From Prevotella communis (GTDB lineage: Bacteria > Bacteroidota > Bacteroidia > Bacteroidales > Bacteroidaceae), in assembly GCF_022024115.1 (NCBI RefSeq), contig NZ_CP091792.1, forward strand, positions 62,001-126,000: a stretch of 64,000 nt of DNA, in the 5' to 3' direction. The notes under the pieces were generated by a model. The model worked only from the letters and a program-made list of their open reading frames with translations, had not been told where the DNA came from and made no database searches. Positions within the stretch are counted from its first letter, which is position 1; each line of letters starts with the position of its first letter. The position numbers and the translations under genes are program-made. Shown one piece after another: positions 1 to 64,000 of the stretch.

Positions 1-1698
1 AGGCTCACGATGACTGATGGCCACCGTGGCGAAGGCGGTGTGACTGTACATATCGACGAGCTTCTTGAATGGGCTGTAGTGCCACTTGATACCCACCTTG
101 GGGTTCACGAAGTTGTACTTCTCGTCGATGTCCAGCGTCTGGTTGTGCCACAGGCCGTCGGTACCCTCCACAAAACGGTCGTTGATACCATCTGTCTTGT
201 AGTTCACACGACGGTACTGCACATCGCCCGTCAGATACCATTCATCAGCAGCCCAGTCGTTGGTCAACTGATAGTCGCCTTTCACATAGATGCTGCCATC
301 AAACTTCTTTGCGTCAGAATCGTAGTATTTGTGGTCGCCATTGGCCAGATACTGCGTGCGCAGCGCCTCGTCCTTGATGTAGGTGATATAGCCGAAGTGG
401 TTGCCATTGAACTGCTGTACAGAGAGGCCGCCCACCACGTTCCAGCGACTGTCGTTGTAGCGCAGGTGGCCCACCAGTCCGTAGGCATCCTGCTCCAGTC
501 CCTTCTTGCGCACGAAGTCGGTCTTGGTGTTGGTGCTCAGTCCGAACTTCTCGCCAGCCTTCTTATGGTAGCGGAACTCGTTATAGTAGCCATAGCCGTG
601 GGTATAGTGGAGCGAGGCTGAGGCCGACCATTTCTCGGAGAGCTGCAATGACAGCGAGAGGATGTTATGGTTCTGCCAGAAGTTATCCGTGGTTCTGGGC
701 CAGTAAGAGCCGTCGGCCATCTCCCAGCGATGTGTTACGTAGTTGCCGTTGGCATCTTTCTCAAACAGATTGCCGTTGCTGCCGTATGTCAGCGTCTCGT
801 AGAGCGTGTTATAGCGGCCCAGGCCAGCGTTGTAGAGGTCCTCATAGGTCTTGATACCTGTGGGCAGGTTATAGCTCCATGAACCGTCGTCCAGACAGCC
901 ATCCATGATACTATAGTCGTTGTCGCCGGCGGTGACGCCATTCCAGGCCTGACCCGTCTTCTCGAAATTGCCGATGTTCTTATAGCGGATCATGAAGTCA
1001 TTGCCCAACCAGGTCAGTCCGCCGTAGTAGGAACCGCTGCGTCCGTCGGTGCCGTGGATAAAGCCATCCGTGTTGGTCTCATGATAGGCACCATCGAAAA
1101 TCAGGTGGTTCCACAGCAGACCCGTGGAGAAGTTGCCACCCAGGTTATAGGTGTTGTAGGCACCGTACGAGGCCGACAGTTCGCCACCAGCCTTGCGCGA
1201 GGGGGCTTTTGTCTGCAGCGAGATGGCACCGCCAAAGGCACCGTCGCCATTAGTCGATGAGCCCACGCCGCGCTGAATCTCCACGCTGTTCAGTAGGGAG
1301 GCATAGCTGTTCATATTGGCCCAGAACACGCACTGGTCCTCGGGCGAGTTGAGGGGCACGCCGTCGATGGTCACGTTGATACGTGAGTCGCCAGCACCAC
1401 GAATGCGCATATAGGTGGTTCCTGTGCCCAGTCCGTTCTCACTCCATGCCAACACACCGGGTGTGCGAGCAAAGAGGAAAGGCAGCTCCTGACCGGAGTT
1501 GGAGAAATTGCTCAGTGTTTTCTCTGAGAGATAGACATGTGGTGTCCCCGTCGTTCTCGAACGTACACCATCTACTGTTACGCCCTGCAGCTTCAGCAAT
1601 TTGATGGAATCATTGGGAGTCCTCTTCAAATCGCCAGCGTTCTGGGCTGTTGCATTCATAGCGATGAATGCCGTTAATCCAAAAAGAATCTTTTTCAT
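1..1698 (-). CDS. TonB-dependent outer-membrane receptor, probable thiamine uptake (partial, C-terminus cut by window edge)
   Basis: The reading frame from the ATG at 1698 is open to the window edge, giving the first 566 residues. It begins with a signal peptide (MKKILFGLTAFIAMNATAQ), goes straight into a plug domain without a carboxypeptidase-like extension (RIRGAGDSRINVTIDGVPLN, then VEIQRGVGSSTNGDGAFGG) and continues into barrel strands rich in Tyr, Trp and Gly. TonB receptors of this type import scarce ligands through the outer membrane using TonB/ExbBD energy. The ligand is inferred from the leader: a TPP riboswitch lies between the promoter and the start codon, and thiamine-riboswitch-controlled TonB receptors are known from Bacteroides. 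The receptor assignment is firm; thiamine, a phosphate ester or a precursor remain possible ligands. Confidence 0.88.
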   Translation of the reverse strand, partial: MKKILFGLTAFIAMNATAQNAGDLKRTPNDSIKLLKLQGVTVDGVRSRTTGTPHVYLSEKTLSNFSNSGQELPFLFARTPGVLAWSENGLGTGTTYMRIRGAGDSRINVTIDGVPLNSPEDQCVFWANMNSYASLLNSVEIQRGVGSSTNGDGAFGGAISLQTKAPSRKAGGELSASYGAYNTYNLGGNFSTGLLWNHLIFDGAYHETNTDGFIHGTDGRSGSYYGGLTWLGNDFMIRYKNIGNFEKTGQAWNGVTAGDNDYSIMDGCLDDGSWSYNLPTGIKTYEDLYNAGLGRYNTLYETLTYGSNGNLFEKDANGNYVTHRWEMADGSYWPRTTDNFWQNHNILSLSLQLSEKWSASASLHYTHGYGYYNEFRYHKKAGEKFGLSTNTKTDFVRKKGLEQDAYGLVGHLRYNDSRWNVVGGLSVQQFNGNHFGYITYIKDEALRTQYLANGDHKYYDSDAKKFDGSIYVKGDYQLTNDWAADEWYLTGDVQYRRVNYKTDGINDRFVEGTDGLWHNQTLDIDEKYNFVNPKVGIKWHYSPFKKLVDMYSHTAFATVAISHREP

Positions 1699-1756
1699 TC
1701 CCTTTTTTTTAATGTTTAATCTTTAATCTTTAATAAGGGTTTTTTTGATATGCGTT

Positions 1757-1828
1757 CCATCCCTACGCCGGCATAATCCGGATCAGGTTAGAGGGTATTA
1801 TCTCAGCCCGAAACATCGGGCACCCCTT
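1757..1828 (-). ncRNA. TPP (thiamine pyrophosphate) riboswitch
   Basis: Read on the minus strand the core THI-box words occur in order: GGGGTGCCC, GGGCTGAGA, ACCCTCTAACCTGATCCGG, then ATGCCGGCGTAGGGA. These are the conserved pyrimidine-sensing and pyrophosphate-sensing elements of the TPP aptamer. The aptamer sits in the 5' leader of the receptor gene, about 60 nt before its ATG. The stretch between aptamer and ATG (1699-1749) holds CCCTT and AAGGG words able to pair around an A-rich loop, a possible expression platform. Confidence 0.95.
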
Positions 1829-1838
1829 GAATCGGCTG

Positions 1839-1846
1839 CAAAGTTA
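1839..1846 (-). promoter_or_regulatory. Promoter -7 element of the riboswitch-receptor transcript
   Basis: TAACTTTG on the minus strand, matching the Bacteroidetes -7 consensus TAnnTTTG, just upstream of the riboswitch. Confidence 0.7.
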
Positions 1847-1847
1847 C

Positions 1848-1880
1848 AAAAAAATCCGCAAGCTACCAAGCCTGCGGATT
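1848..1880 (-). terminator. Rho-independent terminator of the thioredoxin gene
   Basis: A 12-bp stem (1853-1864 with 1869-1880, one G-U pair, loop of 4) followed on the minus strand by a run of T. It lies directly after the thioredoxin stop and abuts the receptor promoter, separating the two units. Confidence 0.85.
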
Positions 1881-1886
1881 AACTTT

Positions 1887-2480
1887 TTATTCTCCTAATA
1901 CCTCTTGTAACTTAGCTTGTAGAGCTTCGCCACGCAGAGCACGAGCTACGATCTTGCCCTGTGGGTCAATCAGCAGGTTATCTGGAATGGAGTTGACCTT
2001 GTATATCTTTCCACCCACACAGTCCCATGCTTTCAGGTCAGAGAGGTTTATCCACGGCATGTTGAGCGTCTGGATAGCATTGAGCCAGGCGTCTTTTTTA
2101 GAGTCGAATGATATGCCAACGATGTCCAGTCCCTTGGCGTGGAATTTCTCGTAGGCTGCTGTCACGTGAGGCATCTCTGCTCTGCAGGGACCGCACCAAG
2201 AAGCCCAGAAGTCAACGAGCACCCAGCGACCCTTACCTACGTATTCGCTCAACTTGTGCATCTTGCCTTCCGTATCGGCCATCTCGAAGTCCGTGAACTG
2301 CTGACCTATGAAGGCTGTCTTGGCATCTTTCTCGGCCTTCACCTGTTCTAACGTCTTTGCAGATTTCCCCACCACCTTAACCTTCTGCATAGGCACCGCC
2401 TTCTTGGCATTGTCCGTTGTTTGTGCGCTTGCTGGCAGACCTGCCACCAGAAGTGCTGCTAACCATAATACTTTTTTCAT
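1887..2480 (-). CDS. TlpA/ResA-type thiol-disulfide oxidoreductase (thioredoxin-like, periplasmic)
   Basis: 197 residues from the ATG at 2480, chosen because the protein then begins with a compact signal peptide (MKKVLWLAALLVAGLPASAQ); an ATG at 2513 would add 11 polar residues. The mature part carries the thioredoxin fold with the redox motif WCGPC near residue 97, preceded by LVDFWASWCGPC context and followed by a cis-Pro region (NSIPDNLLIDPQG) typical of the AhpC/TSA-Redoxin TlpA group. Such proteins reduce disulfides in exported proteins, for example in cytochrome maturation or in general periplasmic redox control. The N-terminal DUF4369 region found in many Bacteroides relatives is absent. 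The physiological partner cannot be read from the neighbourhood. Confidence 0.9.
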   Translation of the reverse strand: MKKVLWLAALLVAGLPASAQTTDNAKKAVPMQKVKVVGKSAKTLEQVKAEKDAKTAFIGQQFTDFEMADTEGKMHKLSEYVGKGRWVLVDFWASWCGPCRAEMPHVTAAYEKFHAKGLDIVGISFDSKKDAWLNAIQTLNMPWINLSDLKAWDCVGGKIYKVNSIPDNLLIDPQGKIVARALRGEALQAKLQEVLGE

Positions 2481-2525
2481 CCTTTTCTTTGTGTTGATTT
2501 GTTTATGTTTCAATATAGACTGATA

Positions 2526-3305
2526 TCATTTGGTATTTTTAAACTTCACAATGCAGTCAATACAAATTGCTTTTGAACTAACTTCGTCTATAAATACATT
2601 AGCGGGATGCATATCTTCTAGTGCAATTCGATCGGAGATGTAGTTTACACCTTGACCATCCCCGTTGTCGTGAAAGCCCTTTTCTGAAACGAGTGTGTCG
2701 ATTTCCTGCTTGGTAGCCAGTCTCAGACAGCGAACGTATGGCTGTGTCAGTATGATTCTAAACAGATTGTCAGAGTCGCGAGTAAAACCAAAGGCATTCA
2801 TTGCTGTCTCTGGAAATAGGCAATTGTGAAGTACAATAGCATCCAGCGCCTTGTCAGTAGTGGAATAAATAGATGTTCGCTCTTTGGTTACGGTGGGATA
2901 GCCTTCTTTATAGTACACTTTGGCCTCTGCACCTTGTGCAATCATGGGGCCATAGTTCTTCTGAAGGATGCTGTCAGAATTGTCAAACCACAATCCAGCT
3001 GCTCTTGCCCACTGCTCAATCAATTGCTCTTGTTTTTCGTCTATTTCCCAGTTAAATGGGTCTCCTTCGCGGCCTTCAGCATGGCAACTTGCTGTAATGC
3101 TTCTGCGCGCGTAGCTTGCGACGACGGACGCCCCAATGACAACCGCACCTGCCTTACAGAGGCCTGCATGCTCTTGTTCATTAAATCTAGAAAAATTTGT
3201 TCTTCCATTTTCTATATCGTTTATATATTCGTCTATAAGGTGTAGTGTTGACTTACTGAAGCCGTCAACATCAATCGCCTCATATATATCGTTGATATTA
3301 CTCAT
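2526..3305 (-). CDS. Solitary protein-kinase-fold protein resembling the kinase domain of phage polyvalent proteins
   Basis: 259 residues. A short hydrophobic patch (AGAVVIGASVVASYA, about 53-67) precedes a domain with kinase-like landmarks: QGAEAKVYY around 124-132 (glycine-loop/strand region), K141, a hinge-like RIILTQPYV segment, then LEDMHPANVFID (D231, H233, N236) resembling the catalytic loop of aminoglycoside-phosphotransferase-like kinases, and D250 in ICIDC standing for the metal-binding Asp. This pattern fits the serine/threonine/tyrosine kinase domain described from polyvalent phage proteins, but here it stands alone. Substrate is unknown. It has its own promoter and no phage genes beside it. 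Family call is inference from motifs. Confidence 0.55.
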   Translation of the reverse strand: MSNINDIYEAIDVDGFSKSTLHLIDEYINDIENGRTNFSRFNEQEHAGLCKAGAVVIGASVVASYARRSITASCHAEGREGDPFNWEIDEKQEQLIEQWARAAGLWFDNSDSILQKNYGPMIAQGAEAKVYYKEGYPTVTKERTSIYSTTDKALDAIVLHNCLFPETAMNAFGFTRDSDNLFRIILTQPYVRCLRLATKQEIDTLVSEKGFHDNGDGQGVNYISDRIALEDMHPANVFIDEVSSKAICIDCIVKFKNTK

Positions 3306-3331
3306 GAATATTTACCATATTATTCTGAGTG

Positions 3332-3339
3332 CAAAGATA
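3332..3339 (-). promoter_or_regulatory. Promoter -7 element of the kinase-fold gene
   Basis: TATCTTTG on the minus strand, 26 nt before the ATG at 3305. Confidence 0.6.
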
Positions 3340-3370
3340 GTAATTTTTCTTTTATCTTCTAAAATATTCT

Positions 3371-4822
3371 CTATATATTTTCATTTTTATATTTCTTCGA
3401 CTCCTCCAATATTCTGCGGAACACCCAGTCGTGATTGTAGAGAAAATCCTCAGTGTGCTGGCCGCCGTCGTAGAAGGTCTGGGTGCGCAGTTGCTCGATG
3501 GTCGGCCATACTTCTATCTCCACTTGGTCTTTGTAGTACGTCTCGGGATTGGCGGCATCGGCATCGGTTATCTCCAGCGTGATGGGATAGCGGTAGGAGA
3601 AGCGCGAATGGCGAAGGATGTCGCCCCACGGGGTGCCGCCGAGTCCGCCGAGGAAGCCGCTGGGTCGGCCTACGCTGACGAGGCGGTCGCTGCTGAGACA
3701 GGCGGAGAGAAGGGCGTAGGTGGAGGAGAAGATGTTGTGGTCAAACATGATGTAGATGGTGCCGCTGTAGCCGATAGTGCGGTCGCTGGGCTGCAGCGTG
3801 GTCTCGCTGTCCTCGTCGAGAAAGGCGGTGAGGCGGTCGCCATAGACCTTGATTTCGCGGGGGTCTGTGTATTCGCCACCGAGGACGCTGAGGTCTTTCA
3901 CGGCCTGCCGGATGCTATAATGCAGGGGGCGGTCGATGATGGCCGAGAGGACGCGGTGCCACGTCATGTCGTTGCCGCCGCCATTGCCGCGCACATCGAT
4001 GATGACGCGACGGATGGCCTTGCCCTTGTGACTGGCAATCTGGTTCTCAAGCCATTCGGCCTGGCCGATTTTCATCTCTGGGATGCGGATGTAGAGCGTG
4101 GAGTCGCGGTCGAAGTAGTTCACCTTGTAGGCTCCGTTGTCGGATTTGACGCGGGGTATGTTGTACGCCAGCCCCGTCATGTCGAAGGTCTGCGGCTTGC
4201 CGTCGATGACGACCGTCCACGTGAACTTGTCGGTCTTGTAGATGATGCGCGGGTCGAAGAGGCTGCTGGCCCACGCCTTCTTGTGCTTGAAGTCCCAGCG
4301 GTTGGCACTGTTCACACGGCTGTTGTACTTGGCCACGTACTTGTCAACGGGGATGCCGTTCACGTGGGTCAGTTCGGCGAAGAATGGGATGACCTCGGTG
4401 TCCTTGTCCTTGAAGCCAAGCGTCAGGTACTTGCCGTCGATGTAGAAAATGCCTTTGGCATTGGCATTGCCGTAGCGGAAGTGGTTCCTGTAGGCATCCA
4501 TCGTATGAGCCATAGCCACGGAGTCACGGGTCTGGTTGGGGCTGATATGCTTGTCGTTGCAGGCGGCGAGGGCGCGGAAGATGACGTCGTAGAAACCGCC
4601 GTCGCAGGTCACGGTGTCGATGTCGTGCCGTATGCGCCGCAGTTCCTTGGGGATGTCGATGCCCGTCACACGCTTGCGCACGGCAAAGTGCGGCACCTTC
4701 GTGGTCAGCGTCGTATAGAGCTGGTCGTAGTCCTCCAGCATCTGCTGCTTGGTGAGGACCTGTGCCGTCGCGGTCAGGGTGGCGGCGACGAGGATGATTG
4801 TGGTAATCGTTTTTTTGTACAT
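3371..4822 (-). CDS. S41-family (C-terminal-processing-like) peptidase, exported
   Basis: 483 residues with a signal peptide (MYKKTITTIILVAATLTATAQ). The C-terminal half has the S41 core: RRVIIDVRGNGGGND, then IYIMFDHNIFSSTYALLSACL, where the serine in the FSSTY segment sits at the nucleophile position, followed by VGRPSGFLGGLGG and RYPITLEITDAD. The N-terminal half (DYDQLYTTLTTKVPHFAVRK and so on) is the helical region seen in tail-specific-protease relatives of Bacteroidetes. It would act in the periplasm or at the surface on protein substrates. The usual catalytic Lys four residues after Ser is not obvious, so activity is uncertain. No promoter word is visible directly upstream. Confidence 0.75.
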   Translation of the reverse strand: MYKKTITTIILVAATLTATAQVLTKQQMLEDYDQLYTTLTTKVPHFAVRKRVTGIDIPKELRRIRHDIDTVTCDGGFYDVIFRALAACNDKHISPNQTRDSVAMAHTMDAYRNHFRYGNANAKGIFYIDGKYLTLGFKDKDTEVIPFFAELTHVNGIPVDKYVAKYNSRVNSANRWDFKHKKAWASSLFDPRIIYKTDKFTWTVVIDGKPQTFDMTGLAYNIPRVKSDNGAYKVNYFDRDSTLYIRIPEMKIGQAEWLENQIASHKGKAIRRVIIDVRGNGGGNDMTWHRVLSAIIDRPLHYSIRQAVKDLSVLGGEYTDPREIKVYGDRLTAFLDEDSETTLQPSDRTIGYSGTIYIMFDHNIFSSTYALLSACLSSDRLVSVGRPSGFLGGLGGTPWGDILRHSRFSYRYPITLEITDADAANPETYYKDQVEIEVWPTIEQLRTQTFYDGGQHTEDFLYNHDWVFRRILEESKKYKNENI

Positions 4823-4882
4823 TGGTCGTTATCTGTCGTATATCCTATATAACGGAGAGAAGAGGCGTTTATTATAAAAAGC

Positions 4883-5316
4883 TCAAAGACCGCTCATCTC
4901 TTCCTCGTATTTCAATGCCAGTCCGCCCTGACTGGTTTCCTTGTAGAGTGATGGCAGGTCGTGGCCGGTGCGCTTCATCACCTGCACCACATGGTCGAAC
5001 GATATGCGATGGGTGCCATCAGAAGTGATGGCATAGAGAATCGAGTCGGCAGCACGGGCATAGGCATACAGCATGCCACGCGTTTTGAGTGGCTCGCGGA
5101 AGTCCTGTGCCTTCAAATAGGTAGAGGCCGCCTTGCGTGGCAGTCCTAGCGGACCAGACCCTTGTCTGTTGCTGCCAGACTGCCATAGAGGGTTACTTCA
5201 AAACACTTTGCTTCAGGGTGACGTCCGGCGTAGATCTGCGCCGCTTTAGCTGGTCCCATCGTATGACTGCTTGATGGGCCTTTCCCAATACGGAATAGTT
5301 CTCTGAGTGATTTCAT
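4883..5316 (-). pseudogene. sdaA: L-serine dehydratase (single-chain) pseudogene with a large internal deletion
   Basis: The minus strand from the ATG at 5316 encodes 56 residues that match the family N-terminus (SLRELFRIGKGPSSSHTMGP, then FEVTLYGSLAATDKG) and hit a TAG at 5146-5148. In the next frame, from about 5145 to 4883, the sequence encodes the family C-terminus: RGMLYAYARAADSILYAITS, DGTHRISFDHVVQVMKRTGH and LYKETSQGGLAL. A full single-chain serine dehydratase has roughly 400 residues, so around 250 central residues, including most cysteines for the Fe-S cluster, are gone and the join is out of frame. A promoter word is still present upstream. Function is lost; the call as a remnant is firm. 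Confidence 0.85.
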
Positions 5317-5341
5317 ATGGGTTCATGTAAAAAAGAAGGTG

Positions 5342-5349
5342 CAAATTTA
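5342..5349 (-). promoter_or_regulatory. Residual promoter -7 element of the serine dehydratase remnant
   Basis: TAAATTTG on the minus strand, 25 nt before the ATG at 5316. Confidence 0.5.
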
Positions 5350-5499
5350 CGAAAGACGTCTCGCACTGCCATGAACCGTATTTATGTTTTTTGTTAGAGA
5401 TGCAGGGCTGCTGATAACTTGTTAGTAAACGGATAGGAAAAAGATGAATAGTATCAAGAATCGTGGTCTTTTCTTTCTGATTTGTCAGATGAGGCTTTA

Positions 5500-5532
5500 A
5501 AAAAAAGGCTGACATTCATGCTCGAATGTCAG
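5500..5532 (-). terminator. Rho-independent terminator after HU/smalltalk unit 1
   Basis: Nine-bp perfect stem CTGACATTC/GAATGTCAG (5509-5517 with 5524-5532), loop of 6, followed on the minus strand by eight T. Confidence 0.88.
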
Positions 5533-5547
5533 TCCTACTTTTGTCGT

Positions 5548-5643
5548 TTACATGCAGCTGGTCACGCCGAGTGCAGTGGCAATTGCCGACAGAATACTAA
5601 TCGTGGTTTGAATCACGAACTTCCATACTTCCTTGTTCTTCAT
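5548..5643 (-). CDS. Smalltalk micro-protein (copy 1)
   Basis: A 31-residue ORF: MKNKEVWKFVIQTTISILSA followed by IATALGVTSCM. It matches the pattern of the 'smalltalk' family of Bacteroidetes micro-proteins: basic start, one hydrophobic helix and a Cys near the end. Support comes from a second copy at 52897-52995 that differs at only a few positions and sits in the same place, downstream of an HU-like gene and before a terminator. The role of the family is unknown; a membrane or lipoprotein-like localisation is inferred from the helix and the terminal SC. Confidence 0.85.
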   Translation of the reverse strand: MKNKEVWKFVIQTTISILSAIATALGVTSCM

Positions 5644-5683
5644 GGTAATAATGTTTTAATTTCACACCGATAGATTATTTAAG

Positions 5684-5845
5684 TTCACACAGAAACCACA
5701 GATATCACAGAAATTGGCTGCGCCTCCAGTATTTGCAAAGCAAATAGAAATCACGGAAATCTTTCGACCACGGATTAATCGGATTCAGCGGATAAAGAAT
5801 CGCTGGCGATTCTCATTTCTGTGATTTCCGTGATTTCTGTGTGAG
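5684..5845. repeat. Imperfect long inverted repeat of the CACAGAAATCAC type
   Basis: Arms at 5684-5714 and 5814-5845 are complementary at about 27 of 30 positions, with a further AGAAATCACGGAAATC word inside the loop (5746-5761). The same word forms a perfect inverted repeat at 28253-28435. It lies between the smalltalk and HU genes and contains no ORF. Confidence 0.75.
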
Positions 5846-5866
5846 ATTATAACCTCTGTGCGAGGC

Positions 5867-6418
5867 TTAAGGATTGACGGGACCTCCGCCGTTGCCAGAT
5901 TCGGAGCTAGAACTGCCGCCGCCGTTCTCCGTGCCTCCGTTGTTCCCTGACTCCGTGTTTCCGTTCTCCGTCTCTTCGCCCGTCAGCTCGCTGTACAGCT
6001 GGGTGCTCAGCGTAGCGCCCTGTCGCATGGCGGAAGCCTTGTAGGCAGACTTCTTGCTCTGGTCGGCCAGGAAGGCGATGCCCAGGCGGGTGACATTCTC
6101 AGAGGCGCTGAAGTCCTTCGCGTCAGCAACGCCCTTGGAGGTGAGGACAGGGTAGAGGGTTCCGATGCCGTCAAGCTTCACCTTGTAGCCGTCGGCCAGC
6201 ATCTCCTGCATGCAACTCTTCAGCTTGGTGATCACACCGATGACCACGTCCTCGGTATAGATACTGCCGTGCTTCATGATGTGCTCGGCCATGTCGGTGA
6301 GTCGCATTGTGCCGCGATAGATAATCTTACCGTAGGTCTTCTTCACCTGCTGGCGCTGCTCGCCCTTCTTGCCCACAGTCACCTTGCGTTCCACCTTCTT
6401 AATTTCAATTGTTCCCAT
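5867..6418 (-). CDS. HU/IHF-like DNA-binding protein with Gly/Ser/Asn-rich tail (HU-HIG type), copy 1
   Basis: 183 residues. Residues 1-130 form an HU-like domain (MRLTDMAEHIMKHGSIYTED, then GVITKLKSCMQEMLADGYKV, KLDGIGTLYP), the extended N-terminal basic strand being typical of the Bacteroidetes HU-HIG group. The last 40 residues are a low-complexity tail (GNTESGNNGGTENGGGSSSS to GGGPVNP). It probably binds DNA as a dimer. A smalltalk gene follows on the same strand. A homologue with the same tail motif ESGNTESGNNGG and GGGPVNP ending lies at 53051-53533, so the unit is duplicated in this window. Target sites are unknown; the neighbouring iterons and palindrome are candidates. Confidence 0.9.
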   Translation of the reverse strand: MGTIEIKKVERKVTVGKKGEQRQQVKKTYGKIIYRGTMRLTDMAEHIMKHGSIYTEDVVIGVITKLKSCMQEMLADGYKVKLDGIGTLYPVLTSKGVADAKDFSASENVTRLGIAFLADQSKKSAYKASAMRQGATLSTQLYSELTGEETENGNTESGNNGGTENGGGSSSSESGNGGGPVNP

Positions 6419-6480
6419 AGTTTTTAATTTTGAGGTTTAAGGTTTGAGATTTGAGATTTATTTGTGTCGTTTTGAGAGAA
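6419..6480. repeat. Short word repeat before the HU start
   Basis: TTTGAGGTTTAAGGTTTGAG followed by ATTTGAGATTTA: an irregular tandem of a 7-8 nt word, one of several such word repeats in the window. Confidence 0.5.
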
Positions 6481-6537
6481 ACGGCGTGTTGCTTTCAGCG
6501 AGCCGGCGTTTTGCTGTCAGCGATACGGCGTGTTGCT
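6481..6537. repeat. Period-22 direct repeats in the HU leader
   Basis: Units begin at 6481, 6503 and 6525 with CGGCGTGTTGCTTTCAGCGA, CGGCGTTTTGCTGTCAGCGA and a third truncated CGGCGTGTTGCTC. They lie between the HU promoter word (6552-6559) and the HU start codon, in the transcribed leader, so they could be operator or mRNA-level control sites. Confidence 0.65.
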
Positions 6538-6551
6538 CATTTTTGACAATG

Positions 6552-6559
6552 CAAAGGTA
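6552..6559 (-). promoter_or_regulatory. Promoter -7 element of HU copy 1
   Basis: TACCTTTG on the minus strand, giving a leader of about 130 nt that contains the period-22 repeats. Confidence 0.65.
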
Positions 6560-6623
6560 CTACATTTCCATTGCGGTCTACGAATACATATCCAAGATTA
6601 TTTTGTCTATTTTTGTCTTGCGC

Positions 6624-6770
6624 GGTCATTTGGTCATTTGGTCATTTGTCAAAATCGAAAACTGACTGTCAAAATCCGCCACTATAATATAAATATTTAT
6701 ATTTATATATAGTGAGCAATGACCGCGTTCCCGAAATTGATTTTGACCAAATGACCTTGACCAAATGACC
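6624..6770. repeat. Iteron / AT-palindrome / inverted iteron array, locus 1
   Basis: Left part 6624-6656 is GGTCATTTGGTCATTTGG continued to GTCAAAATC. The right part 6739-6770 is its inverted copy (GATTTTGACCAAATGACC and so on, one unit shortened by a base). Between them lies an AT-only near-palindrome, 6681-6713, with 14-bp arms and one bulged base. The arrangement copies that at 53757-53923 but with a different iteron. The stretch has no plausible gene. Confidence 0.75.
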
Positions 6771-6860
6771 ACAGATTGTAAAATGATAAAAAGCCACTTT
6801 TTTGGAGAAGAAATCGGCGCAAAGATTCCAACCTTCTTCTCGCTTAAAACAACTCAAACA

Positions 6861-7278
6861 ATGAAAACAAACATTATTAATCATACAGTACAAACAATCA
6901 CGTCGCTCGAAATTGCTGAGCTGACAGGTAAACAACATTTTCATCTCATGCGCAACATTAGAAAGATGGAGATTGCATGGGAAAAAGTACAAGGGTCCAA
7001 ATTTGGACTCTCGTCCAGAACCTACCAATTGCCGAACGGTGGAACGAAGTACCAGTCCCCGTGGCATCTTCAAGGCTATCCGAAAGATGGAACCTGCATG
7101 GATAAAAATATGTGGGTCGATTTTTCGGCTGACATCCAGAACCATCAAACAGCCTAACGGTGGAACTCGTGAAGTACCTTGCTACTCGCTTACTAAGACC
7201 GAGTGTCTCTACATCGCCACGAAGTTCAACGACGAGGCACGCGCCAAGTTGGTGCTGCGCGACATGGGCATCCAGTGA
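6861..7278 (+). pseudogene. Rha-family phage regulatory protein, broken by a 121-nt internal duplication
   Basis: From the ATG at 6861 the frame encodes ITSLEIAELTGKQHFHLMRN then IRKMEIAWEKVQ, the start of Rha-type antirepressor/regulator proteins. From about 7072 the family continues in the +1 frame (AIRKMEPAWIKICGS, then REVPCYSLTKTECLYIATKF and NDEARAKLVLRDMG) to the stop at 7278. The segment starting GAAAGATGG at 6961 recurs diverged at 7082, an offset of 121 nt, which is not a multiple of three and causes the frame change. It looks like a tandem duplication, or a fusion of two paralogues. Rha genes are usually prophage cargo; no other phage gene is next to it. Confidence 0.7.
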
Positions 7279-7301
7279 TGACAGTACCAGTCCCCGTGGC
7301 A
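7048..7301. repeat. 19-nt direct repeat at and beyond the Rha remnant
   Basis: AGTACCAGTCCCCGTGGCA occurs at 7048-7066 and again at 7283-7301, just after the remnant's stop. The second copy is followed by a further CCAGTCCC. The spacing is 235 nt. Confidence 0.7.
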
Positions 7302-7348
7302 CCAGTCCCATTTTCTCTGTATAGCAGACTGAGCCACCATGCGAGGGC

Positions 7349-9373
7349 TTATTTGCCCTGAAGGATTCCTGTCTCTGTATCCCGATGGTTCATGGTGCGT
7401 TGGATATCACGGTATTTACGGCCAGAGGAAAGATGCCACGTGAGGTTAAAGGTCAGCATGTTGCCCAGATCCCGGCTGTGCTGTGACACCTCCTTGTGGA
7501 TATATCGGCTAAGAACCTCTGTCTGATGATTGAGCGGATTAGAGCATAGGGGATGCTGGGCATACAGGGACAGGGTGATGTTTTTCAGTTGATAGGAAGC
7601 CGTAAGATACCACGCTGCTGCCTGATGCCCACGATGTTCTCCCTCCATGAAGTTCCATCCGTTGTCGGCGTAGGCGGTCAGCGTCCATTTCCCAAGATAG
7701 GCTTCGGCGCTGGCACCGCCATTGAATGCCGTATAGGTATGGCGATAGGTATCGGTAAAGTTGAAAAAGCGGTAAATGCCAGCGTAGAGGGTGAGGGAAA
7801 GATGCTCTGGTATGGCCTCCCAACGGTTCTCGCTCTGGATATAGAAGAAACTGCACTCGTTGTCGGCATTTGTCTGCGTCTGATAGAAATGGCCATCCTT
7901 GCGGTAGTATTTCTCCATGTTGCAGTTGGCATTCAGTCGCCAGTAGCCCTGCAGTTCGCTCATGATTCTCGGCGTGGAGTATATCAGGCGGAGGTCGTGC
8001 GAGGTCACACGATTGGGGGTTATCTCTGGATTGCCCACGAGCGTCTCCATTGCATTCTGTTTGATGCTGACATCGCTGACGAGCGCAATCTGCGATACGT
8101 GTTGCGACACCTCAAAGTCGTATTTTATCTTCAGGCTCCTGGCCAACGGATAGGCAAGGGTCATCTTAGGACGGAACAGCAGAAAACGGTCATTCCATTG
8201 GCCTTGCCGGTAATATCGGGAGCTCACGCCTAAGCCACCCATGTAGGCGAGCTTGCCAAGACGACCTTTCAGTTGCCCGAAGAAATAGAGCATGGATGAC
8301 CGCATGGCGTTGGAGGCATCGGCATCACCCGAATACGCATTATTGATATATTTCTGTCCATACTGGGTACCCAAGGAGAGCGTGAAAGGTTTCAGGCGGT
8401 TCTCATAGACGGCCTCCGTCCAGAGCGAATAAGTCTTACCTGTCACGTCGTAGGCATAACTGCCACCCTCGTTGTGCTCAGCGTGGCTGTCGGTCTTGAT
8501 ATACGTTCCTACGGCATTGGCTGTGAGCGACTGATGTGCCCCAAAGTCATGATGGAAATAGAGGTCGAGCACGGGCGATGAGGTACGCGATGAAGAAAGA
8601 TCTTCGTAGCCTTCAAACCTTGAAAACAAGCGGTTGGGCTGGATGTCCCGACGGGCTGAGAGTTTCGACTGGAACACATAGTTGGAATCACTCAGGCTGT
8701 AGGTCAACTGGATTTTTTGGTCAAGGTTTTTGTTCTGTCCCTCTAACTGTTGGCGCAGGACGTTGTATGCTGTTCCCGACTCCAGTTCGTAGGTCGCCGT
8801 TTCCTCATATTCCGACCCCTTGAAGTTACGATAGTCCAGCGAGTAGTTCACGCCAAACTCGCTCTTTCCATAGTTAAACTTCCCATAGACGGTCTCGTCG
8901 CCATTAACGGCCGTGAGCGTATTTGTCAGGTCTGCTCCGATGTCATATCCGCTGACAGGCCGTTTCACGATGATATTGATGACGTAGGCAATACCCTCAC
9001 CATATCTGACTCCTGGATTATCGATGTAGTCAATCTGCTGTATGGCCTTCATGTCAAGCGAAAGCAGGTCCTCCTTTGATGCCACGATATCGTTGATGCG
9101 CACCTGCACACTCCCAAGATTGGAAAGAGCCGTGACGGTATGCATCACGGGGTCGATACGCAGGTGGGGTAGGGTCAGTTTCGACAAGAGCGAATAGCCG
9201 TTGGACGAACTCTCCAGTTGCTGGCGCGTGGGATAGATGGTCTGACCATCTACCCGTTGGACAACCTTCGACCCTTTTACGGTGACCTCGTGAAGCATTT
9301 CTCCCTCCTTGATGTCCTGGGCATGAACTGCAATCATAGTGGCGAGAAGGGGCATAAAAAACAATCTCTTCAT
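7349..9373 (-). CDS. Outer-membrane beta-barrel / TonB-dependent receptor family protein
   Basis: 674 residues from the ATG at 9373. This start gives a signal peptide (MKRLFFMPLLATMIAVHAQ) and lies downstream of a TATCTTTG promoter word at 9394-9401, so the longer frame to 9451 cannot be the true start. After a short strand region (EVTVKGSKVVQRVDGQTIYP) comes a plug-like part (VQVRINDIVASKEDLLSLDM, IQQIDYIDNPGVRYGEG) and then a barrel as in the outer-membrane beta-barrel family of Bacteroidetes. The ligand is unknown. The next gene upstream encodes a membrane-anchored winged-helix regulator, a pairing that suggests ligand-linked control. Confidence 0.85.
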   Translation of the reverse strand: MKRLFFMPLLATMIAVHAQDIKEGEMLHEVTVKGSKVVQRVDGQTIYPTRQQLESSSNGYSLLSKLTLPHLRIDPVMHTVTALSNLGSVQVRINDIVASKEDLLSLDMKAIQQIDYIDNPGVRYGEGIAYVINIIVKRPVSGYDIGADLTNTLTAVNGDETVYGKFNYGKSEFGVNYSLDYRNFKGSEYEETATYELESGTAYNVLRQQLEGQNKNLDQKIQLTYSLSDSNYVFQSKLSARRDIQPNRLFSRFEGYEDLSSSRTSSPVLDLYFHHDFGAHQSLTANAVGTYIKTDSHAEHNEGGSYAYDVTGKTYSLWTEAVYENRLKPFTLSLGTQYGQKYINNAYSGDADASNAMRSSMLYFFGQLKGRLGKLAYMGGLGVSSRYYRQGQWNDRFLLFRPKMTLAYPLARSLKIKYDFEVSQHVSQIALVSDVSIKQNAMETLVGNPEITPNRVTSHDLRLIYSTPRIMSELQGYWRLNANCNMEKYYRKDGHFYQTQTNADNECSFFYIQSENRWEAIPEHLSLTLYAGIYRFFNFTDTYRHTYTAFNGGASAEAYLGKWTLTAYADNGWNFMEGEHRGHQAAAWYLTASYQLKNITLSLYAQHPLCSNPLNHQTEVLSRYIHKEVSQHSRDLGNMLTFNLTWHLSSGRKYRDIQRTMNHRDTETGILQGK

Positions 9374-9393
9374 ACGTTTGCTGTTTTTGATTG

Positions 9394-9401
9394 CAAAGAT
9401 A
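9394..9401 (-). promoter_or_regulatory. Promoter -7 element of the outer-membrane barrel gene
   Basis: TATCTTTG on the minus strand, 20 nt before the chosen ATG at 9373; it decides the start. Confidence 0.65.
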
Positions 9402-9470
9402 TGAAGAGATTGCCTGTTAGCCGAAAATACTTCCTGACATTTGTCTGACAATTGTCTGACAGATTTCTAT

Positions 9471-10136
9471 CTATCTGATTTTCAGGCTGTATGACTTTCC
9501 TCTGTCTGACTCGATTTTGAGGTCGGATTGTTCTTCTATGATGGGTTTCAGTCGTCGGATCAGCGTGTAGAGTGTCTCGCTGGCATCGGGTTTCTTGGGC
9601 CAGAGGGCATCACATATCTCTGCTTTCGACAGCTGATGTGAGGGTGACTGCCACAGCATTTCCATCAGTTGCTGCTGCATGGGGGTCAGTTTTACTTCGC
9701 TGCCCTTAGCATTGACAAATCTTCCTTCTTGCAGGGCCAGACCGCCATACAGTCCTAATACAGACAGTCGTCTGTGCTGATACAGACCGAACAGTCCCCA
9801 CAGCAGTGCCATCGACCAGAGAATCATCGAAGGACGCTGGTCAGAGAGTGAGAGAATCGTCGCTGTTGATACCTGTGGCCGCGGACGGAATCCTTTCTTG
9901 GTGTCTACAGCCAGAACAGCATTTCCTCTCAATCCTTCTATTTGCAGATGATTGTTGAACACCTGAATCGTATCAGCGCTGATAACGTCCGACTGCTGTT
10001 CTTCCAGAGCCTTGGCCAGTGCCTGGTTCATATCGGCAGTCACCAGCACCTCCGTTGCCTTATAGCTGTTCAGGCTCATCATGCCCGAAGCGATTGTCAG
10101 TGCGAGAAACACTACTCCTACATATCGTTGTTTCAT
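9471..10136 (-). CDS. Membrane-anchored OmpR/PhoB-type winged-helix regulator with reversed (C-terminal) DNA-binding domain
   Basis: 221 residues. An N-terminal transmembrane helix (VGVVFLALTIASGMMSL) leads to a periplasmic segment of about 75 residues, a second helix (SMILWSMALLWGLFGLY, about 103-119) returns to the cytoplasm, and residues 145-221 form a Trans_Reg_C winged helix (KLTPMQQQLMEMLW, AEICDALWPKKPDASETLYT, LIRRLKPIIE, RGKSYSLKIR). ToxR and CadC carry the DNA-binding domain at the N-terminus, so the layout here is the reverse. It could sense a periplasmic signal and directly control the adjacent barrel gene, whose promoter lies 70 nt past its stop. No promoter word is clear upstream. 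Confidence 0.8.
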   Translation of the reverse strand: MKQRYVGVVFLALTIASGMMSLNSYKATEVLVTADMNQALAKALEEQQSDVISADTIQVFNNHLQIEGLRGNAVLAVDTKKGFRPRPQVSTATILSLSDQRPSMILWSMALLWGLFGLYQHRRLSVLGLYGGLALQEGRFVNAKGSEVKLTPMQQQLMEMLWQSPSHQLSKAEICDALWPKKPDASETLYTLIRRLKPIIEEQSDLKIESDRGKSYSLKIR

Positions 10137-10200
10137 TGTTGTGAATTAGAACATCTGTGATGATAGCCTCGGTCGCTTGCTTATGTTGTTTCAGTTTCTT

Positions 10201-11673
10201 TTATCCAAAGAATTCGCCGTCGCCCTGCTGGTCGTAGCTGCTGCCGTCGAAGCAGTGGGTGCAGACTTGGCTCTTGGGCAGGCCGATAGACTCGATGAGG
10301 TCCTCGATATGAGCGAACTTCAGGGAGGTGAGACCCAAGCGGCGGGCAATCTCCTCTACCATGCGCTTATATTCAGGTGAGTCGGTCTTGGCATACTGGT
10401 CGAGCTTGGCCTTGTCGTCGCCCTCGAAATCGCGGATGATACGACGGGTGATGAGTTCCAGGTCGCTCTTACTGTTGGTGAAACCAATAAACGGACAGCC
10501 ATAGACCAGGGGAGGACAAGAGATACGTACGTGTACCTCCTTGGCGCCGTTCTGTATGAACTCGCGGGCATTGTCGCGCAACTGTGTGCCACGCACGATA
10601 CTATCGTCGCAGAACACCACGCGCTGGTCCTTCAGGAGGGCTGCGTTGGGAATCAGCTTCATCTTGGCCACGAGGTCACGACGACTCTGGTTGCCAGGCG
10701 TAAATGAGCGAGGCCATGTAGGCGTATATTTCAGTACGGCACGCTTGTAGGGAATGCCAGAACCTTCAGCATAGCCCAGGGCCATACCTACGCCAGAATC
10801 GGGGATACCGCAAACGAGGTCGGCCTCGATATCGTCTTTCTCACCCATCATACGTCCGTTTTTCTCACGAACATACTCGGTGTTGATACCTTCATAGTTG
10901 GATGCGGGGAATCCGTAGTAAACCCACAGGAACGAGCAGATCTGACAGCGCTTGAAGGCTGGCTGCAGTACCTCGAAACCATCGGCCTTGAGGCGTACAA
11001 TCTCGCCAGGACCCAGGTCGCGCACGGGCTTATAGTCCAGATTGGGGAAACTGGTGGTCTCGCTACTTACGGCATGCGCCTTGACACAGTCGTCTGTGCC
11101 GATGGGCGAGAGCTGATGCGTCTCCTTCTTACCAATCACGATAGGTGTGCGTCCCAGTACGTCGCGCGCAGCAATGATACCATCTTCTGTAAGAATCAGC
11201 ATGGAGCATGAGCCCTTGATCTTACGGTATACCATGTTGATACCCTCAACGAAGGTGGAACCCATATTAATGATAAGTGCCACCAACTCTGTCTGATTCA
11301 GGTTGTTGGCACTTTGTTCGCTGAGGTGCATGCGCTGGGCAAGCAGTTCATCGGCAATCTCGCGCAGGTTGTTGATCTTAGCAACAGTCACCACGGCATA
11401 ACGGCCCAGATGTGAGTTGATGATGATTGGCTGAGGGTCGGTGTCGCTGATAACACCCAGTCCCTGATTACCACAGAAATCATGGAGTTCGTCCTCGAAC
11501 TTTGAGCGGAAATAATCGCGTTCTAGAGAGTGGATACTACGGCTAAAGCCTTTCTCCTTGTCGAAGGTCACAAGACCTGCTCGTTTAGTACCAAGATGTG
11601 AATTGTAGTCTGTGCCGTAAAACAAATCGTTTACGCAGTCACGTGTGGAAATGGTTCCGAAAAATCCGCCCAT
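10201..11673 (-). CDS. purF: Amidophosphoribosyltransferase homologue (PurF family) lacking Cys at position 2
   Basis: 490 residues. The C-terminal phosphoribosyltransferase domain is complete, with the PRPP loop RVVFCDDSIVRGTQLRDN, and the N-terminal Ntn-hydrolase-like domain is recognisable (GTDYNSHLGTKRAGLVTF, INNLREIADELL). PurF makes phosphoribosylamine from PRPP and glutamine, the first committed step of purine synthesis. The protein starts MGGFFGTISTRDC instead of the canonical MCGI/V, so the N-terminal nucleophile cysteine needed for glutaminase activity is missing; the nearest Cys is residue 13. It may use ammonia, be regulatory, or be a paralogue of a normal PurF elsewhere. It is transcribed alone from a TACCTTTG promoter. 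Confidence 0.85.
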   Translation of the reverse strand: MGGFFGTISTRDCVNDLFYGTDYNSHLGTKRAGLVTFDKEKGFSRSIHSLERDYFRSKFEDELHDFCGNQGLGVISDTDPQPIIINSHLGRYAVVTVAKINNLREIADELLAQRMHLSEQSANNLNQTELVALIINMGSTFVEGINMVYRKIKGSCSMLILTEDGIIAARDVLGRTPIVIGKKETHQLSPIGTDDCVKAHAVSSETTSFPNLDYKPVRDLGPGEIVRLKADGFEVLQPAFKRCQICSFLWVYYGFPASNYEGINTEYVREKNGRMMGEKDDIEADLVCGIPDSGVGMALGYAEGSGIPYKRAVLKYTPTWPRSFTPGNQSRRDLVAKMKLIPNAALLKDQRVVFCDDSIVRGTQLRDNAREFIQNGAKEVHVRISCPPLVYGCPFIGFTNSKSDLELITRRIIRDFEGDDKAKLDQYAKTDSPEYKRMVEEIARRLGLTSLKFAHIEDLIESIGLPKSQVCTHCFDGSSYDQQGDGEFFG

Positions 11674-11700
11674 AGTTGTTATCGCTGTTTAATTTGGGCG

Positions 11701-11708
11701 CAAAGGTA
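11701..11708 (-). promoter_or_regulatory. Promoter -7 element of the PurF homologue
   Basis: TACCTTTG on the minus strand, 27 nt before the ATG at 11673. Confidence 0.65.
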
Positions 11709-11752
11709 CGAATAAATTATGAAATACAAACGAAGTATTACGATTTTTTTAG

Positions 11753-11760
11753 TAATTTTG
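11753..11760 (+). promoter_or_regulatory. Promoter -7 element of the MFS gene
   Basis: TAATTTTG, only 8 nt before the ATG at 11769, implying a very short leader. Confidence 0.6.
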
Positions 11761-11768
11761 CAGCCATC

Positions 11769-12959
11769 ATGACACAAGACAAACTTTGGAATGCGAACTA
11801 CTGTAAGGTGATGGCGGCGAATTTCTCGCTGTTTTTTGCCTTTTATGTGCTGACGCCACTATTGCCGCTGTATCTGAGTGAGCACTTCGGAGCCACGAAG
11901 GATGTGATTGGCATGGTGCTGTCGGGCTATACCATCACGGCCCTGCTGGTACGTCCGTTCAGCGGGTATGTGGTAGATACGTTTCCTCGCAAGAAGGTGC
12001 TGCTGATTTGTTTTACGGCCTTCGCCATCTTCTTTGCAGGCTATCTGGCAGCGTCGACACTCCTGCTGTTCCTGATAGTACGTACGTTGCACGGCGGTCC
12101 CTTTGGTGCCTTGACGGTGGCCAATTCGACGGTGGCTATCGACGTGTTGCCCAGCAGTCGGCGTACAGAGGGCATCGGCTATTACGGTCTGTCCAACAAC
12201 CTGGCGATGGCTATCGCCCCCACTATCGGCATCTTCGTCTATCAATGGAGTGGCAGCTTTGAGTTGCTGTTCTGGATAGCGCTGGCAGTGGCAGTAGGGG
12301 GACTGATGGTTGATAGTACGGTAAAGACCCGCCCCCAGCCCCTCCCTAAAGGGCGGGGAGTGATTACCCTCGACCGCTTCTTCCTTCTGCGCGGCTGGCT
12401 CTTAGGCGTCAATATGGTGGCCTTTGGCTTCAGCTTTGGCGTGCTGAGCAACTATCTGGCTATCTATGGCAAGGAGGTGATGGGTATCACGGGTGGCACT
12501 GGCACGTATTTCATGCTGTGCAGCGTAGGACTGATACTGTCGCGCATACAAGGTGGCAAGGCGTTGCGTAAGGGTAGGTTGACGCATAATGCGGGTAGCG
12601 GCATGGTGATATCGCTCATCGGCTACACGCTGTTTATACTGGTGCCTAATATGGTGGGCTATTATGCGTCGGCTTTGCTGATTGGACTGGGCAACGGTCA
12701 CATGTGGCCTGCTTTCCAGAATATGACGATCAACGTGGCGAGCAACAACCAGCGCGGTACGGCCAACTCTACCATCCTGATCTCCTGGGATATCGGCATG
12801 GGACTGGGCATCCTCGTGGGAGGTGTCATCGCAGAGCTCATCAGTTATGGAGCCGCTTTTTGGACCGTAGTGCTTATCAACGGCTCAGGCGTTGCCCTGT
12901 TCTTCCTGGCAACAAAACAGTTCTTCCTGAAAAGGAACCTGAATGAGACGGTGTTCTAA
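11769..12959 (+). CDS. MFS-family transporter
   Basis: 396 residues with about 12 hydrophobic segments and the MFS loop 2-3 signature (VRPFSGYVVDTFPRKKVLL). The start at 11769 is chosen because the promoter word ends 8 nt upstream and because relatives begin with a similar short N-terminus (NYCKVMAANFSLFFAFYVLT). It is an inner-membrane proton-linked exporter or importer; the substrate cannot be told. In the central cytoplasmic loop the peptide TRPQPLPKGRG is encoded by a C/G-rich palindromic element (12326-12361) that also occurs in the primase gene at 58121, so the loop seems to have taken up a dispersed repeat in frame. The downstream gene is convergent. Confidence 0.88.
   Translation: MTQDKLWNANYCKVMAANFSLFFAFYVLTPLLPLYLSEHFGATKDVIGMVLSGYTITALLVRPFSGYVVDTFPRKKVLLICFTAFAIFFAGYLAASTLLLFLIVRTLHGGPFGALTVANSTVAIDVLPSSRRTEGIGYYGLSNNLAMAIAPTIGIFVYQWSGSFELLFWIALAVAVGGLMVDSTVKTRPQPLPKGRGVITLDRFFLLRGWLLGVNMVAFGFSFGVLSNYLAIYGKEVMGITGGTGTYFMLCSVGLILSRIQGGKALRKGRLTHNAGSGMVISLIGYTLFILVPNMVGYYASALLIGLGNGHMWPAFQNMTINVASNNQRGTANSTILISWDIGMGLGILVGGVIAELISYGAAFWTVVLINGSGVALFFLATKQFFLKRNLNETVF
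12326..12361. repeat. C-rich palindromic element inside the MFS gene
   Basis: CCGCCCCCAGCCCCTCCC followed by TAAAGGGCGGGG; CCGCCC/GGGCGG arms can pair. About 21 of 22 bases match the copy beginning at 58121. It is read in frame as RPQPLPKGRG. Confidence 0.8.
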
Positions 12960-12993
12960 AACTATCGTCTTAACTCCTTTAACTCCTTAACTC
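12960..12993. repeat. TTAACTCC word repeat between convergent genes
   Basis: CTTAACTCCTTTAACTCC then TTAACTCC; a similar run lies at 13969-14003 (TTAATTCTTAACTCC, CACTCTTAACTCC). Confidence 0.5.
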
Positions 12994-13965
12994 CTAAAAA
13001 ACTTTATACCCCCACTTCAGCGCGAAATAGAACAGGGTGCCGAAGAAGAGGCCGGCAATGGCGTCGATGGCGTAGTGGGCCTGGATGTAGAAGGTGCTGA
13101 AGAACAGCAGCACGGCAAAAGGCAGGCAGGTGAACAGCACCTTCCTGTTTTTTGTTTCCCATGCCAGCCACATCACTATCGTGGCCACACCCACATGACT
13201 GCTGGGAAAGGCTGCGGTGGGGCGCTCGCCTGCATCGTGGGCCATGATGAGTAACTTATACATCATGCCGTCTTCCCAACCGGGAATGGGCAGGATGAAG
13301 TCGCGATTATGGACGTCAAACTGTATGGTGTTAAAGTAATCGCCTATATTGGGGAAGATGCCCTGGGCTATCTGGTCTACACCCACAGCCTTGAAATAGA
13401 ACTGCGGACCTGCTACGGGCAGGAAATCGAAGATGAGATAGAACAGGAAGAATGAGCCTACAACGATGAAGGCCGTGCGTTCGAAATGCTCGTAGCGACA
13501 GAAGAAATAGAAGAAGACGATACCTACAAACAGCAGATAATAGCTTACATAGCCCATTGCCATCAACTCGCTGAAGATAGGATGCGAGAAGGTCTGACAG
13601 AACGTCAAAGCGGGTTGGAAGCCAAAGAGCGACTGCTCATAGCCTGCAAACAGGTGGTCGAGGTTGGGAAAGATACGGTTCAGTTCGTAGGTGTCAGGAT
13701 ACCACCACGACAGCAACAGCAGCTGACCGATGACACGAAAGAGGGTTGTCAGGCGACTGGGATACAGTCGGTAGACGCCCCAAAGGGCCAGGGTGAGAAT
13801 GACCGACTGTGCCCTGAACCAGAGCATATCAACGGGATGCGCCAGTCGCACCCATGTAACAAGGATAAACAACGTGGTGAAAATGGTGTAAGCCAACATG
13901 ATCCACTCCACCGCCATCAAGCCCTTCCTGGACTTCTTCTCTACAGCAAATATCTTCTTAATCAA
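12994..13965 (-). CDS. PAP2-superfamily membrane phosphatase / inositolphosphotransferase-like protein
   Basis: 323 residues with six or more membrane helices. The C-terminal half holds the PAP2 signatures: FPSSHVGVATIVMWLAW (SxxxH) and later AHYAIDAIAGLFFG (second His with Asp), as in the AUR1/Ipt1-like PAP2 subgroup that transfers or removes phosphate head groups of lipids. The N-terminus is uncertain: the frame opens with a TTG at 13965 giving a basic leader (IKKIFAVEKKSRKG), while the first ATG is at 13917 (MAVEWIMLAY). In Bacteroides related proteins take part in inositol-lipid synthesis, but no partner gene is present here. It follows the epimerase gene at 39 nt and may share its transcript. 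Confidence 0.78.
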   Translation of the reverse strand: MIKKIFAVEKKSRKGLMAVEWIMLAYTIFTTLFILVTWVRLAHPVDMLWFRAQSVILTLALWGVYRLYPSRLTTLFRVIGQLLLLSWWYPDTYELNRIFPNLDHLFAGYEQSLFGFQPALTFCQTFSHPIFSELMAMGYVSYYLLFVGIVFFYFFCRYEHFERTAFIVVGSFFLFYLIFDFLPVAGPQFYFKAVGVDQIAQGIFPNIGDYFNTIQFDVHNRDFILPIPGWEDGMMYKLLIMAHDAGERPTAAFPSSHVGVATIVMWLAWETKNRKVLFTCLPFAVLLFFSTFYIQAHYAIDAIAGLFFGTLFYFALKWGYKVF

Positions 13966-14004
13966 CTTTTAACTCTTAATTCTTAACTCCTCACTCTTAA
14001 CTCC

Positions 14005-14994
14005 CTACAGCCATCCGTTTTCTTTGTACCACTTGATTGTCAGGGGTACGCCTTTCTCCAACGTGTATTCTGGCTCATAGCCCAGTTCGCGACGGGCTGG
14101 TTCGATATCGCATCGCCAGTTGCGCTGCTTCAGGATATGGTATTTATCATTATTCAGGGCTGAGATCTTGCCTGTGATATGTCCCCACTTATCGCCAAAG
14201 AAGGTGATGACGCGCAGCACCCAGATAGGTGCCGTGATGCGTACCCACCAGGGATTGCCTAACTCCTTGCGGATGAGGTCGGAGAACGTGGTTGACTGAT
14301 ACACCTCGCCATCAGAGAGGAAGTACTTCCTGCCTGTCTGTCCCTTCTCGCAAGCCAGGAAGACAGCCTGCACTACGTCGAGCACATAGACGAAGGTGAT
14401 GTCCTGCTGCTGATAGCCCACAGCGAAATCAGAATGCTGCTTGATACTCTTTGCCATCAGGAAATAGTCGCGCTCACGAGGGCCATAGACGCCTGTGGGA
14501 CGGAGAATGACGTAGGGGAAATCTAATTTCTCCAGCCACTGCTCTGCCTCCAGCTTACTCTTACCGTATTCCGTGTTGGGCTGAGGCGTGTCTGTCTCCT
14601 TGATTTCCACGTAGGGCTGCTGTTCATGAATAGCGCCAAAGACACTCAGCGAACTGAGATACACGAAGCGCTTCAGGGGCATCTTCAGGTTGATGAGCGC
14701 ACGCACCAGGTTCTTCGTACCCTCTGTGTTGATACGATAGAAATCGCTGGTATTCAAGCATTTCGTCACGCCGGCAGCATGCACCACGTAGTCGAACGAA
14801 TGTTCCTTCAACTGCTCTTCCAACTGCGTCTGATTGCTCAGGTTCAGTTCTATGAAATGGATACGCTCGTCCTGCAGGAAGTCTCTCTTACTACTTCCCC
14901 TGACGGCAGCCCACGTCTCAAACCCGCGCTTCAGCGCCTCTTCCACGATAAACGAGCCAATGAATCCGCTGGCTCCTGTAATGAGTATCTTCAT
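14005..14994 (-). CDS. NAD(P)-dependent epimerase/dehydratase (extended SDR)
   Basis: 329 residues. The Rossmann motif GASGFIG sits at the N-terminus (MKILITGASGFIG), the active-site YGKSK lies in NTEYGKSKLEAEQWL, and LRPTGVYGPRERDYF is the usual substrate-side loop. Such enzymes act on nucleotide sugars or, in the sterol/flavanone-like subgroup, on hydroxy-ketones. The start at 14994 is fixed by a TAATTTTG promoter word at 15016-15023, which overlaps the alternative upstream ATG. The PAP2 gene follows on the same strand. Substrate not predictable. Confidence 0.88.
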   Translation of the reverse strand: MKILITGASGFIGSFIVEEALKRGFETWAAVRGSSKRDFLQDERIHFIELNLSNQTQLEEQLKEHSFDYVVHAAGVTKCLNTSDFYRINTEGTKNLVRALINLKMPLKRFVYLSSLSVFGAIHEQQPYVEIKETDTPQPNTEYGKSKLEAEQWLEKLDFPYVILRPTGVYGPRERDYFLMAKSIKQHSDFAVGYQQQDITFVYVLDVVQAVFLACEKGQTGRKYFLSDGEVYQSTTFSDLIRKELGNPWWVRITAPIWVLRVITFFGDKWGHITGKISALNNDKYHILKQRNWRCDIEPARRELGYEPEYTLEKGVPLTIKWYKENGWL

Positions 14995-15015
14995 AGGAAT
15001 TTCGAAATCTGGGTG

Positions 15016-15023
15016 CAAAATTA
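15016..15023 (-). promoter_or_regulatory. Promoter -7 element of the epimerase gene
   Basis: TAATTTTG on the minus strand, 21 nt before the ATG at 14994. Confidence 0.65.
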
Positions 15024-15086
15024 CGGCTTTTTATTGGATTAATGCAAAAAAGTGTCCTTTTTTTGTATAATTCGCAAAAATCTTCA

Positions 15087-15094
15087 TACCTTTG
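15087..15094 (+). promoter_or_regulatory. Promoter -7 element of the LRR lipoprotein gene
   Basis: TACCTTTG, 28 nt before the ATG at 15123. Confidence 0.65.
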
Positions 15095-15122
15095 CAGCCG
15101 ATAGATTCTTAACCATAAGTAC

Positions 15123-16124
15123 ATGATTATCAGAAAGTCAATAATGAAACTGGGTGTAAAATTACTAATCGGTGTGATTCTCTGTGCTGTTGCCAGTGCA
15201 TGTATGTCGAAATTTGACAAGGGTGGCAGCGCCTATGTGGTGCGTCCATATATCAAGGATGGCTATTATACTGATGGCACACTGTATTTCGAAATTGATA
15301 AGACAGAAGCTATTCTGATTGGTACGGCAGAGAAGGTACGTGAGATTGTGATACCTGATGCTGTGGGTATCAATGAGGTGGATTATCCGCTGACGAAGAT
15401 TCAGAATCTGGGTGTGTTTGATAAGGAGGAATACGAGACAACGAAGCGTCCCAATGGCAATGATGTGCTGACATCGCTGGTCATAGGCGGCAATGTGAAG
15501 TCGTGGGGCGAGACGGTGTTTTTCACGGATTATTACGAGACTTATAGTGATGGTGAGGACCTGGCACGTCGCTTCCCTCGTCTGGAGAATATCTATGTGA
15601 AGGCTGGCAATCCTGTCTACGACTCACGCAACAACTGTAATGCGATAATCAAGTCCGAGAATCGTGAGCTGTATCTGGGTGGTAAGAATACGGTGGTGCC
15701 CGAGGGCGTTGAGAAGATTGGCGCTTCTGCCTTTCGTGACTGTGAGGGCTTGAAGAGTATCTCTTTCCCCAAGACGCTGGACGTCATTGGTGCCTATGCT
15801 TTCTCAGGTAGTCATCTGCAGACATTGACCCTTCCTGAGAACCTGGCATACGTTGGTCAGGAGGCATTCTATGGTTGTGACTCCCTGCTCACTGTCTCCT
15901 TGTATTGCAGTAGTGTCGTCATAGAACAGAAGGCTTTCAAAAAATGCGCATTGCTGAAGGAAGCTGACAGTGAGGTGAGATGCTATACGCCTTATATCTC
16001 TGTACCATCACCATCAAAGGTGTTTGACGAAGGATACAACTGTCTGATGATTCCTAAAGGGCAACGCTCGTCGTTTAACGGCTGGGAGAAATGTTTCCTG
16101 ACGATAAAGGAAATGGAGAAGTAA
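15123..16124 (+). CDS. BspA-like leucine-rich-repeat lipoprotein
   Basis: 333 residues. The N-terminus is a lipoprotein signal with lipobox AVASAC (Cys 27 from this start, 20 from the alternative ATG at 15144). Residues 170-280 contain LRR_5-type units: EGVEKIGASAFRDCEGLKSI, then LDVIGAYAFSGSHLQTLTLP and LAYVGQEAFYGCDSLLTVSL. Surface LRR proteins of this class in oral and gut Bacteroidetes bind host or bacterial surfaces. The protein should be anchored in the outer membrane. It stands alone and ends in a long palindrome shared with the convergent symporter gene. Confidence 0.85.
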   Translation: MIIRKSIMKLGVKLLIGVILCAVASACMSKFDKGGSAYVVRPYIKDGYYTDGTLYFEIDKTEAILIGTAEKVREIVIPDAVGINEVDYPLTKIQNLGVFDKEEYETTKRPNGNDVLTSLVIGGNVKSWGETVFFTDYYETYSDGEDLARRFPRLENIYVKAGNPVYDSRNNCNAIIKSENRELYLGGKNTVVPEGVEKIGASAFRDCEGLKSISFPKTLDVIGAYAFSGSHLQTLTLPENLAYVGQEAFYGCDSLLTVSLYCSSVVIEQKAFKKCALLKEADSEVRCYTPYISVPSPSKVFDEGYNCLMIPKGQRSSFNGWEKCFLTIKEMEK

Positions 16125-16143
16125 AATTTTACTCCTCCATTTC
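16110..16143. terminator. Bidirectional terminator-like palindrome over the LRR stop codon
   Basis: GAAATGGAG at the left and CTCCATTTC at the right enclose GTAAAATTTTAC, giving a near-perfect 34-bp inverted repeat between convergent genes. T runs on each side are weak. Confidence 0.65.
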
Positions 16144-16156
16144 TATAGAAATATGC

Positions 16157-17674
16157 TTACTTGTAGCATTCGAATATCTGATCCACATCCTTTTTGGACA
16201 TGTGGGGCGTCATCGTGCTGACAATCAATACGATGGGGAAGCCACCAATCATGGCGATGGCACCGCAGTTGATAGGATTGATGGGGTTACCAAGGAGCAT
16301 GTTGATAACTGTCAGGCCTACGCCCCATACGAAGCAAGCCCATACAGAGGCGGTGGTGACGCGCTTCCAATAGAGACCCAACATGAAGGGAGCCAGGAAA
16401 GCACCTGCCAGCGCACCCCAGGAGATACCCATGAGCTGGGCAATGAAGGTGGGAGGATTCAGGGCGATGAGCAGGGAGATAGCGATGAAGAACATAATCA
16501 GTACGCGCATCACCACGACCTTACGACGCTCAACTTTTTCGGCAACAATATCATCGATGGTGCCTTCTTCTACTTCACCAGGCAAAGACTTCTTATCACG
16601 ATAAATGAGGTCGAGGGTCATCGTTGAACTTGACGTGAGTACCAATGAGGCCAGTGTGGACATAGATGCCGACAGCACCAATAGCACCACGAGGGCGATG
16701 AGCACATCGGGCAGGGTGATAAGCATGGCAGGTACGATGGAGTCGAAGGCTATTTTGCCATTGGCACCAATCACGGGGTCGTAGAGACGTCCGAAGCCAC
16801 CAAGGAAATAACATCCGCCAGCCACGATGAAGGCGAAAACGGTGGAGATGACGGTGCCGCGCTTGATGGCGCTCTCGTCTGTGATAGAATAGAACTTACC
16901 TACCATCTGGGGTAGTCCCATGGTGCCCAGTGAGGTGAGGATAACAACACCCAACAGTCCCCAGGGGTCAGGTCCGAACCATGAAGCAAAGACACCTGTA
17001 GCGCCTGTATCATCGGCGGGAATCTCTGCCAGTCGCTCTACGGCTGTTGTCAGACCGCCATTATTAGCCAGTACAGCCCAGATAACGGCCACGATACCAA
17101 AGAGCATGATGATACCCTGAATGAAGTCGTTCATGGCTGTAGCCTTATAGCCACCCAGAATAACGTAGACTGCGGTGAGGATAGACATAATCACCACGCA
17201 ATACTCGTAGGGAATCTCGAAGCCCATCTCGAAGAGACGCGAGATACCACTATATACACCAGCGGTATAGGGAATCAGGAAGACGAAGGCGATGATAGAA
17301 GCTGCCACACGCAGGCCCTGACTCTGAAAACGGGTGCCAAAGAAATCGGGCATCGTGCGACTCTCGATATGCTGTGTCATCAGTTTGGTGCGACGTCCCA
17401 GGATAATCCAGGCCAGCAACGAACCAATCACGGCATTACCAATACCAATCCAAGCGGACGAGAGACCGTATTTCCAGCCAAACTGTCCTGCATAGCCAAC
17501 GAAGACGACCGCAGAGAAATAACTGGTGCCAAAGGCGAAAGCCGTGAGCCAGGGACCTACGGAACGTCCGCCGAGCACGAATCCATCAACACTGCTGGCC
17601 TGTTTGCGGGTGTAGAGACCTACACCAATCATGACGGCCAGGAAAATAATCGTTAAGAGAACTTTGATTAACAT
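16157..17674 (-). CDS. Sodium/solute symporter (SSS family)
   Basis: 505 residues with about 13 membrane segments. Family landmarks include the N-terminal DGFVLGGRSVGPWLTAFAFG stretch with FSAVVFVGYAGQFGWKYGLS, and the GYKATAMNDFIQGIIM segment typical of SSS carriers. The ATG at 17674 is preferred to a TTG at 17683. SSS proteins use the sodium gradient to import sugars, amino acids, nucleosides or carboxylates; specificity is not evident. The upstream porin gene ends 30 nt before it on the same strand, so the two probably form one outer- and inner-membrane uptake unit. Confidence 0.9.
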   Translation of the reverse strand: MLIKVLLTIIFLAVMIGVGLYTRKQASSVDGFVLGGRSVGPWLTAFAFGTSYFSAVVFVGYAGQFGWKYGLSSAWIGIGNAVIGSLLAWIILGRRTKLMTQHIESRTMPDFFGTRFQSQGLRVAASIIAFVFLIPYTAGVYSGISRLFEMGFEIPYEYCVVIMSILTAVYVILGGYKATAMNDFIQGIIMLFGIVAVIWAVLANNGGLTTAVERLAEIPADDTGATGVFASWFGPDPWGLLGVVILTSLGTMGLPQMVGKFYSITDESAIKRGTVISTVFAFIVAGGCYFLGGFGRLYDPVIGANGKIAFDSIVPAMLITLPDVLIALVVLLVLSASMSTLASLVLTSSSTMTLDLIYRDKKSLPGEVEEGTIDDIVAEKVERRKVVVMRVLIMFFIAISLLIALNPPTFIAQLMGISWGALAGAFLAPFMLGLYWKRVTTASVWACFVWGVGLTVINMLLGNPINPINCGAIAMIGGFPIVLIVSTMTPHMSKKDVDQIFECYK

Positions 17675-17704
17675 AATTATCAATTGTCAATTTTCAATTA
17701 CCAA

Positions 17705-18793
17705 TTAGAATGCTACCTGCACCTGAGCCTGCAACCAGTTGTAATCCTTTGAGGAGATTTTCTCGCCGCAGAGGCAACGGGTATACTGCAACTGCACGCG
17801 GCACTTCTTATAGAACCAGTACTGGACGCCCAGGGTCAGGTTGGTCTGATCCCATCCATCCACCTTGGTGTTTCTATCGAAAGTCTCGCCAGATGCTACC
17901 ACGTCGAGGGCATCATAGACAGGAATACAGGTGGTGACATAGCCACCGCGACTGCCTACTTCACCATCTTCACCGCCCAACCACTCGGCTCGGATGCTGG
18001 CAGGACGGGCTTCTTTGTATTCGCCCTCAGAATAGGGGGCCGTCTTATATTCTACACCTACGCTATAGCGGTTGCGCTTGTAGTTGTCACCTTTCTGGAT
18101 GTCAGGATTCCAAGCGGCAGTACCCATTGCATTGCCTGTGCCCAGATAGCCGGAGCCTACAATACGTAGACCATCCATCGGCCGCAGTTCCAATTTGGCG
18201 ATGAAATCTTTCTGGTTGTTCTGGTCTTTACGGTTGATACCCTGTCCGCTCATCAGCGCCAGCTCATAGTGTACCCTATTCTTCAGGATATCACCAAAGA
18301 TCATCAATCCCTGGTCGCGACCATAGTTCACACCATTCAGTGGGTCAGGACCTTCGCCAGCCAGATAGAGCACAGCCTGAGAATAGACGTCAATCAGTTC
18401 CAGTTGAGTAGGAGACATGGGGTTTTCCATGGTGTAAGAGTGCTTGAACTGTCCCAGGCGGACGGTCAGCGCGTTATTCTTAGTCACGCGAAAATCGGTA
18501 TAGAACTCTTGTGGAACACTGGAGAAGTCGTGCATAAAGAGAAACGACCAGCGGTCTGTGATACGGGCTTTTGCCCAAAGGAGCGTACGCTTCAGATTGT
18601 AGGAGTTGGTCTTCTCACCGTTGAGGTCCTGATAGGACCAGCCGCCCTGTGCATAGCCGTTCAGGGTGATACGACTGGTAAAGTCCTCCATCCAAAGGGG
18701 AGTGTCTTTCTTCTTTTGTCCCATAGCTGCCGTACTGCTAAAAACGGCCAGCACTACGGCTAAAGTTGCCGCCATCCATGTCTGCTTTTTCAT
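17705..18793 (-). CDS. Outer-membrane porin (phosphate-selective OprO/OprP-like)
   Basis: 362 residues, with a signal peptide (MKKQTWMAATLAVVLAVFSS). The mature protein is made of alternating amphipathic strands: ITLNGYAQGGWSYQDLNG, RITDRWSFLFMHDFSS, ALTVRLGQFKHSYTMENPMS, and it ends in the aromatic LQAQVQVAF typical of outer-membrane barrels. The pattern fits the porin O/P family. It is the first gene of a porin-symporter pair controlled by a TACCTTTG promoter; the porin would let the symporter's solute enter the periplasm. Confidence 0.83.
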   Translation of the reverse strand: MKKQTWMAATLAVVLAVFSSTAAMGQKKKDTPLWMEDFTSRITLNGYAQGGWSYQDLNGEKTNSYNLKRTLLWAKARITDRWSFLFMHDFSSVPQEFYTDFRVTKNNALTVRLGQFKHSYTMENPMSPTQLELIDVYSQAVLYLAGEGPDPLNGVNYGRDQGLMIFGDILKNRVHYELALMSGQGINRKDQNNQKDFIAKLELRPMDGLRIVGSGYLGTGNAMGTAAWNPDIQKGDNYKRNRYSVGVEYKTAPYSEGEYKEARPASIRAEWLGGEDGEVGSRGGYVTTCIPVYDALDVVASGETFDRNTKVDGWDQTNLTLGVQYWFYKKCRVQLQYTRCLCGEKISSKDYNWLQAQVQVAF

Positions 18794-18850
18794 ACCGTGC
18801 GATTAATTTAGTAATACCAATGTTTTAGTTAAAAAAATAAAATATGGTTG

Positions 18851-18858
18851 CAAAGGTA
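18851..18858 (-). promoter_or_regulatory. Promoter -7 element of the porin-symporter unit
   Basis: TACCTTTG on the minus strand, 57 nt before the ATG at 18793; divergent from the DUF2264 promoter. Confidence 0.65.
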
Positions 18859-18902
18859 AGAAATAAATATGAATTAAGAACCATGAACTATGAATTATTT
18901 TT

Positions 18903-18910
18903 TAACTTTG
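18903..18910 (+). promoter_or_regulatory. Promoter -7 element of the DUF2264 gene
   Basis: TAACTTTG, 28 nt before the ATG at 18939. Confidence 0.65.
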
Positions 18911-18938
18911 CAACAATATTCAATTTATTTCTTACAAA

Positions 18939-20234
18939 ATGAAACGTTTTATACTTGTATTGGTTTCTATTTGTGCTTTTTCTGTACTGCTTCCTGTAGA
19001 GGCAAAGAAGAAGGCAACAAAACAACTTTCTGATCGTGAGTATTGGTGTGAGCAGGCCTATAAAATGGCACAGCCGGTATTGGAAAACATGGCTAAGGGT
19101 GAACTGCAGAAGAATATGCAGACGGAGTTCTCACCCTCGTTTGACAACCGTAATCGCAAGGTGGTGTATATGGAGACCTTTGGCCGCCTGATGGCTGGTA
19201 TTGCGCCTTGGCTGGCCCTGCCCGATAGCGTGTTTGGCAGTTCTGCTGCCGAGCAGAAAGAACTGGCACAGGTTCGACAGTTGCGTGAGTGGGCCTTGGC
19301 CTCGTATAAGAACTCGGTAGATCCTGAGAGTCCTGATTATCTCTGTTGGGGTGTGGCTGGCCAGAACCTGGTGGATGCTGCCTATATTGCAGAGTCGTTT
19401 ATCCGTGGCTATGATGCCTTGTGGGTACCACTCGACAAGGTAACGAAGGAGCGCTATATCAAGGAGTTCAAGAAGTTGCGCTCCATAGAGCCGCCTTATA
19501 CCAACTGGTTTCTTTTCTCTTCAACGATAGAGAGTTTTATTGCCAAGGCTGCAGGCCTGAGGGAATATGACGACTTCCGTGTGATGATGACGATTCGTAA
19601 GGTTGAGGAATGGTATGTGGGCGATGGCTGGTATGCCGATGGTCCTGTGTTTGCTTTCGACTACTACTCCAGTTATGTGTTCCATGCCATGTATCTGGAG
19701 ACCCTTCAGAATATGATTGATGCGAGGGCAAATACCCGTTTGGAGTATAGGAAATATTATGACCGTGCACTGAAGCGCGCACAGAAATTCTCGATTATCC
19801 TGGAGCGCTTTATCTCGCCAGAGGGAACATTCCCTGTGATTGGTCGCTCCACGCCTTATCGTATGGCAGCTATGCAACCATTGGCTTTGATGGCCTGGTA
19901 TCAGAAACTGCCTCGGGAACTGAGCAACGGACAGGTACGTGCCGCCTTGACGCAGGTGATGCATCGGATGTATGACCAGCAACAGAATTACAATGAGGGT
20001 GGCTTCCTTACTATCGGCTTCTGTGGACACCAGCCGGAGACAGCCGACTGGTACACCAATAATGGTTCGCTCTATATGACCAGTCTGTCGCTGATGCCTC
20101 TTGGACTGCCTGCCAACCATGATTTCTGGACTTGCAAGGCTGAGCCTTGGACGCAGGTGAAAGCCTGGGGTGGACAACCTTTCCCTAAAGACCATCGCTG
20201 GGCAGACGATATCCAGACTAAAGACCGCTGGTAA
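18939..20234 (+). CDS. DUF2264 domain protein, exported
   Basis: 431 residues with a signal peptide (MKRFILVLVSICAFSVLLPVEA). The body matches the DUF2264 family: YMETFGRLMAGIAPWLAL, PDYLCWGVAGQNLVDAAYIA, PPYTNWFLFSSTIESFIAKA, GWYADGPVFAFDYYSSYVFH. The helical, aromatic-rich make-up with acidic residues suggests an (alpha/alpha)-barrel like that of glycoside hydrolases acting on uronates or similar sugars, but no activity is established. It is a single-gene unit with its own promoter and a strong terminator. Confidence 0.85.
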   Translation: MKRFILVLVSICAFSVLLPVEAKKKATKQLSDREYWCEQAYKMAQPVLENMAKGELQKNMQTEFSPSFDNRNRKVVYMETFGRLMAGIAPWLALPDSVFGSSAAEQKELAQVRQLREWALASYKNSVDPESPDYLCWGVAGQNLVDAAYIAESFIRGYDALWVPLDKVTKERYIKEFKKLRSIEPPYTNWFLFSSTIESFIAKAAGLREYDDFRVMMTIRKVEEWYVGDGWYADGPVFAFDYYSSYVFHAMYLETLQNMIDARANTRLEYRKYYDRALKRAQKFSIILERFISPEGTFPVIGRSTPYRMAAMQPLALMAWYQKLPRELSNGQVRAALTQVMHRMYDQQQNYNEGGFLTIGFCGHQPETADWYTNNGSLYMTSLSLMPLGLPANHDFWTCKAEPWTQVKAWGGQPFPKDHRWADDIQTKDRW

Positions 20235-20243
20235 GAAAAAGAA

Positions 20244-20280
20244 AATGGAGAGCACGAGTGGCTCTCCATTACTTTTTTAT
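20244..20280 (+). terminator. Rho-independent terminator of the DUF2264 gene
   Basis: Ten-bp perfect stem AATGGAGAGC/GCTCTCCATT, loop of 7, then ACTTTTTTAT. It also lies just past the convergent DUF3332 gene and could serve both. Confidence 0.85.
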
Positions 20281-20294
20281 TGATGTAGGCTTGC

Positions 20295-20843
20295 TTAGCG
20301 CAGAGCGAAGCAGTTGTCATTATAAACAGCCTCGCGAACCTTCTGCATACCAGCCTGGTCGTTGGTAACAGTCAACTTCTCGCCATTCTGCAGGGAAGCC
20401 TGGATGGTGCCATCAGCATTGAAACGGATAATCTCCTTAGTCACACCGTTCTGAGAGATTGACCATGACTCTGTCTTGCTGTCGTGAATGAAGAGGGTAA
20501 TCTCACCGTTAGGAGCCTTTACCTCGTAACCATTCTTCAGCGTCTTTACGGCATAGTAACGGCCGTCCTGACCCTTCACGGTCTGCACCTTGTTTACAGC
20601 CATAGGATTGCTGCCTGTCCAGAACTCGATGGTGTTGAGTACTACAGCGTCTACGAAGAGGCATACACCACCTACGATAGGCTGCAGAATCAGACCTACG
20701 ATACCATTAACGTACTTGTTGCTGGTCATGTTGCACTGCCACTTCTCGTACTTATTGAAGAGACTGAAAGAACCAATACATGAACTGCACAGAAAACTAC
20801 CTGCCAGCAGCACACAGGCTGCACTTAAACTAATCTTTTTCAT
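20295..20843 (-). CDS. DUF3332 family lipoprotein
   Basis: 182 residues. Lipobox SFLCSSC at residues 16-22 follows a short hydrophobic stretch. The mature part starts SFSLFNKYEKWQCNMTSNKY and contains GLILQPIVGGVCLFVDAVVL, a hydrophobic segment typical of DUF3332 proteins, then a strand-rich C-terminal half. Function is unknown. It is transcribed alone. Confidence 0.82.
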   Translation of the reverse strand: MKKISLSAACVLLAGSFLCSSCIGSFSLFNKYEKWQCNMTSNKYVNGIVGLILQPIVGGVCLFVDAVVLNTIEFWTGSNPMAVNKVQTVKGQDGRYYAVKTLKNGYEVKAPNGEITLFIHDSKTESWSISQNGVTKEIIRFNADGTIQASLQNGEKLTVTNDQAGMQKVREAVYNDNCFALR

Positions 20844-20877
20844 ACCGTTTTATTGTTAAAGTCATAAAAACTGCGTG

Positions 20878-20885
20878 CAAATTTA
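20878..20885 (-). promoter_or_regulatory. Promoter -7 element of the DUF3332 gene
   Basis: TAAATTTG on the minus strand, 34 nt before the ATG at 20843. Confidence 0.55.
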
Positions 20886-20912
20886 CACATTTTCTGTAAA
20901 TGGCATCCTGTT

Positions 20913-23900
20913 TTATACAGAAAAATTATCGATTAACTGACGATAGAGGGTGTTTTGACGCAGAATAGATGAGCATCCTACGATAATCATCTGCTTGCGA
21001 GCACGTGTCAGGGCCACATTGAGTTTACGGTCCACTGTCTGTCCTTCGTCGTCTGTAAAGGTGCTGGCAGTCAGGAAATCCAGTTGGTACTGACGACTGA
21101 CGCCTACGTCATAGATGATGACATCACGCTGTGAACCCTGATAACGCTCCACGGTATCAATACTGATATCAGGAAGAACCTCCCGGATGGCTGCTATCTG
21201 ATGGCGGTAGGTCACGATGATGCCAAGGGTCTTCTCTGGATTAAAGTGGTCGCCATAGAAACGACGGATACGCAGGGCGAGATCGATGGTGTTGGGTGTT
21301 GAGTCGAAGAATACGATGCGATGAGTCTTGAGAATATCATCAATGGCATCTTGTGAGGGCAGGTCGTAGCCGATGGCTGTTTCCTGCTGATGGGGCAGGG
21401 GAACGGGTTGCAGCCAGGCATGATAGAAATGGTTGCTGGCAAACGATGCCACATCAGGGTGCATGCGTCCCTGACGGTGAAGGGTGCCGATAAATTGCGT
21501 GCGCTGTTGTCGCACCTCCCAGTTGTAAAGGCGCTGGAAGAGCGACTGCCTGCAGTCGTTCAGTCCGATACTTCTGAGTAATGGGTCGTCAATCCGTGCT
21601 TCCTCCGGATTCTGCTGTACCACGGCAGGCAGTTGCTTGTGGTCACCAACGAGTACGAAACGGTCTATCTGGTCGCTACTCAGTAATCCGATGAGGCCTG
21701 GCTCTAATACTTGCGAGGCCTCGTCGATGATGGCCAAGGAGAAATGATGACCTTCCAGGAGGAACGGTCGTGCCTGCATCATCGACGTGGTACCTGTGAG
21801 GATACGTTCATCGTCAGCCAGACAGGCATCTTCAAGCATGGAGCGAATCTCTTCGACGGCGCGATTGGTATAGGCCATCAGAAGGATGGATGACGTATCG
21901 ATACCCTTTAGTTCTTCTTCCACCATGAAGCGTAGGGCCATAGAGGTCTTACCTGTTCCTGGAGGACCAACCAGAAGGAAGTAGTCGCGAGCCTGTTTGA
22001 CCTTCAGAAGGATATCGTCATAATAAGGGTTGTAGGACTGTGACAGGACGAGTGAGGTGTCGGCCTCAGGTGTACGCTGTCCTAAGAGCAGAGCCTTCTT
22101 CTGGGGCGAGGATTGTATGAACTGGTGAATACTGCGGATGTTACTGTTGGTACCCACATCGCTACCACCATGTTCTATGGCCCAGGTCTTGTCTGATAGG
22201 GCAAAGACAGACTCGTTCTGCTGACCGTCGTTCAGAAGGATGATGACCTTGCCGTCATGGATATCCTCGATACTGCCCTTGTAGAGAATGCTCTTCCGGA
22301 CATTCGGCTCTTCATCGTATTGATAAAGATAGATCATATCGCCCTTACGGAAATTGAGGGTGCCCAATGGGGACGCATTGGGAACATTGCTGAAACGAAG
22401 GGTGATGCGGTTATAGCCACCATCTGGGTCTGTTTTCTCGCGCTTGATGATATGGAGGGGCATGATGATGTTACCCTGTTCTTGTTTCTCGTTGAGGGGC
22501 ATCAGCCAAAGGTCGGAACTGCATCCTCCAGCATGATGGAGTGTTTGCTCACTACTGCCCAGTTTCTGTGCCCTTTGTTCACGATAGACAAAGGTCATCA
22601 TGCGCTCGTAGTAAGCACGTTCAAGAGAGTCGAGAGTTAAGAGATAAGAGTTTAGAGTTAAGAGTTCTGGCAGGATATAACGATGGAAATAGCCATCGCG
22701 GGCAACACCTTTATATATAATATCAGCATTGAGCAGGGGGATGATGCGACCAAATCCGTCGCGAGCGATAAGCAGTTCGGTAGCAACAATCTGGTTACGC
22801 AACTTGATGGCCTCGCGAAACAGGGTGCGATAGTAGTTGACCGCTATCAGTCCTTTCTCTGGCGCATAGCGTGAATAGAGCAGACGGGTATCTACTTGAT
22901 TATCACTTTTGTTGAAATTATAGCGCAGGATGCCATAATAGAGTAGCAACTGCACATAGTGACTCTCCAGTTGCAGACCATGGGCATCATGACTCTGGTA
23001 TTCTATCTTCTGGTTCTTGCCTGATTTCTGTTCTACAAGCAGACTCATATCGGCCGTCATCAGGTCCACACGTCCTTGAAGACCAAGGTGCTCGCAGACA
23101 AACGAAGGCTCGAGTAGGGAATTATGAATTAAGAATTCAGAATTAAGAATTAATGCCGTCTGGCGGATATTCTCCATCTGCGCAGCCGCAGCCTGTTCAA
23201 AGCTCTCTTTATTGAAGTCCTCGCATGCAGCAAAGCGGTCGGCCTGTTCGCGATAGGAACGTTGCAATGACTGTTGTAGCGTGACCTGCGGGTTGTGGAT
23301 GATATCGTCGAGAGCCGTGCCGGCAAAGTTACCTAATAGTGTGGCTTGCGTGTTGGGACGTGGCTTCAGACGACTGACGGTGTAGAGTAGGGGATGATGC
23401 CCGTAGGCTGTGAAACAGGCCGCCAGAGACGAGATGTCGAGCATAAAGTCGGGCTCTACCACGATGAGACCTGGAACGATCTTTTCGTCATAGTGGCAAT
23501 CCAGCAGGTTCAGCTGCATACCCTCGCGGAGTATTTTTTGCAGATAGGCAAAATCGCGCCCCCCGTCAGTATTGCCATAGTCAATGACAATCTCCCCCTC
23601 TTCGCTGTCTGCTGTTATCGTCTTGTCGTCGTACGAACGGACAATACAGCGGATATAGCGCTTGTTGATGTTGAGTTGCGTGGGTTGAGGCTGTAGGTTG
23701 ACAGGCAACAGTTGCAGCAGACTGCCAGGCACATCCTCATGGAAGATGGTAGAGATAAGTAGAGTTACTGCTCGCAAATCGTAGTGCCACTCATCGAGAG
23801 ACAACGTTTCATTTCCATTGGAATGGCGACGAGCCTGTTGGATAGCCCATTTCTGTTGCGCTTTCAATCCATAGTGCTTGCAGACATAGTCTATCTGCGA

Positions 23901-24050
23901 GAAAAGGTTGCCAAAGGTTCCCCCTTGTGAGCGACAGCCTTCTGCTGCACAGAGTTTGATGACTTCGTGCAGTTGTCGCAGGTTGACTGTTGACGGTTTG
24001 CCAGCAGCCAGTTCCTGAAGTATATCATATTGTTCCTTAGCGTTGATCAT
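20913..24050 (-). CDS. Dna2-like SF1B helicase with PD-(D/E)XK (Cas4-like) nuclease domain
   Basis: 1045 residues. Around 316-350 the order HLGLQGRVDLM...LLVEQKSGKN...HYVQLLLYYGIL matches the PD-(D/E)XK/Cas4 core (GxxD, E-x-K, QL..Y). The helicase part follows: Walker A VGPPGTGKTS near 690, Walker B AIIDEASQ near 772, GDHKQLPAVV, and the C-terminal motifs DTVERYQGSQRDVI and LNVALTRARKQMI. Dna2-type enzymes process flaps and recombination intermediates. The start codon overlaps the stop of the second helicase gene by 4 nt, so they are co-translated. Two stretches, LPELLTLNSYLLTLDSLERA and LILNSEFLIHNS, come from word repeats read in frame. Confidence 0.85.
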   Translation of the reverse strand: MINAKEQYDILQELAAGKPSTVNLRQLHEVIKLCAAEGCRSQGGTFGNLFSQIDYVCKHYGLKAQQKWAIQQARRHSNGNETLSLDEWHYDLRAVTLLISTIFHEDVPGSLLQLLPVNLQPQPTQLNINKRYIRCIVRSYDDKTITADSEEGEIVIDYGNTDGGRDFAYLQKILREGMQLNLLDCHYDEKIVPGLIVVEPDFMLDISSLAACFTAYGHHPLLYTVSRLKPRPNTQATLLGNFAGTALDDIIHNPQVTLQQSLQRSYREQADRFAACEDFNKESFEQAAAAQMENIRQTALILNSEFLIHNSLLEPSFVCEHLGLQGRVDLMTADMSLLVEQKSGKNQKIEYQSHDAHGLQLESHYVQLLLYYGILRYNFNKSDNQVDTRLLYSRYAPEKGLIAVNYYRTLFREAIKLRNQIVATELLIARDGFGRIIPLLNADIIYKGVARDGYFHRYILPELLTLNSYLLTLDSLERAYYERMMTFVYREQRAQKLGSSEQTLHHAGGCSSDLWLMPLNEKQEQGNIIMPLHIIKREKTDPDGGYNRITLRFSNVPNASPLGTLNFRKGDMIYLYQYDEEPNVRKSILYKGSIEDIHDGKVIILLNDGQQNESVFALSDKTWAIEHGGSDVGTNSNIRSIHQFIQSSPQKKALLLGQRTPEADTSLVLSQSYNPYYDDILLKVKQARDYFLLVGPPGTGKTSMALRFMVEEELKGIDTSSILLMAYTNRAVEEIRSMLEDACLADDERILTGTTSMMQARPFLLEGHHFSLAIIDEASQVLEPGLIGLLSSDQIDRFVLVGDHKQLPAVVQQNPEEARIDDPLLRSIGLNDCRQSLFQRLYNWEVRQQRTQFIGTLHRQGRMHPDVASFASNHFYHAWLQPVPLPHQQETAIGYDLPSQDAIDDILKTHRIVFFDSTPNTIDLALRIRRFYGDHFNPEKTLGIIVTYRHQIAAIREVLPDISIDTVERYQGSQRDVIIYDVGVSRQYQLDFLTASTFTDDEGQTVDRKLNVALTRARKQMIIVGCSSILRQNTLYRQLIDNFSV
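22630..22666. repeat. In-frame word repeat in the Dna2-like gene (AGAGTTAAGAG type)
   Basis: GAGAGTTAAGAGATAAGAG then TTTAGAGTTAAGAGTT, read on the minus strand as LLTLNSYLLTLDS. Confidence 0.65.
23115..23153. repeat. In-frame word repeat in the Dna2-like gene (GAATTAAGAATT type)
   Basis: AATTATGAATTAAGAATTCA followed by GAATTAAGAATTAA, read on the minus strand as LILNSEFLIHNS. Confidence 0.65.
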
Positions 24051-25924
24051 TCTTCACCTTTCAATGACTTCACATATTGGTATAACTTACGATAGAACGG
24101 ATGGCGTGTCAACGTGTTGCTATCGCCCAGGATGATGACTTTCATTCGTGCTCTGGTGATAGCCACGTTCATGCGTCGTAGGTCGCGTAGGAATCCAATC
24201 TGTCCGTCGTCGTTAGAGCGTACCAGGGAGATGACGATAATGTCGCGCTCCTGTCCCTGGAATCCGTCAACGGTATTCACGCTGATGCGTGTGCGGAAGG
24301 GCTTCATCCACTCCTTCTTACGGATTTGTGAACGCAGATACTGCACCTGGGCACGGTAGGGTGAGATGATGCCCACGTCGAGTCGCTCGTCCAGGATACG
24401 CTGTTTGCCGATGAGTTCGAAATAGGCTTGCAGGGAGAGCAGGGTCAGTTCGGCTTCCGTCTTGTTGACACGACCGAAGGACTCTCCCACGAATTCCTCC
24501 TTACCATCATATTGTGAGGTGTCAATCCACATCATAGGCAGATCGAGGTCTAGGATGCTGCGGTGTTTTACCTCGGGTGCCGCCACCATCTGGTGATGGT
24601 AGAACCAGTCGGACGAGAACTGCATGATATCTTCGTGCATGCGGTATTGTATGCGCAGAAGGGTCACCACCTCAGGCTTCTGCTCGGCGATACGTTCCAT
24701 CAGCGTGTGACCTAGTCCGCCTTTCAGGGCTTCATAGCATTTTACCGTAGGGGGCAACTGACAATGGTCGCCTGCCAGGATTACACGACTGGCCCTGCGG
24801 ATGGGTATCCAACAGGCTGCTTCAAGGGCCTGGGCGGCCTCGTCGATGAAAAGGGTGCCAAACTTCATGCCGTCGAGCAGACGGTTGGCAGAGCCTACCA
24901 GGGTACAGGCTATGACGCGTGCCTCACCAAAGAGTTCGGCATTGATGCGTATCTCCAGTTCGGTGGCACGACTCTTCAGGCGATCCATCTTCTGGTGCCA
25001 GTTGTCTGTACGTTTTCTATGACTGCGCAATTCACGGATAGCCTTGCGGATAGCCCATAGCTGGGGATAGTCAGGATGAGCCTCGAAGCGACGCTCGTAG
25101 GTAAAGGAGAGCATCTTATCGTCTACCCTGACGGGGTTTCCTATACGCAAAACGTTCAGACCTCTATCTACGAGTTTCTCCGATATCCAGTCTACCGCCG
25201 TATTGCTCTGGGCGCATACCAGTACCTGACTCTCGCGACGCAGGGTCTCATAGATGGCTTCTACAAGGGTGGTTGTCTTTCCTGTGCCTGGAGGGCCATG
25301 TACAATGGCTACATCCTTGGCTCGCAGCACTTCGTTGACAGCATGCTGCTGGGTTTCATTCAGATACGAGAAACCGATGTCAGGAAAAGAAAATGTCTCG
25401 GCTTTCTGATGCGAGTAGAAAAGGTCGCGCAGATAACCCAATCGGCCTTTGGCACGCATGGTGCGGTCGATGGCATCGAACATCAGGCGATAGGAGGTCT
25501 CGTCGAAGAAGAGTTGGATGCCTAGCTGACCATCGGTGATCTGTAAATCCCCAACAGGAAAGCCGTCGGGTATGCTGACCACCATACGGTCGCCATCGAC
25601 ATAGCTCACGCTACCAGTGGCATGGAAGAAATGAATCTCTTTCTCCTTTTGTACGAAGAATTGGACTGGTCGTCCGAATTCAAAGTTATGGTCTGTGTCA
25701 TCGTCTGCCTGGCGGAATACCTCCACGCAATATTGATTCAGGGAGTTATAGTACGACTTGCCAACACGCAAAGGCATCCAGGCATCACCACGTTTCACCC
25801 TTCGCAGCATGCCGAGGGCTTCGGTCTGCTGTTGGAAGGCGCGCTTCTCTTCATCGTATTCCATCTGCAACAAAGCACGCTGGCGTTGCAGTTCAAGTAT
25901 AGGGGATGTTATTTCTTTGCTCAT
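24047..25924 (-). CDS. SF1B helicase of the Upf1/SMUBP2 type
   Basis: 625 residues. Motifs in order: YLNETQQHAVNEVLRAKDVA (Q motif), IVHGPPGTGKTTTLVEAIYE (Walker A near 210), LVCAQSNTAVDWISEKL, LFIDEAAQALEAA near 356, LAGDHCQLPPTVK, then VNTVDGFQGQERDIIVISLV and RRMNVAITRARMKVII. This is the AAA_11/AAA_12 helicase arrangement of Upf1-like proteins, which unwind RNA or DNA 5' to 3'. It has no nuclease domain. It begins 3 nt after the RluA stop and overlaps the Dna2-like gene by 4 nt, so all three form one operon. Confidence 0.9.
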   Translation of the reverse strand: MSKEITSPILELQRQRALLQMEYDEEKRAFQQQTEALGMLRRVKRGDAWMPLRVGKSYYNSLNQYCVEVFRQADDDTDHNFEFGRPVQFFVQKEKEIHFFHATGSVSYVDGDRMVVSIPDGFPVGDLQITDGQLGIQLFFDETSYRLMFDAIDRTMRAKGRLGYLRDLFYSHQKAETFSFPDIGFSYLNETQQHAVNEVLRAKDVAIVHGPPGTGKTTTLVEAIYETLRRESQVLVCAQSNTAVDWISEKLVDRGLNVLRIGNPVRVDDKMLSFTYERRFEAHPDYPQLWAIRKAIRELRSHRKRTDNWHQKMDRLKSRATELEIRINAELFGEARVIACTLVGSANRLLDGMKFGTLFIDEAAQALEAACWIPIRRASRVILAGDHCQLPPTVKCYEALKGGLGHTLMERIAEQKPEVVTLLRIQYRMHEDIMQFSSDWFYHHQMVAAPEVKHRSILDLDLPMMWIDTSQYDGKEEFVGESFGRVNKTEAELTLLSLQAYFELIGKQRILDERLDVGIISPYRAQVQYLRSQIRKKEWMKPFRTRISVNTVDGFQGQERDIIVISLVRSNDDGQIGFLRDLRRMNVAITRARMKVIILGDSNTLTRHPFYRKLYQYVKSLKGEE

Positions 25925-25927
25925 AAA

Positions 25928-27490
25928 TTAAAATGGTGCAGGATAGCGGAACGTTAGCCGTTCGTTTGTTTCCGGGTCATTAAAGGACAGCAGTTCGGCG
26001 TGCAGATACAAGCGGTCGGCTTTCTGTCGTCCATAAAGAGGATCGCCCTTGATAGGATTATTGAGACCTTGCTCGTGGGCACAATGCACACGCAACTGAT
26101 GGGTGCGACCAGTATGGGGAGTCAGTCGGATACGACAATCGCCTAAGGCCTGATATTCTGTCAGGGCAGGCTTGCCGTACTCAGTATCCACCACCTGACG
26201 GGGACGGTCTGTCAAGTCTGGTCGTAGGGGCAGACTAATGGTGCCGCTCCCTTGTATCTCTTTTTCCAATATCGCGACATATTCTTTCTGTACTGTTCGC
26301 GCTAAGAACTGGTTTTGCAAATGATGGTAGGCCTCTTGGGTCAGCGCCACGACCATCACACCCGAGGTATCCATATCCAGACGATGTACCATATAGATTT
26401 CCGAATATTGCTTCTTGAGAAGACTTTCTACTGATGGGGCATCAGAGAGACCAGGAACGGATAGTAGGCCAGCTGGCTTGTAGATAACGAGGAAACCGGA
26501 TGCCTGGTGTATGATGATAGGTTCCAGGGACTTGTGGGCCTCATTGGTTTCCATGGGGAGCATCCATCCTAGGATAGGTCTGCATTTACCCCGACAAGCA
26601 GGATAGTAGTGGTTATGATGACGTATCTCCATGCGAGGTGACCTGCCTTGCCAGAATTCTGCCATACTCAATGGACGCAGTTGATGGGTAAAGGCATACT
26701 GGAGTAACTTAGGGGCACAGCATTCACCTGAACCAGAGGGAGGCACTCCTTGAGGCGTTTGGGAAAAGATGTTGGTCAGCGAGCGATATTTATTCTCGCT
26801 ATTCGCCATCATGAAATGGTCAAATAGCCAACGTTGCAAAGCATCAGAGCGCTGTTTCCGCTCAGCTTTCAATGAGGCAATCTCTGCGGAGAATGGTTGC
26901 AGGCGTCTCTCAATGGTATCCATTTGCTCCTGCCAACGTTTCTTCAAGCGGCGTAGTTCGGCTTTCTGAAACTGACTCTCGCGAATTATCGTCTCAGTCT
27001 CACCATCTTTTTCCCGTTGTTCATCACGTCGCTTTTTTGACTGTTGCATCAGTTGCTTATAGGCTGCAATTTCCTGGTTGGCCTGTTGGTTGACCTGCTG
27101 CCATTCTGCTTGTAGGGCCAGGTGCTCATTGTTCTTTTCTAATGCCTCCACCTGTTGATTGATGGCAGAGATACGAGCCTCCTCTTGTTTGAAATAACCA
27201 TCGGGCTGCAGATAGTCGAAGATAGCTGGCACAAACCAAGGCCAGTCTTCGCGTCCGCCAATCTGCCCGCTATAAGCTGCAAGGAAACCAAGTTGGCCTT
27301 GCTGATTCTCGCACACCAAGACACCAAACATCTTTCCTGCCTGTATCTCTTCGTCCCATTTAGGGTGCTGCTTTAGGTATGCACGCACCTCATCGGCCGC
27401 CTCCAAACAAAGTGGATGCGGCTCGTAGCAAAACGGATTATTCATCTGTTTTGGACGTGGTGTCAGGGTGTGTAGAAGATGAAACGGCAT
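25928..27490 (-). CDS. RluA-family pseudouridine synthase with long coiled-coil N-terminal extension
   Basis: 520 residues. The C-terminal 220 hold the synthase: ASGFLVIYKPAGLLSVPG, the catalytic MVHRLDMDTSGVMV with Asp, KEYVAILEKEI, and LTPHTGRTHQLRVHCAH. The preceding 130-250 is a Glu/Gln/Lys/Arg-rich coiled coil, after a PFCYEPHPLCLEAADEVRAY module found in Bacteroidetes RluA homologues. It makes pseudouridine in rRNA or tRNA. The promoter word TACTTTTG at 27498-27505 ends 7 nt before this ATG; a start at 27445 (MNNPFCYEP) would give a longer leader. Two helicases follow in the same operon, suggesting RNA or ribosome metabolism. Confidence 0.87.
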   Translation of the reverse strand: MPFHLLHTLTPRPKQMNNPFCYEPHPLCLEAADEVRAYLKQHPKWDEEIQAGKMFGVLVCENQQGQLGFLAAYSGQIGGREDWPWFVPAIFDYLQPDGYFKQEEARISAINQQVEALEKNNEHLALQAEWQQVNQQANQEIAAYKQLMQQSKKRRDEQREKDGETETIIRESQFQKAELRRLKKRWQEQMDTIERRLQPFSAEIASLKAERKQRSDALQRWLFDHFMMANSENKYRSLTNIFSQTPQGVPPSGSGECCAPKLLQYAFTHQLRPLSMAEFWQGRSPRMEIRHHNHYYPACRGKCRPILGWMLPMETNEAHKSLEPIIIHQASGFLVIYKPAGLLSVPGLSDAPSVESLLKKQYSEIYMVHRLDMDTSGVMVVALTQEAYHHLQNQFLARTVQKEYVAILEKEIQGSGTISLPLRPDLTDRPRQVVDTEYGKPALTEYQALGDCRIRLTPHTGRTHQLRVHCAHEQGLNNPIKGDPLYGRQKADRLYLHAELLSFNDPETNERLTFRYPAPF

Positions 27491-27497
27491 TTGAATG

Positions 27498-27505
27498 CAA
27501 AAGTA
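27498..27505 (-). promoter_or_regulatory. Promoter -7 element of the RluA-helicase operon
   Basis: TACTTTTG on the minus strand, 7 nt from the ATG at 27490. Confidence 0.6.
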
Positions 27506-27548
27506 CAAAACTTTTTCGATATTACTTGCTCACATCAAAAAAAAAGCA

Positions 27549-27556
27549 TACTTTTG
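27549..27556 (+). promoter_or_regulatory. Promoter -7 element of the ABC ATPase gene
   Basis: TACTTTTG, 28 nt before the ATG at 27585; divergent from the RluA promoter. Confidence 0.6.
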
Positions 27557-27584
27557 CACGGAGAATGTCAAGACTTCCGACAAA

Positions 27585-28415
27585 ATGAATAGCAATATAT
27601 CTGTCACGCTGAACGACCTGAGTATAGGTTACAGGAATAAGCAGGGCACCAGGGTGGTGGCTGAACATCTTACGGCCAACATTCATCAGGGGTGTCTTAC
27701 TTGTCTGTTGGGTGAGAATGGTGTGGGTAAGTCGACATTGCTCAAGACGTTGTCTGCCTTCCAGCCACAACTGGGTGGAAGTATCTGTATCCAGGGACGT
27801 GAGTTGGGACAATACACTGAGCGCGAGCTGGCTCGTACTATTGGTATTGTGTTAACAGAGAAACCTGATGTGCAGCAAATGACGGCGATGGAACTGGTAG
27901 AAATGGGACGCGCGCCTTATACTGGGTTCTGGGGACGACTGAATGATGATGACCGAAGGGCTTGTGAGGAAGCAATGGCTTTGATAGGCATTGGTCATCT
28001 GAAAAACAGGATGATTGAGACTTTGAGCGATGGCGAGCGCCAGAAGGTCATGATAGCGAAGACACTGGCGCAGCAGACACCTATCATTTATTTGGATGAG
28101 CCTACAGCCTTCTTGGATTATCCCAGTAAGGTGGACATGCTTTTGTTGCTGAGTCGTATCAGTAGGGAGGCACAGAAAACGGTGTTTCTATCGACCCATG
28201 ATTTGGAACTGGCTTTGCAGGTGGCTGACGAGATATGGCTGATGACTAGACCTCACACAGAAATCACTGAAATCACAGAAAGAGGAGCAAAGCTCCTGAT
28301 AGGAACACCACACGAATTGGCACAGAGTGGTGCCTTGAGCCAGTTTGTTGAACGAGGCAAAGGTATCGAGTTTAATAAAGCTACACTCAGTGTCAGGGTC
28401 AAGAAATTTCTGTGA
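27585..28415 (+). CDS. ABC transporter ATP-binding protein, FecE/BtuD (iron-siderophore/heme/B12) type
   Basis: 276 residues. Walker A GENGVGKST, Q-loop region VLTEKPDVQQMTAMELVEMG, signature LSDGERQKVMIAKTLAQQ, Walker B IIYLDEPTAFLD, H-loop STHDLELALQ. The order and the MGRAPYTGFWGRL segment fit the FecCD-linked import ATPases. No permease or binding protein is adjacent, so its partners are elsewhere. The C-terminus is unusual: PHTEITEITERGAKLL is coded by one arm of a 29-bp inverted repeat and the stop codon TGA is supplied by the other arm, so the gene end has been remodelled by a repeat. Confidence 0.9.
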   Translation: MNSNISVTLNDLSIGYRNKQGTRVVAEHLTANIHQGCLTCLLGENGVGKSTLLKTLSAFQPQLGGSICIQGRELGQYTERELARTIGIVLTEKPDVQQMTAMELVEMGRAPYTGFWGRLNDDDRRACEEAMALIGIGHLKNRMIETLSDGERQKVMIAKTLAQQTPIIYLDEPTAFLDYPSKVDMLLLLSRISREAQKTVFLSTHDLELALQVADEIWLMTRPHTEITEITERGAKLLIGTPHELAQSGALSQFVERGKGIEFNKATLSVRVKKFL

Positions 28416-28435
28416 TTTCAGTGATTTCTGTGTGA
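28253..28435. repeat. Perfect 29-bp inverted repeat enclosing the C-terminal codons of the ABC gene
   Basis: Arms 28253-28281 and 28407-28435 are exact reverse complements, built from TCACACAGAAATCAC and TGAAATCACAGAAA. The loop of 125 nt codes for the ABC C-terminus. Related arms lie at 5684-5845. Confidence 0.9.
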
Positions 28436-28436
28436 C

Positions 28437-29096
28437 CTAGAAAATGTCACGTATCAGAATATCCCATACTGCAACGATATGACAGATACTACCAGCCAAT
28501 ACGCAGAAATGGAATACCGTATGCATATATTTCTTTTTGTTGAACGAATAGAACACAGCACCCGTGATATAAAATACTCCCTCGAGCACAATCCAGACGA
28601 AAGCATTCGTTGAAACTGTGTCAACCAATGGCTTAAAGGCAGCCAATACGCTAAGACCCATTATCACAAAGCATGCCGTTTCGATATTTGAGTGGTCTTT
28701 CAGTTTGATGAAACTGATCAGGGTACCTATGAGGGCGCAGACCCATACAAAGGTGAAAAGCGTCCATCCCCAATATCCTTCATTGCGTAGTGCCATCAGT
28801 GTGATAGGCGAATAGCTGCCTGCTATGTGCCAATAGATGGCTGCATGGTCCCACTTCCGGAAATGTTCTCGCCATGGATTCCTGAGTTTCAGGGCGTGAT
28901 AAATGGTAGATGCCAAATAGCTGCCCAGCATACCGAAGAGGTAAAGCCCAACACCAATAGCTGCCCATGAGCGGTCGTTATTGCCTAATAATACGACGAT
29001 AAAAAATGCGATGCCCACTGCTCCGGCCATTATAGCACCGCCAGCATGACTCCATGAATTCCAAACTTCCTCCTTGTGTGTGTATCTTATTGCCAT
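28437..29096 (-). CDS. trhA: TrhA/hemolysin III (PAQR-like) membrane protein
   Basis: 219 residues, seven hydrophobic helices. Landmarks: EEVWNSWSHAGGAIM near the N-terminus, SYLASTIYHAL and KWDHAAIYWHIAGSYSP, and C-terminal FHFCVLAGSICHIVAVW. The conserved His/Asp/Ser positions fit the hemolysin III/YqfA family related to PAQR receptors; in other bacteria it affects membrane lipid homeostasis. Start at 29096 because the upstream alternative is TTG and overlaps the RNase R gene. It follows rnr by 28 nt and is probably co-transcribed. Confidence 0.9.
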   Translation of the reverse strand: MAIRYTHKEEVWNSWSHAGGAIMAGAVGIAFFIVVLLGNNDRSWAAIGVGLYLFGMLGSYLASTIYHALKLRNPWREHFRKWDHAAIYWHIAGSYSPITLMALRNEGYWGWTLFTFVWVCALIGTLISFIKLKDHSNIETACFVIMGLSVLAAFKPLVDTVSTNAFVWIVLEGVFYITGAVFYSFNKKKYMHTVFHFCVLAGSICHIVAVWDILIRDIF

Positions 29097-29124
29097 TTTT
29101 GGTTTGAGGTTTGAGAGTTGAGGG

Positions 29125-31305
29125 CTAGTCAACTAGGACAAAGTCGAGCTGGCGTTTCTCTATGTTGGCACGAGCCACCTTGATACGGACGGCATCGCCA
29201 AGCTGATATTTCTGATGATGACGGCGGCCTACCAGACAGTAGTTGCGCTCGTCGAACTCGTAATAGTCGCCATCGAGGTCATGCATACCCACAAGTCCTT
29301 CGCAGTGGTTCTCATCAATCTCGCAGTAGATGCCGTATGACTGGACACCACTGATATGGGCATCAAACTCCATACCTACCTTATCGGCCATGAATTCCAC
29401 CATCTTGTATTTGATAGAGTCGCGCTCTGCATTCTGGGCGGTCTGCTCCATCTGACTGCAGTGCTCGCAGAGTTCCTCGTAGTGATCCTGGTTCACAGAA
29501 CGTCCACCATCCTGATAACGGGTGAGCAGACGGTGCACCATCGTGTCAGGATAACGACGGATGGGGGAGGTGAAGTGCGTGTAGTAGTCAAAAGCCAGTC
29601 CGTAGTGCCCAATGTTGTGGGTCGAATATCTGGCTTTCATCATCGCACGCAGGGTCAGCGTCTCTACGAGTTTTTGTTCGCGCTCGCCTTGTGCTTCCTC
29701 CATTAAGTTGTTGAGATTCTTTGAGATAGCACCCTTTGTGCCGCTGGTTTTCACCTTATAACCGAAAGGAGCCAGGGCTGTGCGCAGACTTTCCAACTTT
29801 TGAGGATCGGGCTGGTCGTGGATACGATAAACGAAAGTCTTGCCTTTGGAGGGCTTGCCAGAATCCTCTTTTTTAGCCTTTCCTGCCTTACCGATGAATT
29901 CTGCTACCGTGCGGTTGGCCAGCAACATAAACTCCTCAATGAGCTGTGTGGCATCTGTCGACTTCTTGAAATAGCAGCGGGTGGGCTTGCCATCGTCATC
30001 AATATCAAAGTGCAGTTCTTCACGATCAAACTTCACAGCACCATTCTTGAAACGGCGCTCGCGCAGACGTTTGGCCATCTTGTCAAGGATACGCAATTCG
30101 TCGGCGTAGTCACCATCTTTTCCTTCCAGAATCTCCTGTACTTCCTCATAGGCGTATCGGCGGTTGCTCTTGATAACGGTATGGGCCAGGTGCCAGTCTT
30201 TGATATTGGCATCATCGTCCAGGACGAAAATGACACTATAGCAGAGTTTTTCCTCATCAGGACGGAGTGAACAGACAAAGTTACATAGTCTTTCTGGTAG
30301 CATAGGAATGGTGCGGTCAACAAGATAGACGCTGGTAGCGCGCTGTTCGGCCTCACGATCGATGATACTGCCTTCGGTGACATAATGGCTCACATCAGCA
30401 ATATGGACGCCCACTTCATAGAGGTTTGAGGTTTTATTTTTTTGACTTGTGACTTTTCTGATGCTCAATGCATCGTCAAAGTCCTTGGCATCTTTGGGGT
30501 CGATGGTGCAGGTGAACACCTCACGGAAGTCCTCACGACGGGCGATTTCTTCCTCGGAAATCTCTGCGTTAATCTTCAGAGCAGCATCCTCTACACGTTT
30601 CGGATACTTATAAGGCAGACCATACTGCGCCAGGATGGCATGCATCTCAACATTGTTTTCGCCTTGTTTGCCAAGCACGTCAATGACTTCACCGACAATA
30701 TTCTTTGATTCTGCCGATGGCCACTGCGTGATTTTTACAACGGCCTTCTCGCCAGTCTTGCCTCCCTTGAGCTTCTTCTTGGGAATCAGAATGTCGTGAA
30801 CGAAGAAGTTGCCTTCAGCATTGAGAAAGGCAAAGTCTTTCTCTACTTGCAAGATACCTACGGCCTGGTCGTGCTTGCGTTCCAGAATATCTGTAACGAT
30901 GGCTTCTTTGATATGGTTCTGACGGCGTGCCATATAAGCTACTCTTACACGGTCGCCATTAAGAGCGAACATCGAGTTACGCTCTGCTACAAAGACGGGC
31001 TTGCCGCCATCATCAGGCTGGAACGAGTTCTTGCCGTTGGCTTTACGGATGAAAGTACCCTCCTGCACCTGCGTCTTCAGATTCAGTTTATAAGCGCTGT
31101 CACCTACTTTCGACAGATAATCATCCCATGCCATCTCTTCCATCACGTCGATAGCGAGCATCTTCACGGGATGCGTATCAAATTTCAGTGCCTTGAATAT
31201 CTGTTTGAAACTGAGCGTCTCGCCAGGATGAGCCTGAAACAAGGCTTGCAAAGCGTTTGCAACATCACGCTTATTCAACCGTTTTCCACCTCTTTTCTTT
31301 CCCAT
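29125..31305 (-). CDS. rnr: Ribonuclease R (RNB-family 3'-5' exoribonuclease)
   Basis: 726 residues. N-terminal basic region (MGKKRGGKRLNKRDVANALQ) and winged-helix, cold-shock domains (FVAERNSMFALNGDRVRVAY), RNB domain with the catalytic Asp cluster TIDPKDAKDFDDALSI, and a C-terminal S1 domain (GMEFDAHISGVQSYGIYCEI). It degrades structured RNA processively. The ATG at 31305 is only 5 nt after the TACTTTTG word, so the transcript is probably leaderless. The segment RKVTSQKNKTSNLYEVG inside the RNB domain is coded partly by a word repeat at 30421-30461. Confidence 0.95.
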   Translation of the reverse strand: MGKKRGGKRLNKRDVANALQALFQAHPGETLSFKQIFKALKFDTHPVKMLAIDVMEEMAWDDYLSKVGDSAYKLNLKTQVQEGTFIRKANGKNSFQPDDGGKPVFVAERNSMFALNGDRVRVAYMARRQNHIKEAIVTDILERKHDQAVGILQVEKDFAFLNAEGNFFVHDILIPKKKLKGGKTGEKAVVKITQWPSAESKNIVGEVIDVLGKQGENNVEMHAILAQYGLPYKYPKRVEDAALKINAEISEEEIARREDFREVFTCTIDPKDAKDFDDALSIRKVTSQKNKTSNLYEVGVHIADVSHYVTEGSIIDREAEQRATSVYLVDRTIPMLPERLCNFVCSLRPDEEKLCYSVIFVLDDDANIKDWHLAHTVIKSNRRYAYEEVQEILEGKDGDYADELRILDKMAKRLRERRFKNGAVKFDREELHFDIDDDGKPTRCYFKKSTDATQLIEEFMLLANRTVAEFIGKAGKAKKEDSGKPSKGKTFVYRIHDQPDPQKLESLRTALAPFGYKVKTSGTKGAISKNLNNLMEEAQGEREQKLVETLTLRAMMKARYSTHNIGHYGLAFDYYTHFTSPIRRYPDTMVHRLLTRYQDGGRSVNQDHYEELCEHCSQMEQTAQNAERDSIKYKMVEFMADKVGMEFDAHISGVQSYGIYCEIDENHCEGLVGMHDLDGDYYEFDERNYCLVGRRHHQKYQLGDAVRIKVARANIEKRQLDFVLVD
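30421..30461. repeat. In-frame word repeat inside the RNase R gene
   Basis: GAGGTTTGAGGTTTTATTTT then TTGACTTGTGACTTTTCTGA, read on the minus strand as KVTSQKNKTSN. Confidence 0.5.
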
Positions 31306-31310
31306 AATTG

Positions 31311-31318
31311 CAAAAGTA
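31311..31318 (-). promoter_or_regulatory. Promoter -7 element of rnr
   Basis: TACTTTTG on the minus strand, 5 nt from the ATG; fixes the start at 31305. Confidence 0.65.
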
Positions 31319-31384
31319 TTGGTTTTTACGTGGGCAAAGATACAAAAAATTCTTAATTGTTGAGCCTTAATGGGCAAAAATTAC

Positions 31385-31392
31385 TATCTTTG
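31385..31392 (+). promoter_or_regulatory. Promoter -7 element of the dapB operon
   Basis: TATCTTTG, 24 nt before the ATG at 31417; divergent from rnr. Confidence 0.65.
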
Positions 31393-31416
31393 CAACGCAA
31401 TTTAATTCGAATTAAA

Positions 31417-32130
31417 ATGAAAATAGCATTAATCGGCTATGGCAAGATGGGCAAAATGATTGAAGAAATAGCCCGTAGCCGTGGCCATGAGATTGTTAGT
31501 ATCATCGATATAGACAATCAACAGGATTTTGAGAGTGAGGCCTTCGCATCAGCTGATGTGGCCATCGAGTTTACAGCTCCTCAGGCTGCCTATGGTAACT
31601 ATTTGAAAGCGTGGGCTAAAGGCGTAAAGGTTGTGTCTGGTTCTACAGGTTGGATGAAGGAACATGGAGATGATGTCCGTCAGGCTTGCGAGAACGGCCA
31701 GACGTTGTTCTGGGCTTCAAATTTCTCTATCGGCGTGGCCATCTTCTCTGCCGTTAACCGTTACTTAGCCAAAATCATGAACCAGTTTCCGCAGTACGAT
31801 GTGGAGATGGAAGAGACGCACCATGTGCATAAGCTCGACCATCCCAGTGGTACGGCTATCACGCTGGCCGAGGAGATTGTGGAGAATATCGACCGCAAAG
31901 AAGCCTGGGCAGAGGATACCACAGACCCCAAACTGCTGCGTGTGGATCATATCCGCCGTGGTGAGGTGCCTGGTATTCATACCATCCGCTATGACTCTGA
32001 TGCTGATATCATCACGATAACTCATGACGCTCATTCACGTCGTGGCTTTGCCCTTGGTGCAGTATTGGCTGCAGAATATACCAAGGATCATCAGGGATTG
32101 CTGACAATTAGTGATATGTTTAAGTTCTAG
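31417..32130 (+). CDS. dapB: 4-hydroxy-tetrahydrodipicolinate reductase
   Basis: 237 residues. NAD(P)H-binding GYGKMGKMIEE at the N-terminus, the family segment EETHHVHKLDHPSGTAITLA with the catalytic His and Lys, and IRRGEVPGIHTIRYDSDAD. It reduces hydroxy-tetrahydrodipicolinate in the diaminopimelate/lysine pathway in the cytoplasm. The start at 31417 follows the promoter word by 24 nt. It leads an operon with two signal peptidase genes and wbqC, an order seen in many Bacteroidetes. Confidence 0.96.
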   Translation: MKIALIGYGKMGKMIEEIARSRGHEIVSIIDIDNQQDFESEAFASADVAIEFTAPQAAYGNYLKAWAKGVKVVSGSTGWMKEHGDDVRQACENGQTLFWASNFSIGVAIFSAVNRYLAKIMNQFPQYDVEMEETHHVHKLDHPSGTAITLAEEIVENIDRKEAWAEDTTDPKLLRVDHIRRGEVPGIHTIRYDSDADIITITHDAHSRRGFALGAVLAAEYTKDHQGLLTISDMFKF

Positions 32131-32161
32131 GAGTATTAGAAATATCAGATTACGTGTTGGT

Positions 32162-33676
32162 ATGGAAAAACGCGAAAAGAAGAAACTGAATATGAAAAAG
32201 CAGTGGACCAAGTTTGTCCTGGTGATGGTGTGCTATCTGCTTTTCCTCTATTGGGTGGAGTCATGGTTGGGCCTGCTGGTCGTTCCCTTTATCTATGATG
32301 CTTATATCTCAAAGAAAATCAATTGGAAATGGTGGCAGGACTTGGAAGGTCCGATGCGCTCGGTGATGTCGTGGGTCGATGCTATCGTGTTTGCATTGGT
32401 GGCCGTCTATTTTATCAACCAGTTCTTTTTCCAGAACTATGTCATCCCATCCTCTTCATTGGAGAAGTCGCTGCTCACGGGTGATTATCTTTTTGTGAGT
32501 AAGGTGAGCTACGGACCTCGTATTCCTGAGACCCCGCTGACGGTGCCCCTGACACAGCATACCTTGCCTATTGGCGATTTGAAGTCATACATTGAGTGGC
32601 CTCATTGGGAATACCGTCGTGTGCCTGGATTGGGTAAGGTGGAACTCAATGATATCGTGGTGTTCAATTATCCCGCTGGTGATACGATTTGTCAGAATGT
32701 GCCTTATCAGACGGAGTATTACAATATGTGCTATGGTTATGGACGTCAGATATATGAGCAGAACTATCCTATGGCTTATCCTGTTGACTCGCTATCGAAG
32801 GTTGAGCAGAGAGCGCGTTTTGAGGCGTATTACAACTTGGGACGACAGTATATCTCTGCTAATGCGCAGGAGTTTGGTGGCATTGGCTATCGTCCCACAG
32901 ACCGTCGTGAAAACTACGTGAAGCGTTGTGTGGGTCTGCCTGGTGATACCCTGCAGATTATCGAGCATGTTGTTTATCTGAACGGTAAGGCCAATAAAGA
33001 ACCGGATAACGTGCAGTACACATACGATGTTTTGTTCAATGATGGTGCTATTCTCACCAATGATTTCTTGAAAGAGAACGGCATCACCTGCGAGGATCTC
33101 GGCCTGAGTAGTGCCGACAAGGCCTATTTCAAGAGCGAAGGTCAGATACAGCTGACACAGCAATTCCGCAATAACCGTATCATCATGCCGATGACGAAGC
33201 AAACGGCGGCATTGCTGAAGAGCAGAAAGGACCTGGTACAGGCAATGGCTCCTGTTACAGGAGGTAATCCTGCAGAGGTCTATCCTCTTAATATGGTGAA
33301 AGACTGGACTCGCGACAACTACGGTCCTGTCTGGATTCCTAAGAAGGGTGAAAGCATTAAGTTGTCTCTTGACAACCTGCCTATCTACGAGCGTCCTATC
33401 AGGGTTTATGAACATAACGACCTGGAGGTGCGTGATGGTAAGATATTTATCAATGGTGAGCAGACGGATAGCTACACCTTTAAGATGGACTATTACTGGA
33501 TGATGGGTGATAACCGTCATAACTCTGCCGACTCACGCTATTGGGGTTTTGTGCCTGAAGATCATATCGTGGGTAAGCCCATCTTCATCTGGTGGAGTAG
33601 CGATCCCGATCGTGGTCTCTTCGGAGGAGGCATCCGTTGGAGTCGTCTGTTCCGATTTGTCGACAACATTAAGTAA
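32162..33676 (+). CDS. lepB: Signal peptidase I with long insertion
   Basis: 504 residues. Two N-terminal hydrophobic segments, then YVIPSSSLEKSLLTGDYLFV where the third Ser is the nucleophile (equivalent to IPSGSM), NYVKRCVGLPGDTLQI with the general-base Lys, and MMGDNRHNSADSRYWGFVP. A large insertion lies between the Lys and GDNR boxes and between the Ser and Lys boxes, as in Bacteroidetes LepB. It cleaves signal peptides at the periplasmic face. The ATG at 32162 is used; 32192 is an alternative. It ends directly before the next gene. Confidence 0.93.
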   Translation: MEKREKKKLNMKKQWTKFVLVMVCYLLFLYWVESWLGLLVVPFIYDAYISKKINWKWWQDLEGPMRSVMSWVDAIVFALVAVYFINQFFFQNYVIPSSSLEKSLLTGDYLFVSKVSYGPRIPETPLTVPLTQHTLPIGDLKSYIEWPHWEYRRVPGLGKVELNDIVVFNYPAGDTICQNVPYQTEYYNMCYGYGRQIYEQNYPMAYPVDSLSKVEQRARFEAYYNLGRQYISANAQEFGGIGYRPTDRRENYVKRCVGLPGDTLQIIEHVVYLNGKANKEPDNVQYTYDVLFNDGAILTNDFLKENGITCEDLGLSSADKAYFKSEGQIQLTQQFRNNRIIMPMTKQTAALLKSRKDLVQAMAPVTGGNPAEVYPLNMVKDWTRDNYGPVWIPKKGESIKLSLDNLPIYERPIRVYEHNDLEVRDGKIFINGEQTDSYTFKMDYYWMMGDNRHNSADSRYWGFVPEDHIVGKPIFIWWSSDPDRGLFGGGIRWSRLFRFVDNIK

Positions 33677-34198
33677 ATGAAAAAGACCCTCCGATTCCTA
33701 TTGGCATTCCTGATAGCCTTCGCAATTATGATGGTTGTCAGGATGATAGGCGTCACTCTCTATACTATCAGCGGCACCGGCTCGGAACCGGTGTTCCAAG
33801 CCGGTGACCGCGTGATGGTAAACAGATGGAGTTACGGCCTGAGGGTAGGAGGGAAAGATTGTTTCTTTGGCTATGGACGCATAGCCCGACAGTCTGTTGA
33901 GAAAGGTGATTTGGTGGCTTTTGAGAATCCACAGAATAACGACCAGATTCTTATCTATCGCTGTAAGGGACTACCTGGAGACACCATTGTTCATGAGGGA
34001 AACACATTTGTGGTGCCCAGCCTGAGAGACTGTGCTGACGCAGATTATTACTGGTTGGAGACGCTTGATTCCCATCAGTTGGGTTTTATTGCTGAGGAAT
34101 ACCTCATAGGGCGTGCCTTCATGGTTGTATATAGTCGTGACCCGTTAGAACCTCTGTGGAAAGGGTGGCGTTCAAATAGAATCCTTCTGCCTCTATGA
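33677..34198 (+). CDS. S26 signal-peptidase-like protein with displaced catalytic residues
   Basis: 173 residues. One N-terminal membrane segment, then TISGTGSEPVFQAGDRVMVN and, later, ILIYRCKGLPGDTIV. Aligned without gaps to the LepB next door (PSSSLEKSLLTGD and YVKRCVGLPGD), the nucleophile Ser position is Gly 35 (Ser 36 follows) and the general-base Lys position is Tyr 94 (Lys 97 is three further on). The GDNR box is degenerate (VYSRDPLEPLWKGW). It may be an inactive or rearranged partner of LepB. It starts at the first base after the lepB stop and overlaps wbqC by 4 nt. Confidence 0.8.
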   Translation: MKKTLRFLLAFLIAFAIMMVVRMIGVTLYTISGTGSEPVFQAGDRVMVNRWSYGLRVGGKDCFFGYGRIARQSVEKGDLVAFENPQNNDQILIYRCKGLPGDTIVHEGNTFVVPSLRDCADADYYWLETLDSHQLGFIAEEYLIGRAFMVVYSRDPLEPLWKGWRSNRILLPL

Positions 34199-34818
34199 CC
34201 AGCGTACTCCTTTCTACCACTTATTTCGGTCCTGTGCAGTGGTATCAGAAGTTATACCGCTATGATTCTGTGTCCATAGACCTACAGGAGACTTTCCTGA
34301 AGCAGACCTATCGTAATCGCTGCCTGATAGCAACGACGCAGGGTGTTCAGGCCTTGACGGTGCCTGTGGTCCATGATGCAAGTAATGCGATAGGTGATAT
34401 CCGGATTTCCGACCATGGCAACTGGCGTCATCTGCATTGGCAGGCTTTGCAGACAGCCTATGGTGATTCCCCTTTCTTTGAGTATTACGAAGATGACCTG
34501 CGCCCGTTCTTTACGGAGCGCCATTGGGAGCGACTGAAAGATTATAACATGTCTATCTGTCAGAAGATGTGTGAGTTGCTGGATATACAGCCGACAATAG
34601 TACAGACTTCAGACTTCAGACTTCAGCCATCTTGCCCCCCATTCATCAATCCTGATGATTTCCGTTTGGGCATCAACCCCAAGCATCCGCTTGAGGATGT
34701 CGATTTTCAACCCAAACCTTATTATCAGGTTTATCAGCAGAAACATGGTTTTCTGCCCAACCTCAGCATTCTGGATCTTCTGTTTAATATGGGCCCGGAA
34801 AGCATCTTTTATCTATAG
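34195..34818 (+). CDS. WbqC-family protein
   Basis: 207 residues. The N-terminus LLSTTYFGPVQWYQKLYRYD and the segments IDLQETFLKQTYRNRCLIAT and HWQALQTAYGDSPFFEYYED are typical of WbqC proteins, which are found in glycan loci and in this dapB-lepB operon; the molecular role is not settled. The start overlaps the previous stop (ATGA). The stretch IVQTSDFRLQPS is coded by three tandem CAGACTT words (34603-34626), probably an inserted repeat. Confidence 0.85.
   Translation: MTSVLLSTTYFGPVQWYQKLYRYDSVSIDLQETFLKQTYRNRCLIATTQGVQALTVPVVHDASNAIGDIRISDHGNWRHLHWQALQTAYGDSPFFEYYEDDLRPFFTERHWERLKDYNMSICQKMCELLDIQPTIVQTSDFRLQPSCPPFINPDDFRLGINPKHPLEDVDFQPKPYYQVYQQKHGFLPNLSILDLLFNMGPESIFYL
34603..34626. 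repeat. Tandem CAGACTT words inside the wbqC gene
   Basis: Three units of CAGACTT (period 8 to 7 nt) read in frame as QTSDFRLQ. Confidence 0.65.
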
Positions 34819-34878
34819 ATAAGCCCCCTATTCCTATTAAAAAACGTAAAAACTTGCGTGTATTACAAAAGTTTGCAG

Positions 34879-34886
34879 TAACTTTG
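34879..34886 (+). promoter_or_regulatory. Promoter -7 element of the GH3 operon
   Basis: TAACTTTG, 22 nt before the ATG at 34909. Confidence 0.65.
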
Positions 34887-34908
34887 CAGGATATAAAGAA
34901 GTAACAAG

Positions 34909-36405
34909 ATGAGTCTGACAGGAATTGTAAGACCGCTGTTTGCTAAGCGATGGCGGGAACTGGAGAAACATAATACACAAGGAGAACAGTTGCAGCGTGA
35001 GGTGCTGGCCCATTTGATCAGTAAGGCCAAGGACACAGAGTATGGTCGTGAGCATCTCTTTGCAGCAACAAAGGGTTATGATGATTTTGTACGTAATAAC
35101 CCCGTCAATACTTATGAGGAATTGAAAGGTGATATCGACCGTATGCGTCAGGGTGAGGCTAATATCCTTTGGCCGGGCCGTGTCAAGTGGTACGCCAAAT
35201 CAAGTGGCACCACGAACGATAAGTCGAAGTTCATCCCTGTTTCGTCAGATGGTCTGAAACATGTTCATTATAAGGGTGGTGCCGATGTGGTAGCTCTCTA
35301 TCTGCGTAATAATCCCCAAAGTCGTATGTTTGATGGAAGGGGATTGATTCTGGGTGGAAGTCATGCGCCCAACTATAACCTTCCTGGTTCTTTGGTAGGT
35401 GACCTCAGCGCTATTCTTATTGAGAATATCAACCCCATCGTCAATCTGGTACGTGTGCCTTCAAAGCAGACGGCCCTGTTGAGCGACTTTGAAGTGAAGC
35501 GCGACCGCATAGCCCGTGAGGCAATGAACAAGAATGTAACCAACCTCTCTGGTGTACCCTCGTGGATGTTGTCAGTACTGAATCGCGTGATGGAGCTCTC
35601 TGGAAAGACCCATTTGGAGGAGGTATGGCCTAACCTTGAGGTATTCTTTCATGGTGGTGTGGCCTTTACGCCTTATCGTGAGCAGTACGAGAAACTGATT
35701 ACCAGTCCGAAGATGCATTATATGGAGACCTATAATGCCAGTGAGGGCTTCTTCGGTATTCAGGACGATCCTGCTGACAAATCCATGTTGCTGATGCTCG
35801 ACTATGATGTCTTCTATGAGTTTCAGGAGATGGGCACGGATACAATTGTACCGTTGTGGGGCGTGGAGACTGGTAAGAACTATGCGATGCTCATTTCTAC
35901 CTCCTGTGGTCTGTGGCGTTACATGATTGGCGACACGGTGCAGTTCACCTCTACGAATCCCTATAAGTTCTTTATCTCAGGACGTACCAAGTCATTCATC
36001 AATGCCTTTGGTGAGGAACTCATCGTTGATAATGCGGAGCAGGGACTGAAATACGCATGTGAGGTGACAGGTGCCCAGGTCCTTGAATACACGGCGGCTC
36101 CTGTCTTTATGGACCAGAATGCAAAATGCCGTCATCAGTGGCTTATCGAGTTCTCTAAGGCTCCTGAGAATCTGCAGCAGTTTGCCGAAATCCTCGACCG
36201 CAAGCTTCAGGAACTGAACAGCGACTATGAGGCTAAGCGTTTCAAGGATATCACCTTGCAGCATCTGGAGATTATCCCAGCCCGTGAGAATCTCTTCAAC
36301 GACTGGCTGAAATCAAAAGGAAAATTGGGCGGGCAGCATAAGGTGCCTCGTCTCAGTAATAGCCGCAACCAACTTGAGGAGTTGCTCGCGTTAAATGAGA
36401 AATGA
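34909..36405 (+). CDS. GH3-family acyl-adenylating enzyme (auxin-responsive GH3-like)
   Basis: 498 residues. WYAKSSGTTNDKSKFIPVS is the ATP/AMP phosphate loop of the GH3 branch of the ANL superfamily; METYNASEGFFGIQD and GLWRYMIGDTVQFTS follow in family order, and the C-terminal domain has GEELIVDNAEQGLKYACEVT. Plant GH3 enzymes link amino acids to hormones; the bacterial substrate is unknown. It heads a three-gene operon: the lipoprotein gene starts 3 nt after its stop. Confidence 0.92.
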   Translation: MSLTGIVRPLFAKRWRELEKHNTQGEQLQREVLAHLISKAKDTEYGREHLFAATKGYDDFVRNNPVNTYEELKGDIDRMRQGEANILWPGRVKWYAKSSGTTNDKSKFIPVSSDGLKHVHYKGGADVVALYLRNNPQSRMFDGRGLILGGSHAPNYNLPGSLVGDLSAILIENINPIVNLVRVPSKQTALLSDFEVKRDRIAREAMNKNVTNLSGVPSWMLSVLNRVMELSGKTHLEEVWPNLEVFFHGGVAFTPYREQYEKLITSPKMHYMETYNASEGFFGIQDDPADKSMLLMLDYDVFYEFQEMGTDTIVPLWGVETGKNYAMLISTSCGLWRYMIGDTVQFTSTNPYKFFISGRTKSFINAFGEELIVDNAEQGLKYACEVTGAQVLEYTAAPVFMDQNAKCRHQWLIEFSKAPENLQQFAEILDRKLQELNSDYEAKRFKDITLQHLEIIPARENLFNDWLKSKGKLGGQHKVPRLSNSRNQLEELLALNEK

Positions 36406-36408
36406 AAA

Positions 36409-38400
36409 ATGAAAGATATGATCAAATCTGGTAGAAATAAATCGTGGAAAGATATTCTGGGGAATATGGTTCTCATATCCCTCGTCTTCCATCTTTCATC
36501 TTTCATCTCCTCCTGTGCCCGCATGGGGACTCCTGACGGTGGATGGTATGATGACACACCTCCCAGTGTAGTCGGTTCCATACCCGACGATAGGGGAGTC
36601 AATGTGAAGGCACATAAGGTGACCATCAACTTCGATGAATACATCAAGATAGAGGATGCCCAGAATAAAGTTATTATCTCACCGCCCCAGATAGAGCAGG
36701 CCGAGGTCAAGGCAGCCGGTCGCAGGATTATTGTGGATCTGAAAGACTCGCTGAAGGAGAATACTACCTATACCATTGATTTCAGCGATGCTATCACGGA
36801 TAATAACGAGGGTAACCCTATGGGTAATTATACTTTCAGCTTCTCTACGGGCGACCATATTGATACGCTGGAAGTCTCGGGCTATTGCCTGAATGCAGAG
36901 AACCTGGAACCTATCAAGGGCATGCTGGTGGGGTTGTACGACTCTTTCGAAGACTCTCTCTTCCATAAAAAGCCCATGATGCGTGTCTCACGCACGAATG
37001 GCAGTGGCCGGTTCACGATTAAGGGCGTTGCTCCTGGCACCTATCGCTGTTTTGCCTTGCAGGACGCCGATGGCGATTTCCTGTTTGGCCAGAAGAGTGA
37101 GATGATAGCCTTCAATCATGACAGTATCGTTCCCTCATGGCGCCCGGATATTCGTCAGGATACTATCTGGCGTGATTCCCTTCATATAGCCAATATCCTG
37201 CAGGTGAACTATACCCATTTCCTGCCCGATGATATCACATTGCTGTGTTTTCAGGAGCCTCAGACCGATCGCTATCTGCTGAAGACGGAACGTAAGGACC
37301 CCAATCGCCTGGGTATCTTCTTTACTTATGGCAGTGACTCGCTACCTCGTCTTCGTGGCTTGAATTTCGATAGCGAGAATGCCTTTATCCTGGAGGCTTC
37401 GCAGAAAAATGACACACTGACCTACTGGCTGGCTGATACCACGCTTGTGAATCAGGACACCCTGACCATTGAGAAAACATTCCTGATGACAGATTCGCTG
37501 GGTAACCTGGTAGAGTTTACGGATACCACGGAGTTTGTGTCAAAGGTGCCTTATGCCAAGCGTTTGAAAGAGCGGCAGAAGGAGTATGACGAGTGGAAGA
37601 AGGAACAAGACAGGAAGAAAAAGCGCAAGGAGCCTTATGATTCCATCATGCCTCCGAAGTATATGAACATCAAGTGGAGTGTAACAGGACAGATGGATCC
37701 AGGACAGCGTATCTATTTTGATGCACCAGAACCTCTCCGTCGTTGTGATACCACAGCTGTGCATCTCTTCTCAGTGGTTGACTCTGTAGAGACGCCTGTG
37801 CCTCTCTCCCTGCGGCAGATAGGGGTAAGACGCTATGAACTGTTGAGCGAGCGCGAGCAAGGTGTAGACTATAAACTGCTCATCGATTCGGCAGCCTTCG
37901 AGAGCATCTATGGTCAGATTACGAAGAAGATAGAACATAAGTTCAAACTGCGTCCTGAGGAGGAATATGCTTATCTGACTGTAGAAATCAGCGGATGTCA
38001 GTCTACTGACTCTGTCATCGTACAGCTGATGGATACACAGGACAGGGTGCAGCGTCAGGTGCTGGCCGATGCATCGGGCGTGGCAGAGTTTATGTATCTG
38101 AAGCCGGGCAACTACTATCTGCGTGCTTATATCGATAAGAACGGCAATGGTCAGTGGGATACTGGTGTCTATGACCAGGACCTGCAGCCCGAGCCTGTTT
38201 ATTATAACCGTCAGATGATTGATTGCAAGGCTAAATGGGAGGCCACGCGCCAGTGGAATCTCACAGCAACGCCTCGCTATAAGCAGAAGCCCATGGCTAT
38301 CACCAAGCAGAAGCCTGATAAGGAGAAACAACTGCGTAACCGCAACCTCGACAGAGCAAAGTCAAAGGGTATTGATTACCTGAATCAGAATCATAAATAA
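36409..38400 (+). CDS. Ig-like (Big_5) domain lipoprotein
   Basis: 663 residues. A membrane segment ends in lipobox SFISSC (LVFHLSSFISSC). Next comes a Big_5-type domain (TPPSVVGSIPDDRGVNVKAH, KVTINFDEYIKIED, NTTYTIDFSDAITDNNEGNP) and a series of strand-rich carboxypeptidase-like folds (FTIKGVAPGTYRCFALQDAD, YLKPGNYYLRAYIDKNGNGQ). Such proteins are anchored in the outer membrane of Bacteroidetes; the role is unknown. The second half of its signal peptide is coded by a repeated CTTTCAT word (36484-36510), with the complementary ATGAAAAATGAAAG word around the start. Confidence 0.82.
   Translation: MKDMIKSGRNKSWKDILGNMVLISLVFHLSSFISSCARMGTPDGGWYDDTPPSVVGSIPDDRGVNVKAHKVTINFDEYIKIEDAQNKVIISPPQIEQAEVKAAGRRIIVDLKDSLKENTTYTIDFSDAITDNNEGNPMGNYTFSFSTGDHIDTLEVSGYCLNAENLEPIKGMLVGLYDSFEDSLFHKKPMMRVSRTNGSGRFTIKGVAPGTYRCFALQDADGDFLFGQKSEMIAFNHDSIVPSWRPDIRQDTIWRDSLHIANILQVNYTHFLPDDITLLCFQEPQTDRYLLKTERKDPNRLGIFFTYGSDSLPRLRGLNFDSENAFILEASQKNDTLTYWLADTTLVNQDTLTIEKTFLMTDSLGNLVEFTDTTEFVSKVPYAKRLKERQKEYDEWKKEQDRKKKRKEPYDSIMPPKYMNIKWSVTGQMDPGQRIYFDAPEPLRRCDTTAVHLFSVVDSVETPVPLSLRQIGVRRYELLSEREQGVDYKLLIDSAAFESIYGQITKKIEHKFKLRPEEEYAYLTVEISGCQSTDSVIVQLMDTQDRVQRQVLADASGVAEFMYLKPGNYYLRAYIDKNGNGQWDTGVYDQDLQPEPVYYNRQMIDCKAKWEATRQWNLTATPRYKQKPMAITKQKPDKEKQLRNRNLDRAKSKGIDYLNQNHK
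36484..36510. repeat. CATCTTT word repeat within the lipoprotein signal peptide
   Basis: CTTCCATCTTTCATCTTTCA then TCTCC, facing the inverted word GAAATGAAAAATGAAAGAT at 36400-36417. Confidence 0.5.
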
Positions 38401-38414
38401 GAACATTAAACCTG

Positions 38415-39233
38415 ATGAAAATGAAGAAATGTTTGTTTATCCTATTTATGCTGCTCCCACTGAGCATGAGTGCCCAGTCTAAGTGCGGCATTGAGAATAC
38501 AGCCTTCAATGGTGGTGAGTTCTTAGCTTACGACCTCTATTTCAATTGGAAGTTCGTATGGTTTAAGGTGGGTACGGCATCTATGTCTACTGTGACTTCC
38601 ACATTCAAGGGACAGAAGGCCTATCGCACCAGCCTGACCACCCGTGGCAACAGTAAGTTGGATGGCGTCTTCGTGATGCGCGACACCTTGTTGTCTTATT
38701 GCAGTGCGAAAGACCTCTCGCCACTCTATTTCCGCAAGGGTGCCCTGGAAGGTAAGCGCTATTATGTAGATGAACTGTGGTATACCTATCCCCGTAATAA
38801 CTGTCATCTGCGTATGCACCGTATTGATGCCGATGGTGAGGAACACTGGAACGATAAGGAATATGCTGAGTGTATCTATGATATGATGAGCATCTTCTTG
38901 CGTGCGCGCAACTTTGATGCTTCCGGCATGAAGAAGGGTGATATCATCCCTCTGCCTATCAGCGATGCCCGTAGTCTTACCAATTCGTGGATGACCTATC
39001 GTGGTAAGGAGAACTATAAGATTGACGGTACAAACGAGAAGTTCCGTTGCCTGGTATTCTCTTTCTATGAGCGCGAGGACGGCAAGAACCACGAGTTGAT
39101 CCGTTTCTATGTGACCGACGACAATAACCATATCCCAGTACGTCTGGATATGTTCCTTAGCTTCGGTAGTGCCAAGGCTTTCCTGAAGACCTACAAGGGT
39201 GTGCGAGGTCCTATGACATCGAAAATCAAGTAA
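38415..39233 (+). CDS. DUF3108 domain protein, exported
   Basis: 272 residues with a signal peptide (MKMKKCLFILFMLLPLSMSA). NGGEFLAYDLYFNWKFVWFK and VGTASMSTV open the DUF3108 region; SKLDGVFVMRDTLLSYCSAK and DDNNHIPVRLDMFLSFGSAK close it. DUF3108 proteins are periplasmic with unknown role. It is the last gene of the GH3 operon, followed by a strong terminator. Confidence 0.88.
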   Translation: MKMKKCLFILFMLLPLSMSAQSKCGIENTAFNGGEFLAYDLYFNWKFVWFKVGTASMSTVTSTFKGQKAYRTSLTTRGNSKLDGVFVMRDTLLSYCSAKDLSPLYFRKGALEGKRYYVDELWYTYPRNNCHLRMHRIDADGEEHWNDKEYAECIYDMMSIFLRARNFDASGMKKGDIIPLPISDARSLTNSWMTYRGKENYKIDGTNEKFRCLVFSFYEREDGKNHELIRFYVTDDNNHIPVRLDMFLSFGSAKAFLKTYKGVRGPMTSKIK

Positions 39234-39240
39234 CCTATAA

Positions 39241-39284
39241 AAAAGAGGTTTCCCATACAACATCGGGAAACCTCTCTTTTTTTT
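39241..39284. terminator. Bidirectional rho-independent terminator
   Basis: Eleven-bp perfect stem AGAGGTTTCCC/GGGAAACCTCT, loop of 10, T run on the plus strand and A run on the left giving T on the minus strand. Shared by the GH3 operon and the P-type ATPase gene. Confidence 0.9.
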
Positions 39285-41295
39285 ATGCCTTGAGTGCTCG
39301 CATGGCATTGAGCACAGCAAGTACCGTGACGCCTACGTCGGCAAATACGGCAAGCCACATGGTCGCGATGCCGAAGGCAGCAAGAATCAGTACGGCAACC
39401 TTCACGCCAATGGCAAACCAGATATTCTGACGTGCAATGCCTATCGTACGACGTGCTATGCGCACGGCTGTAGCTATCTTTGACGGCTGGTCGTCCATCA
39501 ACACCACATCCGCAGCTTCTATTGCAGCATCGCTTCCTAAGCCTCCCATGGCAATACCTACATCGGCACGTGCCAGAACGGGTGCATCGTTGATGCCGTC
39601 GCCTACGAATGCGAGTTTAGATGGCTGATGGCTGATGGCTGATATCTGAGTGACTTTGTCAGTAGGCAGCAGTTCTGCGTGATATTCATCGATACCCAGT
39701 TGCTGGGCTACACGACTGGCCACCTCTTCACGATCGCCTGTCAGCATAACGGTCTTCTTCACACCCAGTTTCTTCAGTTGGGCAATCGCTTCAGCACTGT
39801 CGGCTTTCACCTGATCATTGATAACGATATGACCGGCATAGACATAAGGCGACAGGTGATGGGTGACAGGTGACAGACGATGAGGGGTAGATGATTCCTC
39901 TGCTATAGCCACATGTACGATGGTTCCCTCGTCGCCATGCTCGCATTGGTGCCATTCCACGCCTACGAGTTCCATCATCTTTGTATTGCCTACGCATACC
40001 ATTTTCTCGCCTACCTTGGCTCGGATGCCTTTGCCGGCAATCTCTTCTACATCTGTAACCTTGCAGCCGTCTGTACCCTCGTTGGGAAAAGCATCACGAA
40101 GGGCGGCACCAATGGGGTGGCTGGTAGAATGCTCCACATGGGCTGCCAGGTGCAACAGCTGGTATTCGCTGCATATCTCGGGGTGTACGGCTTGAACGGC
40201 AAAGCGCCCATGCGTCAGCGTGCCGGTCTTGTCGAACACCACGGTATCTACCTTCGACAAGATATCCAGGTAGTTGGCTCCCTTCACCAAAATGCCCTTT
40301 CTTGATGCGCCACCAATACCACCGAAGAAGGTGAGGGGAACGCTGATTACCAGGGCGCAGGGACAACTGACCACAAGGAACATCAAGGCACGATAGAGCC
40401 ATGTAACGAAACTGCCTCCGAAGAGTGTGGGAATGATGACGATAGCCAGTGCCAGGAATACCACGATGGGTGTGTAGATACGGGCGAATCGTGTGATGAA
40501 GGCTTCGCTCTGCGACTTATGTTCACCGGCATCTTCAACCAGTTTGATGATTTTTGATACCGTGCTCTCGCCAAAGGTCTTGGTGGTGCGCAAGGTGATA
40601 ACACCGCTCAGGTTGATGCAGCCAGAGATAATCTCGTCGCCCTCGTTGACCTCAAGAGGTACGCTCTCGCCTGTCAGGGCCATTGTGTTCAGACTGGAAG
40701 TACCGCTGACGATGGTACCATCCAAGGGTACTTTCTCACCTGGACGCACCTCGATAATGGTGCCCACGGCCACCTGCTCAGGACTGACAGTCTCTTCAGA
40801 ACCCGCTACACGTGCTATGTCGGGACGGATATCCATCAGGTGCGAGATGCTTGTGCGACTCTTTCCTTCAGCGTAGCCCTCGAAGAACTCACCTACCTGA
40901 AAGAACAACATCACGAAGACGGCCTCTGGAAATTCCGTCTCGGCACCAGGCATAAACCCGATGCTGAGGGCACCGATGGTAGCTACCGACATCAGGAAAT
41001 GTTCGTTGAAAGGGTCGCCATGGGCCAGTCCCTCTGCAGCTTCCTTCAGTGTGCCGGATCCTATTAAAAGATAAGGAACCAGATAAACCAGTAGCAGTTG
41101 CCAGGTAGGCAGACTTGTATTCTTCTCAATGATAACGGCTCCTGTCAGAAGGAGGATGGTGATGCCAATGAGCCACAGCTGACGATGTCCGCTATGCTCG
41201 TGATGATGGTGGTGATGCTCGTGCTCATGATGCTCATGATGATGATGCTCATGCGTGCAACACTCATGTTCATGATGATGATGTTCGTGTGCCAT
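39283..41295 (-). CDS. Heavy-metal P1B-type ATPase with His-rich N-terminus (probable Zn2+/Cd2+ exporter)
   Basis: 670 residues. It starts with a metal-binding tail, MAHEHHHHEHECCTHEHHHH and more His, in place of an HMA domain. Membrane and catalytic landmarks: SCPCALVISVPLTFFGGIGG (CPC), FDKTGTLTHGRF, STSHPIGAALRDAF (HP), MLTGDREEVASR, VGDGINDAPVLARADVGIAM. CPC with a His-rich tail fits Zn/Cd export better than Cu. The ATG at 41295 follows a TAATTTTG word by 26 nt. The divergent neighbour is a Fur-family regulator, its likely controller. Two stretches (SAISHQPSKL and TPHRLSPVTHHLSPYV) are coded by word repeats. Confidence 0.9.
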   Translation of the reverse strand: MAHEHHHHEHECCTHEHHHHEHHEHEHHHHHHEHSGHRQLWLIGITILLLTGAVIIEKNTSLPTWQLLLVYLVPYLLIGSGTLKEAAEGLAHGDPFNEHFLMSVATIGALSIGFMPGAETEFPEAVFVMLFFQVGEFFEGYAEGKSRTSISHLMDIRPDIARVAGSEETVSPEQVAVGTIIEVRPGEKVPLDGTIVSGTSSLNTMALTGESVPLEVNEGDEIISGCINLSGVITLRTTKTFGESTVSKIIKLVEDAGEHKSQSEAFITRFARIYTPIVVFLALAIVIIPTLFGGSFVTWLYRALMFLVVSCPCALVISVPLTFFGGIGGASRKGILVKGANYLDILSKVDTVVFDKTGTLTHGRFAVQAVHPEICSEYQLLHLAAHVEHSTSHPIGAALRDAFPNEGTDGCKVTDVEEIAGKGIRAKVGEKMVCVGNTKMMELVGVEWHQCEHGDEGTIVHVAIAEESSTPHRLSPVTHHLSPYVYAGHIVINDQVKADSAEAIAQLKKLGVKKTVMLTGDREEVASRVAQQLGIDEYHAELLPTDKVTQISAISHQPSKLAFVGDGINDAPVLARADVGIAMGGLGSDAAIEAADVVLMDDQPSKIATAVRIARRTIGIARQNIWFAIGVKVAVLILAAFGIATMWLAVFADVGVTVLAVLNAMRALKA
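39621..39646. repeat. ATGGCTG tandem words inside the P-type ATPase gene
   Basis: ATGGCTGATGGCTGATGGCT then GATATC; three units read in frame on the minus strand as SAISHQPS. Confidence 0.6.
39850..39886. repeat. GTGACAGGTGAT words inside the P-type ATPase gene
   Basis: CGACAGGTGATGGGTGACAG followed by GTGACAGACGATGAGG, read in frame on the minus strand as PHRLSPVTHHLSP. Confidence 0.6.
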
Positions 41296-41321
41296 AATTT
41301 CAATATATTTTTTTCTGGCTG

Positions 41322-41329
41322 CAAAATTA
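41322..41329 (-). promoter_or_regulatory. Promoter -7 element of the P-type ATPase gene
   Basis: TAATTTTG on the minus strand, 26 nt before the ATG at 41295. The 75 nt to the divergent fur promoter contain GCAAC/TTGC words that may be operator sites. Confidence 0.65.
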
Positions 41330-41403
41330 CGATAAATAAATTGCAACTTGGTTGCAAAGCTTATTTTTTTATTCCTTTACTCTGTTTCTTTCTTCTTTTT
41401 TAT

Positions 41404-41411
41404 TAACTTTG
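41404..41411 (+). promoter_or_regulatory. Promoter -7 element of the fur-family gene
   Basis: TAACTTTG, only 4 nt before the ATG at 41416, implying a leaderless transcript. Confidence 0.65.
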
Positions 41412-41415
41412 CACC

Positions 41416-41838
41416 ATGTTAAACCAACAAGAATGTGAACAACTGCTCCTTGAGCACGGCATTAAGCCTACAGCTAATCGTATCGTCATAGTGAAGACAC
41501 TAGCCGATGCCGAGAATCCTATGTCGCTTACTGAATTGGAGTACAAGATTCTGTCAATTGACAAATCTGGCGTATTTAGAGCGCTGACTCTTTTCCGTGA
41601 GCACCATTTGGTACACGTCATAGAAGATGGTGGCGATGGCGTGCGCTATGAACTTTGTCATAGTCATAGTGATCATGAGCATGATGACGACCAGCATGTG
41701 CATTTCTATTGCGAACGTTGTCATCGCACATTCTGTATTTCAGATGTTCCCATTCCTGCCGTACAATTGCCGCAGGGCTATCAACTGCATAGCATCAACT
41801 ACATGGCGAAAGGTATCTGTCCGGATTGCCAGTCTTAG
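41416..41838 (+). CDS. Fur-family metal-responsive repressor (Zur-like)
   Basis: 140 residues. Winged helix (LLEHGIKPTANRIVIVKTLA, EYKILSIDKSGVFRALTLFR) followed by a metal-rich dimer domain: CHSHSDHEHDDDQHVHFYCE, CHRTFC and GICPDC, giving two CxxC pairs for a structural zinc and a His/Asp cluster for sensing. Position divergent from a His-rich P-type ATPase suggests control of zinc or a related metal. The gene overlaps the convergent Lrp gene by 4 nt at its end. Confidence 0.9.
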   Translation: MLNQQECEQLLLEHGIKPTANRIVIVKTLADAENPMSLTELEYKILSIDKSGVFRALTLFREHHLVHVIEDGGDGVRYELCHSHSDHEHDDDQHVHFYCERCHRTFCISDVPIPAVQLPQGYQLHSINYMAKGICPDCQS

Positions 41839-42299
41839 ATATTCAGTCCATAACTTTGTTTGATTTCGCTCATTACGAAGGTGCTCTCAATGGCGCTGAT
41901 ATTCTCAATATCGCCCAGTTTGTTGAGCACAAACTCCTGATATTGCTTCATGTCGCGTGCGCGTACTTTTAATAAGTAATCGTAGGCACCCGAGGTGTTG
42001 TAGCACTCGGTGACCTCAGGGATACGCATGATGCGACGCGTGAACGAGTCGGCCATCTCGTGGTTAATCTGCTGGAGTTTCACTTTGCAAAAGACTAACA
42101 GGCCCTGATTCAGTTTCTCTGGATCAAGGATGGCTACATACTTCTTAATAAACCCTTTCTTCTCCAGTCGTTTCTGACGTTCGAAGACTGGGGTAGGGGT
42201 CAGATGGACGGCATCGGCCAACTCTTTTGTGGTCAGTTTCGCGTTCCTCTGCAGCGTTTTCAGTATCTGCAGGTCGGTTTCATCTAAGATTTCAGCCAT
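41835..42299 (-). CDS. Lrp/AsnC-family transcriptional regulator
   Basis: 154 residues, the usual size. N-terminal helix-turn-helix (LDETDLQILKTLQRNAKLTT, KELADAVHLTPTPVFERQKR) and C-terminal RAM/ligand domain (ITECYNTSGAYDYLLKVRAR-like segment, IEN-ISAIESTFVMSEIK). These proteins sense amino acids and control amino acid metabolism genes. The ATG at 42299 lies 23 nt past a TACTTTTG promoter word, which excludes longer starts. Target genes are unknown. Confidence 0.93.
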   Translation of the reverse strand: MAEILDETDLQILKTLQRNAKLTTKELADAVHLTPTPVFERQKRLEKKGFIKKYVAILDPEKLNQGLLVFCKVKLQQINHEMADSFTRRIMRIPEVTECYNTSGAYDYLLKVRARDMKQYQEFVLNKLGDIENISAIESTFVMSEIKQSYGLNI

Positions 42300-42322
42300 A
42301 GCATATATTCTTTTGTTTGGTG

Positions 42323-42330
42323 CAAAAGTA
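42323..42330 (-). promoter_or_regulatory. Promoter -7 element of the Lrp gene
   Basis: TACTTTTG on the minus strand, 23 nt before the ATG at 42299. Confidence 0.65.
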
Positions 42331-42415
42331 TGGATATTTTCTGAGGTGCACAAGGAATTTGGAAAATAAAACTTAATTTTTCGTCCAATTTGCCTGCTAA
42401 ATAAGACATATTTTG

Positions 42416-42423
42416 TATTTTTG
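42416..42423 (+). promoter_or_regulatory. Promoter -7 element of the metal receptor operon
   Basis: TATTTTTG, 8 nt before the ATG at 42432. Confidence 0.5.
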
Positions 42424-42431
42424 CTGCCGCA

Positions 42432-42869
42432 ATGAAGAGAAAGGCAAGCAGAGTCCAAAAGTTATGCACGGCATTTGTGGCGGTGCTCCTCGCGCTATTG
42501 GTAGTACAAGTTGCGGGAGGGGTGACGCTGGTTCGTTGTCTGCATAGCGGAAGGGTTCATATTGCCTCGCTGACGGAGTTAGCCACGCGTTCACACGACA
42601 CGATGTATGTCGATGAAGACTGCATCGGTATGGATGAGATGGACATGCAACAATGCATGGAATACAATGTGGAACAGTTGTCCGCATCGGTTCAGCCCCC
42701 CGTGCTACACCCCGACTTCACTGTTGTCCAGCCCGTTTTATTCACTATTGCGAGTCTCTGGTCAGATATGCCGGAGATTGTTGCCAAGCCCCAGGACCTG
42801 TTCTGCCCTGACAAGGTGCCGATACCCCCGCGGGCATATCTGGCGAAAATCCGCATCCTTCTTATTTGA
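42432..42869 (+). CDS. Small Cys-containing exported protein upstream of a metal receptor; function unknown
   Basis: 145 residues. A membrane/signal segment (LCTAFVAVLLALLVVQVAGG) precedes a periplasmic part with four spaced Cys (VRCLHSG, DEDCIG, QQCMEY, LFCPDK), acidic Met-rich DEDCIGMDEMDMQQC, and a Pro-rich end. The position, first in an operon with a TonB receptor and an HMA protein, resembles small Cys/His proteins found at the head of such metal loci in Bacteroidetes, so metal binding is a reasonable guess. I do not recognise a named family. Confidence 0.6.
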   Translation: MKRKASRVQKLCTAFVAVLLALLVVQVAGGVTLVRCLHSGRVHIASLTELATRSHDTMYVDEDCIGMDEMDMQQCMEYNVEQLSASVQPPVLHPDFTVVQPVLFTIASLWSDMPEIVAKPQDLFCPDKVPIPPRAYLAKIRILLI

Positions 42870-42962
42870 TTCTCACGACGTTCCTTTTATAAGGCAGGGC
42901 ATGGTGTGTCCTGCCACAAAAGTCGTAAGTATCAATTAAATAATAAGGATAAAAAACTGGAA

Positions 42963-44978
42963 ATGAACATACATATCTATAAGGTGCTGGCCTGTGTGCT
43001 TGCCACCTTTTCCCTACCACAAAATGAACTCTTGGCACAAACGGACAGTACGGCGACAATCAAGGACCAGACACTCAAGGAGGTGATGGTGGTGAAGCGT
43101 CGCTCGGGTACTATCAAATTGCGTAATGTCGATAATGCATCGCTCATCACAGGACAGGAACTGCTGAAGGCGGCCTGCTGCAACCTTGGCGAGAGTTTCA
43201 CAACGAACCCTTCTGTTGACGTGAACTATAGTGATGCCGCAACAGGCGCCAAGCAGATTAAGTTACTGGGTCTTTCAGGCACTTATGTGCAGATGCTCAC
43301 TGAGAACCTGCCCAACTTTCGTGGTGCTGCAGCACCCTATTCGCTGGGCTATATCCCAGGACCCTGGATGAAAAGTATCATGGTGTCGAAGGGCGCCTCG
43401 TCGGTACGCAATGGCTACGAGTCAATAACCGGCCAGATTAACGTGGATTATCTGAAACCGGAGGATGAAGAGGGAGCCACTATTAATCTCTATGGCAACA
43501 CGAAGAGCAAGATGGAAGCCAATGCCGACGGTAACATCCATCTGGGTAAGGTGAACACAGAGATACTGGGCCACTACGAGAACGACTGGGGACACCACGA
43601 CGACAATGGCGATGGATTCCTGGATCAGCCCAATGTACGTCAGGTAAACCTTCAGAACCGTTGGCAGTACGCCGGACAAACCTATATCTTCCATGGCGGA
43701 CTTGGTTTGCTGGACGAGCAGCGCGATGGTGGTCAGACCCACCATACGGCACCCCACGTCCACAACCCCTACGAGATTGGCCTGAAGACCCGTCGCTATG
43801 AGGCCCACATGAAGCATGCCTTCATACTGGATGCCGAAAAAGGTACGAATGTCGCGCTGATGGCCAGTGGCTCACTCCACAATCTCGAAGCTTTGTATGG
43901 CAAGAAGACCTATGACGTGGACGAGAAAAACGGTTACCTGCAACTGATGTTCGAGACCAATCTGACGAAGTTGCATAACCTCTCAGCTGGCCTGTCGCTG
44001 AATCACGACTATCTGAAGGAAAAGTTGAATGTGACCAGTGAAACACAGACTGTCACCAAGGAGACGACACCTGGCGCATACCTGCAGTACACATTGAATA
44101 TCAACGATAAGATCGTGGCAATGGCTGGCTTGCGTGCCGACCATAGCAGTCATTACGGAACGTTTGTCACGCCCCGCCTGCACTTGAAATATGCCCCGTC
44201 CGATGTCCTAACCCTGCGCGTATCAGCTGGTAAAGGCTATCGCACACCTTTTGCACTGGCCGAGAACAACTATCTGCTGGCCAGCGGACGCACACTGGTT
44301 GTTGACGACCTGAAGCAGGAAGAGGCGTGGAACTATGGCATCTCTGCTGCATGGAGCATCCCACTTGCCGATAAACTGTTGAAGGTGAATGCCGAGTACT
44401 ACTACACGCATTTCCTGCAGCAGATGCTCATCGACTACGACAGCAATCCACAGCAGATTCGTCTGGCCAACCTCGATGGCAAGTCGTATTCACATACCTT
44501 CCAGGTTGATGTGAGCTACCCCGTGGTAAACGGACTGGAACTGACGGCAGCCTATCGTCTGAATGACGTGCGTGCCACCTATGGTGGCGAGTTGCGTGAG
44601 AAGCCTTTGCAGAGCAAATACAAAGGTCTGCTTACGGCCAGTTATAAGACACCGCTCGGTCTGTGGCAGTTTGATGCCACGTTCCAGCTCAATGGCGGTG
44701 GCCGTATGCCCGATCCCTATCAGAAGACCGACGGCACACTCTCCTGGGACCGCCGGTTCCCAGCCTATGGACAGTTGAACGCGCAGGTGACGCGCTGGTT
44801 CCGCCATTTCTCTGTCTACGTTGGTGGCGAGAACCTCACGGGCTACCGTCAGGAGAATTCCATCATCGGCGCCTCCGACCCATGGGGCAGTGAGTTCGAG
44901 CCAACCATGGTGTGGGGACCCGTTCACGGACGTATGTTCTATGCCGGCATACGCGTAAACTTAGGAAAGAAACTTTAA
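42963..44978 (+). CDS. TonB-dependent receptor, probable metal (copper-type) uptake
   Basis: 671 residues from the ATG at 42963 (signal peptide NIHIYKVLACVLATFSLPQN to LLAQ). Plug: LKEVMVVKRRSGTIKLRNVD, KAACCNLGESFTTNPSVDVN, KQIKLLGLSGTYVQMLTENL, PGPWMKSIMVSKGASSVRNG. A barrel of about 500 residues ends in GRMFYAGIRVNLGKKL. The AACCNLGESF plug belongs to a receptor group that often pairs with HMA proteins; a surface loop GGQTHHTAPHVHNPYEIG is His-rich. The HMA gene follows at 21 nt. Copper or zinc is likely; which one cannot be decided here. Confidence 0.88.
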   Translation: MNIHIYKVLACVLATFSLPQNELLAQTDSTATIKDQTLKEVMVVKRRSGTIKLRNVDNASLITGQELLKAACCNLGESFTTNPSVDVNYSDAATGAKQIKLLGLSGTYVQMLTENLPNFRGAAAPYSLGYIPGPWMKSIMVSKGASSVRNGYESITGQINVDYLKPEDEEGATINLYGNTKSKMEANADGNIHLGKVNTEILGHYENDWGHHDDNGDGFLDQPNVRQVNLQNRWQYAGQTYIFHGGLGLLDEQRDGGQTHHTAPHVHNPYEIGLKTRRYEAHMKHAFILDAEKGTNVALMASGSLHNLEALYGKKTYDVDEKNGYLQLMFETNLTKLHNLSAGLSLNHDYLKEKLNVTSETQTVTKETTPGAYLQYTLNINDKIVAMAGLRADHSSHYGTFVTPRLHLKYAPSDVLTLRVSAGKGYRTPFALAENNYLLASGRTLVVDDLKQEEAWNYGISAAWSIPLADKLLKVNAEYYYTHFLQQMLIDYDSNPQQIRLANLDGKSYSHTFQVDVSYPVVNGLELTAAYRLNDVRATYGGELREKPLQSKYKGLLTASYKTPLGLWQFDATFQLNGGGRMPDPYQKTDGTLSWDRRFPAYGQLNAQVTRWFRHFSVYVGGENLTGYRQENSIIGASDPWGSEFEPTMVWGPVHGRMFYAGIRVNLGKKL

Positions 44979-44999
44979 AAACAAAAAACCAATACGATT

Positions 45000-45338
45000 A
45001 TGAAGAAAGCATTCGTTTCATTCGCCCTGATGCTTATGGCACTGGGCGTATCGGCCAAGGACATCAAGACCCTCGTCGTAACCACTGAGCCACAGATGCA
45101 TTGCGCCAGCTGTGAAAACAAAATCAAGGGCAACCTGCGTTTCGAGAAAGGTGTCAAGGGTATTGACTGCAACATTCCCGATCAGCGTGTCACCATCACC
45201 TATGATGCTGACAAGAACAAGCCTGAAAACCTCATCAAGGCCTTCGAGAAATTCGGATATAAGGCCACTCTGGTGAAAAAAGACGAGAAAAAAGAAGAAA
45301 AAAAGCAGGACGATAAGACGAAAAAGACCGATAAATAA
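45000..45338 (+). CDS. Periplasmic heavy-metal-associated (HMA) domain protein
   Basis: 112 residues: signal peptide (MKKAFVSFALMLMALGVSA), an HMA fold with the metal site MHCASC and the usual end YKATLV, and a Lys/Asp/Glu-rich tail (KKDEKKEEKKQDDKTKK). HMA domains bind Cu+ or other soft metals through the two Cys. Being exported and last in the receptor operon, it could accept metal in the periplasm after passage through the TonB receptor. The length and motif are standard. Confidence 0.9.
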   Translation: MKKAFVSFALMLMALGVSAKDIKTLVVTTEPQMHCASCENKIKGNLRFEKGVKGIDCNIPDQRVTITYDADKNKPENLIKAFEKFGYKATLVKKDEKKEEKKQDDKTKKTDK

Positions 45339-45481
45339 GGCGTTTTGCAGCATGTAGAAGAATATTATTCTGCAAAGTTGGTGTAAAGTAACACTATACG
45401 GAATAATCTTCTGCGAAATTTAATATTATAGAGATATCTTCTGGATTTCGAAAGAAATTTGGGAGATATTTCTTTTTGCCG
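45339..45481. other. Intergenic stretch before metY with TTCTGC direct repeats
   Basis: No ORF. ATTATTCTGCAAA (near 45366), AATCTTCTGCGAA (near 45405) and ATATCTTCTGG (near 45435) form loosely spaced direct repeats upstream of the metY promoter and may be regulator sites. Weak evidence. Confidence 0.3.
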
Positions 45482-45489
45482 TACCTTTG
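45482..45489 (+). promoter_or_regulatory. Promoter -7 element of metY
   Basis: TACCTTTG, 57 nt before the ATG at 45547. Confidence 0.65.
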
Positions 45490-45546
45490 CATCGTCGAAA
45501 AGATAAAGAAAATATGTATAATTAAATAATAGAAAGGAAAAAGATT

Positions 45547-46842
45547 ATGGCACAGAACAAGAATTACCGTTTCGAGACTTTGCAACTCCACGTAGGCCAA
45601 GAACAGGCTGACCCCGCAACCGACGCCCGCGCCGTGCCCATCTATCAGACCACGTCGTATGTGTTCCGTAACTCACAGCATGCTGCCGACCGCTTCGGTC
45701 TGCGCGATGCAGGTAATATCTATGGTCGTCTGACCAACTCTACTCAGGGCGTGTTTGAAGACCGTGTGGCTGCCCTCGAGGGAGGTGTGGCTGGTCTGGC
45801 TGTGGCTTCTGGTGCCGCTGCTATCACCTATGCCCTGCAGAATATTGTGCAGGCTGGCGATCATATCGTAGCTGCCGACAACCTCTATGGTGGCTCTTAC
45901 AACCTGATAACCCATACGCTGGCTACACAGGGCATCTCTAACACGATTATCAACGTGAACGACCTCGACGCCCTGGAAGCAGCAATCAAACCCAACACAA
46001 AAGTAGTATATGCCGAGACCTTCGGCAACCCCAACAGTGATGTGCTCGACCTGGAAGGCGTGGCAGCAGTAGCCCACAAGCACGGCATCCCCTTTATTGT
46101 CGATAACACCTTTGGTACACCTTATCTCATCCGTCCGTTGGAGCATGGTGCAGACATTGTTGTGCATTCTGCTACCAAGTTCCTGGGCGGCCACGGCACC
46201 AGCCTCGGTGGTGTGATTGTAGATGGCGGTAAGTTTGACTGGAAGCAGAACGATAAGTTCCCCACGCTCTCTAAGCCCGATCCCTCGTACCATGGCATCG
46301 TATTCGCTGATGCAGTAGGTGCTGCCGCTTACGTCACCCGTATCCGTGCCGTTGTTCTGCGCGACACCGGTGCCGCTATCTCACCTTTCAACGCTTTTAT
46401 CTTGTTGCAGGGTGTTGAGACACTGAGTTTACGTGTGGAGCGTCATGTAGAGAATGCTCTGAAGGTTGTTGATTTCCTGGCTAAGCATCCCAAGGTGGCT
46501 GCCGTACATCATCCTGCCCTTGAGAATCACCATGACCATGCCCTCTATCAGAAGTATTTCCCCAATGGTGGTGGCAGCATCTTTACCTTCGAGGTCAAGG
46601 GTGGTCAGGAAGAGGCCTGGAAGTTTATTGATGCCCTGCAGATCTTCTCACTGCTTGCTAATGTGGCCGATGTGAAGAGTCTGGTGATCCATCCCTACAC
46701 CACCACTCACTCACAGCTCTCGCCCGAGGAACTGGCCGAACAGCACATCACGCCTTCAACCATCCGTTTGAGTATTGGTACGGAGCATATTGATGATATC
46801 ATTGAAGATTTGTCACAGGCACTGGACAAAATTGATAATTGA
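45547..46842 (+). CDS. metY: O-acetylhomoserine aminocarboxypropyltransferase / sulfhydrylase
   Basis: 431 residues, PLP fold type I of the Cys/Met metabolism family. [20 protein letters not shown] at the N-terminus and the length near 430 are typical of Met[21 protein letters not shown] contains the PLP Lys; [20 protein letters not shown] ends the domain. It makes homocysteine from O-acetylhomoserine and sulfide. The last residues and the TGA stop fall in the AATTGATAATTGAC word repeat. It opens a cluster with a response regulator and two further PLP enzymes. Confidence 0.93.
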
Positions 46843-46905
46843 CAATTGATAATTGACAATTGACAATTGATAATTGACAGTTGACAATTGGTAATTGATA
46901 ATTAA
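46835..46905. repeat. TTGATAATTGACAATTG word repeat after metY
   Basis: About nine imperfect units of (A/T)TTGA(T/C)AATTG-type words at 7-8 nt spacing. It begins in the metY C-terminal codons, supplies its stop and ends at the promoter of the next gene. Confidence 0.8.
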
Positions 46906-46909
46906 TTCG

Positions 46910-46917
46910 TACTTTTG
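46910..46917 (+). promoter_or_regulatory. Promoter -7 element of the response-regulator gene
   Basis: TACTTTTG, 23 nt before the ATG at 46941. Confidence 0.6.
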
Positions 46918-46940
46918 CACCCATAAATGTGAACTGGACA

Positions 46941-47582
46941 ATGAATTATATCTTAGCAGACAATCAGGAATTGACTCGTTTTGCGTTGGAAAATCTACTC
47001 CAACAGGACGAAACAGCAGTAGTGTATCGTGCATTCGACAAGGCCGGACTGGTGGCCTTGCTCAAAGAGCATGAGAGTGCCATTGTGATTCTAGACTACA
47101 CGCTGTTTGATTTCACCGACGAGGATCAACTCCTGATTGTCGCTGAGCGTTTCGCTTTATCTCATTGGGTGCTTCTCAGCGAAGATCTGACTTCCCGTTT
47201 CCTGCGTCGTGTAGTCTATTCGTCACATCAGTTTAGTGTCGTCTTTAAGGATGGACCCATGCAGGAGGTCCGTGAGGCTCTGCAATCGGCTAGTCGTCAT
47301 AACAGATATATCAGCCAGCGTGCGCTGGAGGCTATTATCAGTCAGCAGCAGGAGGAGGACGAGCAACCCAGTGTGCTGACAAATACTGAAACCGAGATTG
47401 TGAAGGCCATTGCTCAGGGAAAGACCACGAAGGAGATTGCCAGTGAGCGTTTTTCGAGTGTTCACACAATTACTACCCATCGTAAGAATATCTTCCGTAA
47501 GCTTGGTGTAAACACTGCTCATGAGGTTGTGAAATATGCGTTGCGAGCGGGACTTATTGACTCGTCAGAGTTCTATATATAA
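46941..47582 (+). CDS. LuxR/NarL-type response regulator
   Basis: 213 residues. The receiver-like domain starts MNYILADNQELTRFALENLL and has the phospho-acceptor Asp in AIVILDYTLFDF; residues 145-205 form the LuxR helix-turn-helix (LTNTETEIVKAIAQGKTTKE, IASERFSSVHTITTHRKNIF, RKLGVNTAHEVVKYALRAGL). ATG at 46941 is preferred over a GTG at 46929. No histidine kinase is nearby. Its place between metY and a second sulfur amino acid enzyme suggests control of this cluster, but that is inference. Confidence 0.88.
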   Translation: MNYILADNQELTRFALENLLQQDETAVVYRAFDKAGLVALLKEHESAIVILDYTLFDFTDEDQLLIVAERFALSHWVLLSEDLTSRFLRRVVYSSHQFSVVFKDGPMQEVREALQSASRHNRYISQRALEAIISQQQEEDEQPSVLTNTETEIVKAIAQGKTTKEIASERFSSVHTITTHRKNIFRKLGVNTAHEVVKYALRAGLIDSSEFYI

Positions 47583-47610
47583 AAATATTAAGGTAAAAAA
47601 ATTGGTAAGG

Positions 47611-48774
47611 ATGAACAAACAGACAGTTGCAATCAACAACCCTTTTGTACGGCCAGATGTCTATGGAGCACTGGCCGTACCTGTGTATAATAATGTTGCT
47701 TTTGAATTTGATGATGCTGCAGAGATGGCGGATGCTTTCTGTAACCGTATCAAGGCACCAGACTATGCTCGTGTGGAAAATCCCACGGTGACAAATTTCG
47801 AGCAGCGAGTGAAGGCATTGACGGGTGCCGACCACGTGACGGCCTTCAACTCGGGCATGGCTGCCATCAGTAACACGCTGTTGGCCGTGACCGCACAGGG
47901 CCGGAATATCGTATCGTCGCATCACCTCTTTGGCAATACGCTGGCTCTTATCTCCACCACGCTGAAGCGCTTTGGCGTGGAACCGCGACTGCGCGATCTC
48001 ACCAACCTGGAGGCTGTGGCCGAGGCTATCGACGACAAGACTTGTGCCGTGTTTCTGGAGGTGGTGACCAATCCGCAGTTGGAGGTAGCCAACCTGAAAG
48101 CGATAGCAGAGATAGCCCATAAGAAGGGGGTACCTGTGATAGCCGACTCTACCGTCATTCCCTTTACGGAGACAAATCTAAAAGCGCTGGGTGTTGATGT
48201 GGAGGTGGTGTCGAGCACCAAGTATCTCTCGGGTGGCGGCACCTCGCTGGGCGGACTCGTCATTGACTATGGCACCTTCCCTGAGATTAATAAGCGGGTG
48301 AAATATGAGCTGCTCTTCAACCTAGGTGCCTATATGACGCCACAGGCCGCCTATATGCAGACATTGGGACTGGAAACGCTCGACGTGCGCTATCAGCGTC
48401 AGGCCAGCAACGCCCTGTGGCTGGCACACGAGCTGAGTAAGGTGGTGAAGGTCAACTATGTGGGGTTGGAAAACAATCCCTACCACGCCCTCGCCCTGCA
48501 GCAGTTCGGCCCTACTGCAGGTGCTATGTTCACCATCGACCTGGCATCGAAAGAAGCATGTTTCCGTTTCCTGAACCGCTTGCAACTGGTACATCGTGCC
48601 ACCAACCTCTTTGACAGTCGCACGCTGGCTATCCATCCTGCCTCGACCATCTTTGGCAACTTCCCTGAGGAGCAGCTGGCAGAGATGGACGTACGTCAGA
48701 CCACCATCCGTCTCTCCATCGGATTGGAAGATAAAGAAGATATTCTTGCCGACATCAAACAAGCACTTGGTTGA
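47611..48774 (+). CDS. Cys/Met-metabolism PLP enzyme (cystathionine gamma-synthase / O-succinylhomoserine sulfhydrylase-like)
   Basis: 387 residues. RVENPTVTNFEQRVKALTGA, VTAFNSGMAAISNTLLAVTA and VVSSTKYLSGGGTSLGGLVI (PLP Lys) define the family; TIRLSIGLEDKEDILADIKQ closes it. Members differ in substrate (gamma-synthase, gamma-lyase, sulfhydrylase) and the sequence alone does not decide. It is preceded by a good ribosome-binding-like GGTAAGG and ends 41 nt before malY, with a GTGAATAGTGAATAGTGA word repeat between them. Confidence 0.85.
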   Translation: MNKQTVAINNPFVRPDVYGALAVPVYNNVAFEFDDAAEMADAFCNRIKAPDYARVENPTVTNFEQRVKALTGADHVTAFNSGMAAISNTLLAVTAQGRNIVSSHHLFGNTLALISTTLKRFGVEPRLRDLTNLEAVAEAIDDKTCAVFLEVVTNPQLEVANLKAIAEIAHKKGVPVIADSTVIPFTETNLKALGVDVEVVSSTKYLSGGGTSLGGLVIDYGTFPEINKRVKYELLFNLGAYMTPQAAYMQTLGLETLDVRYQRQASNALWLAHELSKVVKVNYVGLENNPYHALALQQFGPTAGAMFTIDLASKEACFRFLNRLQLVHRATNLFDSRTLAIHPASTIFGNFPEEQLAEMDVRQTTIRLSIGLEDKEDILADIKQALG

Positions 48775-48778
48775 GGGA

Positions 48779-48801
48779 AAAGTGAATAGTGAATAGTGAA
48801 A
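48779..48801. repeat. GTGAATA word repeat between PLP genes
   Basis: AAAGTGAATAGTGAATAGTG, two to three 8-nt units. Confidence 0.5.
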
Positions 48802-48815
48802 AATTTGCTTCCGCT

Positions 48816-50015
48816 ATGAGTATACAATACGATTTCGATAAAATTATAGACCGTACGGGCAGTGGCGACCTGAAGCACGAAGTGCTGCAAGAGCGCTATG
48901 GCCGCAGCGACCTGCTGCCCCTGTGGGTGGCCGACATGGATTTTGAGACACCCCGTTTCATTACGGATGCGCTGCGCCAGCGACTGGAGCACTCGCTCTT
49001 TGGCTACACGGTGGTACCCGATGCGCTGTGGACCAGCATCACTCAGTGGATTCAGGACCACCACCAGTGGGAGGTGAGACGTGAGTGGCTCACCTATATA
49101 CCTGGCATCGTGAAGGGCATCGGTATGGCTGTCAACGTGTTTGTGAAGGAGGATGAGAAAGTGATTATCCAGCCACCCGTATATCACCCCTTCCGACTGA
49201 CGCCTGAGGGCAACGGACGTAAGGTGGTGTATAACCCGTTGAAAGAAGTCAACGGCACCTATGAGATGGACTTCGAACAATTGGCCGAGGTCGTCGACGA
49301 CAAGTGCCGCCTGCTGATTCTGAGTAATCCGCACAACCCTGCCGGTATCTGCTGGTCCAGGGAGACGCTGCAGCGCCTGGCCCATTTCTGCTATGAGCAC
49401 CATATCATTGTGATATCCGACGAGATACATGCGGATATGGCACTCTTTGGCCATCAGCACGTGCCCTTCGCTTCTGTGAGCGATGAGGCTGCCCAGATCA
49501 GCATCACCTTTGGTGCCCCGTCAAAGACGTTTAATATCGCCGGCATCGTGAGCAGCTATGCCATCGTGCCCAACGACTCGCTGCGCCGTCGGTTCTACAC
49601 CTGGCTGGAGGCCAACGAGCTCAACGACCCGCCACTCTTCTCGCCTATCGCCACCATTGCGGCCTATACGCAGCAGGGTGAGGACTATCGTAGGCAGATG
49701 CTCGGCTATATCGAGGAGAATATCCGCTTCGTAGAGGACTACTGTCGCGAGCATCTGCCAGGCATAAAACCCTGGCGTCCTCAGGCTTCGTTCCTGGTGT
49801 GGCTCGACTGTCGCGACTTGGGACTCAGTCACGATGCACTCGTAGACCTCTTTGTCAACCGTGCCCATCTGGCCCTGAACGACGGGGCGATGTTCTTTGC
49901 AAAACAAAGCGGTAATGACGGCTCTGGCTTCATGCGTCTCAACGTCGGCACACCCCGTGCTATCCTCCGTCAGGCGCTGGAGCAGTTGCGAGCGGCAGTC
50001 TCTCAGAATGTGTAG
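48816..50015 (+). CDS. MalY/PatB-type cystathionine beta-lyase (aminotransferase fold)
   Basis: 399 residues. The N-terminus IQYDFDKIIDRTGSGDLKHE and LPLWVADMDFETPRFITDAL is a MalY/PatB hallmark; GIVKGIGMAVNVF, ILSNPHNPAGICWSRETL, SDEIHADMALFGH and FGAPSKTFNIAGIVSSYAIV (PLP Lys) follow in order. It cleaves cystathionine to homocysteine, pyruvate and ammonia, complementing the two enzymes upstream. ATG at 48816 is used; an in-frame GTG lies in the word repeat at 48789. The gene overlaps the convergent radical SAM gene by 13 nt. Confidence 0.92.
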   Translation: MSIQYDFDKIIDRTGSGDLKHEVLQERYGRSDLLPLWVADMDFETPRFITDALRQRLEHSLFGYTVVPDALWTSITQWIQDHHQWEVRREWLTYIPGIVKGIGMAVNVFVKEDEKVIIQPPVYHPFRLTPEGNGRKVVYNPLKEVNGTYEMDFEQLAEVVDDKCRLLILSNPHNPAGICWSRETLQRLAHFCYEHHIIVISDEIHADMALFGHQHVPFASVSDEAAQISITFGAPSKTFNIAGIVSSYAIVPNDSLRRRFYTWLEANELNDPPLFSPIATIAAYTQQGEDYRRQMLGYIEENIRFVEDYCREHLPGIKPWRPQASFLVWLDCRDLGLSHDALVDLFVNRAHLALNDGAMFFAKQSGNDGSGFMRLNVGTPRAILRQALEQLRAAVSQNV

Positions 50016-51211
50016 TGCATCACGTTGGCAGGCGCCCTGTCGTTGTCCAGCTCCTGTTTCATAAACGCGAAATAGGGGGCTGAGTGGTCAAAGAACTGTC
50101 GATAGCCGGCGCATAGCCAGTTCAGTCCAGGGTTGCCGTAACGGTCCTTCATGAATCGGTTTCTTGGACATTCTCCATGACATATATTCAAGTGTTTGCA
50201 TTCGCGGCATTGCTGAGGCAGTGTCGCTTTTTTATTGATGCCAAAGGCCGTTTGCCGTGGGCCGTAGAGCATCTCCGTGAGCGTCTGCTGGCGGATGTTG
50301 CCCAACCGGTATTCTGGGAATACGAAGTGGTCGCAGCTGTACAGGTCGCCGTTGTACTCCATCACACCGGCATGACCGCAACTCTCAGCCATGGCGCATA
50401 CACCAGGCGCTACGCCTGCATAGTTGGCCAGTGTGGCGTCAAACAACTGTATGAAATACGTGCCTACATCCTGCCGTACCCATTCGTCGAATATCTCACA
50501 AAGGAATCGTCCCCATTGCCCGGGCGTGACCGAGAAAGGAGCCAGCGACAGCGCCTCCTCATCGGCCAGCGATGCCAGATGCCGGCCGTCCTCGTGGCCC
50601 TTGATACGTTCCACCACGGGCGTAAACTGGATATAGTGACAGCCTATCTCCTTGAAGAAATGATAGAATGCCAGCGGCGCCTCCGCATTCAGGTTGTTGA
50701 CCACCGCCATCGCGTTCCAGTCCACCCCGTGCCTGTTGAGTATCTCAATGCCCCTCATCACCTGATGGAACGTTGGTTCTCCGCCCCGACTCCTGCGATA
50801 GGCATCGTGAAAAGGCTCGGGACCGTCTATCGAAACGCCCACCAGCATGTTGTGACGCTTGAAGAATGCCGCCCATTCATCGTTAATCAGCGTACCGTTG
50901 GTCTGAAAACAGTTGTTGATAGTCTTACCCCTGCCATACTGCTGTTGCAGACGGATAGCCTTCTCGTAGAAACTGATGGGACGCAGCAGTGGTTCTCCTC
51001 CATGCCAGGTAAAGAGAATCTCGTTCATGGTCTGCGCCTCGATATACTGACGTGTGAACCGCTCCAGCACCTCGTCGCTCATCACCTGACGCGCGTCGTC
51101 CCTATACAGATGCTTCTTCTCCGTATAGTAGCAGTATTCGCATGTCATATTACATGATGCGCCTACAGCCTTTGTCATCACATACATGGGATGTGAGAAA
51201 GGGGCAATCAT
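50003..51211 (-). CDS. Radical SAM/SPASM protein of the anaerobic sulfatase-maturase type
   Basis: 402 residues. CNMTCEYCYY carries the CxxxCxxC cluster motif; FTWHGGEPLLRPISFYEKAI and GVSIDGPEPFHDAYRRSRGG are conserved in anSME enzymes. The C-terminal SPASM region has further Cys groups (GVCAMAESCGHAGVMEYNGD, YSCDHF, QQCRECKHLNICHGECPRNR). anSMEs oxidise a Ser or Cys of sulfatases to formylglycine. No sulfatase gene is in the window; the divergent neighbour is a CotH-type protein with a Gly/Phe-rich tail. Substrate therefore open. Confidence 0.9.
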   Translation of the reverse strand: MIAPFSHPMYVMTKAVGASCNMTCEYCYYTEKKHLYRDDARQVMSDEVLERFTRQYIEAQTMNEILFTWHGGEPLLRPISFYEKAIRLQQQYGRGKTINNCFQTNGTLINDEWAAFFKRHNMLVGVSIDGPEPFHDAYRRSRGGEPTFHQVMRGIEILNRHGVDWNAMAVVNNLNAEAPLAFYHFFKEIGCHYIQFTPVVERIKGHEDGRHLASLADEEALSLAPFSVTPGQWGRFLCEIFDEWVRQDVGTYFIQLFDATLANYAGVAPGVCAMAESCGHAGVMEYNGDLYSCDHFVFPEYRLGNIRQQTLTEMLYGPRQTAFGINKKATLPQQCRECKHLNICHGECPRNRFMKDRYGNPGLNWLCAGYRQFFDHSAPYFAFMKQELDNDRAPANVMHYTF

Positions 51212-51242
51212 ATTACTACAGTTCCTTTCTTGTTAGTAGTTG

Positions 51243-51250
51243 CAAAAATA
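51243..51250 (-). promoter_or_regulatory. Promoter -7 element of the radical SAM gene
   Basis: TATTTTTG on the minus strand, 31 nt before the ATG at 51211. Confidence 0.55.
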
Positions 51251-51327
51251 CTAGAAGATTTGGATTCCACAAAATTTTTCTATGGAAACCTTCCCGTTAG
51301 GTTAAAAAACAATAAATTAGCCTCCGA

Positions 51328-51335
51328 TAATTTTG
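51328..51335 (+). promoter_or_regulatory. Promoter -7 element of the CotH-type gene
   Basis: TAATTTTG, 54 nt before the ATG at 51390. Confidence 0.6.
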
Positions 51336-51389
51336 ACTTTTACCTCTCTTTCTGAGTCTGATAAATATAAACTAAAAATCTTTTTCCTA

Positions 51390-52841
51390 ATGATACGATT
51401 ATTGACAATCATAGTTTTGCTGGCCTTTGCAAATATGATGCAGGGCAAGAACGATGTAGAGATGATTACCATCAATGTTGACTCACCACTCAATGCTCAG
51501 CAGAAAGTAACGGCCCACATGAAGGCAGGCCACTACGATGGTACCATCGGCATAAAGTTGCGTGGCAACAGTTCGCTGTCTTTCAATCAGAAGAAATACA
51601 CCATTGAACTGCGCGATGGCGAAGGCAAGGAAATAAATGCTCCCCTGCTGGGTATGCCGGCCCATAGCGACTGGGTGTTGCTGGCTCCTTATAACGACGT
51701 ATCTATGGTGCGCGATCCTTTGGCTTTCCAACTGTGGCGCGACATGGGACACTGGGGGCCACGCACGCGGATGGTGGAACTGACGCTCAATGGCGAGTAT
51801 CGCGGCATCTATATCCTCTCAGAGGCTATCAAGCGGGGGGAACATCGCGTAAACATCAGCAAACTGAAAAAGAGTGATGTGGAGGGACGTGATGTCACGG
51901 GTGGTTATTTGCTCCGTATCGACACCTTTGACGAGGATGATGCTACCTTTAAGTCGAAGGTGCCTGGCATCGGCGATGGCATCATGACCAGTGAGATTAC
52001 TTGGTCGTGTATCTATCCAAAGAAAAAGAAACTACAGCCAGAGCAGCTGGACTATATCCAGCGTTTCATTGATACGATGGAGCAAGTCATCCAGTCAGAC
52101 TATTTTGCCGACCCTAAGCGTGGCTATGCCAAGTATATAGATGTGCCGTCGTTTGTGGACTATTTCATCCATACCGAACTGAGTCTGAATGCTGATGGTT
52201 ATAAGCGGAGTGCCTATTTTTATAAGGAGAAGCAGCATGCTGACGGCACTGGCGGCAGACTGGTGGCCGGACCTGTTTGGGACTATAATCTGGCATACGG
52301 CAATTGTAATTTCTGCAATGCCAATAATATTGAGGCTTGGTGCTTTGAAGGTGGGAATACCAATCCGACACCTGCTTTCTGGCAGCGCTTGCTTCAGGAT
52401 CCAGCTTTCCGTAAGGCGGTAAAGGTACGCTATCAGGCTCTAAGGAAATCGGTGTTGAGCAACAAGGCCATCAACAGTTATATTGATCGTCATGCCAAAT
52501 TATTGGCTCCCTATATAGATCGTCACTTCGAACTATATCCAGAGCTCTTTGGTACAGACGCTCCATCAGCACCGGGCGGTTTTCCTGGTTTTGGCGGCTT
52601 CCCACCTATGGGGCAGATGCCTGCTTTCGGTGGAGGAAATATGATAAGTTGGTTTGCAGCCTATCGCGTGCAGTCTTATGATGAAGAGATTCGAATCCTT
52701 AAACAGTGGTTGGCCGACCGTTTGTCTTTTCTTGATCGTAATATCGCTCGTTTCGATAAAGACTGGCAGCCCCGCATCCAGCAACCTAGGGAAATCAAAG
52801 CAGCTCCGTTTGGCGGCTTTGGCGGTTTCGGTGGCAAATAA
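51390..52841 (+). CDS. CotH-type atypical protein kinase family protein, exported, with Gly/Phe-rich tail
   Basis: 483 residues with signal peptide (MIRLLTIIVLLAFANMMQG). CotH landmarks: IKLRGNSSLSFNQKKYTIEL, HSDWVLLAPYNDVSMVRDPL, YRGIYILSEAIKRGEHRVNI, VWDYNLAYGNCN. In spore-coat CotH the fold phosphorylates Ser of secreted proteins; Bacteroidetes homologues are poorly known. Two low-complexity parts stand out: APGGFPGFGGFPPMGQMPAF around 414-433 and the terminal PFGGFGGFGGK. ATG at 51390 gives the signal peptide directly. It is divergent from a radical SAM maturase. Confidence 0.85.
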   Translation: MIRLLTIIVLLAFANMMQGKNDVEMITINVDSPLNAQQKVTAHMKAGHYDGTIGIKLRGNSSLSFNQKKYTIELRDGEGKEINAPLLGMPAHSDWVLLAPYNDVSMVRDPLAFQLWRDMGHWGPRTRMVELTLNGEYRGIYILSEAIKRGEHRVNISKLKKSDVEGRDVTGGYLLRIDTFDEDDATFKSKVPGIGDGIMTSEITWSCIYPKKKKLQPEQLDYIQRFIDTMEQVIQSDYFADPKRGYAKYIDVPSFVDYFIHTELSLNADGYKRSAYFYKEKQHADGTGGRLVAGPVWDYNLAYGNCNFCNANNIEAWCFEGGNTNPTPAFWQRLLQDPAFRKAVKVRYQALRKSVLSNKAINSYIDRHAKLLAPYIDRHFELYPELFGTDAPSAPGGFPGFGGFPPMGQMPAFGGGNMISWFAAYRVQSYDEEIRILKQWLADRLSFLDRNIARFDKDWQPRIQQPREIKAAPFGGFGGFGGK

Positions 52842-52871
52842 AAGAGGGCACCCGAATCTCTCCGGATGCCC
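52836..52871 (-). terminator. Terminator after HU/smalltalk unit 2
   Basis: GGGCATCCGG/CGGGTGCCC on the minus strand (one mismatch, loop of 7) followed by TCTTTTATTT; also overlaps the end of the convergent CotH gene. Confidence 0.75.
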
Positions 52872-52896
52872 TTGGCTTCTTGCGGTCTGCAATTTT

Positions 52897-52995
52897 TCAC
52901 GCCATACAACTAGTCACTCCCAGTGCCGTTGCGATGGCCGACAGCACACTGATGGCTGTCTGAATCACGAATTTCCATACTGCTTTGTTCTTCAT
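52897..52995 (-). CDS. Smalltalk micro-protein (copy 2)
   Basis: 32 residues: MKNKAVWKFVIQTAISVLSA then IATALGVTSCMA. It differs from copy 1 (5548-5643) by E5A, T14A, I17V and one extra Ala. It follows the second HU-like gene on the same strand and precedes a terminator, as in copy 1. Function unknown. Confidence 0.87.
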   Translation of the reverse strand: MKNKAVWKFVIQTAISVLSAIATALGVTSCMA

Positions 52996-53050
52996 GGCTT
53001 AGAATTTTAATGTTTTAGAATTTTAATGTTTCATGTTTAATGTTTAATCC

Positions 53051-53533
53051 TTAGGGATTCACCGGTCCGCCGCCGTTGTTCCCTGACTCCGTGTTTCCGC
53101 TCTCAGGGTTGTCCTCGCCGCCCACCAGCGTGTTGACGTCGCGGAACTGTGCCTGCGAGGTGAGTATCTGGGTGGCATACTCGCTCTCCTTCGACTTGTC
53201 GCCGAGGAACTTCAGGCGCACGGCCTTGATGTTGGAGGCGGTGAACTCCTTAGGGTCGGCCTCGCCCTTGGTGGCAATAGAGAGGTAGAAGGTGCCCAGC
53301 CCGTTGAGCTTGATCTTGTGACCCTCGAGCAGCAGCTCGTTGAAGCAGTTGACGAACTTCTCTATCACGCCCTTCACCACGTCGGAAGTGAAGATAGAGC
53401 CGTGCTTCTGGATGTGTCGGCAGAGGTCGTTGGTGTCGAGCGTGTCGACGGATACCAGTCGGGCGTAGGTCTTCTGATAGCCAGCGTTCTTCTTGTTCTG
53501 ATTGATGTACTTACGAATGTTCAGTCGTGTCAT
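53051..53533 (-). CDS. HU/IHF-like DNA-binding protein with Gly/Asn-rich tail, copy 2
   Basis: 160 residues. HU-type core: DTNDLCRHIQKHGSIFTSDV, KGVIEKFVNCFNELLLEGHK, IKLNGLGTFYLS. The tail NPESGNTESGNNGGGPVNP echoes the tail of copy 1. The N-terminal stretch (TRLNIRKYINQNKKNAGYQK) is Lys/Asn-rich. It is followed by a smalltalk gene and lies back to back with the palindrome/iteron array and the primase-type module at 53757-58544, for which it may be the architectural DNA-bending protein. Confidence 0.9.
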   Translation of the reverse strand: MTRLNIRKYINQNKKNAGYQKTYARLVSVDTLDTNDLCRHIQKHGSIFTSDVVKGVIEKFVNCFNELLLEGHKIKLNGLGTFYLSIATKGEADPKEFTASNIKAVRLKFLGDKSKESEYATQILTSQAQFRDVNTLVGGEDNPESGNTESGNNGGGPVNP

Positions 53534-53612
53534 TGTTGTGTGTGTTTTAAATGGTTAATACTCTTGTTTGTGTCTCTCATGATTGACGATGCGCATCTTT
53601 TCAAATGCATTG

Positions 53613-53620
53613 CAAAGGTA
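53613..53620 (-). promoter_or_regulatory. Promoter -7 element of HU copy 2
   Basis: TACCTTTG on the minus strand, 79 nt before the ATG at 53533. Confidence 0.65.
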
Positions 53621-53756
53621 CAACAAATATCTGACGGTGGCAAAAAAGGGTAGGGGTGGAGTGTGAAAATCTGTTAACAGAAAGCAACTGCCTTATTTGC
53701 TCCCACTAACTGTTTTATTTGCCCTGAGCAAGTGGCGCGATTGCCCCAGACGCGAT

Positions 53757-53923
53757 ACTCTGTGACGTGTGATTTTGTGACATTAAGCCCCTCCCGTATT
53801 TTCACCCCCAACCGCCTCTACCTATACTATAAATTATATAATATTATAATATTATATAATTCTAATAACCACCTCCTGACTTTGTGAACCACCTTAATGT
53901 CACAAAGTCAAAAGTCACAAAGT
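53757..53923. repeat. Iteron / AT-palindrome / inverted iteron array, locus 2 (possible replication origin)
   Basis: A 31-bp word made of two 15-16 bp iterons (ACTTTGTGACATTTG + ACTTTGTGACATTAAG) occurs at 53757-53787 (27 of 31 matching) and inverted at 53893-53923 (30 of 31). Between them lies a 30-bp perfect palindrome. A third copy lies at 58514-58544. The region 53621-53978 has no plausible gene. Confidence 0.8.
53832..53861. repeat. Perfect 30-bp AT-only palindrome
   Basis: AATTATATAATATTA followed by its exact reverse complement TAATATTATATAATT; it would melt or extrude easily. Confidence 0.9.
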
Positions 53924-53978
53924 CTACTTTTACATAAATAAGTAAGCCAAAAATGGTACACAATTCGAAAATATTTTG

Positions 53979-53986
53979 TATCTTTG
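53979..53986 (+). promoter_or_regulatory. Promoter -7 element of the two-gene unknown unit
   Basis: TATCTTTG, 29 nt before the ATG at 54016. Confidence 0.65.
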
Positions 53987-54015
53987 CCACTTACAAAAAG
54001 TTAAGGTAAAAAGAT

Positions 54016-54681
54016 ATGGAAACACAGATATTGAATCTAAAAGAGCCGTACGAATACATTCACTGCAACGGCGAGGTTGGTAAACATATTGCCACGCTGA
54101 TAGTATATGAGACCGTAAAGGGCGAGGATGGCTCCTACAAGCTGGAGTCGCACAGTCACCCGATTGTGAAATATTGGAATGCGCCTGGAGGTGTGGTATG
54201 GAATAATGCGGAGCTGACCGATTGCGACGTGCTATGTAGTGACGATGATAAAGAGGTAGATATTTTCTTCTTCTTCCGCATGGTTCGTCGTAATTGGGGG
54301 ATCGAGAACGAAACGGACTATTTAGGGAAAGCTAGGTCGCTATATGAGACTCTACTCGACAATGAGATTAAATTCATGGATTTAAGTGCTATCCCCAAGT
54401 TTCGCGGCACATTGCTTATCAGGGAATATAATCATGAGATATTACTCGTCTTTGAGGAGAAAGAAGGAAAAATTCTCTGTCGTGACGACGGTAATAGTCA
54501 GTATCCAATCTATTGTGAGGCTGAGACACGCGAGGAGTTGGAAGATAAGTTGGCCGACTTGTGGTATGAATGGGAGCATTTCACCGACCGTCGCGTAAAC
54601 ATCCACTTCAAGACGGATCAGAAGGAATACGAAGAAATAATCAATCAGATTGAACTTGATCGCCTAACCTGGGATCAATGA
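54016..54681 (+). CDS. Unknown 221-residue acidic protein, first gene of accessory module
   Basis: I do not recognise the family. The protein is rich in Glu, Asp, Trp and Tyr (GEVGKHIATLIVYETVKGED, PGGVVWNNAELTDCDVLCSD, ADLWYEWEHFTDRRVNIHFK), has no signal peptide or membrane helix, and is probably a soluble cytoplasmic protein with mixed strands and helices. Its stop overlaps the start of the next gene (ATGA), so the two are translationally coupled. It lies directly beside the palindrome/iteron array with its own promoter, which suggests a role in the same module. Confidence 0.75.
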   Translation: METQILNLKEPYEYIHCNGEVGKHIATLIVYETVKGEDGSYKLESHSHPIVKYWNAPGGVVWNNAELTDCDVLCSDDDKEVDIFFFFRMVRRNWGIENETDYLGKARSLYETLLDNEIKFMDLSAIPKFRGTLLIREYNHEILLVFEEKEGKILCRDDGNSQYPIYCEAETREELEDKLADLWYEWEHFTDRRVNIHFKTDQKEYEEIINQIELDRLTWDQ

Positions 54682-55325
54682 GAATAGACATTCCCACGGA
54701 AGGGATTGAGGAACTGATAGCTTCGTTGGGATTCGATGATGCAAGAAATGTGCTGACGGGCAGAGCCATGGGTGCATTACAACACAGCATCGATTCTTTG
54801 ATGGAGCAGTATGCCGAGCGACGTGAAGCTCGGCAGTGTGGTCGTATTGTCGGTTCTCCAGCATCGGCCAACAATCAGTCGCGTCCATCGGAGCTGCCAC
54901 CCCCAGATCGTCCTGGACTGAACTACTTTGCCCCGAAGAGGAATCTTCAGGATTTGCTTGCAATGGAGTGGTTCGACAAGGTGAGCATGGACAAGAAACG
55001 GTTCACAGTGGCCTGGCGTAATCAGCTGATAGAAGACCTGATGGCATCAGATTGTCGTGATGAAGTTGCTGTGGCTTGGGCTAACAAAGACTTGAGGCTA
55101 CAGGTGAAGGGCCACGTGATGGGTGCGCTCTCAACGGCAGGCGTGCTTAAAAAGAGTGCTCTGGCCGTTGCGCGTATGTATTATGGTACGGGCGCGGATA
55201 ATACAAAAGAAGCGAAGACGCTGGCCAAATATATGGGCGACAGCCGGAAAGTGTATTATACGGACTGGATTGTAGAATACGTAAACAACTCTGTCGATAA
55301 TCCGGTTCGGCCAATCGAAAATTAG
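54678..55325 (+). CDS. Unknown 215-residue protein coupled to the preceding gene
   Basis: No family recognised. An N-terminal acidic helix region (IEELIASLGFDDARNVLTGR, HSIDSLMEQYAERREARQCG) is joined by a Pro-rich linker (RPSELPPPDRPGLNYFAPKR) to a basic helical C-terminal domain (AWANKDLRLQVKGHVMGALS, LAVARMYYGTGADNTKEAKT, YMGDSRKVYYTDWIVEYVNN), which could bind DNA or protein. A 4-nt overlap with the previous gene and a strong terminator after it define a two-gene transcript. Confidence 0.75.
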   Translation: MRIDIPTEGIEELIASLGFDDARNVLTGRAMGALQHSIDSLMEQYAERREARQCGRIVGSPASANNQSRPSELPPPDRPGLNYFAPKRNLQDLLAMEWFDKVSMDKKRFTVAWRNQLIEDLMASDCRDEVAVAWANKDLRLQVKGHVMGALSTAGVLKKSALAVARMYYGTGADNTKEAKTLAKYMGDSRKVYYTDWIVEYVNNSVDNPVRPIEN

Positions 55326-55367
55326 TGAAATAGGGCTGTTTTCAATCGAAAACGGATTTTAAGCGAT

Positions 55368-55408
55368 AAGCGGGTATTTTCAATGATGAGGATACTCGCT
55401 TTTTTTTA
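55368..55408 (+). terminator. Terminator of the two-gene unknown unit
   Basis: AAGCGGGTAT/ATACTCGCTT (10-bp stem, one G-T), loop of 14, then seven T. Confidence 0.8.
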
Positions 55409-55503
55409 TTTGTAATTCTTTGATTATCAGTAGCCTTTTTGTTTTATCTACAAATAATTATGAAAAACATCTCCACACAAAAATGTCGTCACCAATCGAA
55501 TCC

Positions 55504-55511
55504 TACCTTTG
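55504..55511 (+). promoter_or_regulatory. Promoter -7 element of the primase unit
   Basis: TACCTTTG. About 17 nt after it a leader hairpin GTCGCC/GGGCGAC (55529-55547) starts, followed by the tiny ORF at 55565. Confidence 0.65.
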
Positions 55512-55528
55512 CACCAGAAATCTTAAAG

Positions 55529-55547
55529 GTCGCCTGAAGGGGGCGAC
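55529..55547 (+). promoter_or_regulatory. Leader hairpin before the tiny ORF
   Basis: GTCGCCTGAAGGGGGCGAC: six-bp G/C stem, 17 nt upstream of the ATG at 55565; possibly translation control or mRNA protection. Confidence 0.5.
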
Positions 55548-55564
55548 GTAAAGCAAAATAGAGT

Positions 55565-55693
55565 ATGTCAAAACGTAATGATTTGAAAGCGGCTTGGCGC
55601 GGCATTCGTGCCAACCAGGCAAAACAGCAGATGAATAAGGTAAATCATCTGGGAGTGATGAACTCAAAAAATAATTCATACCTAATTTATTAA
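55565..55693 (+). CDS. Tiny basic protein (42 residues) at the head of the primase unit
   Basis: MSKRNDLKAAWRGIRANQAK followed by QQMNKVNHLGVMNSKNNSYL and IY. It is strongly basic at the start and helix-prone, as in leader or small DNA/RNA-binding peptides. It has a promoter, a leader hairpin and an ATG at a reasonable distance, but no homologue I can name. It ends 85 nt before the next gene. It could equally be a non-coding leader with a chance ORF. Confidence 0.45.
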   Translation: MSKRNDLKAAWRGIRANQAKQQMNKVNHLGVMNSKNNSYLIY

Positions 55694-55778
55694 TCTGGGC
55701 GAAGTGAGCTGAAGAAATCTCATGAGTTAAAGCTGGCCAGCGTTTCCAAAGGCTTCTTCACTCGCAACAACCCAACAA

Positions 55779-56234
55779 ATGAAACCTACATTTAAGAAGC
55801 AACTTTTAGTTCAGAACGTCCAGATGGACGGCAGTATCAACTTCACGACCAATGGCGATATCAACGTATATCCCTGCCCTTGGGAGTCGGATAAAACGGT
55901 CACCGACGGAAGACGTATTAAGTACCGTGCTGGCATCGAGGTGGATGCCGACGGACGTACCAGCGTGAAGCGCTATAACATAGGAAGCAAGGGACCGCTG
56001 CACGAGACGCTCTACGAGACAGCCCACGGAGCCGTGAAGATGACAAGACCTATGTTTGAGGCAACACCAAGCGGTCCACGTCGCCGACTGGATCGTGAGT
56101 ATGTTTACGTGACGTTCAAATTCCCCAAGAAGTACGGACGTGACATCATTGAGACACTATACCGTCAGGAGAAGGAGCAGATTTTAGGATTTATTCAGAG
56201 TAGAAAGGAGGAAACCGTATGGAATCAGCAGTAA
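55779..56234 (+). CDS. Unknown 151-residue protein overlapping the primase gene
   Basis: Family not recognised. It is soluble, strand-rich and basic (QLLVQNVQMDGSINFTTNGD, INVYPCPWESDKTVTDGRRI, KYRAGIEVDADGRTSVKRYN) with a C-terminal helix (YGRDIIETLYRQEKEQILGF). Its last 16 nt overlap the start of the BT4734/VirE-like gene, indicating translational coupling and a partner role in replication or DNA binding. Confidence 0.75.
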   Translation: MKPTFKKQLLVQNVQMDGSINFTTNGDINVYPCPWESDKTVTDGRRIKYRAGIEVDADGRTSVKRYNIGSKGPLHETLYETAHGAVKMTRPMFEATPSGPRRRLDREYVYVTFKFPKKYGRDIIETLYRQEKEQILGFIQSRKEETVWNQQ

Positions 56235-58522
56235 TCAGAACCATGAAATTCACATGCATTGGCAAGGGGCACGGTGCGCCTTGCACACCCGCCACCAAGG
56301 AGGACTGGGAGGCGTTAAGAAAGCAGCCGTGGCTGGCACAGATGTGCGCACGTATAGAGAAAGGTGAGGAGGAGTTGAAGCATCGCCTGCCGGTGTGGAC
56401 ACCTCATTGCGCGGAGTTTAAGGACAACCACAGGGCAATTGCCGATGCCGTCCGTCCGCTCAACCGACTGATGTTGGACTTTGACGAGAAAGGGCATACG
56501 GAGGACATCATGCAAAAGCTTGGGCTTTTGCAAAGTGAAAAGGGAATAGCCCTCCCTGTCTTACTCATTGAGGAATCGGTGCGTCGTGGCACGCATGTGC
56601 TGGTGGAATTGCCCGATGGGATGACGCCTGAAGAGGCTCAGGAACTGATGAAAGAGGCCACGGGATTTGCGCCCGATGCCGCCGTGAAGGACGTGTCGAG
56701 ATGCATCTATATGGTGCCCGAGGACCATACCAAATATGTCAACCCAAAGTTGTTTGCAGTGAATCAAGTGGACAGGTTGCTTGATTCAGGTCTGCGACCG
56801 AATTATGAACATGTCCCCATTGATTTACCCCGCCTGGAGTTCAAAGGCATCCCTTATTCATCTATCATTGCCGAGTGGTGGCGACGCAACGACGGTGAGC
56901 CGGCTGAGGGCGAGCGCAACGTGAAGCTGCACAAACTGGCTGTGAACCTGCGCGCTATCTGCGACAATAAAAAAGAGGTGCTGATGCAGGTGATGCCAAG
57001 GTTTGGACTCACGGACACGGAACTGAAATCGGTCGTTGACTCGGCTTGTAAGGAGGAGCCCAAGGGCGTCTCGAAGGTGATGCAGGGGATTCTTGATAGT
57101 TTAGAGTTTAGAGATGATAGTGGAGAGTTTACTACCGCCATTGATGAATCCGCTGATGGGAGTGCGGAAGCAAACTCTAAACTCTACACTCTCCACTCGA
57201 AACTGCCCATCGGCCTAAAGGAATCATTGGTGGGTGTGCCTGTCTCGATGCACATGCCCGTGCTCTGCGGCATCATGCCTATCGCGGCGGCCTATGCCGA
57301 CCAGGTGACGGTGGAGTATTGCGACGGCAACACGCACCGGTTGGGACTGATGTCGATTATCCGCGGTGAACAAGCGTCGAACAAGTCGGTGGTGAAGAAT
57401 GCCGTGGACCTCTGGAAGCGTCAGCTCGACGAAGAGGATGCTCTGTCGCGTAAGCGTGAGGAGGAGTGGAAGGAGCGCAAGAAAGGCAGGAAGGCCAATG
57501 AGAAAGCGCCTGAAGACCCACACGTATTGATTCGCGTGGTACCCGTCACGGTCTCGTGCTCTACGCTCCTGAAACGATTCAAGAATGCGCAGGGACACAC
57601 GATTTTCTCCTTCGGTGAGGAACTGGATACGCTGCGTAAGACCAACGGTGCCGGCTCGTGGTCGTCGAAGTACGACATCTACCGTCTGGCGTTCGACAAT
57701 GGTGAGTGGGGTCAGGATTACAACTCGGACGCGGCAGAGAGCGGTGTGGTGAATGTGGCCTACAACTGGACGCTGCTGGGTACCAACGGTGCGCTGCGTA
57801 AATGTTTCAAGGCCGACAACGTGGAGAATGGCCTGTCGAGTCGTGTGCTCGTGGCCGAGATGCCCGATGCGTCGTTCTCGAAGATGCCTAAATTCAAGAA
57901 GCGTTCGGCCGAGGATGAGGCGCGTATCCAGCAGGCCGTCAGCCGTCTGCGCAGCTTCTCAGGACTCGTAGACACGCCCCGTCTCCGCAAGGCTATCGAG
58001 GCTTGGGTAGAGGAGAAGCGCGTAGAGGCTGCCAAGGACATAGACCACGTGAAGGATACGTATCGCAAGCGTGCGGCGGTCATCGGCTTCCGCTGCGGGG
58101 TCATCTACTATATGTTGGAGACCCACCCCCAGCCCCTCCCTGTGAGGGATGGGAGTGGTCAGACTCAAGTAAAAGAACTATCTACGCCCCTCCCTCACAG
58201 GGAGGGGAAGGGGGAGAGTCGAAACTGTATCAAGTTCGCGGTGATGATGGCTCAGTATTGTCTGGACCAGCAGATGAAAGCCTTTGGCGAGGCACTGGAG
58301 AGTCAGTTTGTGGATGCCCGCGACGAGTGCATCCGCTATGGTAGTAACCACTCCGTCTTCGACCAGCTGCCACCATCGTTCACGATGGACGACCTGCGGG
58401 CCCTGAAGCGCGGCTTCTGCAGTGAGGCGGGTCTCAGGAAAATCATCTCACGCTGGTATCGCGACCACTGGATTGAGAAGACCGACAAGACGCATTGGAA
58501 GAAAGGGAATGTAACTTTGTGA
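56219..58522 (+). CDS. BT4734/VirE-N-like primase-type protein (DUF3987-type helicase/primase)
   Basis: 767 residues; an inner ATG at 56243 (MKFTCIGKGHG) is an alternative start. The N-terminal part has the BT4734-like/VirE-N features: AVRPLNRLMLDFDEKGHTED, with the DxD of archaeo-eukaryotic primases, then RRGTHVLVELPDGMTPEEAQ and DVSRCIYMVPEDHTKYVNPK. The middle part, GIMPIAAAYADQVTVEYCDG and MSIIRGEQASNKSVVKNAVD, has a P-loop-like GEQASNKS; GEELDTLRKTNGAGSW resembles DUF3987 proteins. It contains two in-frame repeat insertions (57099-57207 and 58121-58217), and its stop codon TGA belongs to the third 31-bp iteron word. Confidence 0.8.
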   Translation: MESAVIRTMKFTCIGKGHGAPCTPATKEDWEALRKQPWLAQMCARIEKGEEELKHRLPVWTPHCAEFKDNHRAIADAVRPLNRLMLDFDEKGHTEDIMQKLGLLQSEKGIALPVLLIEESVRRGTHVLVELPDGMTPEEAQELMKEATGFAPDAAVKDVSRCIYMVPEDHTKYVNPKLFAVNQVDRLLDSGLRPNYEHVPIDLPRLEFKGIPYSSIIAEWWRRNDGEPAEGERNVKLHKLAVNLRAICDNKKEVLMQVMPRFGLTDTELKSVVDSACKEEPKGVSKVMQGILDSLEFRDDSGEFTTAIDESADGSAEANSKLYTLHSKLPIGLKESLVGVPVSMHMPVLCGIMPIAAAYADQVTVEYCDGNTHRLGLMSIIRGEQASNKSVVKNAVDLWKRQLDEEDALSRKREEEWKERKKGRKANEKAPEDPHVLIRVVPVTVSCSTLLKRFKNAQGHTIFSFGEELDTLRKTNGAGSWSSKYDIYRLAFDNGEWGQDYNSDAAESGVVNVAYNWTLLGTNGALRKCFKADNVENGLSSRVLVAEMPDASFSKMPKFKKRSAEDEARIQQAVSRLRSFSGLVDTPRLRKAIEAWVEEKRVEAAKDIDHVKDTYRKRAAVIGFRCGVIYYMLETHPQPLPVRDGSGQTQVKELSTPLPHREGKGESRNCIKFAVMMAQYCLDQQMKAFGEALESQFVDARDECIRYGSNHSVFDQLPPSFTMDDLRALKRGFCSEAGLRKIISRWYRDHWIEKTDKTHWKKGNVTL
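57099..57207. repeat. In-frame inverted word repeat inside the primase-type gene
   Basis: TAGTTTAGAGTTTAGAGATG and GTGGAGAGTTTAC at the left; AAACTCTAAACTCTACACTC and TCCACTCGAAAC at the right, complementary over about 25 nt with a loop of 45. Read as DSLEFRDDSGEF and NSKLYTLHSKLP. Confidence 0.65.
58121..58217. repeat. C-rich palindromic element inside the primase-type gene
   Basis: ACCCACCCCCAGCCCCTCCC begins the left part and CCCCTCCCTCACAGGGAGGG the right part; it gives strong G/C hairpins and is read as THPQPLPVRDG and STPLPHREGKG. The left part matches the element at 12326. Confidence 0.8.
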
Positions 58523-58544
58523 CATTTGACTTTGTGACATTAAG
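58514..58544 (+). repeat. Third copy of the 31-bp double-iteron word, over the primase stop codon
   Basis: ACTTTGTGACATTTG plus ACTTTGTGACATTAAG. It is inverted relative to the copy at 53893-53923 (one mismatch), so the pair brackets 4.6 kb holding the five module genes. Confidence 0.9.
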
Positions 58545-58583
58545 CACATTAAAGATTAAACATTAAACATTAAACATTAAAAT
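58545..58583. repeat. ATTAAAC word repeat
   Basis: CATTAAAGATTAAACATTAA then ACATTAAACATTAAA, 8-nt units; similar words lie at 1709-1735 and 53000-53050. Confidence 0.6.
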
Positions 58584-58590
58584 TCTGAAT

Positions 58591-59082
58591 ATGGAACTGA
58601 TATTAACACGCATAGCAAAACGCAAGACATATACGATAGGACGTCTTGCAATCGTAGAACGAGTAGATGATGAGTATCTGGCAGGGGAGAAGGTGTTGAA
58701 TTTTTGCGATACGCTCGAACCACCTGTGATAGAAATGAAAACACAAGTGACGCAATCGGCCGTGCTCCGTTCGCCTAAGAAGGCTGAGAGCCTGAAGCCC
58801 TTTGCCATCCCCGAAGGCCGTTACGCGGTAGTCATTACGTGGAGTCCTAAATTTAAGATGTGGCTCCCGGTACTGCTCGGCGGACCCGATTTCAACCGGC
58901 TGTTCAAGGGTATCCGCATCCACATGGGCAATAGTGCTGCCGACACCGCAGGCTGTATCCTCGTAGGGCGCAATCAGATGGTGGGCCGCCTGCTGGAATC
59001 GCGCAAGTGGCTCTATGAACTCAAACAGAAAATAGTGGAAGCCAAGGATCGTGGGGAGCCCGTATGGCTCACAATCAAGTAG
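58591..59082 (+). CDS. DUF5675 family protein
   Basis: 163 residues. The pattern SLKPFAIPEGRYAVVITWSP, FKGIRIHMGNSAADTAGCIL and VGRNQ is typical of DUF5675, where His and Cys residues in HxGN...GCIL recall L,D-transpeptidase-like or amidase sites. Proteins of this family often sit next to VirE/primase and HU genes in Bacteroidetes. No signal peptide. Activity is not established. Its last 8 nt overlap the convergent tcdA gene. Confidence 0.8.
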   Translation: MELILTRIAKRKTYTIGRLAIVERVDDEYLAGEKVLNFCDTLEPPVIEMKTQVTQSAVLRSPKKAESLKPFAIPEGRYAVVITWSPKFKMWLPVLLGGPDFNRLFKGIRIHMGNSAADTAGCILVGRNQMVGRLLESRKWLYELKQKIVEAKDRGEPVWLTIK

Positions 59083-59881
59083 GTTGCATTGTGGCGTCCT
59101 GGACGACTAATCCTGCCAGCATAAAGCCAAAGATAGCGGTGATGTGGGCCAGGGTGCCATTAATCTGTGCTTTCGATGAACACCATTCGTGGTTCAGGAG
59201 ACTCTGGTCGCCTGGACCATTCTGGGCTTTGGGACACATGCATTGCTCCGTGCCGCAGGTGGCATTATGACCACGGTTCTCCAGCAGTTCATCGCTATAC
59301 ACGCACTGGAACTTGCGCTTGGGGAACTGCTTCTGCGACTTGAACTTCTTTCGCAGGGCGCGTGCCAGGGGGTCGCCTTGCACCTTCCAGAACTCGGTGA
59401 CCTTGATGCGGGTGGGGTCGAGCTTCAGGGCGGCACCCATCGATGAGAACAGTTTGGCTTTGGTCTTGCAGGCCAGGAGAATCAGCGCGGCCTTATCCTT
59501 CAGTGAGTCAATGGCGTCGATGATATAATCATAGGTGTCTAACTGGAAACTGTCGGCAGTCTCTTCCGAGAAGATTTTCTGCAGGGCGGTAATCTCGGCC
59601 TTGGGGTTGATGCTGAGCAGGCGCTCTTTCAATGCTTCAACCTTCACCTGACCAACGGTCTTGGTGGTGGCCATCAGCTGGCGGTTGATATTGGTGATAC
59701 ACACGCGGTCGGAGTCGACGATCGTCAACTGGCGAATGCCACTGCGCACCAGACTCTCTGCGCACCATGAGCCTACACCGCCCACGCCAAAGATAATCAC
59801 TCGCTTCTGGGCAATGCGGTCCATCGCCTCATTACCGAGCAGCAGCTCACTTCTACGGAATATTGCACTATCTATTGCCAT
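59075..59881 (-). CDS. tcdA: tRNA threonylcarbamoyladenosine dehydratase (ThiF/E1-like)
   Basis: 268 residues. ATP/NAD-like binding GVGGVGSWCAESLVRSGI, then LTIVDSDRVCITNINRQLMA and DYIIDAIDSLKDKAALILLA, and C-terminal GGTEQ-type HNATCGTEQCMCP. TcdA converts t6A37 of tRNAs to its cyclic form. The start at 59881 (MAIDSAIFRRSELLLGNEAM) follows a TAATTTTG promoter word by 18 nt, which overlaps the longer alternative start. It is a core gene and marks the end of the accessory module. Confidence 0.92.
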   Translation of the reverse strand: MAIDSAIFRRSELLLGNEAMDRIAQKRVIIFGVGGVGSWCAESLVRSGIRQLTIVDSDRVCITNINRQLMATTKTVGQVKVEALKERLLSINPKAEITALQKIFSEETADSFQLDTYDYIIDAIDSLKDKAALILLACKTKAKLFSSMGAALKLDPTRIKVTEFWKVQGDPLARALRKKFKSQKQFPKRKFQCVYSDELLENRGHNATCGTEQCMCPKAQNGPGDQSLLNHEWCSSKAQINGTLAHITAIFGFMLAGLVVQDATMQPT

Positions 59882-59899
59882 CGTTCTTATTTTGGGCTG

Positions 59900-59907
59900 C
59901 AAAATTA
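59900..59907 (-). promoter_or_regulatory. Promoter -7 element of tcdA
   Basis: TAATTTTG on the minus strand. Confidence 0.65.
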
Positions 59908-59965
59908 CTGCTTTTTCTCCAAATAATCATGATAATTGCCACAAAATTAATGAAATACCCTGTTT

Positions 59966-60024
59966 GTGGTATACGAATGCCACACACGTGGGATTGTGGG
60001 AGAGTAAAAACCGACGTACCTTTG
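59966..60024 (+). promoter_or_regulatory. Regulated promoter of the binding-protein-like gene (dyad + -33 + -7)
   Basis: Dyad GTGGTATACGAATGCCAC (59966-59983), then GTGGGATTGTGGG (59988-60000) that contains the -33 TTG, then TACCTTTG at 60017-60024. The same elements at the same spacing lie at 62821-62879. The dyad is centred about 55 bp before the expected start site, a position fitting an activator. Confidence 0.7.
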
Positions 60025-60054
60025 CACCATCAAACTTATTAAAAGGATAAAGGT

Positions 60055-60954
60055 ATGAAGAAAGTATTATTGACAATAGCAGCTATTCTGACGCTGGGAC
60101 TCGGAAATGTGCTGGCAGAGGAGAATCATACAAATAGTGTACGCACGATTAAGAGCCCGCGCTTTGCACGCCCGCTGGTGGAGAAATGGATTGAGGAATA
60201 CGCCAAGACGGAACCTGGCGTGACGTTCCAGATTGCGAAGGGACAGGGCGAGAGCGACCTGAGCGTGGCTATTGCCGACCAGCAGGAGAAGACACAGGAT
60301 CTCTTTAGCCATTGGATATATATCGGAGAGACAGCCGTGCTGCCCATCACTGCACGCAGTTCGGAGGCAGCACGACTGCTCGAAGGAAAACATCTGAATG
60401 CGAAGAAACTGAAGCAGCTCTTCTTCCTCAATGATGATTTCGAGGAGGACGTGAAGCGGAACAAGGCTTTCGAGGCGATTACCATCTACAGCGGCAGCAA
60501 CGCTACGTCGGTGGCTGGCTCGTTTGCCCACAACTTCGGTGAGGAGAGCACGAACTTCCGCGGCAAGCGCATCGCTGGCGACGACCTCTTCCTGAATACC
60601 GCTATTGCGAAGGATCCCCTTGGCGTATCGTTTAATACGCTTTCAAATATCTTTGACCTGCAGAGCCGTCGTCTGAAGAGCGACCTCTCGCTCGTGGGAC
60701 TCGACCTGAAGAAGGATGTGGCAGTCAGCTTCAGCGACAAGGGTTCGCTTGATGAGGTGCTCACCATCCTGGAGACTGAAAAGCCTGCCGAGGTGACTGT
60801 CGGGAAGGTGGCTATCACCTATAACGGTACGGACGAAGCAGTGAGCCGTTTTCTGCAATGGGTACTTGAAAACGGTACAAAATATAATCACCAATATGGC
60901 TTACTTAACCTTAATCAAAAGGAGCTCAGTGCACAAGTGTCTTACGTCCATTGA
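60055..60954 (+). CDS. Periplasmic substrate-binding-protein-like (PstS-type) protein
   Basis: 299 residues with signal peptide (MKKVLLTIAAILTLGLGNVL). SPRFARPLVEKWIEEYAKTE and FQIAKGQGESDLSVAIADQQ resemble PBP2/PstS-like phosphate-type binding domains; IYSGSNATSVAGSFAHNFGE recalls their ligand-binding loop. No ABC permease is next to it, so it may serve as a sensor or TonB-linked partner. Promoter and upstream dyad match those of the SusC gene 2.9 kb away, suggesting co-regulation. Its 3' end overlaps the convergent esterase gene by 29 nt. Confidence 0.65.
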   Translation: MKKVLLTIAAILTLGLGNVLAEENHTNSVRTIKSPRFARPLVEKWIEEYAKTEPGVTFQIAKGQGESDLSVAIADQQEKTQDLFSHWIYIGETAVLPITARSSEAARLLEGKHLNAKKLKQLFFLNDDFEEDVKRNKAFEAITIYSGSNATSVAGSFAHNFGEESTNFRGKRIAGDDLFLNTAIAKDPLGVSFNTLSNIFDLQSRRLKSDLSLVGLDLKKDVAVSFSDKGSLDEVLTILETEKPAEVTVGKVAITYNGTDEAVSRFLQWVLENGTKYNHQYGLLNLNQKELSAQVSYVH

Positions 60955-62692
60955 TGATGTACAGACCTGATTTCAGCAGTTCTTTTTTCACTCGTCGGCC
61001 GCTTAGATCATAGGCGTCTGACGAGTGTCTTTTTTCGTCCTTCGTCACGTTGGTGATGCCTGTGGCCAGGAATGACTTGGCCTGGAGGTAGGCCTGACCC
61101 AGCACGAAGTCTGAGTTCTTGGCACTGTTGGCATAGATAGCCAGCACGTAGTCGCCCGTCTCGGGGATGTCAAACTCAAAGTTCTGAAGCGTGGCCGTGA
61201 ATTTGTTGCCAGTATTATTACCTATATTGGTTGTTGGTGTATATACCTGCGAAGCAATCTCGTTACCATCGGTATCTTCAATGACAATGGTGACAGGCGA
61301 GAACGAGGGTTGGTTCCAGTTGCATATCTTATATCTGAAGAGGTAGTGACCGCCGTAGAGCGTCATCGTGGAACGGGCGTTCTTGTTGCCAAACTTCGCC
61401 CACGCGCTCTTCTCCTTGCCTATGGTATTCTGGACCAGCAGTCCGTACTCAAAACCTTTTGAGGAATTGGTGAAGTGCAGGATGCGGTTGCCAGAGGTAT
61501 AAGGCAGTCCGCCACCGATGCGCTTGGCGTTGCCGTTGGTTACGTACCAGTCCTGGGGCACGCATCCCTCGACCTTGAAATTCTGGATGAGTGAATAGGA
61601 ACTTGTAACCTGGGCATAGTTTACCTGACATGTTGACTCGGACGTCTTTCCATTCGCGTCATAGGCCACGGCACGCAGGGTGTGCTTACCGTTCTTGGGA
61701 TTCCTGATGGTGACAGTATAGGGCGCCTCTTTCAGAGAGTCAAGGAAGGTGCTGCCGTCATAGAACACCACCTTGCTGACAGTGCTCTTTGCTGATTTCG
61801 CCGTGGCGGTCACATTGATATCGGGGAAAGAGGCTTCGTCCTTGGGGGACATATAGAGATGGGTCGTTGTGTTGGAGGGCGTCGTGATCTTCACCGATGG
61901 CATGTTCAGCGAGAATCGCTTGCAGAAATTCCAGATCAGGTGACGGTTCAGGTCCATGGGCCAGTGGCCACCGTTATTATAAGAGTAGAGCCACACCTCA
62001 CCGCCATTGGCGCCGCCAGTCCATTTCTCCAGGTCGCCATTATACCAGCTGCTGCTGATGGGCTTATAGCCGGTGGTCTTGGAGTAAGAGGTGTGCTTGT
62101 CGTGCTTGGCATAGTTCTCTATATAGGCATGGATGCCGTATTTCTCGTAGCCAAAGACATCGTCGCCATAGGCAATGCACTCCAGCAGGTTGACAGGCTT
62201 CTTGCAGTTGTTCCAGGGTGATTCCGAGAACTGGATACCACTCGTGGGGGCAAAGGCAGCTATCTTGTCCTGCATGTTGGCGATGCAGTGGTGAATCAGC
62301 ATCGATCCCATGGAGAATCCCGACCAGTACACGCGTTCTCTGTCGATGTCAAAACGAGTAGCCATCTCATCAATGGCTTTGATAACGAAGTTCTGATCGC
62401 TGGTGCCACCAATATCCCATGTGCTGCCATTGCTGCGCAGGTAGGTAATCACAAACTTGGCCGTGTCAATCATCTCGTACATCTTGTCAGAGCCGTACTG
62501 GTACTCCGGATCCTGGTTCATACCATGGGTCACGATAAACAGGGGCGACTTGGCAGGCAATGAGTTGGGGGTGAACACCACCATGTTTCTTGTCTTGTTG
62601 TTCACTTGGATGTCAATAGACTCTTTCTTGTAGGCCCCGGCCTGCATGGCCAGGAGAAGGAAAAGGGAAAGGAAGTAAAAGGTCCGTTTCAT
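60926..62692 (-). CDS. Secreted CE1/PHB-depolymerase-type esterase with Ig-like and C-terminal sorting-like region
   Basis: 588 residues with signal peptide (MKRTFYFLSLFLLLAMQAGA). Residues 25-290 form an alpha/beta-hydrolase: SPLFIVTHGMNQDPEYQYGS, nucleophile RVYWSGFSMGSMLIHH, and NNGGHWPMD for the catalytic His. An Ig-like module follows (SKVVFYDGSTFLDSLKEAPY, NGKHTLRAVAYDANGKTSES), then a carbohydrate-binding-like jelly roll, and a tail DLSGRRVKKELLKSGLYIIN typical of secreted Prevotella proteins with a T9SS-like end. A feruloyl or acetyl esterase for plant polysaccharide is likely. Promoter TAACTTTG at 62745. Confidence 0.82.
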   Translation of the reverse strand: MKRTFYFLSLFLLLAMQAGAYKKESIDIQVNNKTRNMVVFTPNSLPAKSPLFIVTHGMNQDPEYQYGSDKMYEMIDTAKFVITYLRSNGSTWDIGGTSDQNFVIKAIDEMATRFDIDRERVYWSGFSMGSMLIHHCIANMQDKIAAFAPTSGIQFSESPWNNCKKPVNLLECIAYGDDVFGYEKYGIHAYIENYAKHDKHTSYSKTTGYKPISSSWYNGDLEKWTGGANGGEVWLYSYNNGGHWPMDLNRHLIWNFCKRFSLNMPSVKITTPSNTTTHLYMSPKDEASFPDINVTATAKSAKSTVSKVVFYDGSTFLDSLKEAPYTVTIRNPKNGKHTLRAVAYDANGKTSESTCQVNYAQVTSSYSLIQNFKVEGCVPQDWYVTNGNAKRIGGGLPYTSGNRILHFTNSSKGFEYGLLVQNTIGKEKSAWAKFGNKNARSTMTLYGGHYLFRYKICNWNQPSFSPVTIVIEDTDGNEIASQVYTPTTNIGNNTGNKFTATLQNFEFDIPETGDYVLAIYANSAKNSDFVLGQAYLQAKSFLATGITNVTKDEKRHSSDAYDLSGRRVKKELLKSGLYIINGRKTLVH

Positions 62693-62744
62693 AAGAATAT
62701 TTATAATGATATTGGTTTACTAGTTATCTTTTTCAATTCGACGG

Positions 62745-62752
62745 CAAAGTTA
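62745..62752 (-). promoter_or_regulatory. Promoter -7 element of the esterase gene
   Basis: TAACTTTG on the minus strand, 52 nt before the ATG at 62692. Confidence 0.6.
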
Positions 62753-62820
62753 CGAAAATTTCCAATTCAGAGGTCAATATTGCCGAGATATTAAGAGATT
62801 TTAGCAGATATACCTTTTAT

Positions 62821-62879
62821 GTGGTATGCGAATGCCGCGATTGTGGGATTGTAGGGGGAGCGGAATCGCCGTACCTTTG
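62821..62879 (+). promoter_or_regulatory. Regulated promoter of the SusC gene (dyad + -33 + -7)
   Basis: GTGGTATGCGAATGCCGC at 62821-62838, GTGGGATTGTAGGG at 62843-62856 and TACCTTTG at 62872-62879: the same order and the same offsets (22 and 51 nt) as at 59966. Confidence 0.7.
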
Positions 62880-62935
62880 CAACCGACTATTAAAGGTAAA
62901 AAGGTAAAAAAGTAAAAAATAAAAAAGGTAAGGAT

Positions 62936-64000
62936 ATGGTAAGGAGATTTTTTATCACATTGCTCGTTGCAGGCAGTCCGCTGCTGATTGCTGCACAGGG
63001 ACTGATAACGGGCAGCATCAAGGATGCACGTAGTGGTGAGGCGCTGATTGGTGCCTCGGTGATTGTGAAGAATGCAAAGGCACAGGGTGTCCAGACGGAT
63101 GTTGACGGAAAATTCCGTCTGCAGACCAAGAAGGAGGCGCCGCTGACTTTAAGGGTAGAGTATGTGGGCTACCGTCCGCTGGATGTGGATGTGTACGACT
63201 TCGAGGAGCCCGTGGAGATAACGCTCATTGATAATTCTAATAAGTTGGACGAGGTCGTCGTGGTGGGTTACGGTACGCAGAAGCGCAACCAGCTGACGGG
63301 TAGCGTGACCACCATCAAGGCCGACATCTTCGAGAAGGCCACAGCCCCCACGCTCGATGTGGCGTTGGGCGGACAGGTGGCTGGTCTGGCGGTGACGGCC
63401 AGCAGTGGCCAGCCAGGTGCTGACAGTCATATCCGTATTCGTGGCGGCAACTCGGTGAATGCGTCCAACGAACCGCTCTATGTGGTCGATGGCTTTATCT
63501 ATTTCAAGGATGCGGCCAACAACTCCACGGGTATCGGTGCTATCGAGGGCAGTCTGAACCCCCTGGCCACCATCAACCCCAACGACATCGAGAGTATCGA
63601 AGTCTTGAAGGATGTGTCGGCTACTGCCATCTACGGCTCGCGCGGTGCTAACGGCGTGATTCTCATCACCACCAAGAAAGGTAAGTTGGGCGAGGGTAAG
63701 GCGCACGTGAACTACAACTATACTTTGGGCGTGAGCAGCGTGGCCAAGAAGCTCGACCTGCTCACCGCCTCGGAGTGGGCACAGTACCAGAAGGATTATT
63801 TTAGTAATAAGGGAGGTTATACGGATGCTGAGATTGCAGCCCTCGGTAAGGGTACCGACTGGCAGGATGCGGTGCTGCGTACGGCTATCCAGCAGAGTCA
63901 TGAACTGAGTATCAATGGCGGTACGGAGAAGAATCGCTATGCTTTCTCGGCCAACTATACCGACCAGGAAGGCATTATCCTGAACTCTGGTTTTGAGCGT
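62936..64000 (+). CDS. SusC/RagA-type TonB-linked outer-membrane protein (partial, continues past the window)
   Basis: First 355 residues. Signal peptide (MVRRFFITLLVAGSPLLIAA), carboxypeptidase-D-like domain (GLITGSIKDARSGEALIGAS), TonB-box-plug junction KLDEVVVVGYGTQKRNQLTG, plug IRIRGGNSVNASNEPLYVVD, IESIEVLKDVSATAIYGSRG and ANGVILITTKKGK, then barrel strands. It is a textbook SusC, normally paired with SusD beyond the window edge. ATG at 62936 is preceded by a purine-rich AAAGGTAAGGAT. The promoter dyad links it to the binding-protein-like gene at 60055; glycan specificity is unknown. Confidence 0.95.
   Translation, partial: MVRRFFITLLVAGSPLLIAAQGLITGSIKDARSGEALIGASVIVKNAKAQGVQTDVDGKFRLQTKKEAPLTLRVEYVGYRPLDVDVYDFEEPVEITLIDNSNKLDEVVVVGYGTQKRNQLTGSVTTIKADIFEKATAPTLDVALGGQVAGLAVTASSGQPGADSHIRIRGGNSVNASNEPLYVVDGFIYFKDAANNSTGIGAIEGSLNPLATINPNDIESIEVLKDVSATAIYGSRGANGVILITTKKGKLGEGKAHVNYNYTLGVSSVAKKLDLLTASEWAQYQKDYFSNKGGYTDAEIAALGKGTDWQDAVLRTAIQQSHELSINGGTEKNRYAFSANYTDQEGIILNSGFER

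Follow-up and report, generated by a model that had tools for sequence, protein, structure and literature searches.

The locus analyzed here combines short tandem repeats, an AT-only palindrome and a primase gene, which raises the question of whether these parts form an origin of replication with its initiator, the ends of a mobile element, or a passive repeat. The window, that is, the whole stretch of DNA analyzed, comprises 64,000 nucleotides of Prevotella communis contig NZ_CP091792.1. On the basis of sequence comparison, we propose with a probability of roughly 0.68 that this locus, with an initiator and an iteron origin, forms the replication core of small elements that belong to one family and are carried in the chromosomes of Prevotella and close relatives. 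Its parts, in window coordinates, are the following:

52897..52995, minus strand: smalltalk-type small peptide of 32 aa at the left end of the module (pattern search)
53051..53533, minus strand: HU-HIG family DNA-binding protein, divergent from cargo and primase (Pfam PF18291, E 1.3e-21)
53757..53787, plus strand: iteron array 1, two GTGAC units, ends with ATTAAG, points at the palindrome (sequence)
53832..53861, no strand: AT-only palindrome of 30 bp, perfect, possible site of melting or cruciform formation (sequence)
53893..53923, minus strand: iteron array 2, convergent with array 1 (sequence)
54016..54681, plus strand: cargo ORF of 221 aa without a family match (13 of 83 loci have a related ORF)
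54678..55325, plus strand: cargo ORF of 215 aa without a family match (6 of 83 loci have a related ORF)
55779..56234, plus strand: protein of ~150 aa directly 5' of the primase, no assigned function (related ORF in 55 of 83 loci)
56219..58522, plus strand: putative initiator (primase-helicase), 767 aa
58424..58462, plus strand: codons of the predicted recognition helix, residues 736–748, of which 740, 741 and 744 covary with the iteron word
58514..58544, plus strand: iteron array 3, overlapping the stop codon of the primase gene (sequence)
58591..59082, plus strand: DUF5675 protein, last gene of the module (Pfam PF18925, E 1e-23; related ORF in 64 of 83 loci)

Arrays and palindrome are parts of a conserved module

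The comparison set consists of 83 loci picked by the similarity of their initiators. The layout that recurs across them is an array and a convergent array with an AT-only palindrome in between, followed by cargo, the gene for the ~150-aa protein, the primase-helicase, array 3 at the primase stop codon, and DUF5675. The 3.57-Mb genome contains three copies of the module, the third of which encodes a phage Rha/Ant-type regulator. The HU-HIG protein of the window scores 77.3 bits against a PF18291 cut-off of 26.2, and a related ORF is present in 28 of the 83 loci. The profile scan covered the counterpart of the 32-aa peptide from locus L031, which matches NCBIfam NF033879 "smalltalk" with an E value of 1e-12. 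Locus L031 also has a CotH gene, so named because its ORF clusters with that of the window CotH, between the HU gene and the palindrome.

The initial annotation described a 31-bp word occurring three times. The word is exact at 58514–58544 (plus strand) and has one mismatch at 53893–53923 (minus strand); however, the copy at 53757–53787 (plus strand) has four mismatches and is therefore degenerate, yet both of its GTGAC cores are intact. With up to three mismatches allowed, the word has two matches in the window and none in 100 shuffles. The 13-bp unit, with up to one mismatch, occurs at ten places in the genome, five of them in this module, three in the second module, and two isolated, versus three for the reversed pattern; with eight of the ten places in two modules, the word is not common far from primase genes. 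The pattern (GTNACNNN)3 has four genomic sites, every one in sister modules, and its reverse has none. Among the fetched loci, 17 of 160 array matches are outside the module, in a few loci. The repeated 5-mer varies by locus (GTGAC, GTCCC, GCCAC, GTAAC, and others); nevertheless, it is identical across all three sites in 36 of the 39 readable loci, and the sites disagree in L041, L117, and L078.

The perfect palindrome between arrays 1 and 2 was confirmed, and it is the sole one of at least 22 bp in the window. The free energy computed for its DNA hairpin is -7 kcal/mol (z -3.6). At the same place, 37 of the 83 loci contain perfect palindromes of 24–40 bp with 20 distinct sequences, and in the other 46 the palindrome is imperfect or not seen. 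The arrays and the palindrome are thus parts of a conserved module and not a passive repeat.

Predicted primase-helicase and winged helix

The genes of the locus are as initially described; however, the assignment of the primase to BT4734/VirE-N depends on the method. Pfam identifies DUF3987 (E 5e-7) in the window protein and leaves BT4734-like_N unmatched, with a weak match in the L181 protein (E 0.009), whereas profile comparison identifies a BT4734-like N-terminus with a probability of 93% (E 3e-7). This putative primase part is followed by an AAA+/DUF3987 ATPase, approximately residues 326–690, which appears to resemble MCM helicases, and a predicted C-terminal winged helix, residues 712–766. 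At the positions of the AEP motifs (hhhDhD, sxH, and hD), residues D87, D89, H126, and K157 are conserved in at least 90% of 56 aligned rows, and D153 and R161 in all 56. A PDB sequence search with the initiator profile found nothing, and neither did Foldseek alone at E<=0.001.

Iteron word covaries with the predicted recognition helix

The 5-mer word covaries with the predicted recognition helix of the winged helix. Residue 741 is paired with base 3 (K or Q with G, N with C, M with A, and V with T) in 41 of 44, 45 of 47, and 71 of 72 cases at the three sites. Residue 744 covaries with base 2, residue 740 with base 1 at the palindrome, and wing residue 754 together with 744 with base 4. M, T, or S at 744 pairs with bases 2 and 4, and R at 740 pairs with G. 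At the post-primase site, where only two loci lack G, the best predictor of base 1 is residue 546 and not 740. The code was fitted and its fit counted on the same loci; the independent test is provided by held-out loci, partly read by eye, in which the pairing of residue 741 with base 3 holds in nine of ten testable cases. The misfits are L041, L116, and L117, and L179 among the held-out loci. Array 3 adjoins the winged-helix codons, and therefore its agreement could be due to linkage alone. The tree of initiator bodies is poorly supported, with 18 of 80 inner branches starred, and the supported independent pairs agree with the code, although at 4, 4, 3, and 2 their numbers are insufficient (p >=0.125). 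The covariation suggests that initiator specificity matches the iteron sequence. The helix triple is shared by 2 of 11 same-genome module pairs versus 2.5 expected, which gives no sign of incompatibility-driven divergence.

Proposed origin and its alternative as an operator

The tandem direct repeats adjoin an AT-rich segment and the initiator gene, as in iteron origins. The initial suggestion of an origin with its initiator set is supported: dozens of loci have arrays and palindrome next to the primase, and the word tracks the predicted winged helix of that protein. The evidence for this reading comprises conservation, geometry, the presence of differing perfect palindromes at one position, the agreement of the word among the three sites, and helix-word covariation. 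In the proposed mechanism, the initiator, a predicted fusion of a primase-like N-terminus with an MCM-like AAA+ helicase and a winged helix at the C-terminus, would read the tandem iterons by its recognition helix. Convergent arrays 1 and 2 would hold it on both sides of the palindrome. The palindrome would melt, perhaps being extruded as a cruciform to which HU-HIG might bind, and the melting would allow the helicase to load. Array 3 may be a second binding site, with a possible role in pairing with the origin or in copy-number control.

A more specific version, to which we give even odds, is that these are chromosomal replicons with a nearly one-residue-one-base code (741: K/Q-G, N-C, M-A, V-T or A; 744: M, T, or S with bases 2 and 4; 740: R-G), in which three sites switch their word together with the helix, forming a natural series of orthogonal origin-initiator pairs. 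The perfect AT palindrome would be the opening site, and the replicon would drive an unnamed element, either a satellite or plasmid-like, that lacks a recognized integrase and occurs in Prevotella of the ruminant gut and in relatives. The protein-DNA code would be unusually legible. If this is true, the published prediction that winged helices of mobile-element primases read origins becomes a readable, testable code, gut Bacteroidales contain natural origin-initiator pairs of differing specificity, and the gene neighborhood of HU-HIG, smalltalk, DUF3987, and DUF5675 acquires a function. The family also makes it directly testable by what route the specificity of an initiator changes in concert with that of three distant sites.

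Alternatively, the arrays may serve only as sites from which the winged helix regulates, negatively or positively, the promoters of the divergent HU and cargo genes and the DUF5675 gene, with the palindrome as a regulatory or structural spacer and no replication involved. Autoregulation is common among initiators, and in the window the arrays at the palindrome are located between the divergent HU and cargo genes. However, in L031 array 3 ends 5 bp upstream of the DUF5675 start codon, which leaves no room for a promoter, and the CotH gene separates HU from the palindrome. Operator function also leaves the 20 different perfect palindrome sequences and the primase and helicase parts unexplained, and we consider it unlikely.

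Relation to known replicons

Iterons of PICI and SaPI elements differ between elements and match their own Rep. Their pri-rep-ori module of initiator and primase contains an AT-rich region flanked by two iteron sets, as described in the available part of PMC6092414; an initiator/primase module and two iteron sets around an AT-rich region are present here too. By contrast, the AT region of the locus consists of an AT-only palindrome, an additional array is located at the initiator stop at a distance of kilobases, and the ATPase looks MCM-like. Furthermore, a search of the same genome for tyrosine recombinases (PF00589), which bears on the integrase and att sites that PICI and SaPI elements have of their own, found none inside the window module, and the nearest to module 3 is 39 kb away.

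In satellite phage P4, the same iteron forms two separated cis clusters, ori and crr, and crr is required for replication. Array 3 is placed like crr; however, the palindrome between convergent arrays sets the locus apart from P4. The P4 alpha protein combines primase and helicase (PMC7145576, available part), as the initiator here is predicted to do.

The initiator resembles the primase-helicases of integrated elements of the PrimPol-PV1 supergroup/BT4734-like family (PMC5862659) in its candidate AEP-type motifs, its DUF3987 ATPase, and its predicted C-terminal winged helix, for which origin reading is predicted there; the available part of that source predicts the function without an origin or residue-base code. 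The same-genome DUF3987/BT4734-type loci L033–L038 encode a related initiator-type protein, and all six lack both a perfect AT palindrome of at least 24 bp and an array-pattern match. According to the available part of PMC4755523, P. intermedia has a 188-bp repeat, and the surroundings of the Rep_3 gene on its second chromosome contain no iteron-like repeats; the 188-bp repeat was judged unrelated to the iterons by its length alone. In the available part of PMC10434189, DUF3987 and smalltalk genes appear just in expression tables. A search confined to the open-licence literature found no description of this origin.

Distribution and mobility

Within the genus, the initiator has a patchy distribution, being present at E<=1e-200 in 17 of 60 genomes, including that of the window; an order-level scan found it in 2 of 149 genomes at E<=1e-60, one of them the window's own. 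Plasmid and phage DNA searches gave no match, and a phage protein search gave two distant unannotated records with 21–25% identity. Three IMG/VR contigs contain the initiator, in all three within ~2 kb of a contig edge. The patchy presence and variable cargo would also suit a resident defense system or domesticated locus, in which HU-HIG, the primase-helicase, and DUF5675 sense or sequester invading DNA and the arrays are docking sites, and the expansion of HU-HIG in Bacteroidetes was reportedly linked to conflict with mobile elements in a 2017 study. Nevertheless, PADLOC matched only one of ten proteins scanned (E 0.009), and a resident sensor would have no need of an origin-like site, which makes such a role improbable.

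The elements of the proposed replicon family may be mobile. The tRNA 3' repeats were considered as module ends; a 35-bp tRNA-Lys repeat occurs only at L031 among 11 tRNA-neighbor loci, and it was set aside because its geometry, with a partial copy on the left and the full tRNA on the right, misfits simple integration. Empty sites were surveyed in 29 TcdA loci of other genomes (L122–L150, flanks of up to 1.5 kb) and 14 longer stretches (L151–L164). The aminotransferase and TcdA genes abut in one of the 29 loci, L141, from which the block 50003–59082 is absent. Since the abutting genes are 64% and 79% identical, L141 provides gene-order evidence and not a junction. In the 14 longer stretches, TcdA is never flanked by the aminotransferase or by a close module; L151 and L152 keep the gene on the other side of TcdA, and L156 has weak HU and primase matches (27% and 21%).

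Arrays 2 and 3 form an inverted pair whose outer ends read CTTAAT/ATTAAG, and the larger block that includes them is missing between the same neighbors in one relative, as if they were the terminal repeats of a transposable unit with cargo and primase. This seems very unlikely, because array 1 and the palindrome are outside arrays 2–3, yet recur with them; moreover, the block missing from L141 is not the array-to-array unit, and none of the family matches in the module is to a transposase.

ATTAAAC-type heptamers, a repeat different from the iterons, adjoin the HU and DUF5675 genes of the module (53014–53053 and 58550–58589) and have 146 genome-wide matches with up to three mismatches, versus three for the reversed pattern. 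That the iterons are passive repeats of this scattered kind is scarcely credible, since GTNAC arrays are nearly confined to modules, have a fixed place and orientation, and track the winged helix.

Organization of the candidate replicon

The window module is a gene cassette that includes a candidate primase-helicase initiator with a predicted C-terminal winged helix. The features of the module, in order, and of its surroundings are as follows.

Features of the window module and its neighbors
48789–50015, aminotransferase gene, left neighbor of the module (named by eye)
Left neighbors, anaerobic sulfatase maturase gene and CotH gene
53014–53053 and 58550–58589, ATTAAAC heptamer arrays
Minus strand, smalltalk gene
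Minus strand, HU-HIG gene
Plus strand, array 1
30-bp perfect AT palindrome
Minus strand, array 2
Two cargo open reading frames
Gene for a protein of about 150 residues
Gene for the 767-residue primase-helicase
Plus strand, array 3, overlapping the primase-helicase stop codon
DUF5675 gene
Right neighbor, ThiF-family gene, which we take to be TcdA

The array coordinates reported in the initial annotation agree with those found in the window; among the copies of the 31-bp word, the left one has diverged furthest, at 4 of 31 bases. The anatomy is common to the window module and to the second and third modules of the same genome (loci L031 and L032); the words and palindromes differ between them. 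The palindrome is 38 bp long in the second and third modules each and 30 bp in the window module, and apart from these three no perfect palindrome of at least 22 bp occurs in the window, L031, L032, and L040 combined (116.9 kb, 4 kb of which is counted twice). Neither palindrome nor array was found in six other DUF3987/BT4734-type loci of this genome, which are more distant.

The initiator genes of the window (58120–58220) and the second module (L031:14727–14827) contain an in-frame, palindromic pair of CCCCTCCCTGTGAGGG-type repeats; it is alike in these two paralogues, which are 79% identical overall, and absent there in the third. Cross-hits suggest that CCCCTCCCTGTGAGGG-type repeats may occur at other positions of other DUF3987 genes. 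Inverted AGAGTTTAGAG words (window 57095–57193) are also in frame in the initiator gene, in a stretch whose sequence differs between the two paralogues. The cargo between palindrome and initiator at L031:4979–6959 contains gene pairs judged toxin-antitoxin-like by the appearance of their sequences, and the third module encodes a phage Rha/Ant anti-repressor-type protein (PF09669, PF03374; L032:7701–8456).

Palindromes and array geometry in relatives

A GTDB genome scan with the initiator returned 196 relatives, of which 80 loci were kept, chosen by protein and not by arrays; together with the three modules of the P. communis genome they form a set of 83 loci and 1,419,651 bases. The relatives are titled Prevotella, Xylanibacter, Prevotellaceae, Bacteroidaceae, Bacteroidales, or Bacteroidia, and many come from ruminants. 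In 37 of the 83 loci, a perfect AT palindrome of 24–40 bp is found upstream of the initiator; these palindromes represent 20 distinct sequences. Among the 23 that are 30 bp long there are seven sequences, with differences at 10 of the 15 pairs. Because only perfect palindromes were counted, the two-sided changes arise by construction; the telling point is that different perfect palindromes occupy the same place. Only three other perfect palindromes of at least 22 bp occur in the 80 fetched loci, all of them 24 bp long and less AT-rich. Twelve further loci have a convergent array pair around AT-rich DNA, five with a perfect 16–20-bp core found by script and others with imperfect inverted repeats seen by eye. 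In part of the remaining 34 loci, the contig stops before the palindrome region.

A generic array pattern, designed after the first loci had been viewed, identified 38 convergent array pairs in the 83 loci, and no divergent or parallel ones. It also matched 59 arrays at the primase stop, every one in the direction of the gene. Seventeen of its 160 matches lie elsewhere, and the whole reversed control gives 19 matches.

Covariation of the word with the predicted recognition helix

The 5-mer word varies between loci; however, all three sites agree in 36 of the 39 loci in which three are readable, the exceptions being L041, L078, and L117. In 39 of 42 loci, the word at the palindrome is identical to the post-primase one, compared with a mean of 13.6 and a maximum of 24 in 20,000 shuffles. 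The initiator column that best predicts base 3 is residue 741, located in the predicted recognition helix; this holds for the adjacent array as well as for the distant palindrome. Base 2 is best predicted by residue 744 at both sites, and base 4 by residue 754, with 744 close behind. For base 1, the best predictor depends on the site: residue 740 for the palindrome and residue 546 for the post-primase array. The post-primase pairs of base 3 and residue 741 are G-K (36), C-N (20), A-M (11), G-Q (2), T-V (2), and A-V (1). The code K/Q-G, N-C, M-A, V-T, fitted and counted on the same loci, fits 41 of 44 sites left of the palindrome, 45 of 47 right of it, and 71 of 72 post-primase sites. Linkage could account for the post-primase count, but not for the two others, which come from sites at a distance of kilobases.

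A tree restricted to the initiator body (residues 205–700) requires no fewer than 24 changes of the word and 25 of residue 741 in 72 rows; the tree is weak, with 18 of 80 inner branches starred. The supported independent pairs are concordant, but too few for significance. Locus L041 is a chimera: the arrays at its palindrome (1248–1285) read GCCAC, whereas the helix of its initiator (8341–10584) and its array 3 belong to the GTGAC type. The initiator of L042 is near-identical to that of L041, yet L042 has GTGAC at every site. It is possible that L041 represents a word switch in progress.

The initiator is present at E ≤ 1e-200 in 17 of 60 genomes of the genus. The held-out set comprised 20 stretches from 16 genomes, the window's own being excluded; six stretches identical to loci already used were dropped, and the initiators of the 14 new ones have at most 93% identity to any used row. 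No GTNAC-type array was seen at the primase stop of three of the 14 (L183, L185, and L186), and L177 has a serine at position 741, for which the code gives no prediction. The code fits nine of the remaining ten loci; seven of these arrays were found by script (the L182 helix by eye), and those of L184 and L187 by eye. The sole misfit, L179, pairs V with A (by eye). The initiators of L175 and L180, which both fit, are nearest to that of L116, which carries a different word; therefore, the code outdoes the nearest neighbor there. Locus L181 combines K741 with a leucine at 740 and has AAGAC at all three sites. Around their palindromes, L186, L185, and L178 carry inverted arrays of other words (by eye), and therefore the principle may extend beyond the GTNAC type.

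Repeats in the genome and comparison with known replicons

The initial annotation considered a passive genomic repeat as the main alternative to an origin or the ends of a small mobile element. The 13-bp unit, with at most one mismatch, occurs at 10 places in the 3,567,699-base genome (reversed pattern, 3): five in the window module, three in the second module (1.47–1.48 Mb), and two isolated. The octamer form (GTNACNNN)3 has four sites (reversed pattern, 0), of which the second module contains three and the third (2.23–2.24 Mb) one. Confined almost wholly to modules, the word is very unlikely to be a passive repeat. By contrast, the ATTAAAC heptamers adjoining the window module are genome-wide, with 146 matches against 3 for the reversed pattern (up to three mismatches). 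Their style resembles that of the heptamer words around the L185 and L186 palindromes.

The candidate replicon looks as if it works like those of PICI or P4 type, a likeness that need not mean membership in either. P4 has a second cis site, crr. Published work on several E. coli PICI origins describes an AT-rich region, which could be the melting site, as always lying between two sets of iterons (PMC6092414). In P4, the initiating helicase and primase are joined in a single protein (PMC7145576). In primases of mobile elements, according to another report, DUF3987 is a predicted helicase and the C-terminal winged helix a predicted origin reader (PMC5862659). Searches of open-licence PMC papers found no description of the module's origin, palindrome, or code.

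Genomic setting and possible mobility

Within the genus, the initiator has a patchy distribution, with 0–3 copies per genome (E ≤ 1e-200); across the order it is rare (2 of 149 genomes at E ≤ 1e-60). One relative lacks the block 50003–59082, and its aminotransferase and TcdA genes adjoin. The modules of L043 and of L046/L062 are found next to a common tRNA-Ser/tRNA-Met host segment, oppositely oriented, and tRNA genes lie near module ends in several loci. In the P. communis genome, no PF00589 match was found within 300 kb of the window module, and the match nearest the third module is 39 kb off. At L031, a PF00589 match lies beyond tRNA-Lys; at that position, the similar module L060 instead has tRNA-Thr and tRNA-Gly. 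The second module is bracketed by a 35-bp repeat of the tRNA-Lys 3′ end (L031:1952–1986 and 15886–15920, 89% alike), with the partial copy on the left and the full tRNA on the right, an order not expected from simple tRNA integration. A lone GTGAC array, found in two genomes (L046:886 and L062:2843), lies outside the module, 839 bp from a tRNA-Met gene, and is possibly a relic of another module.
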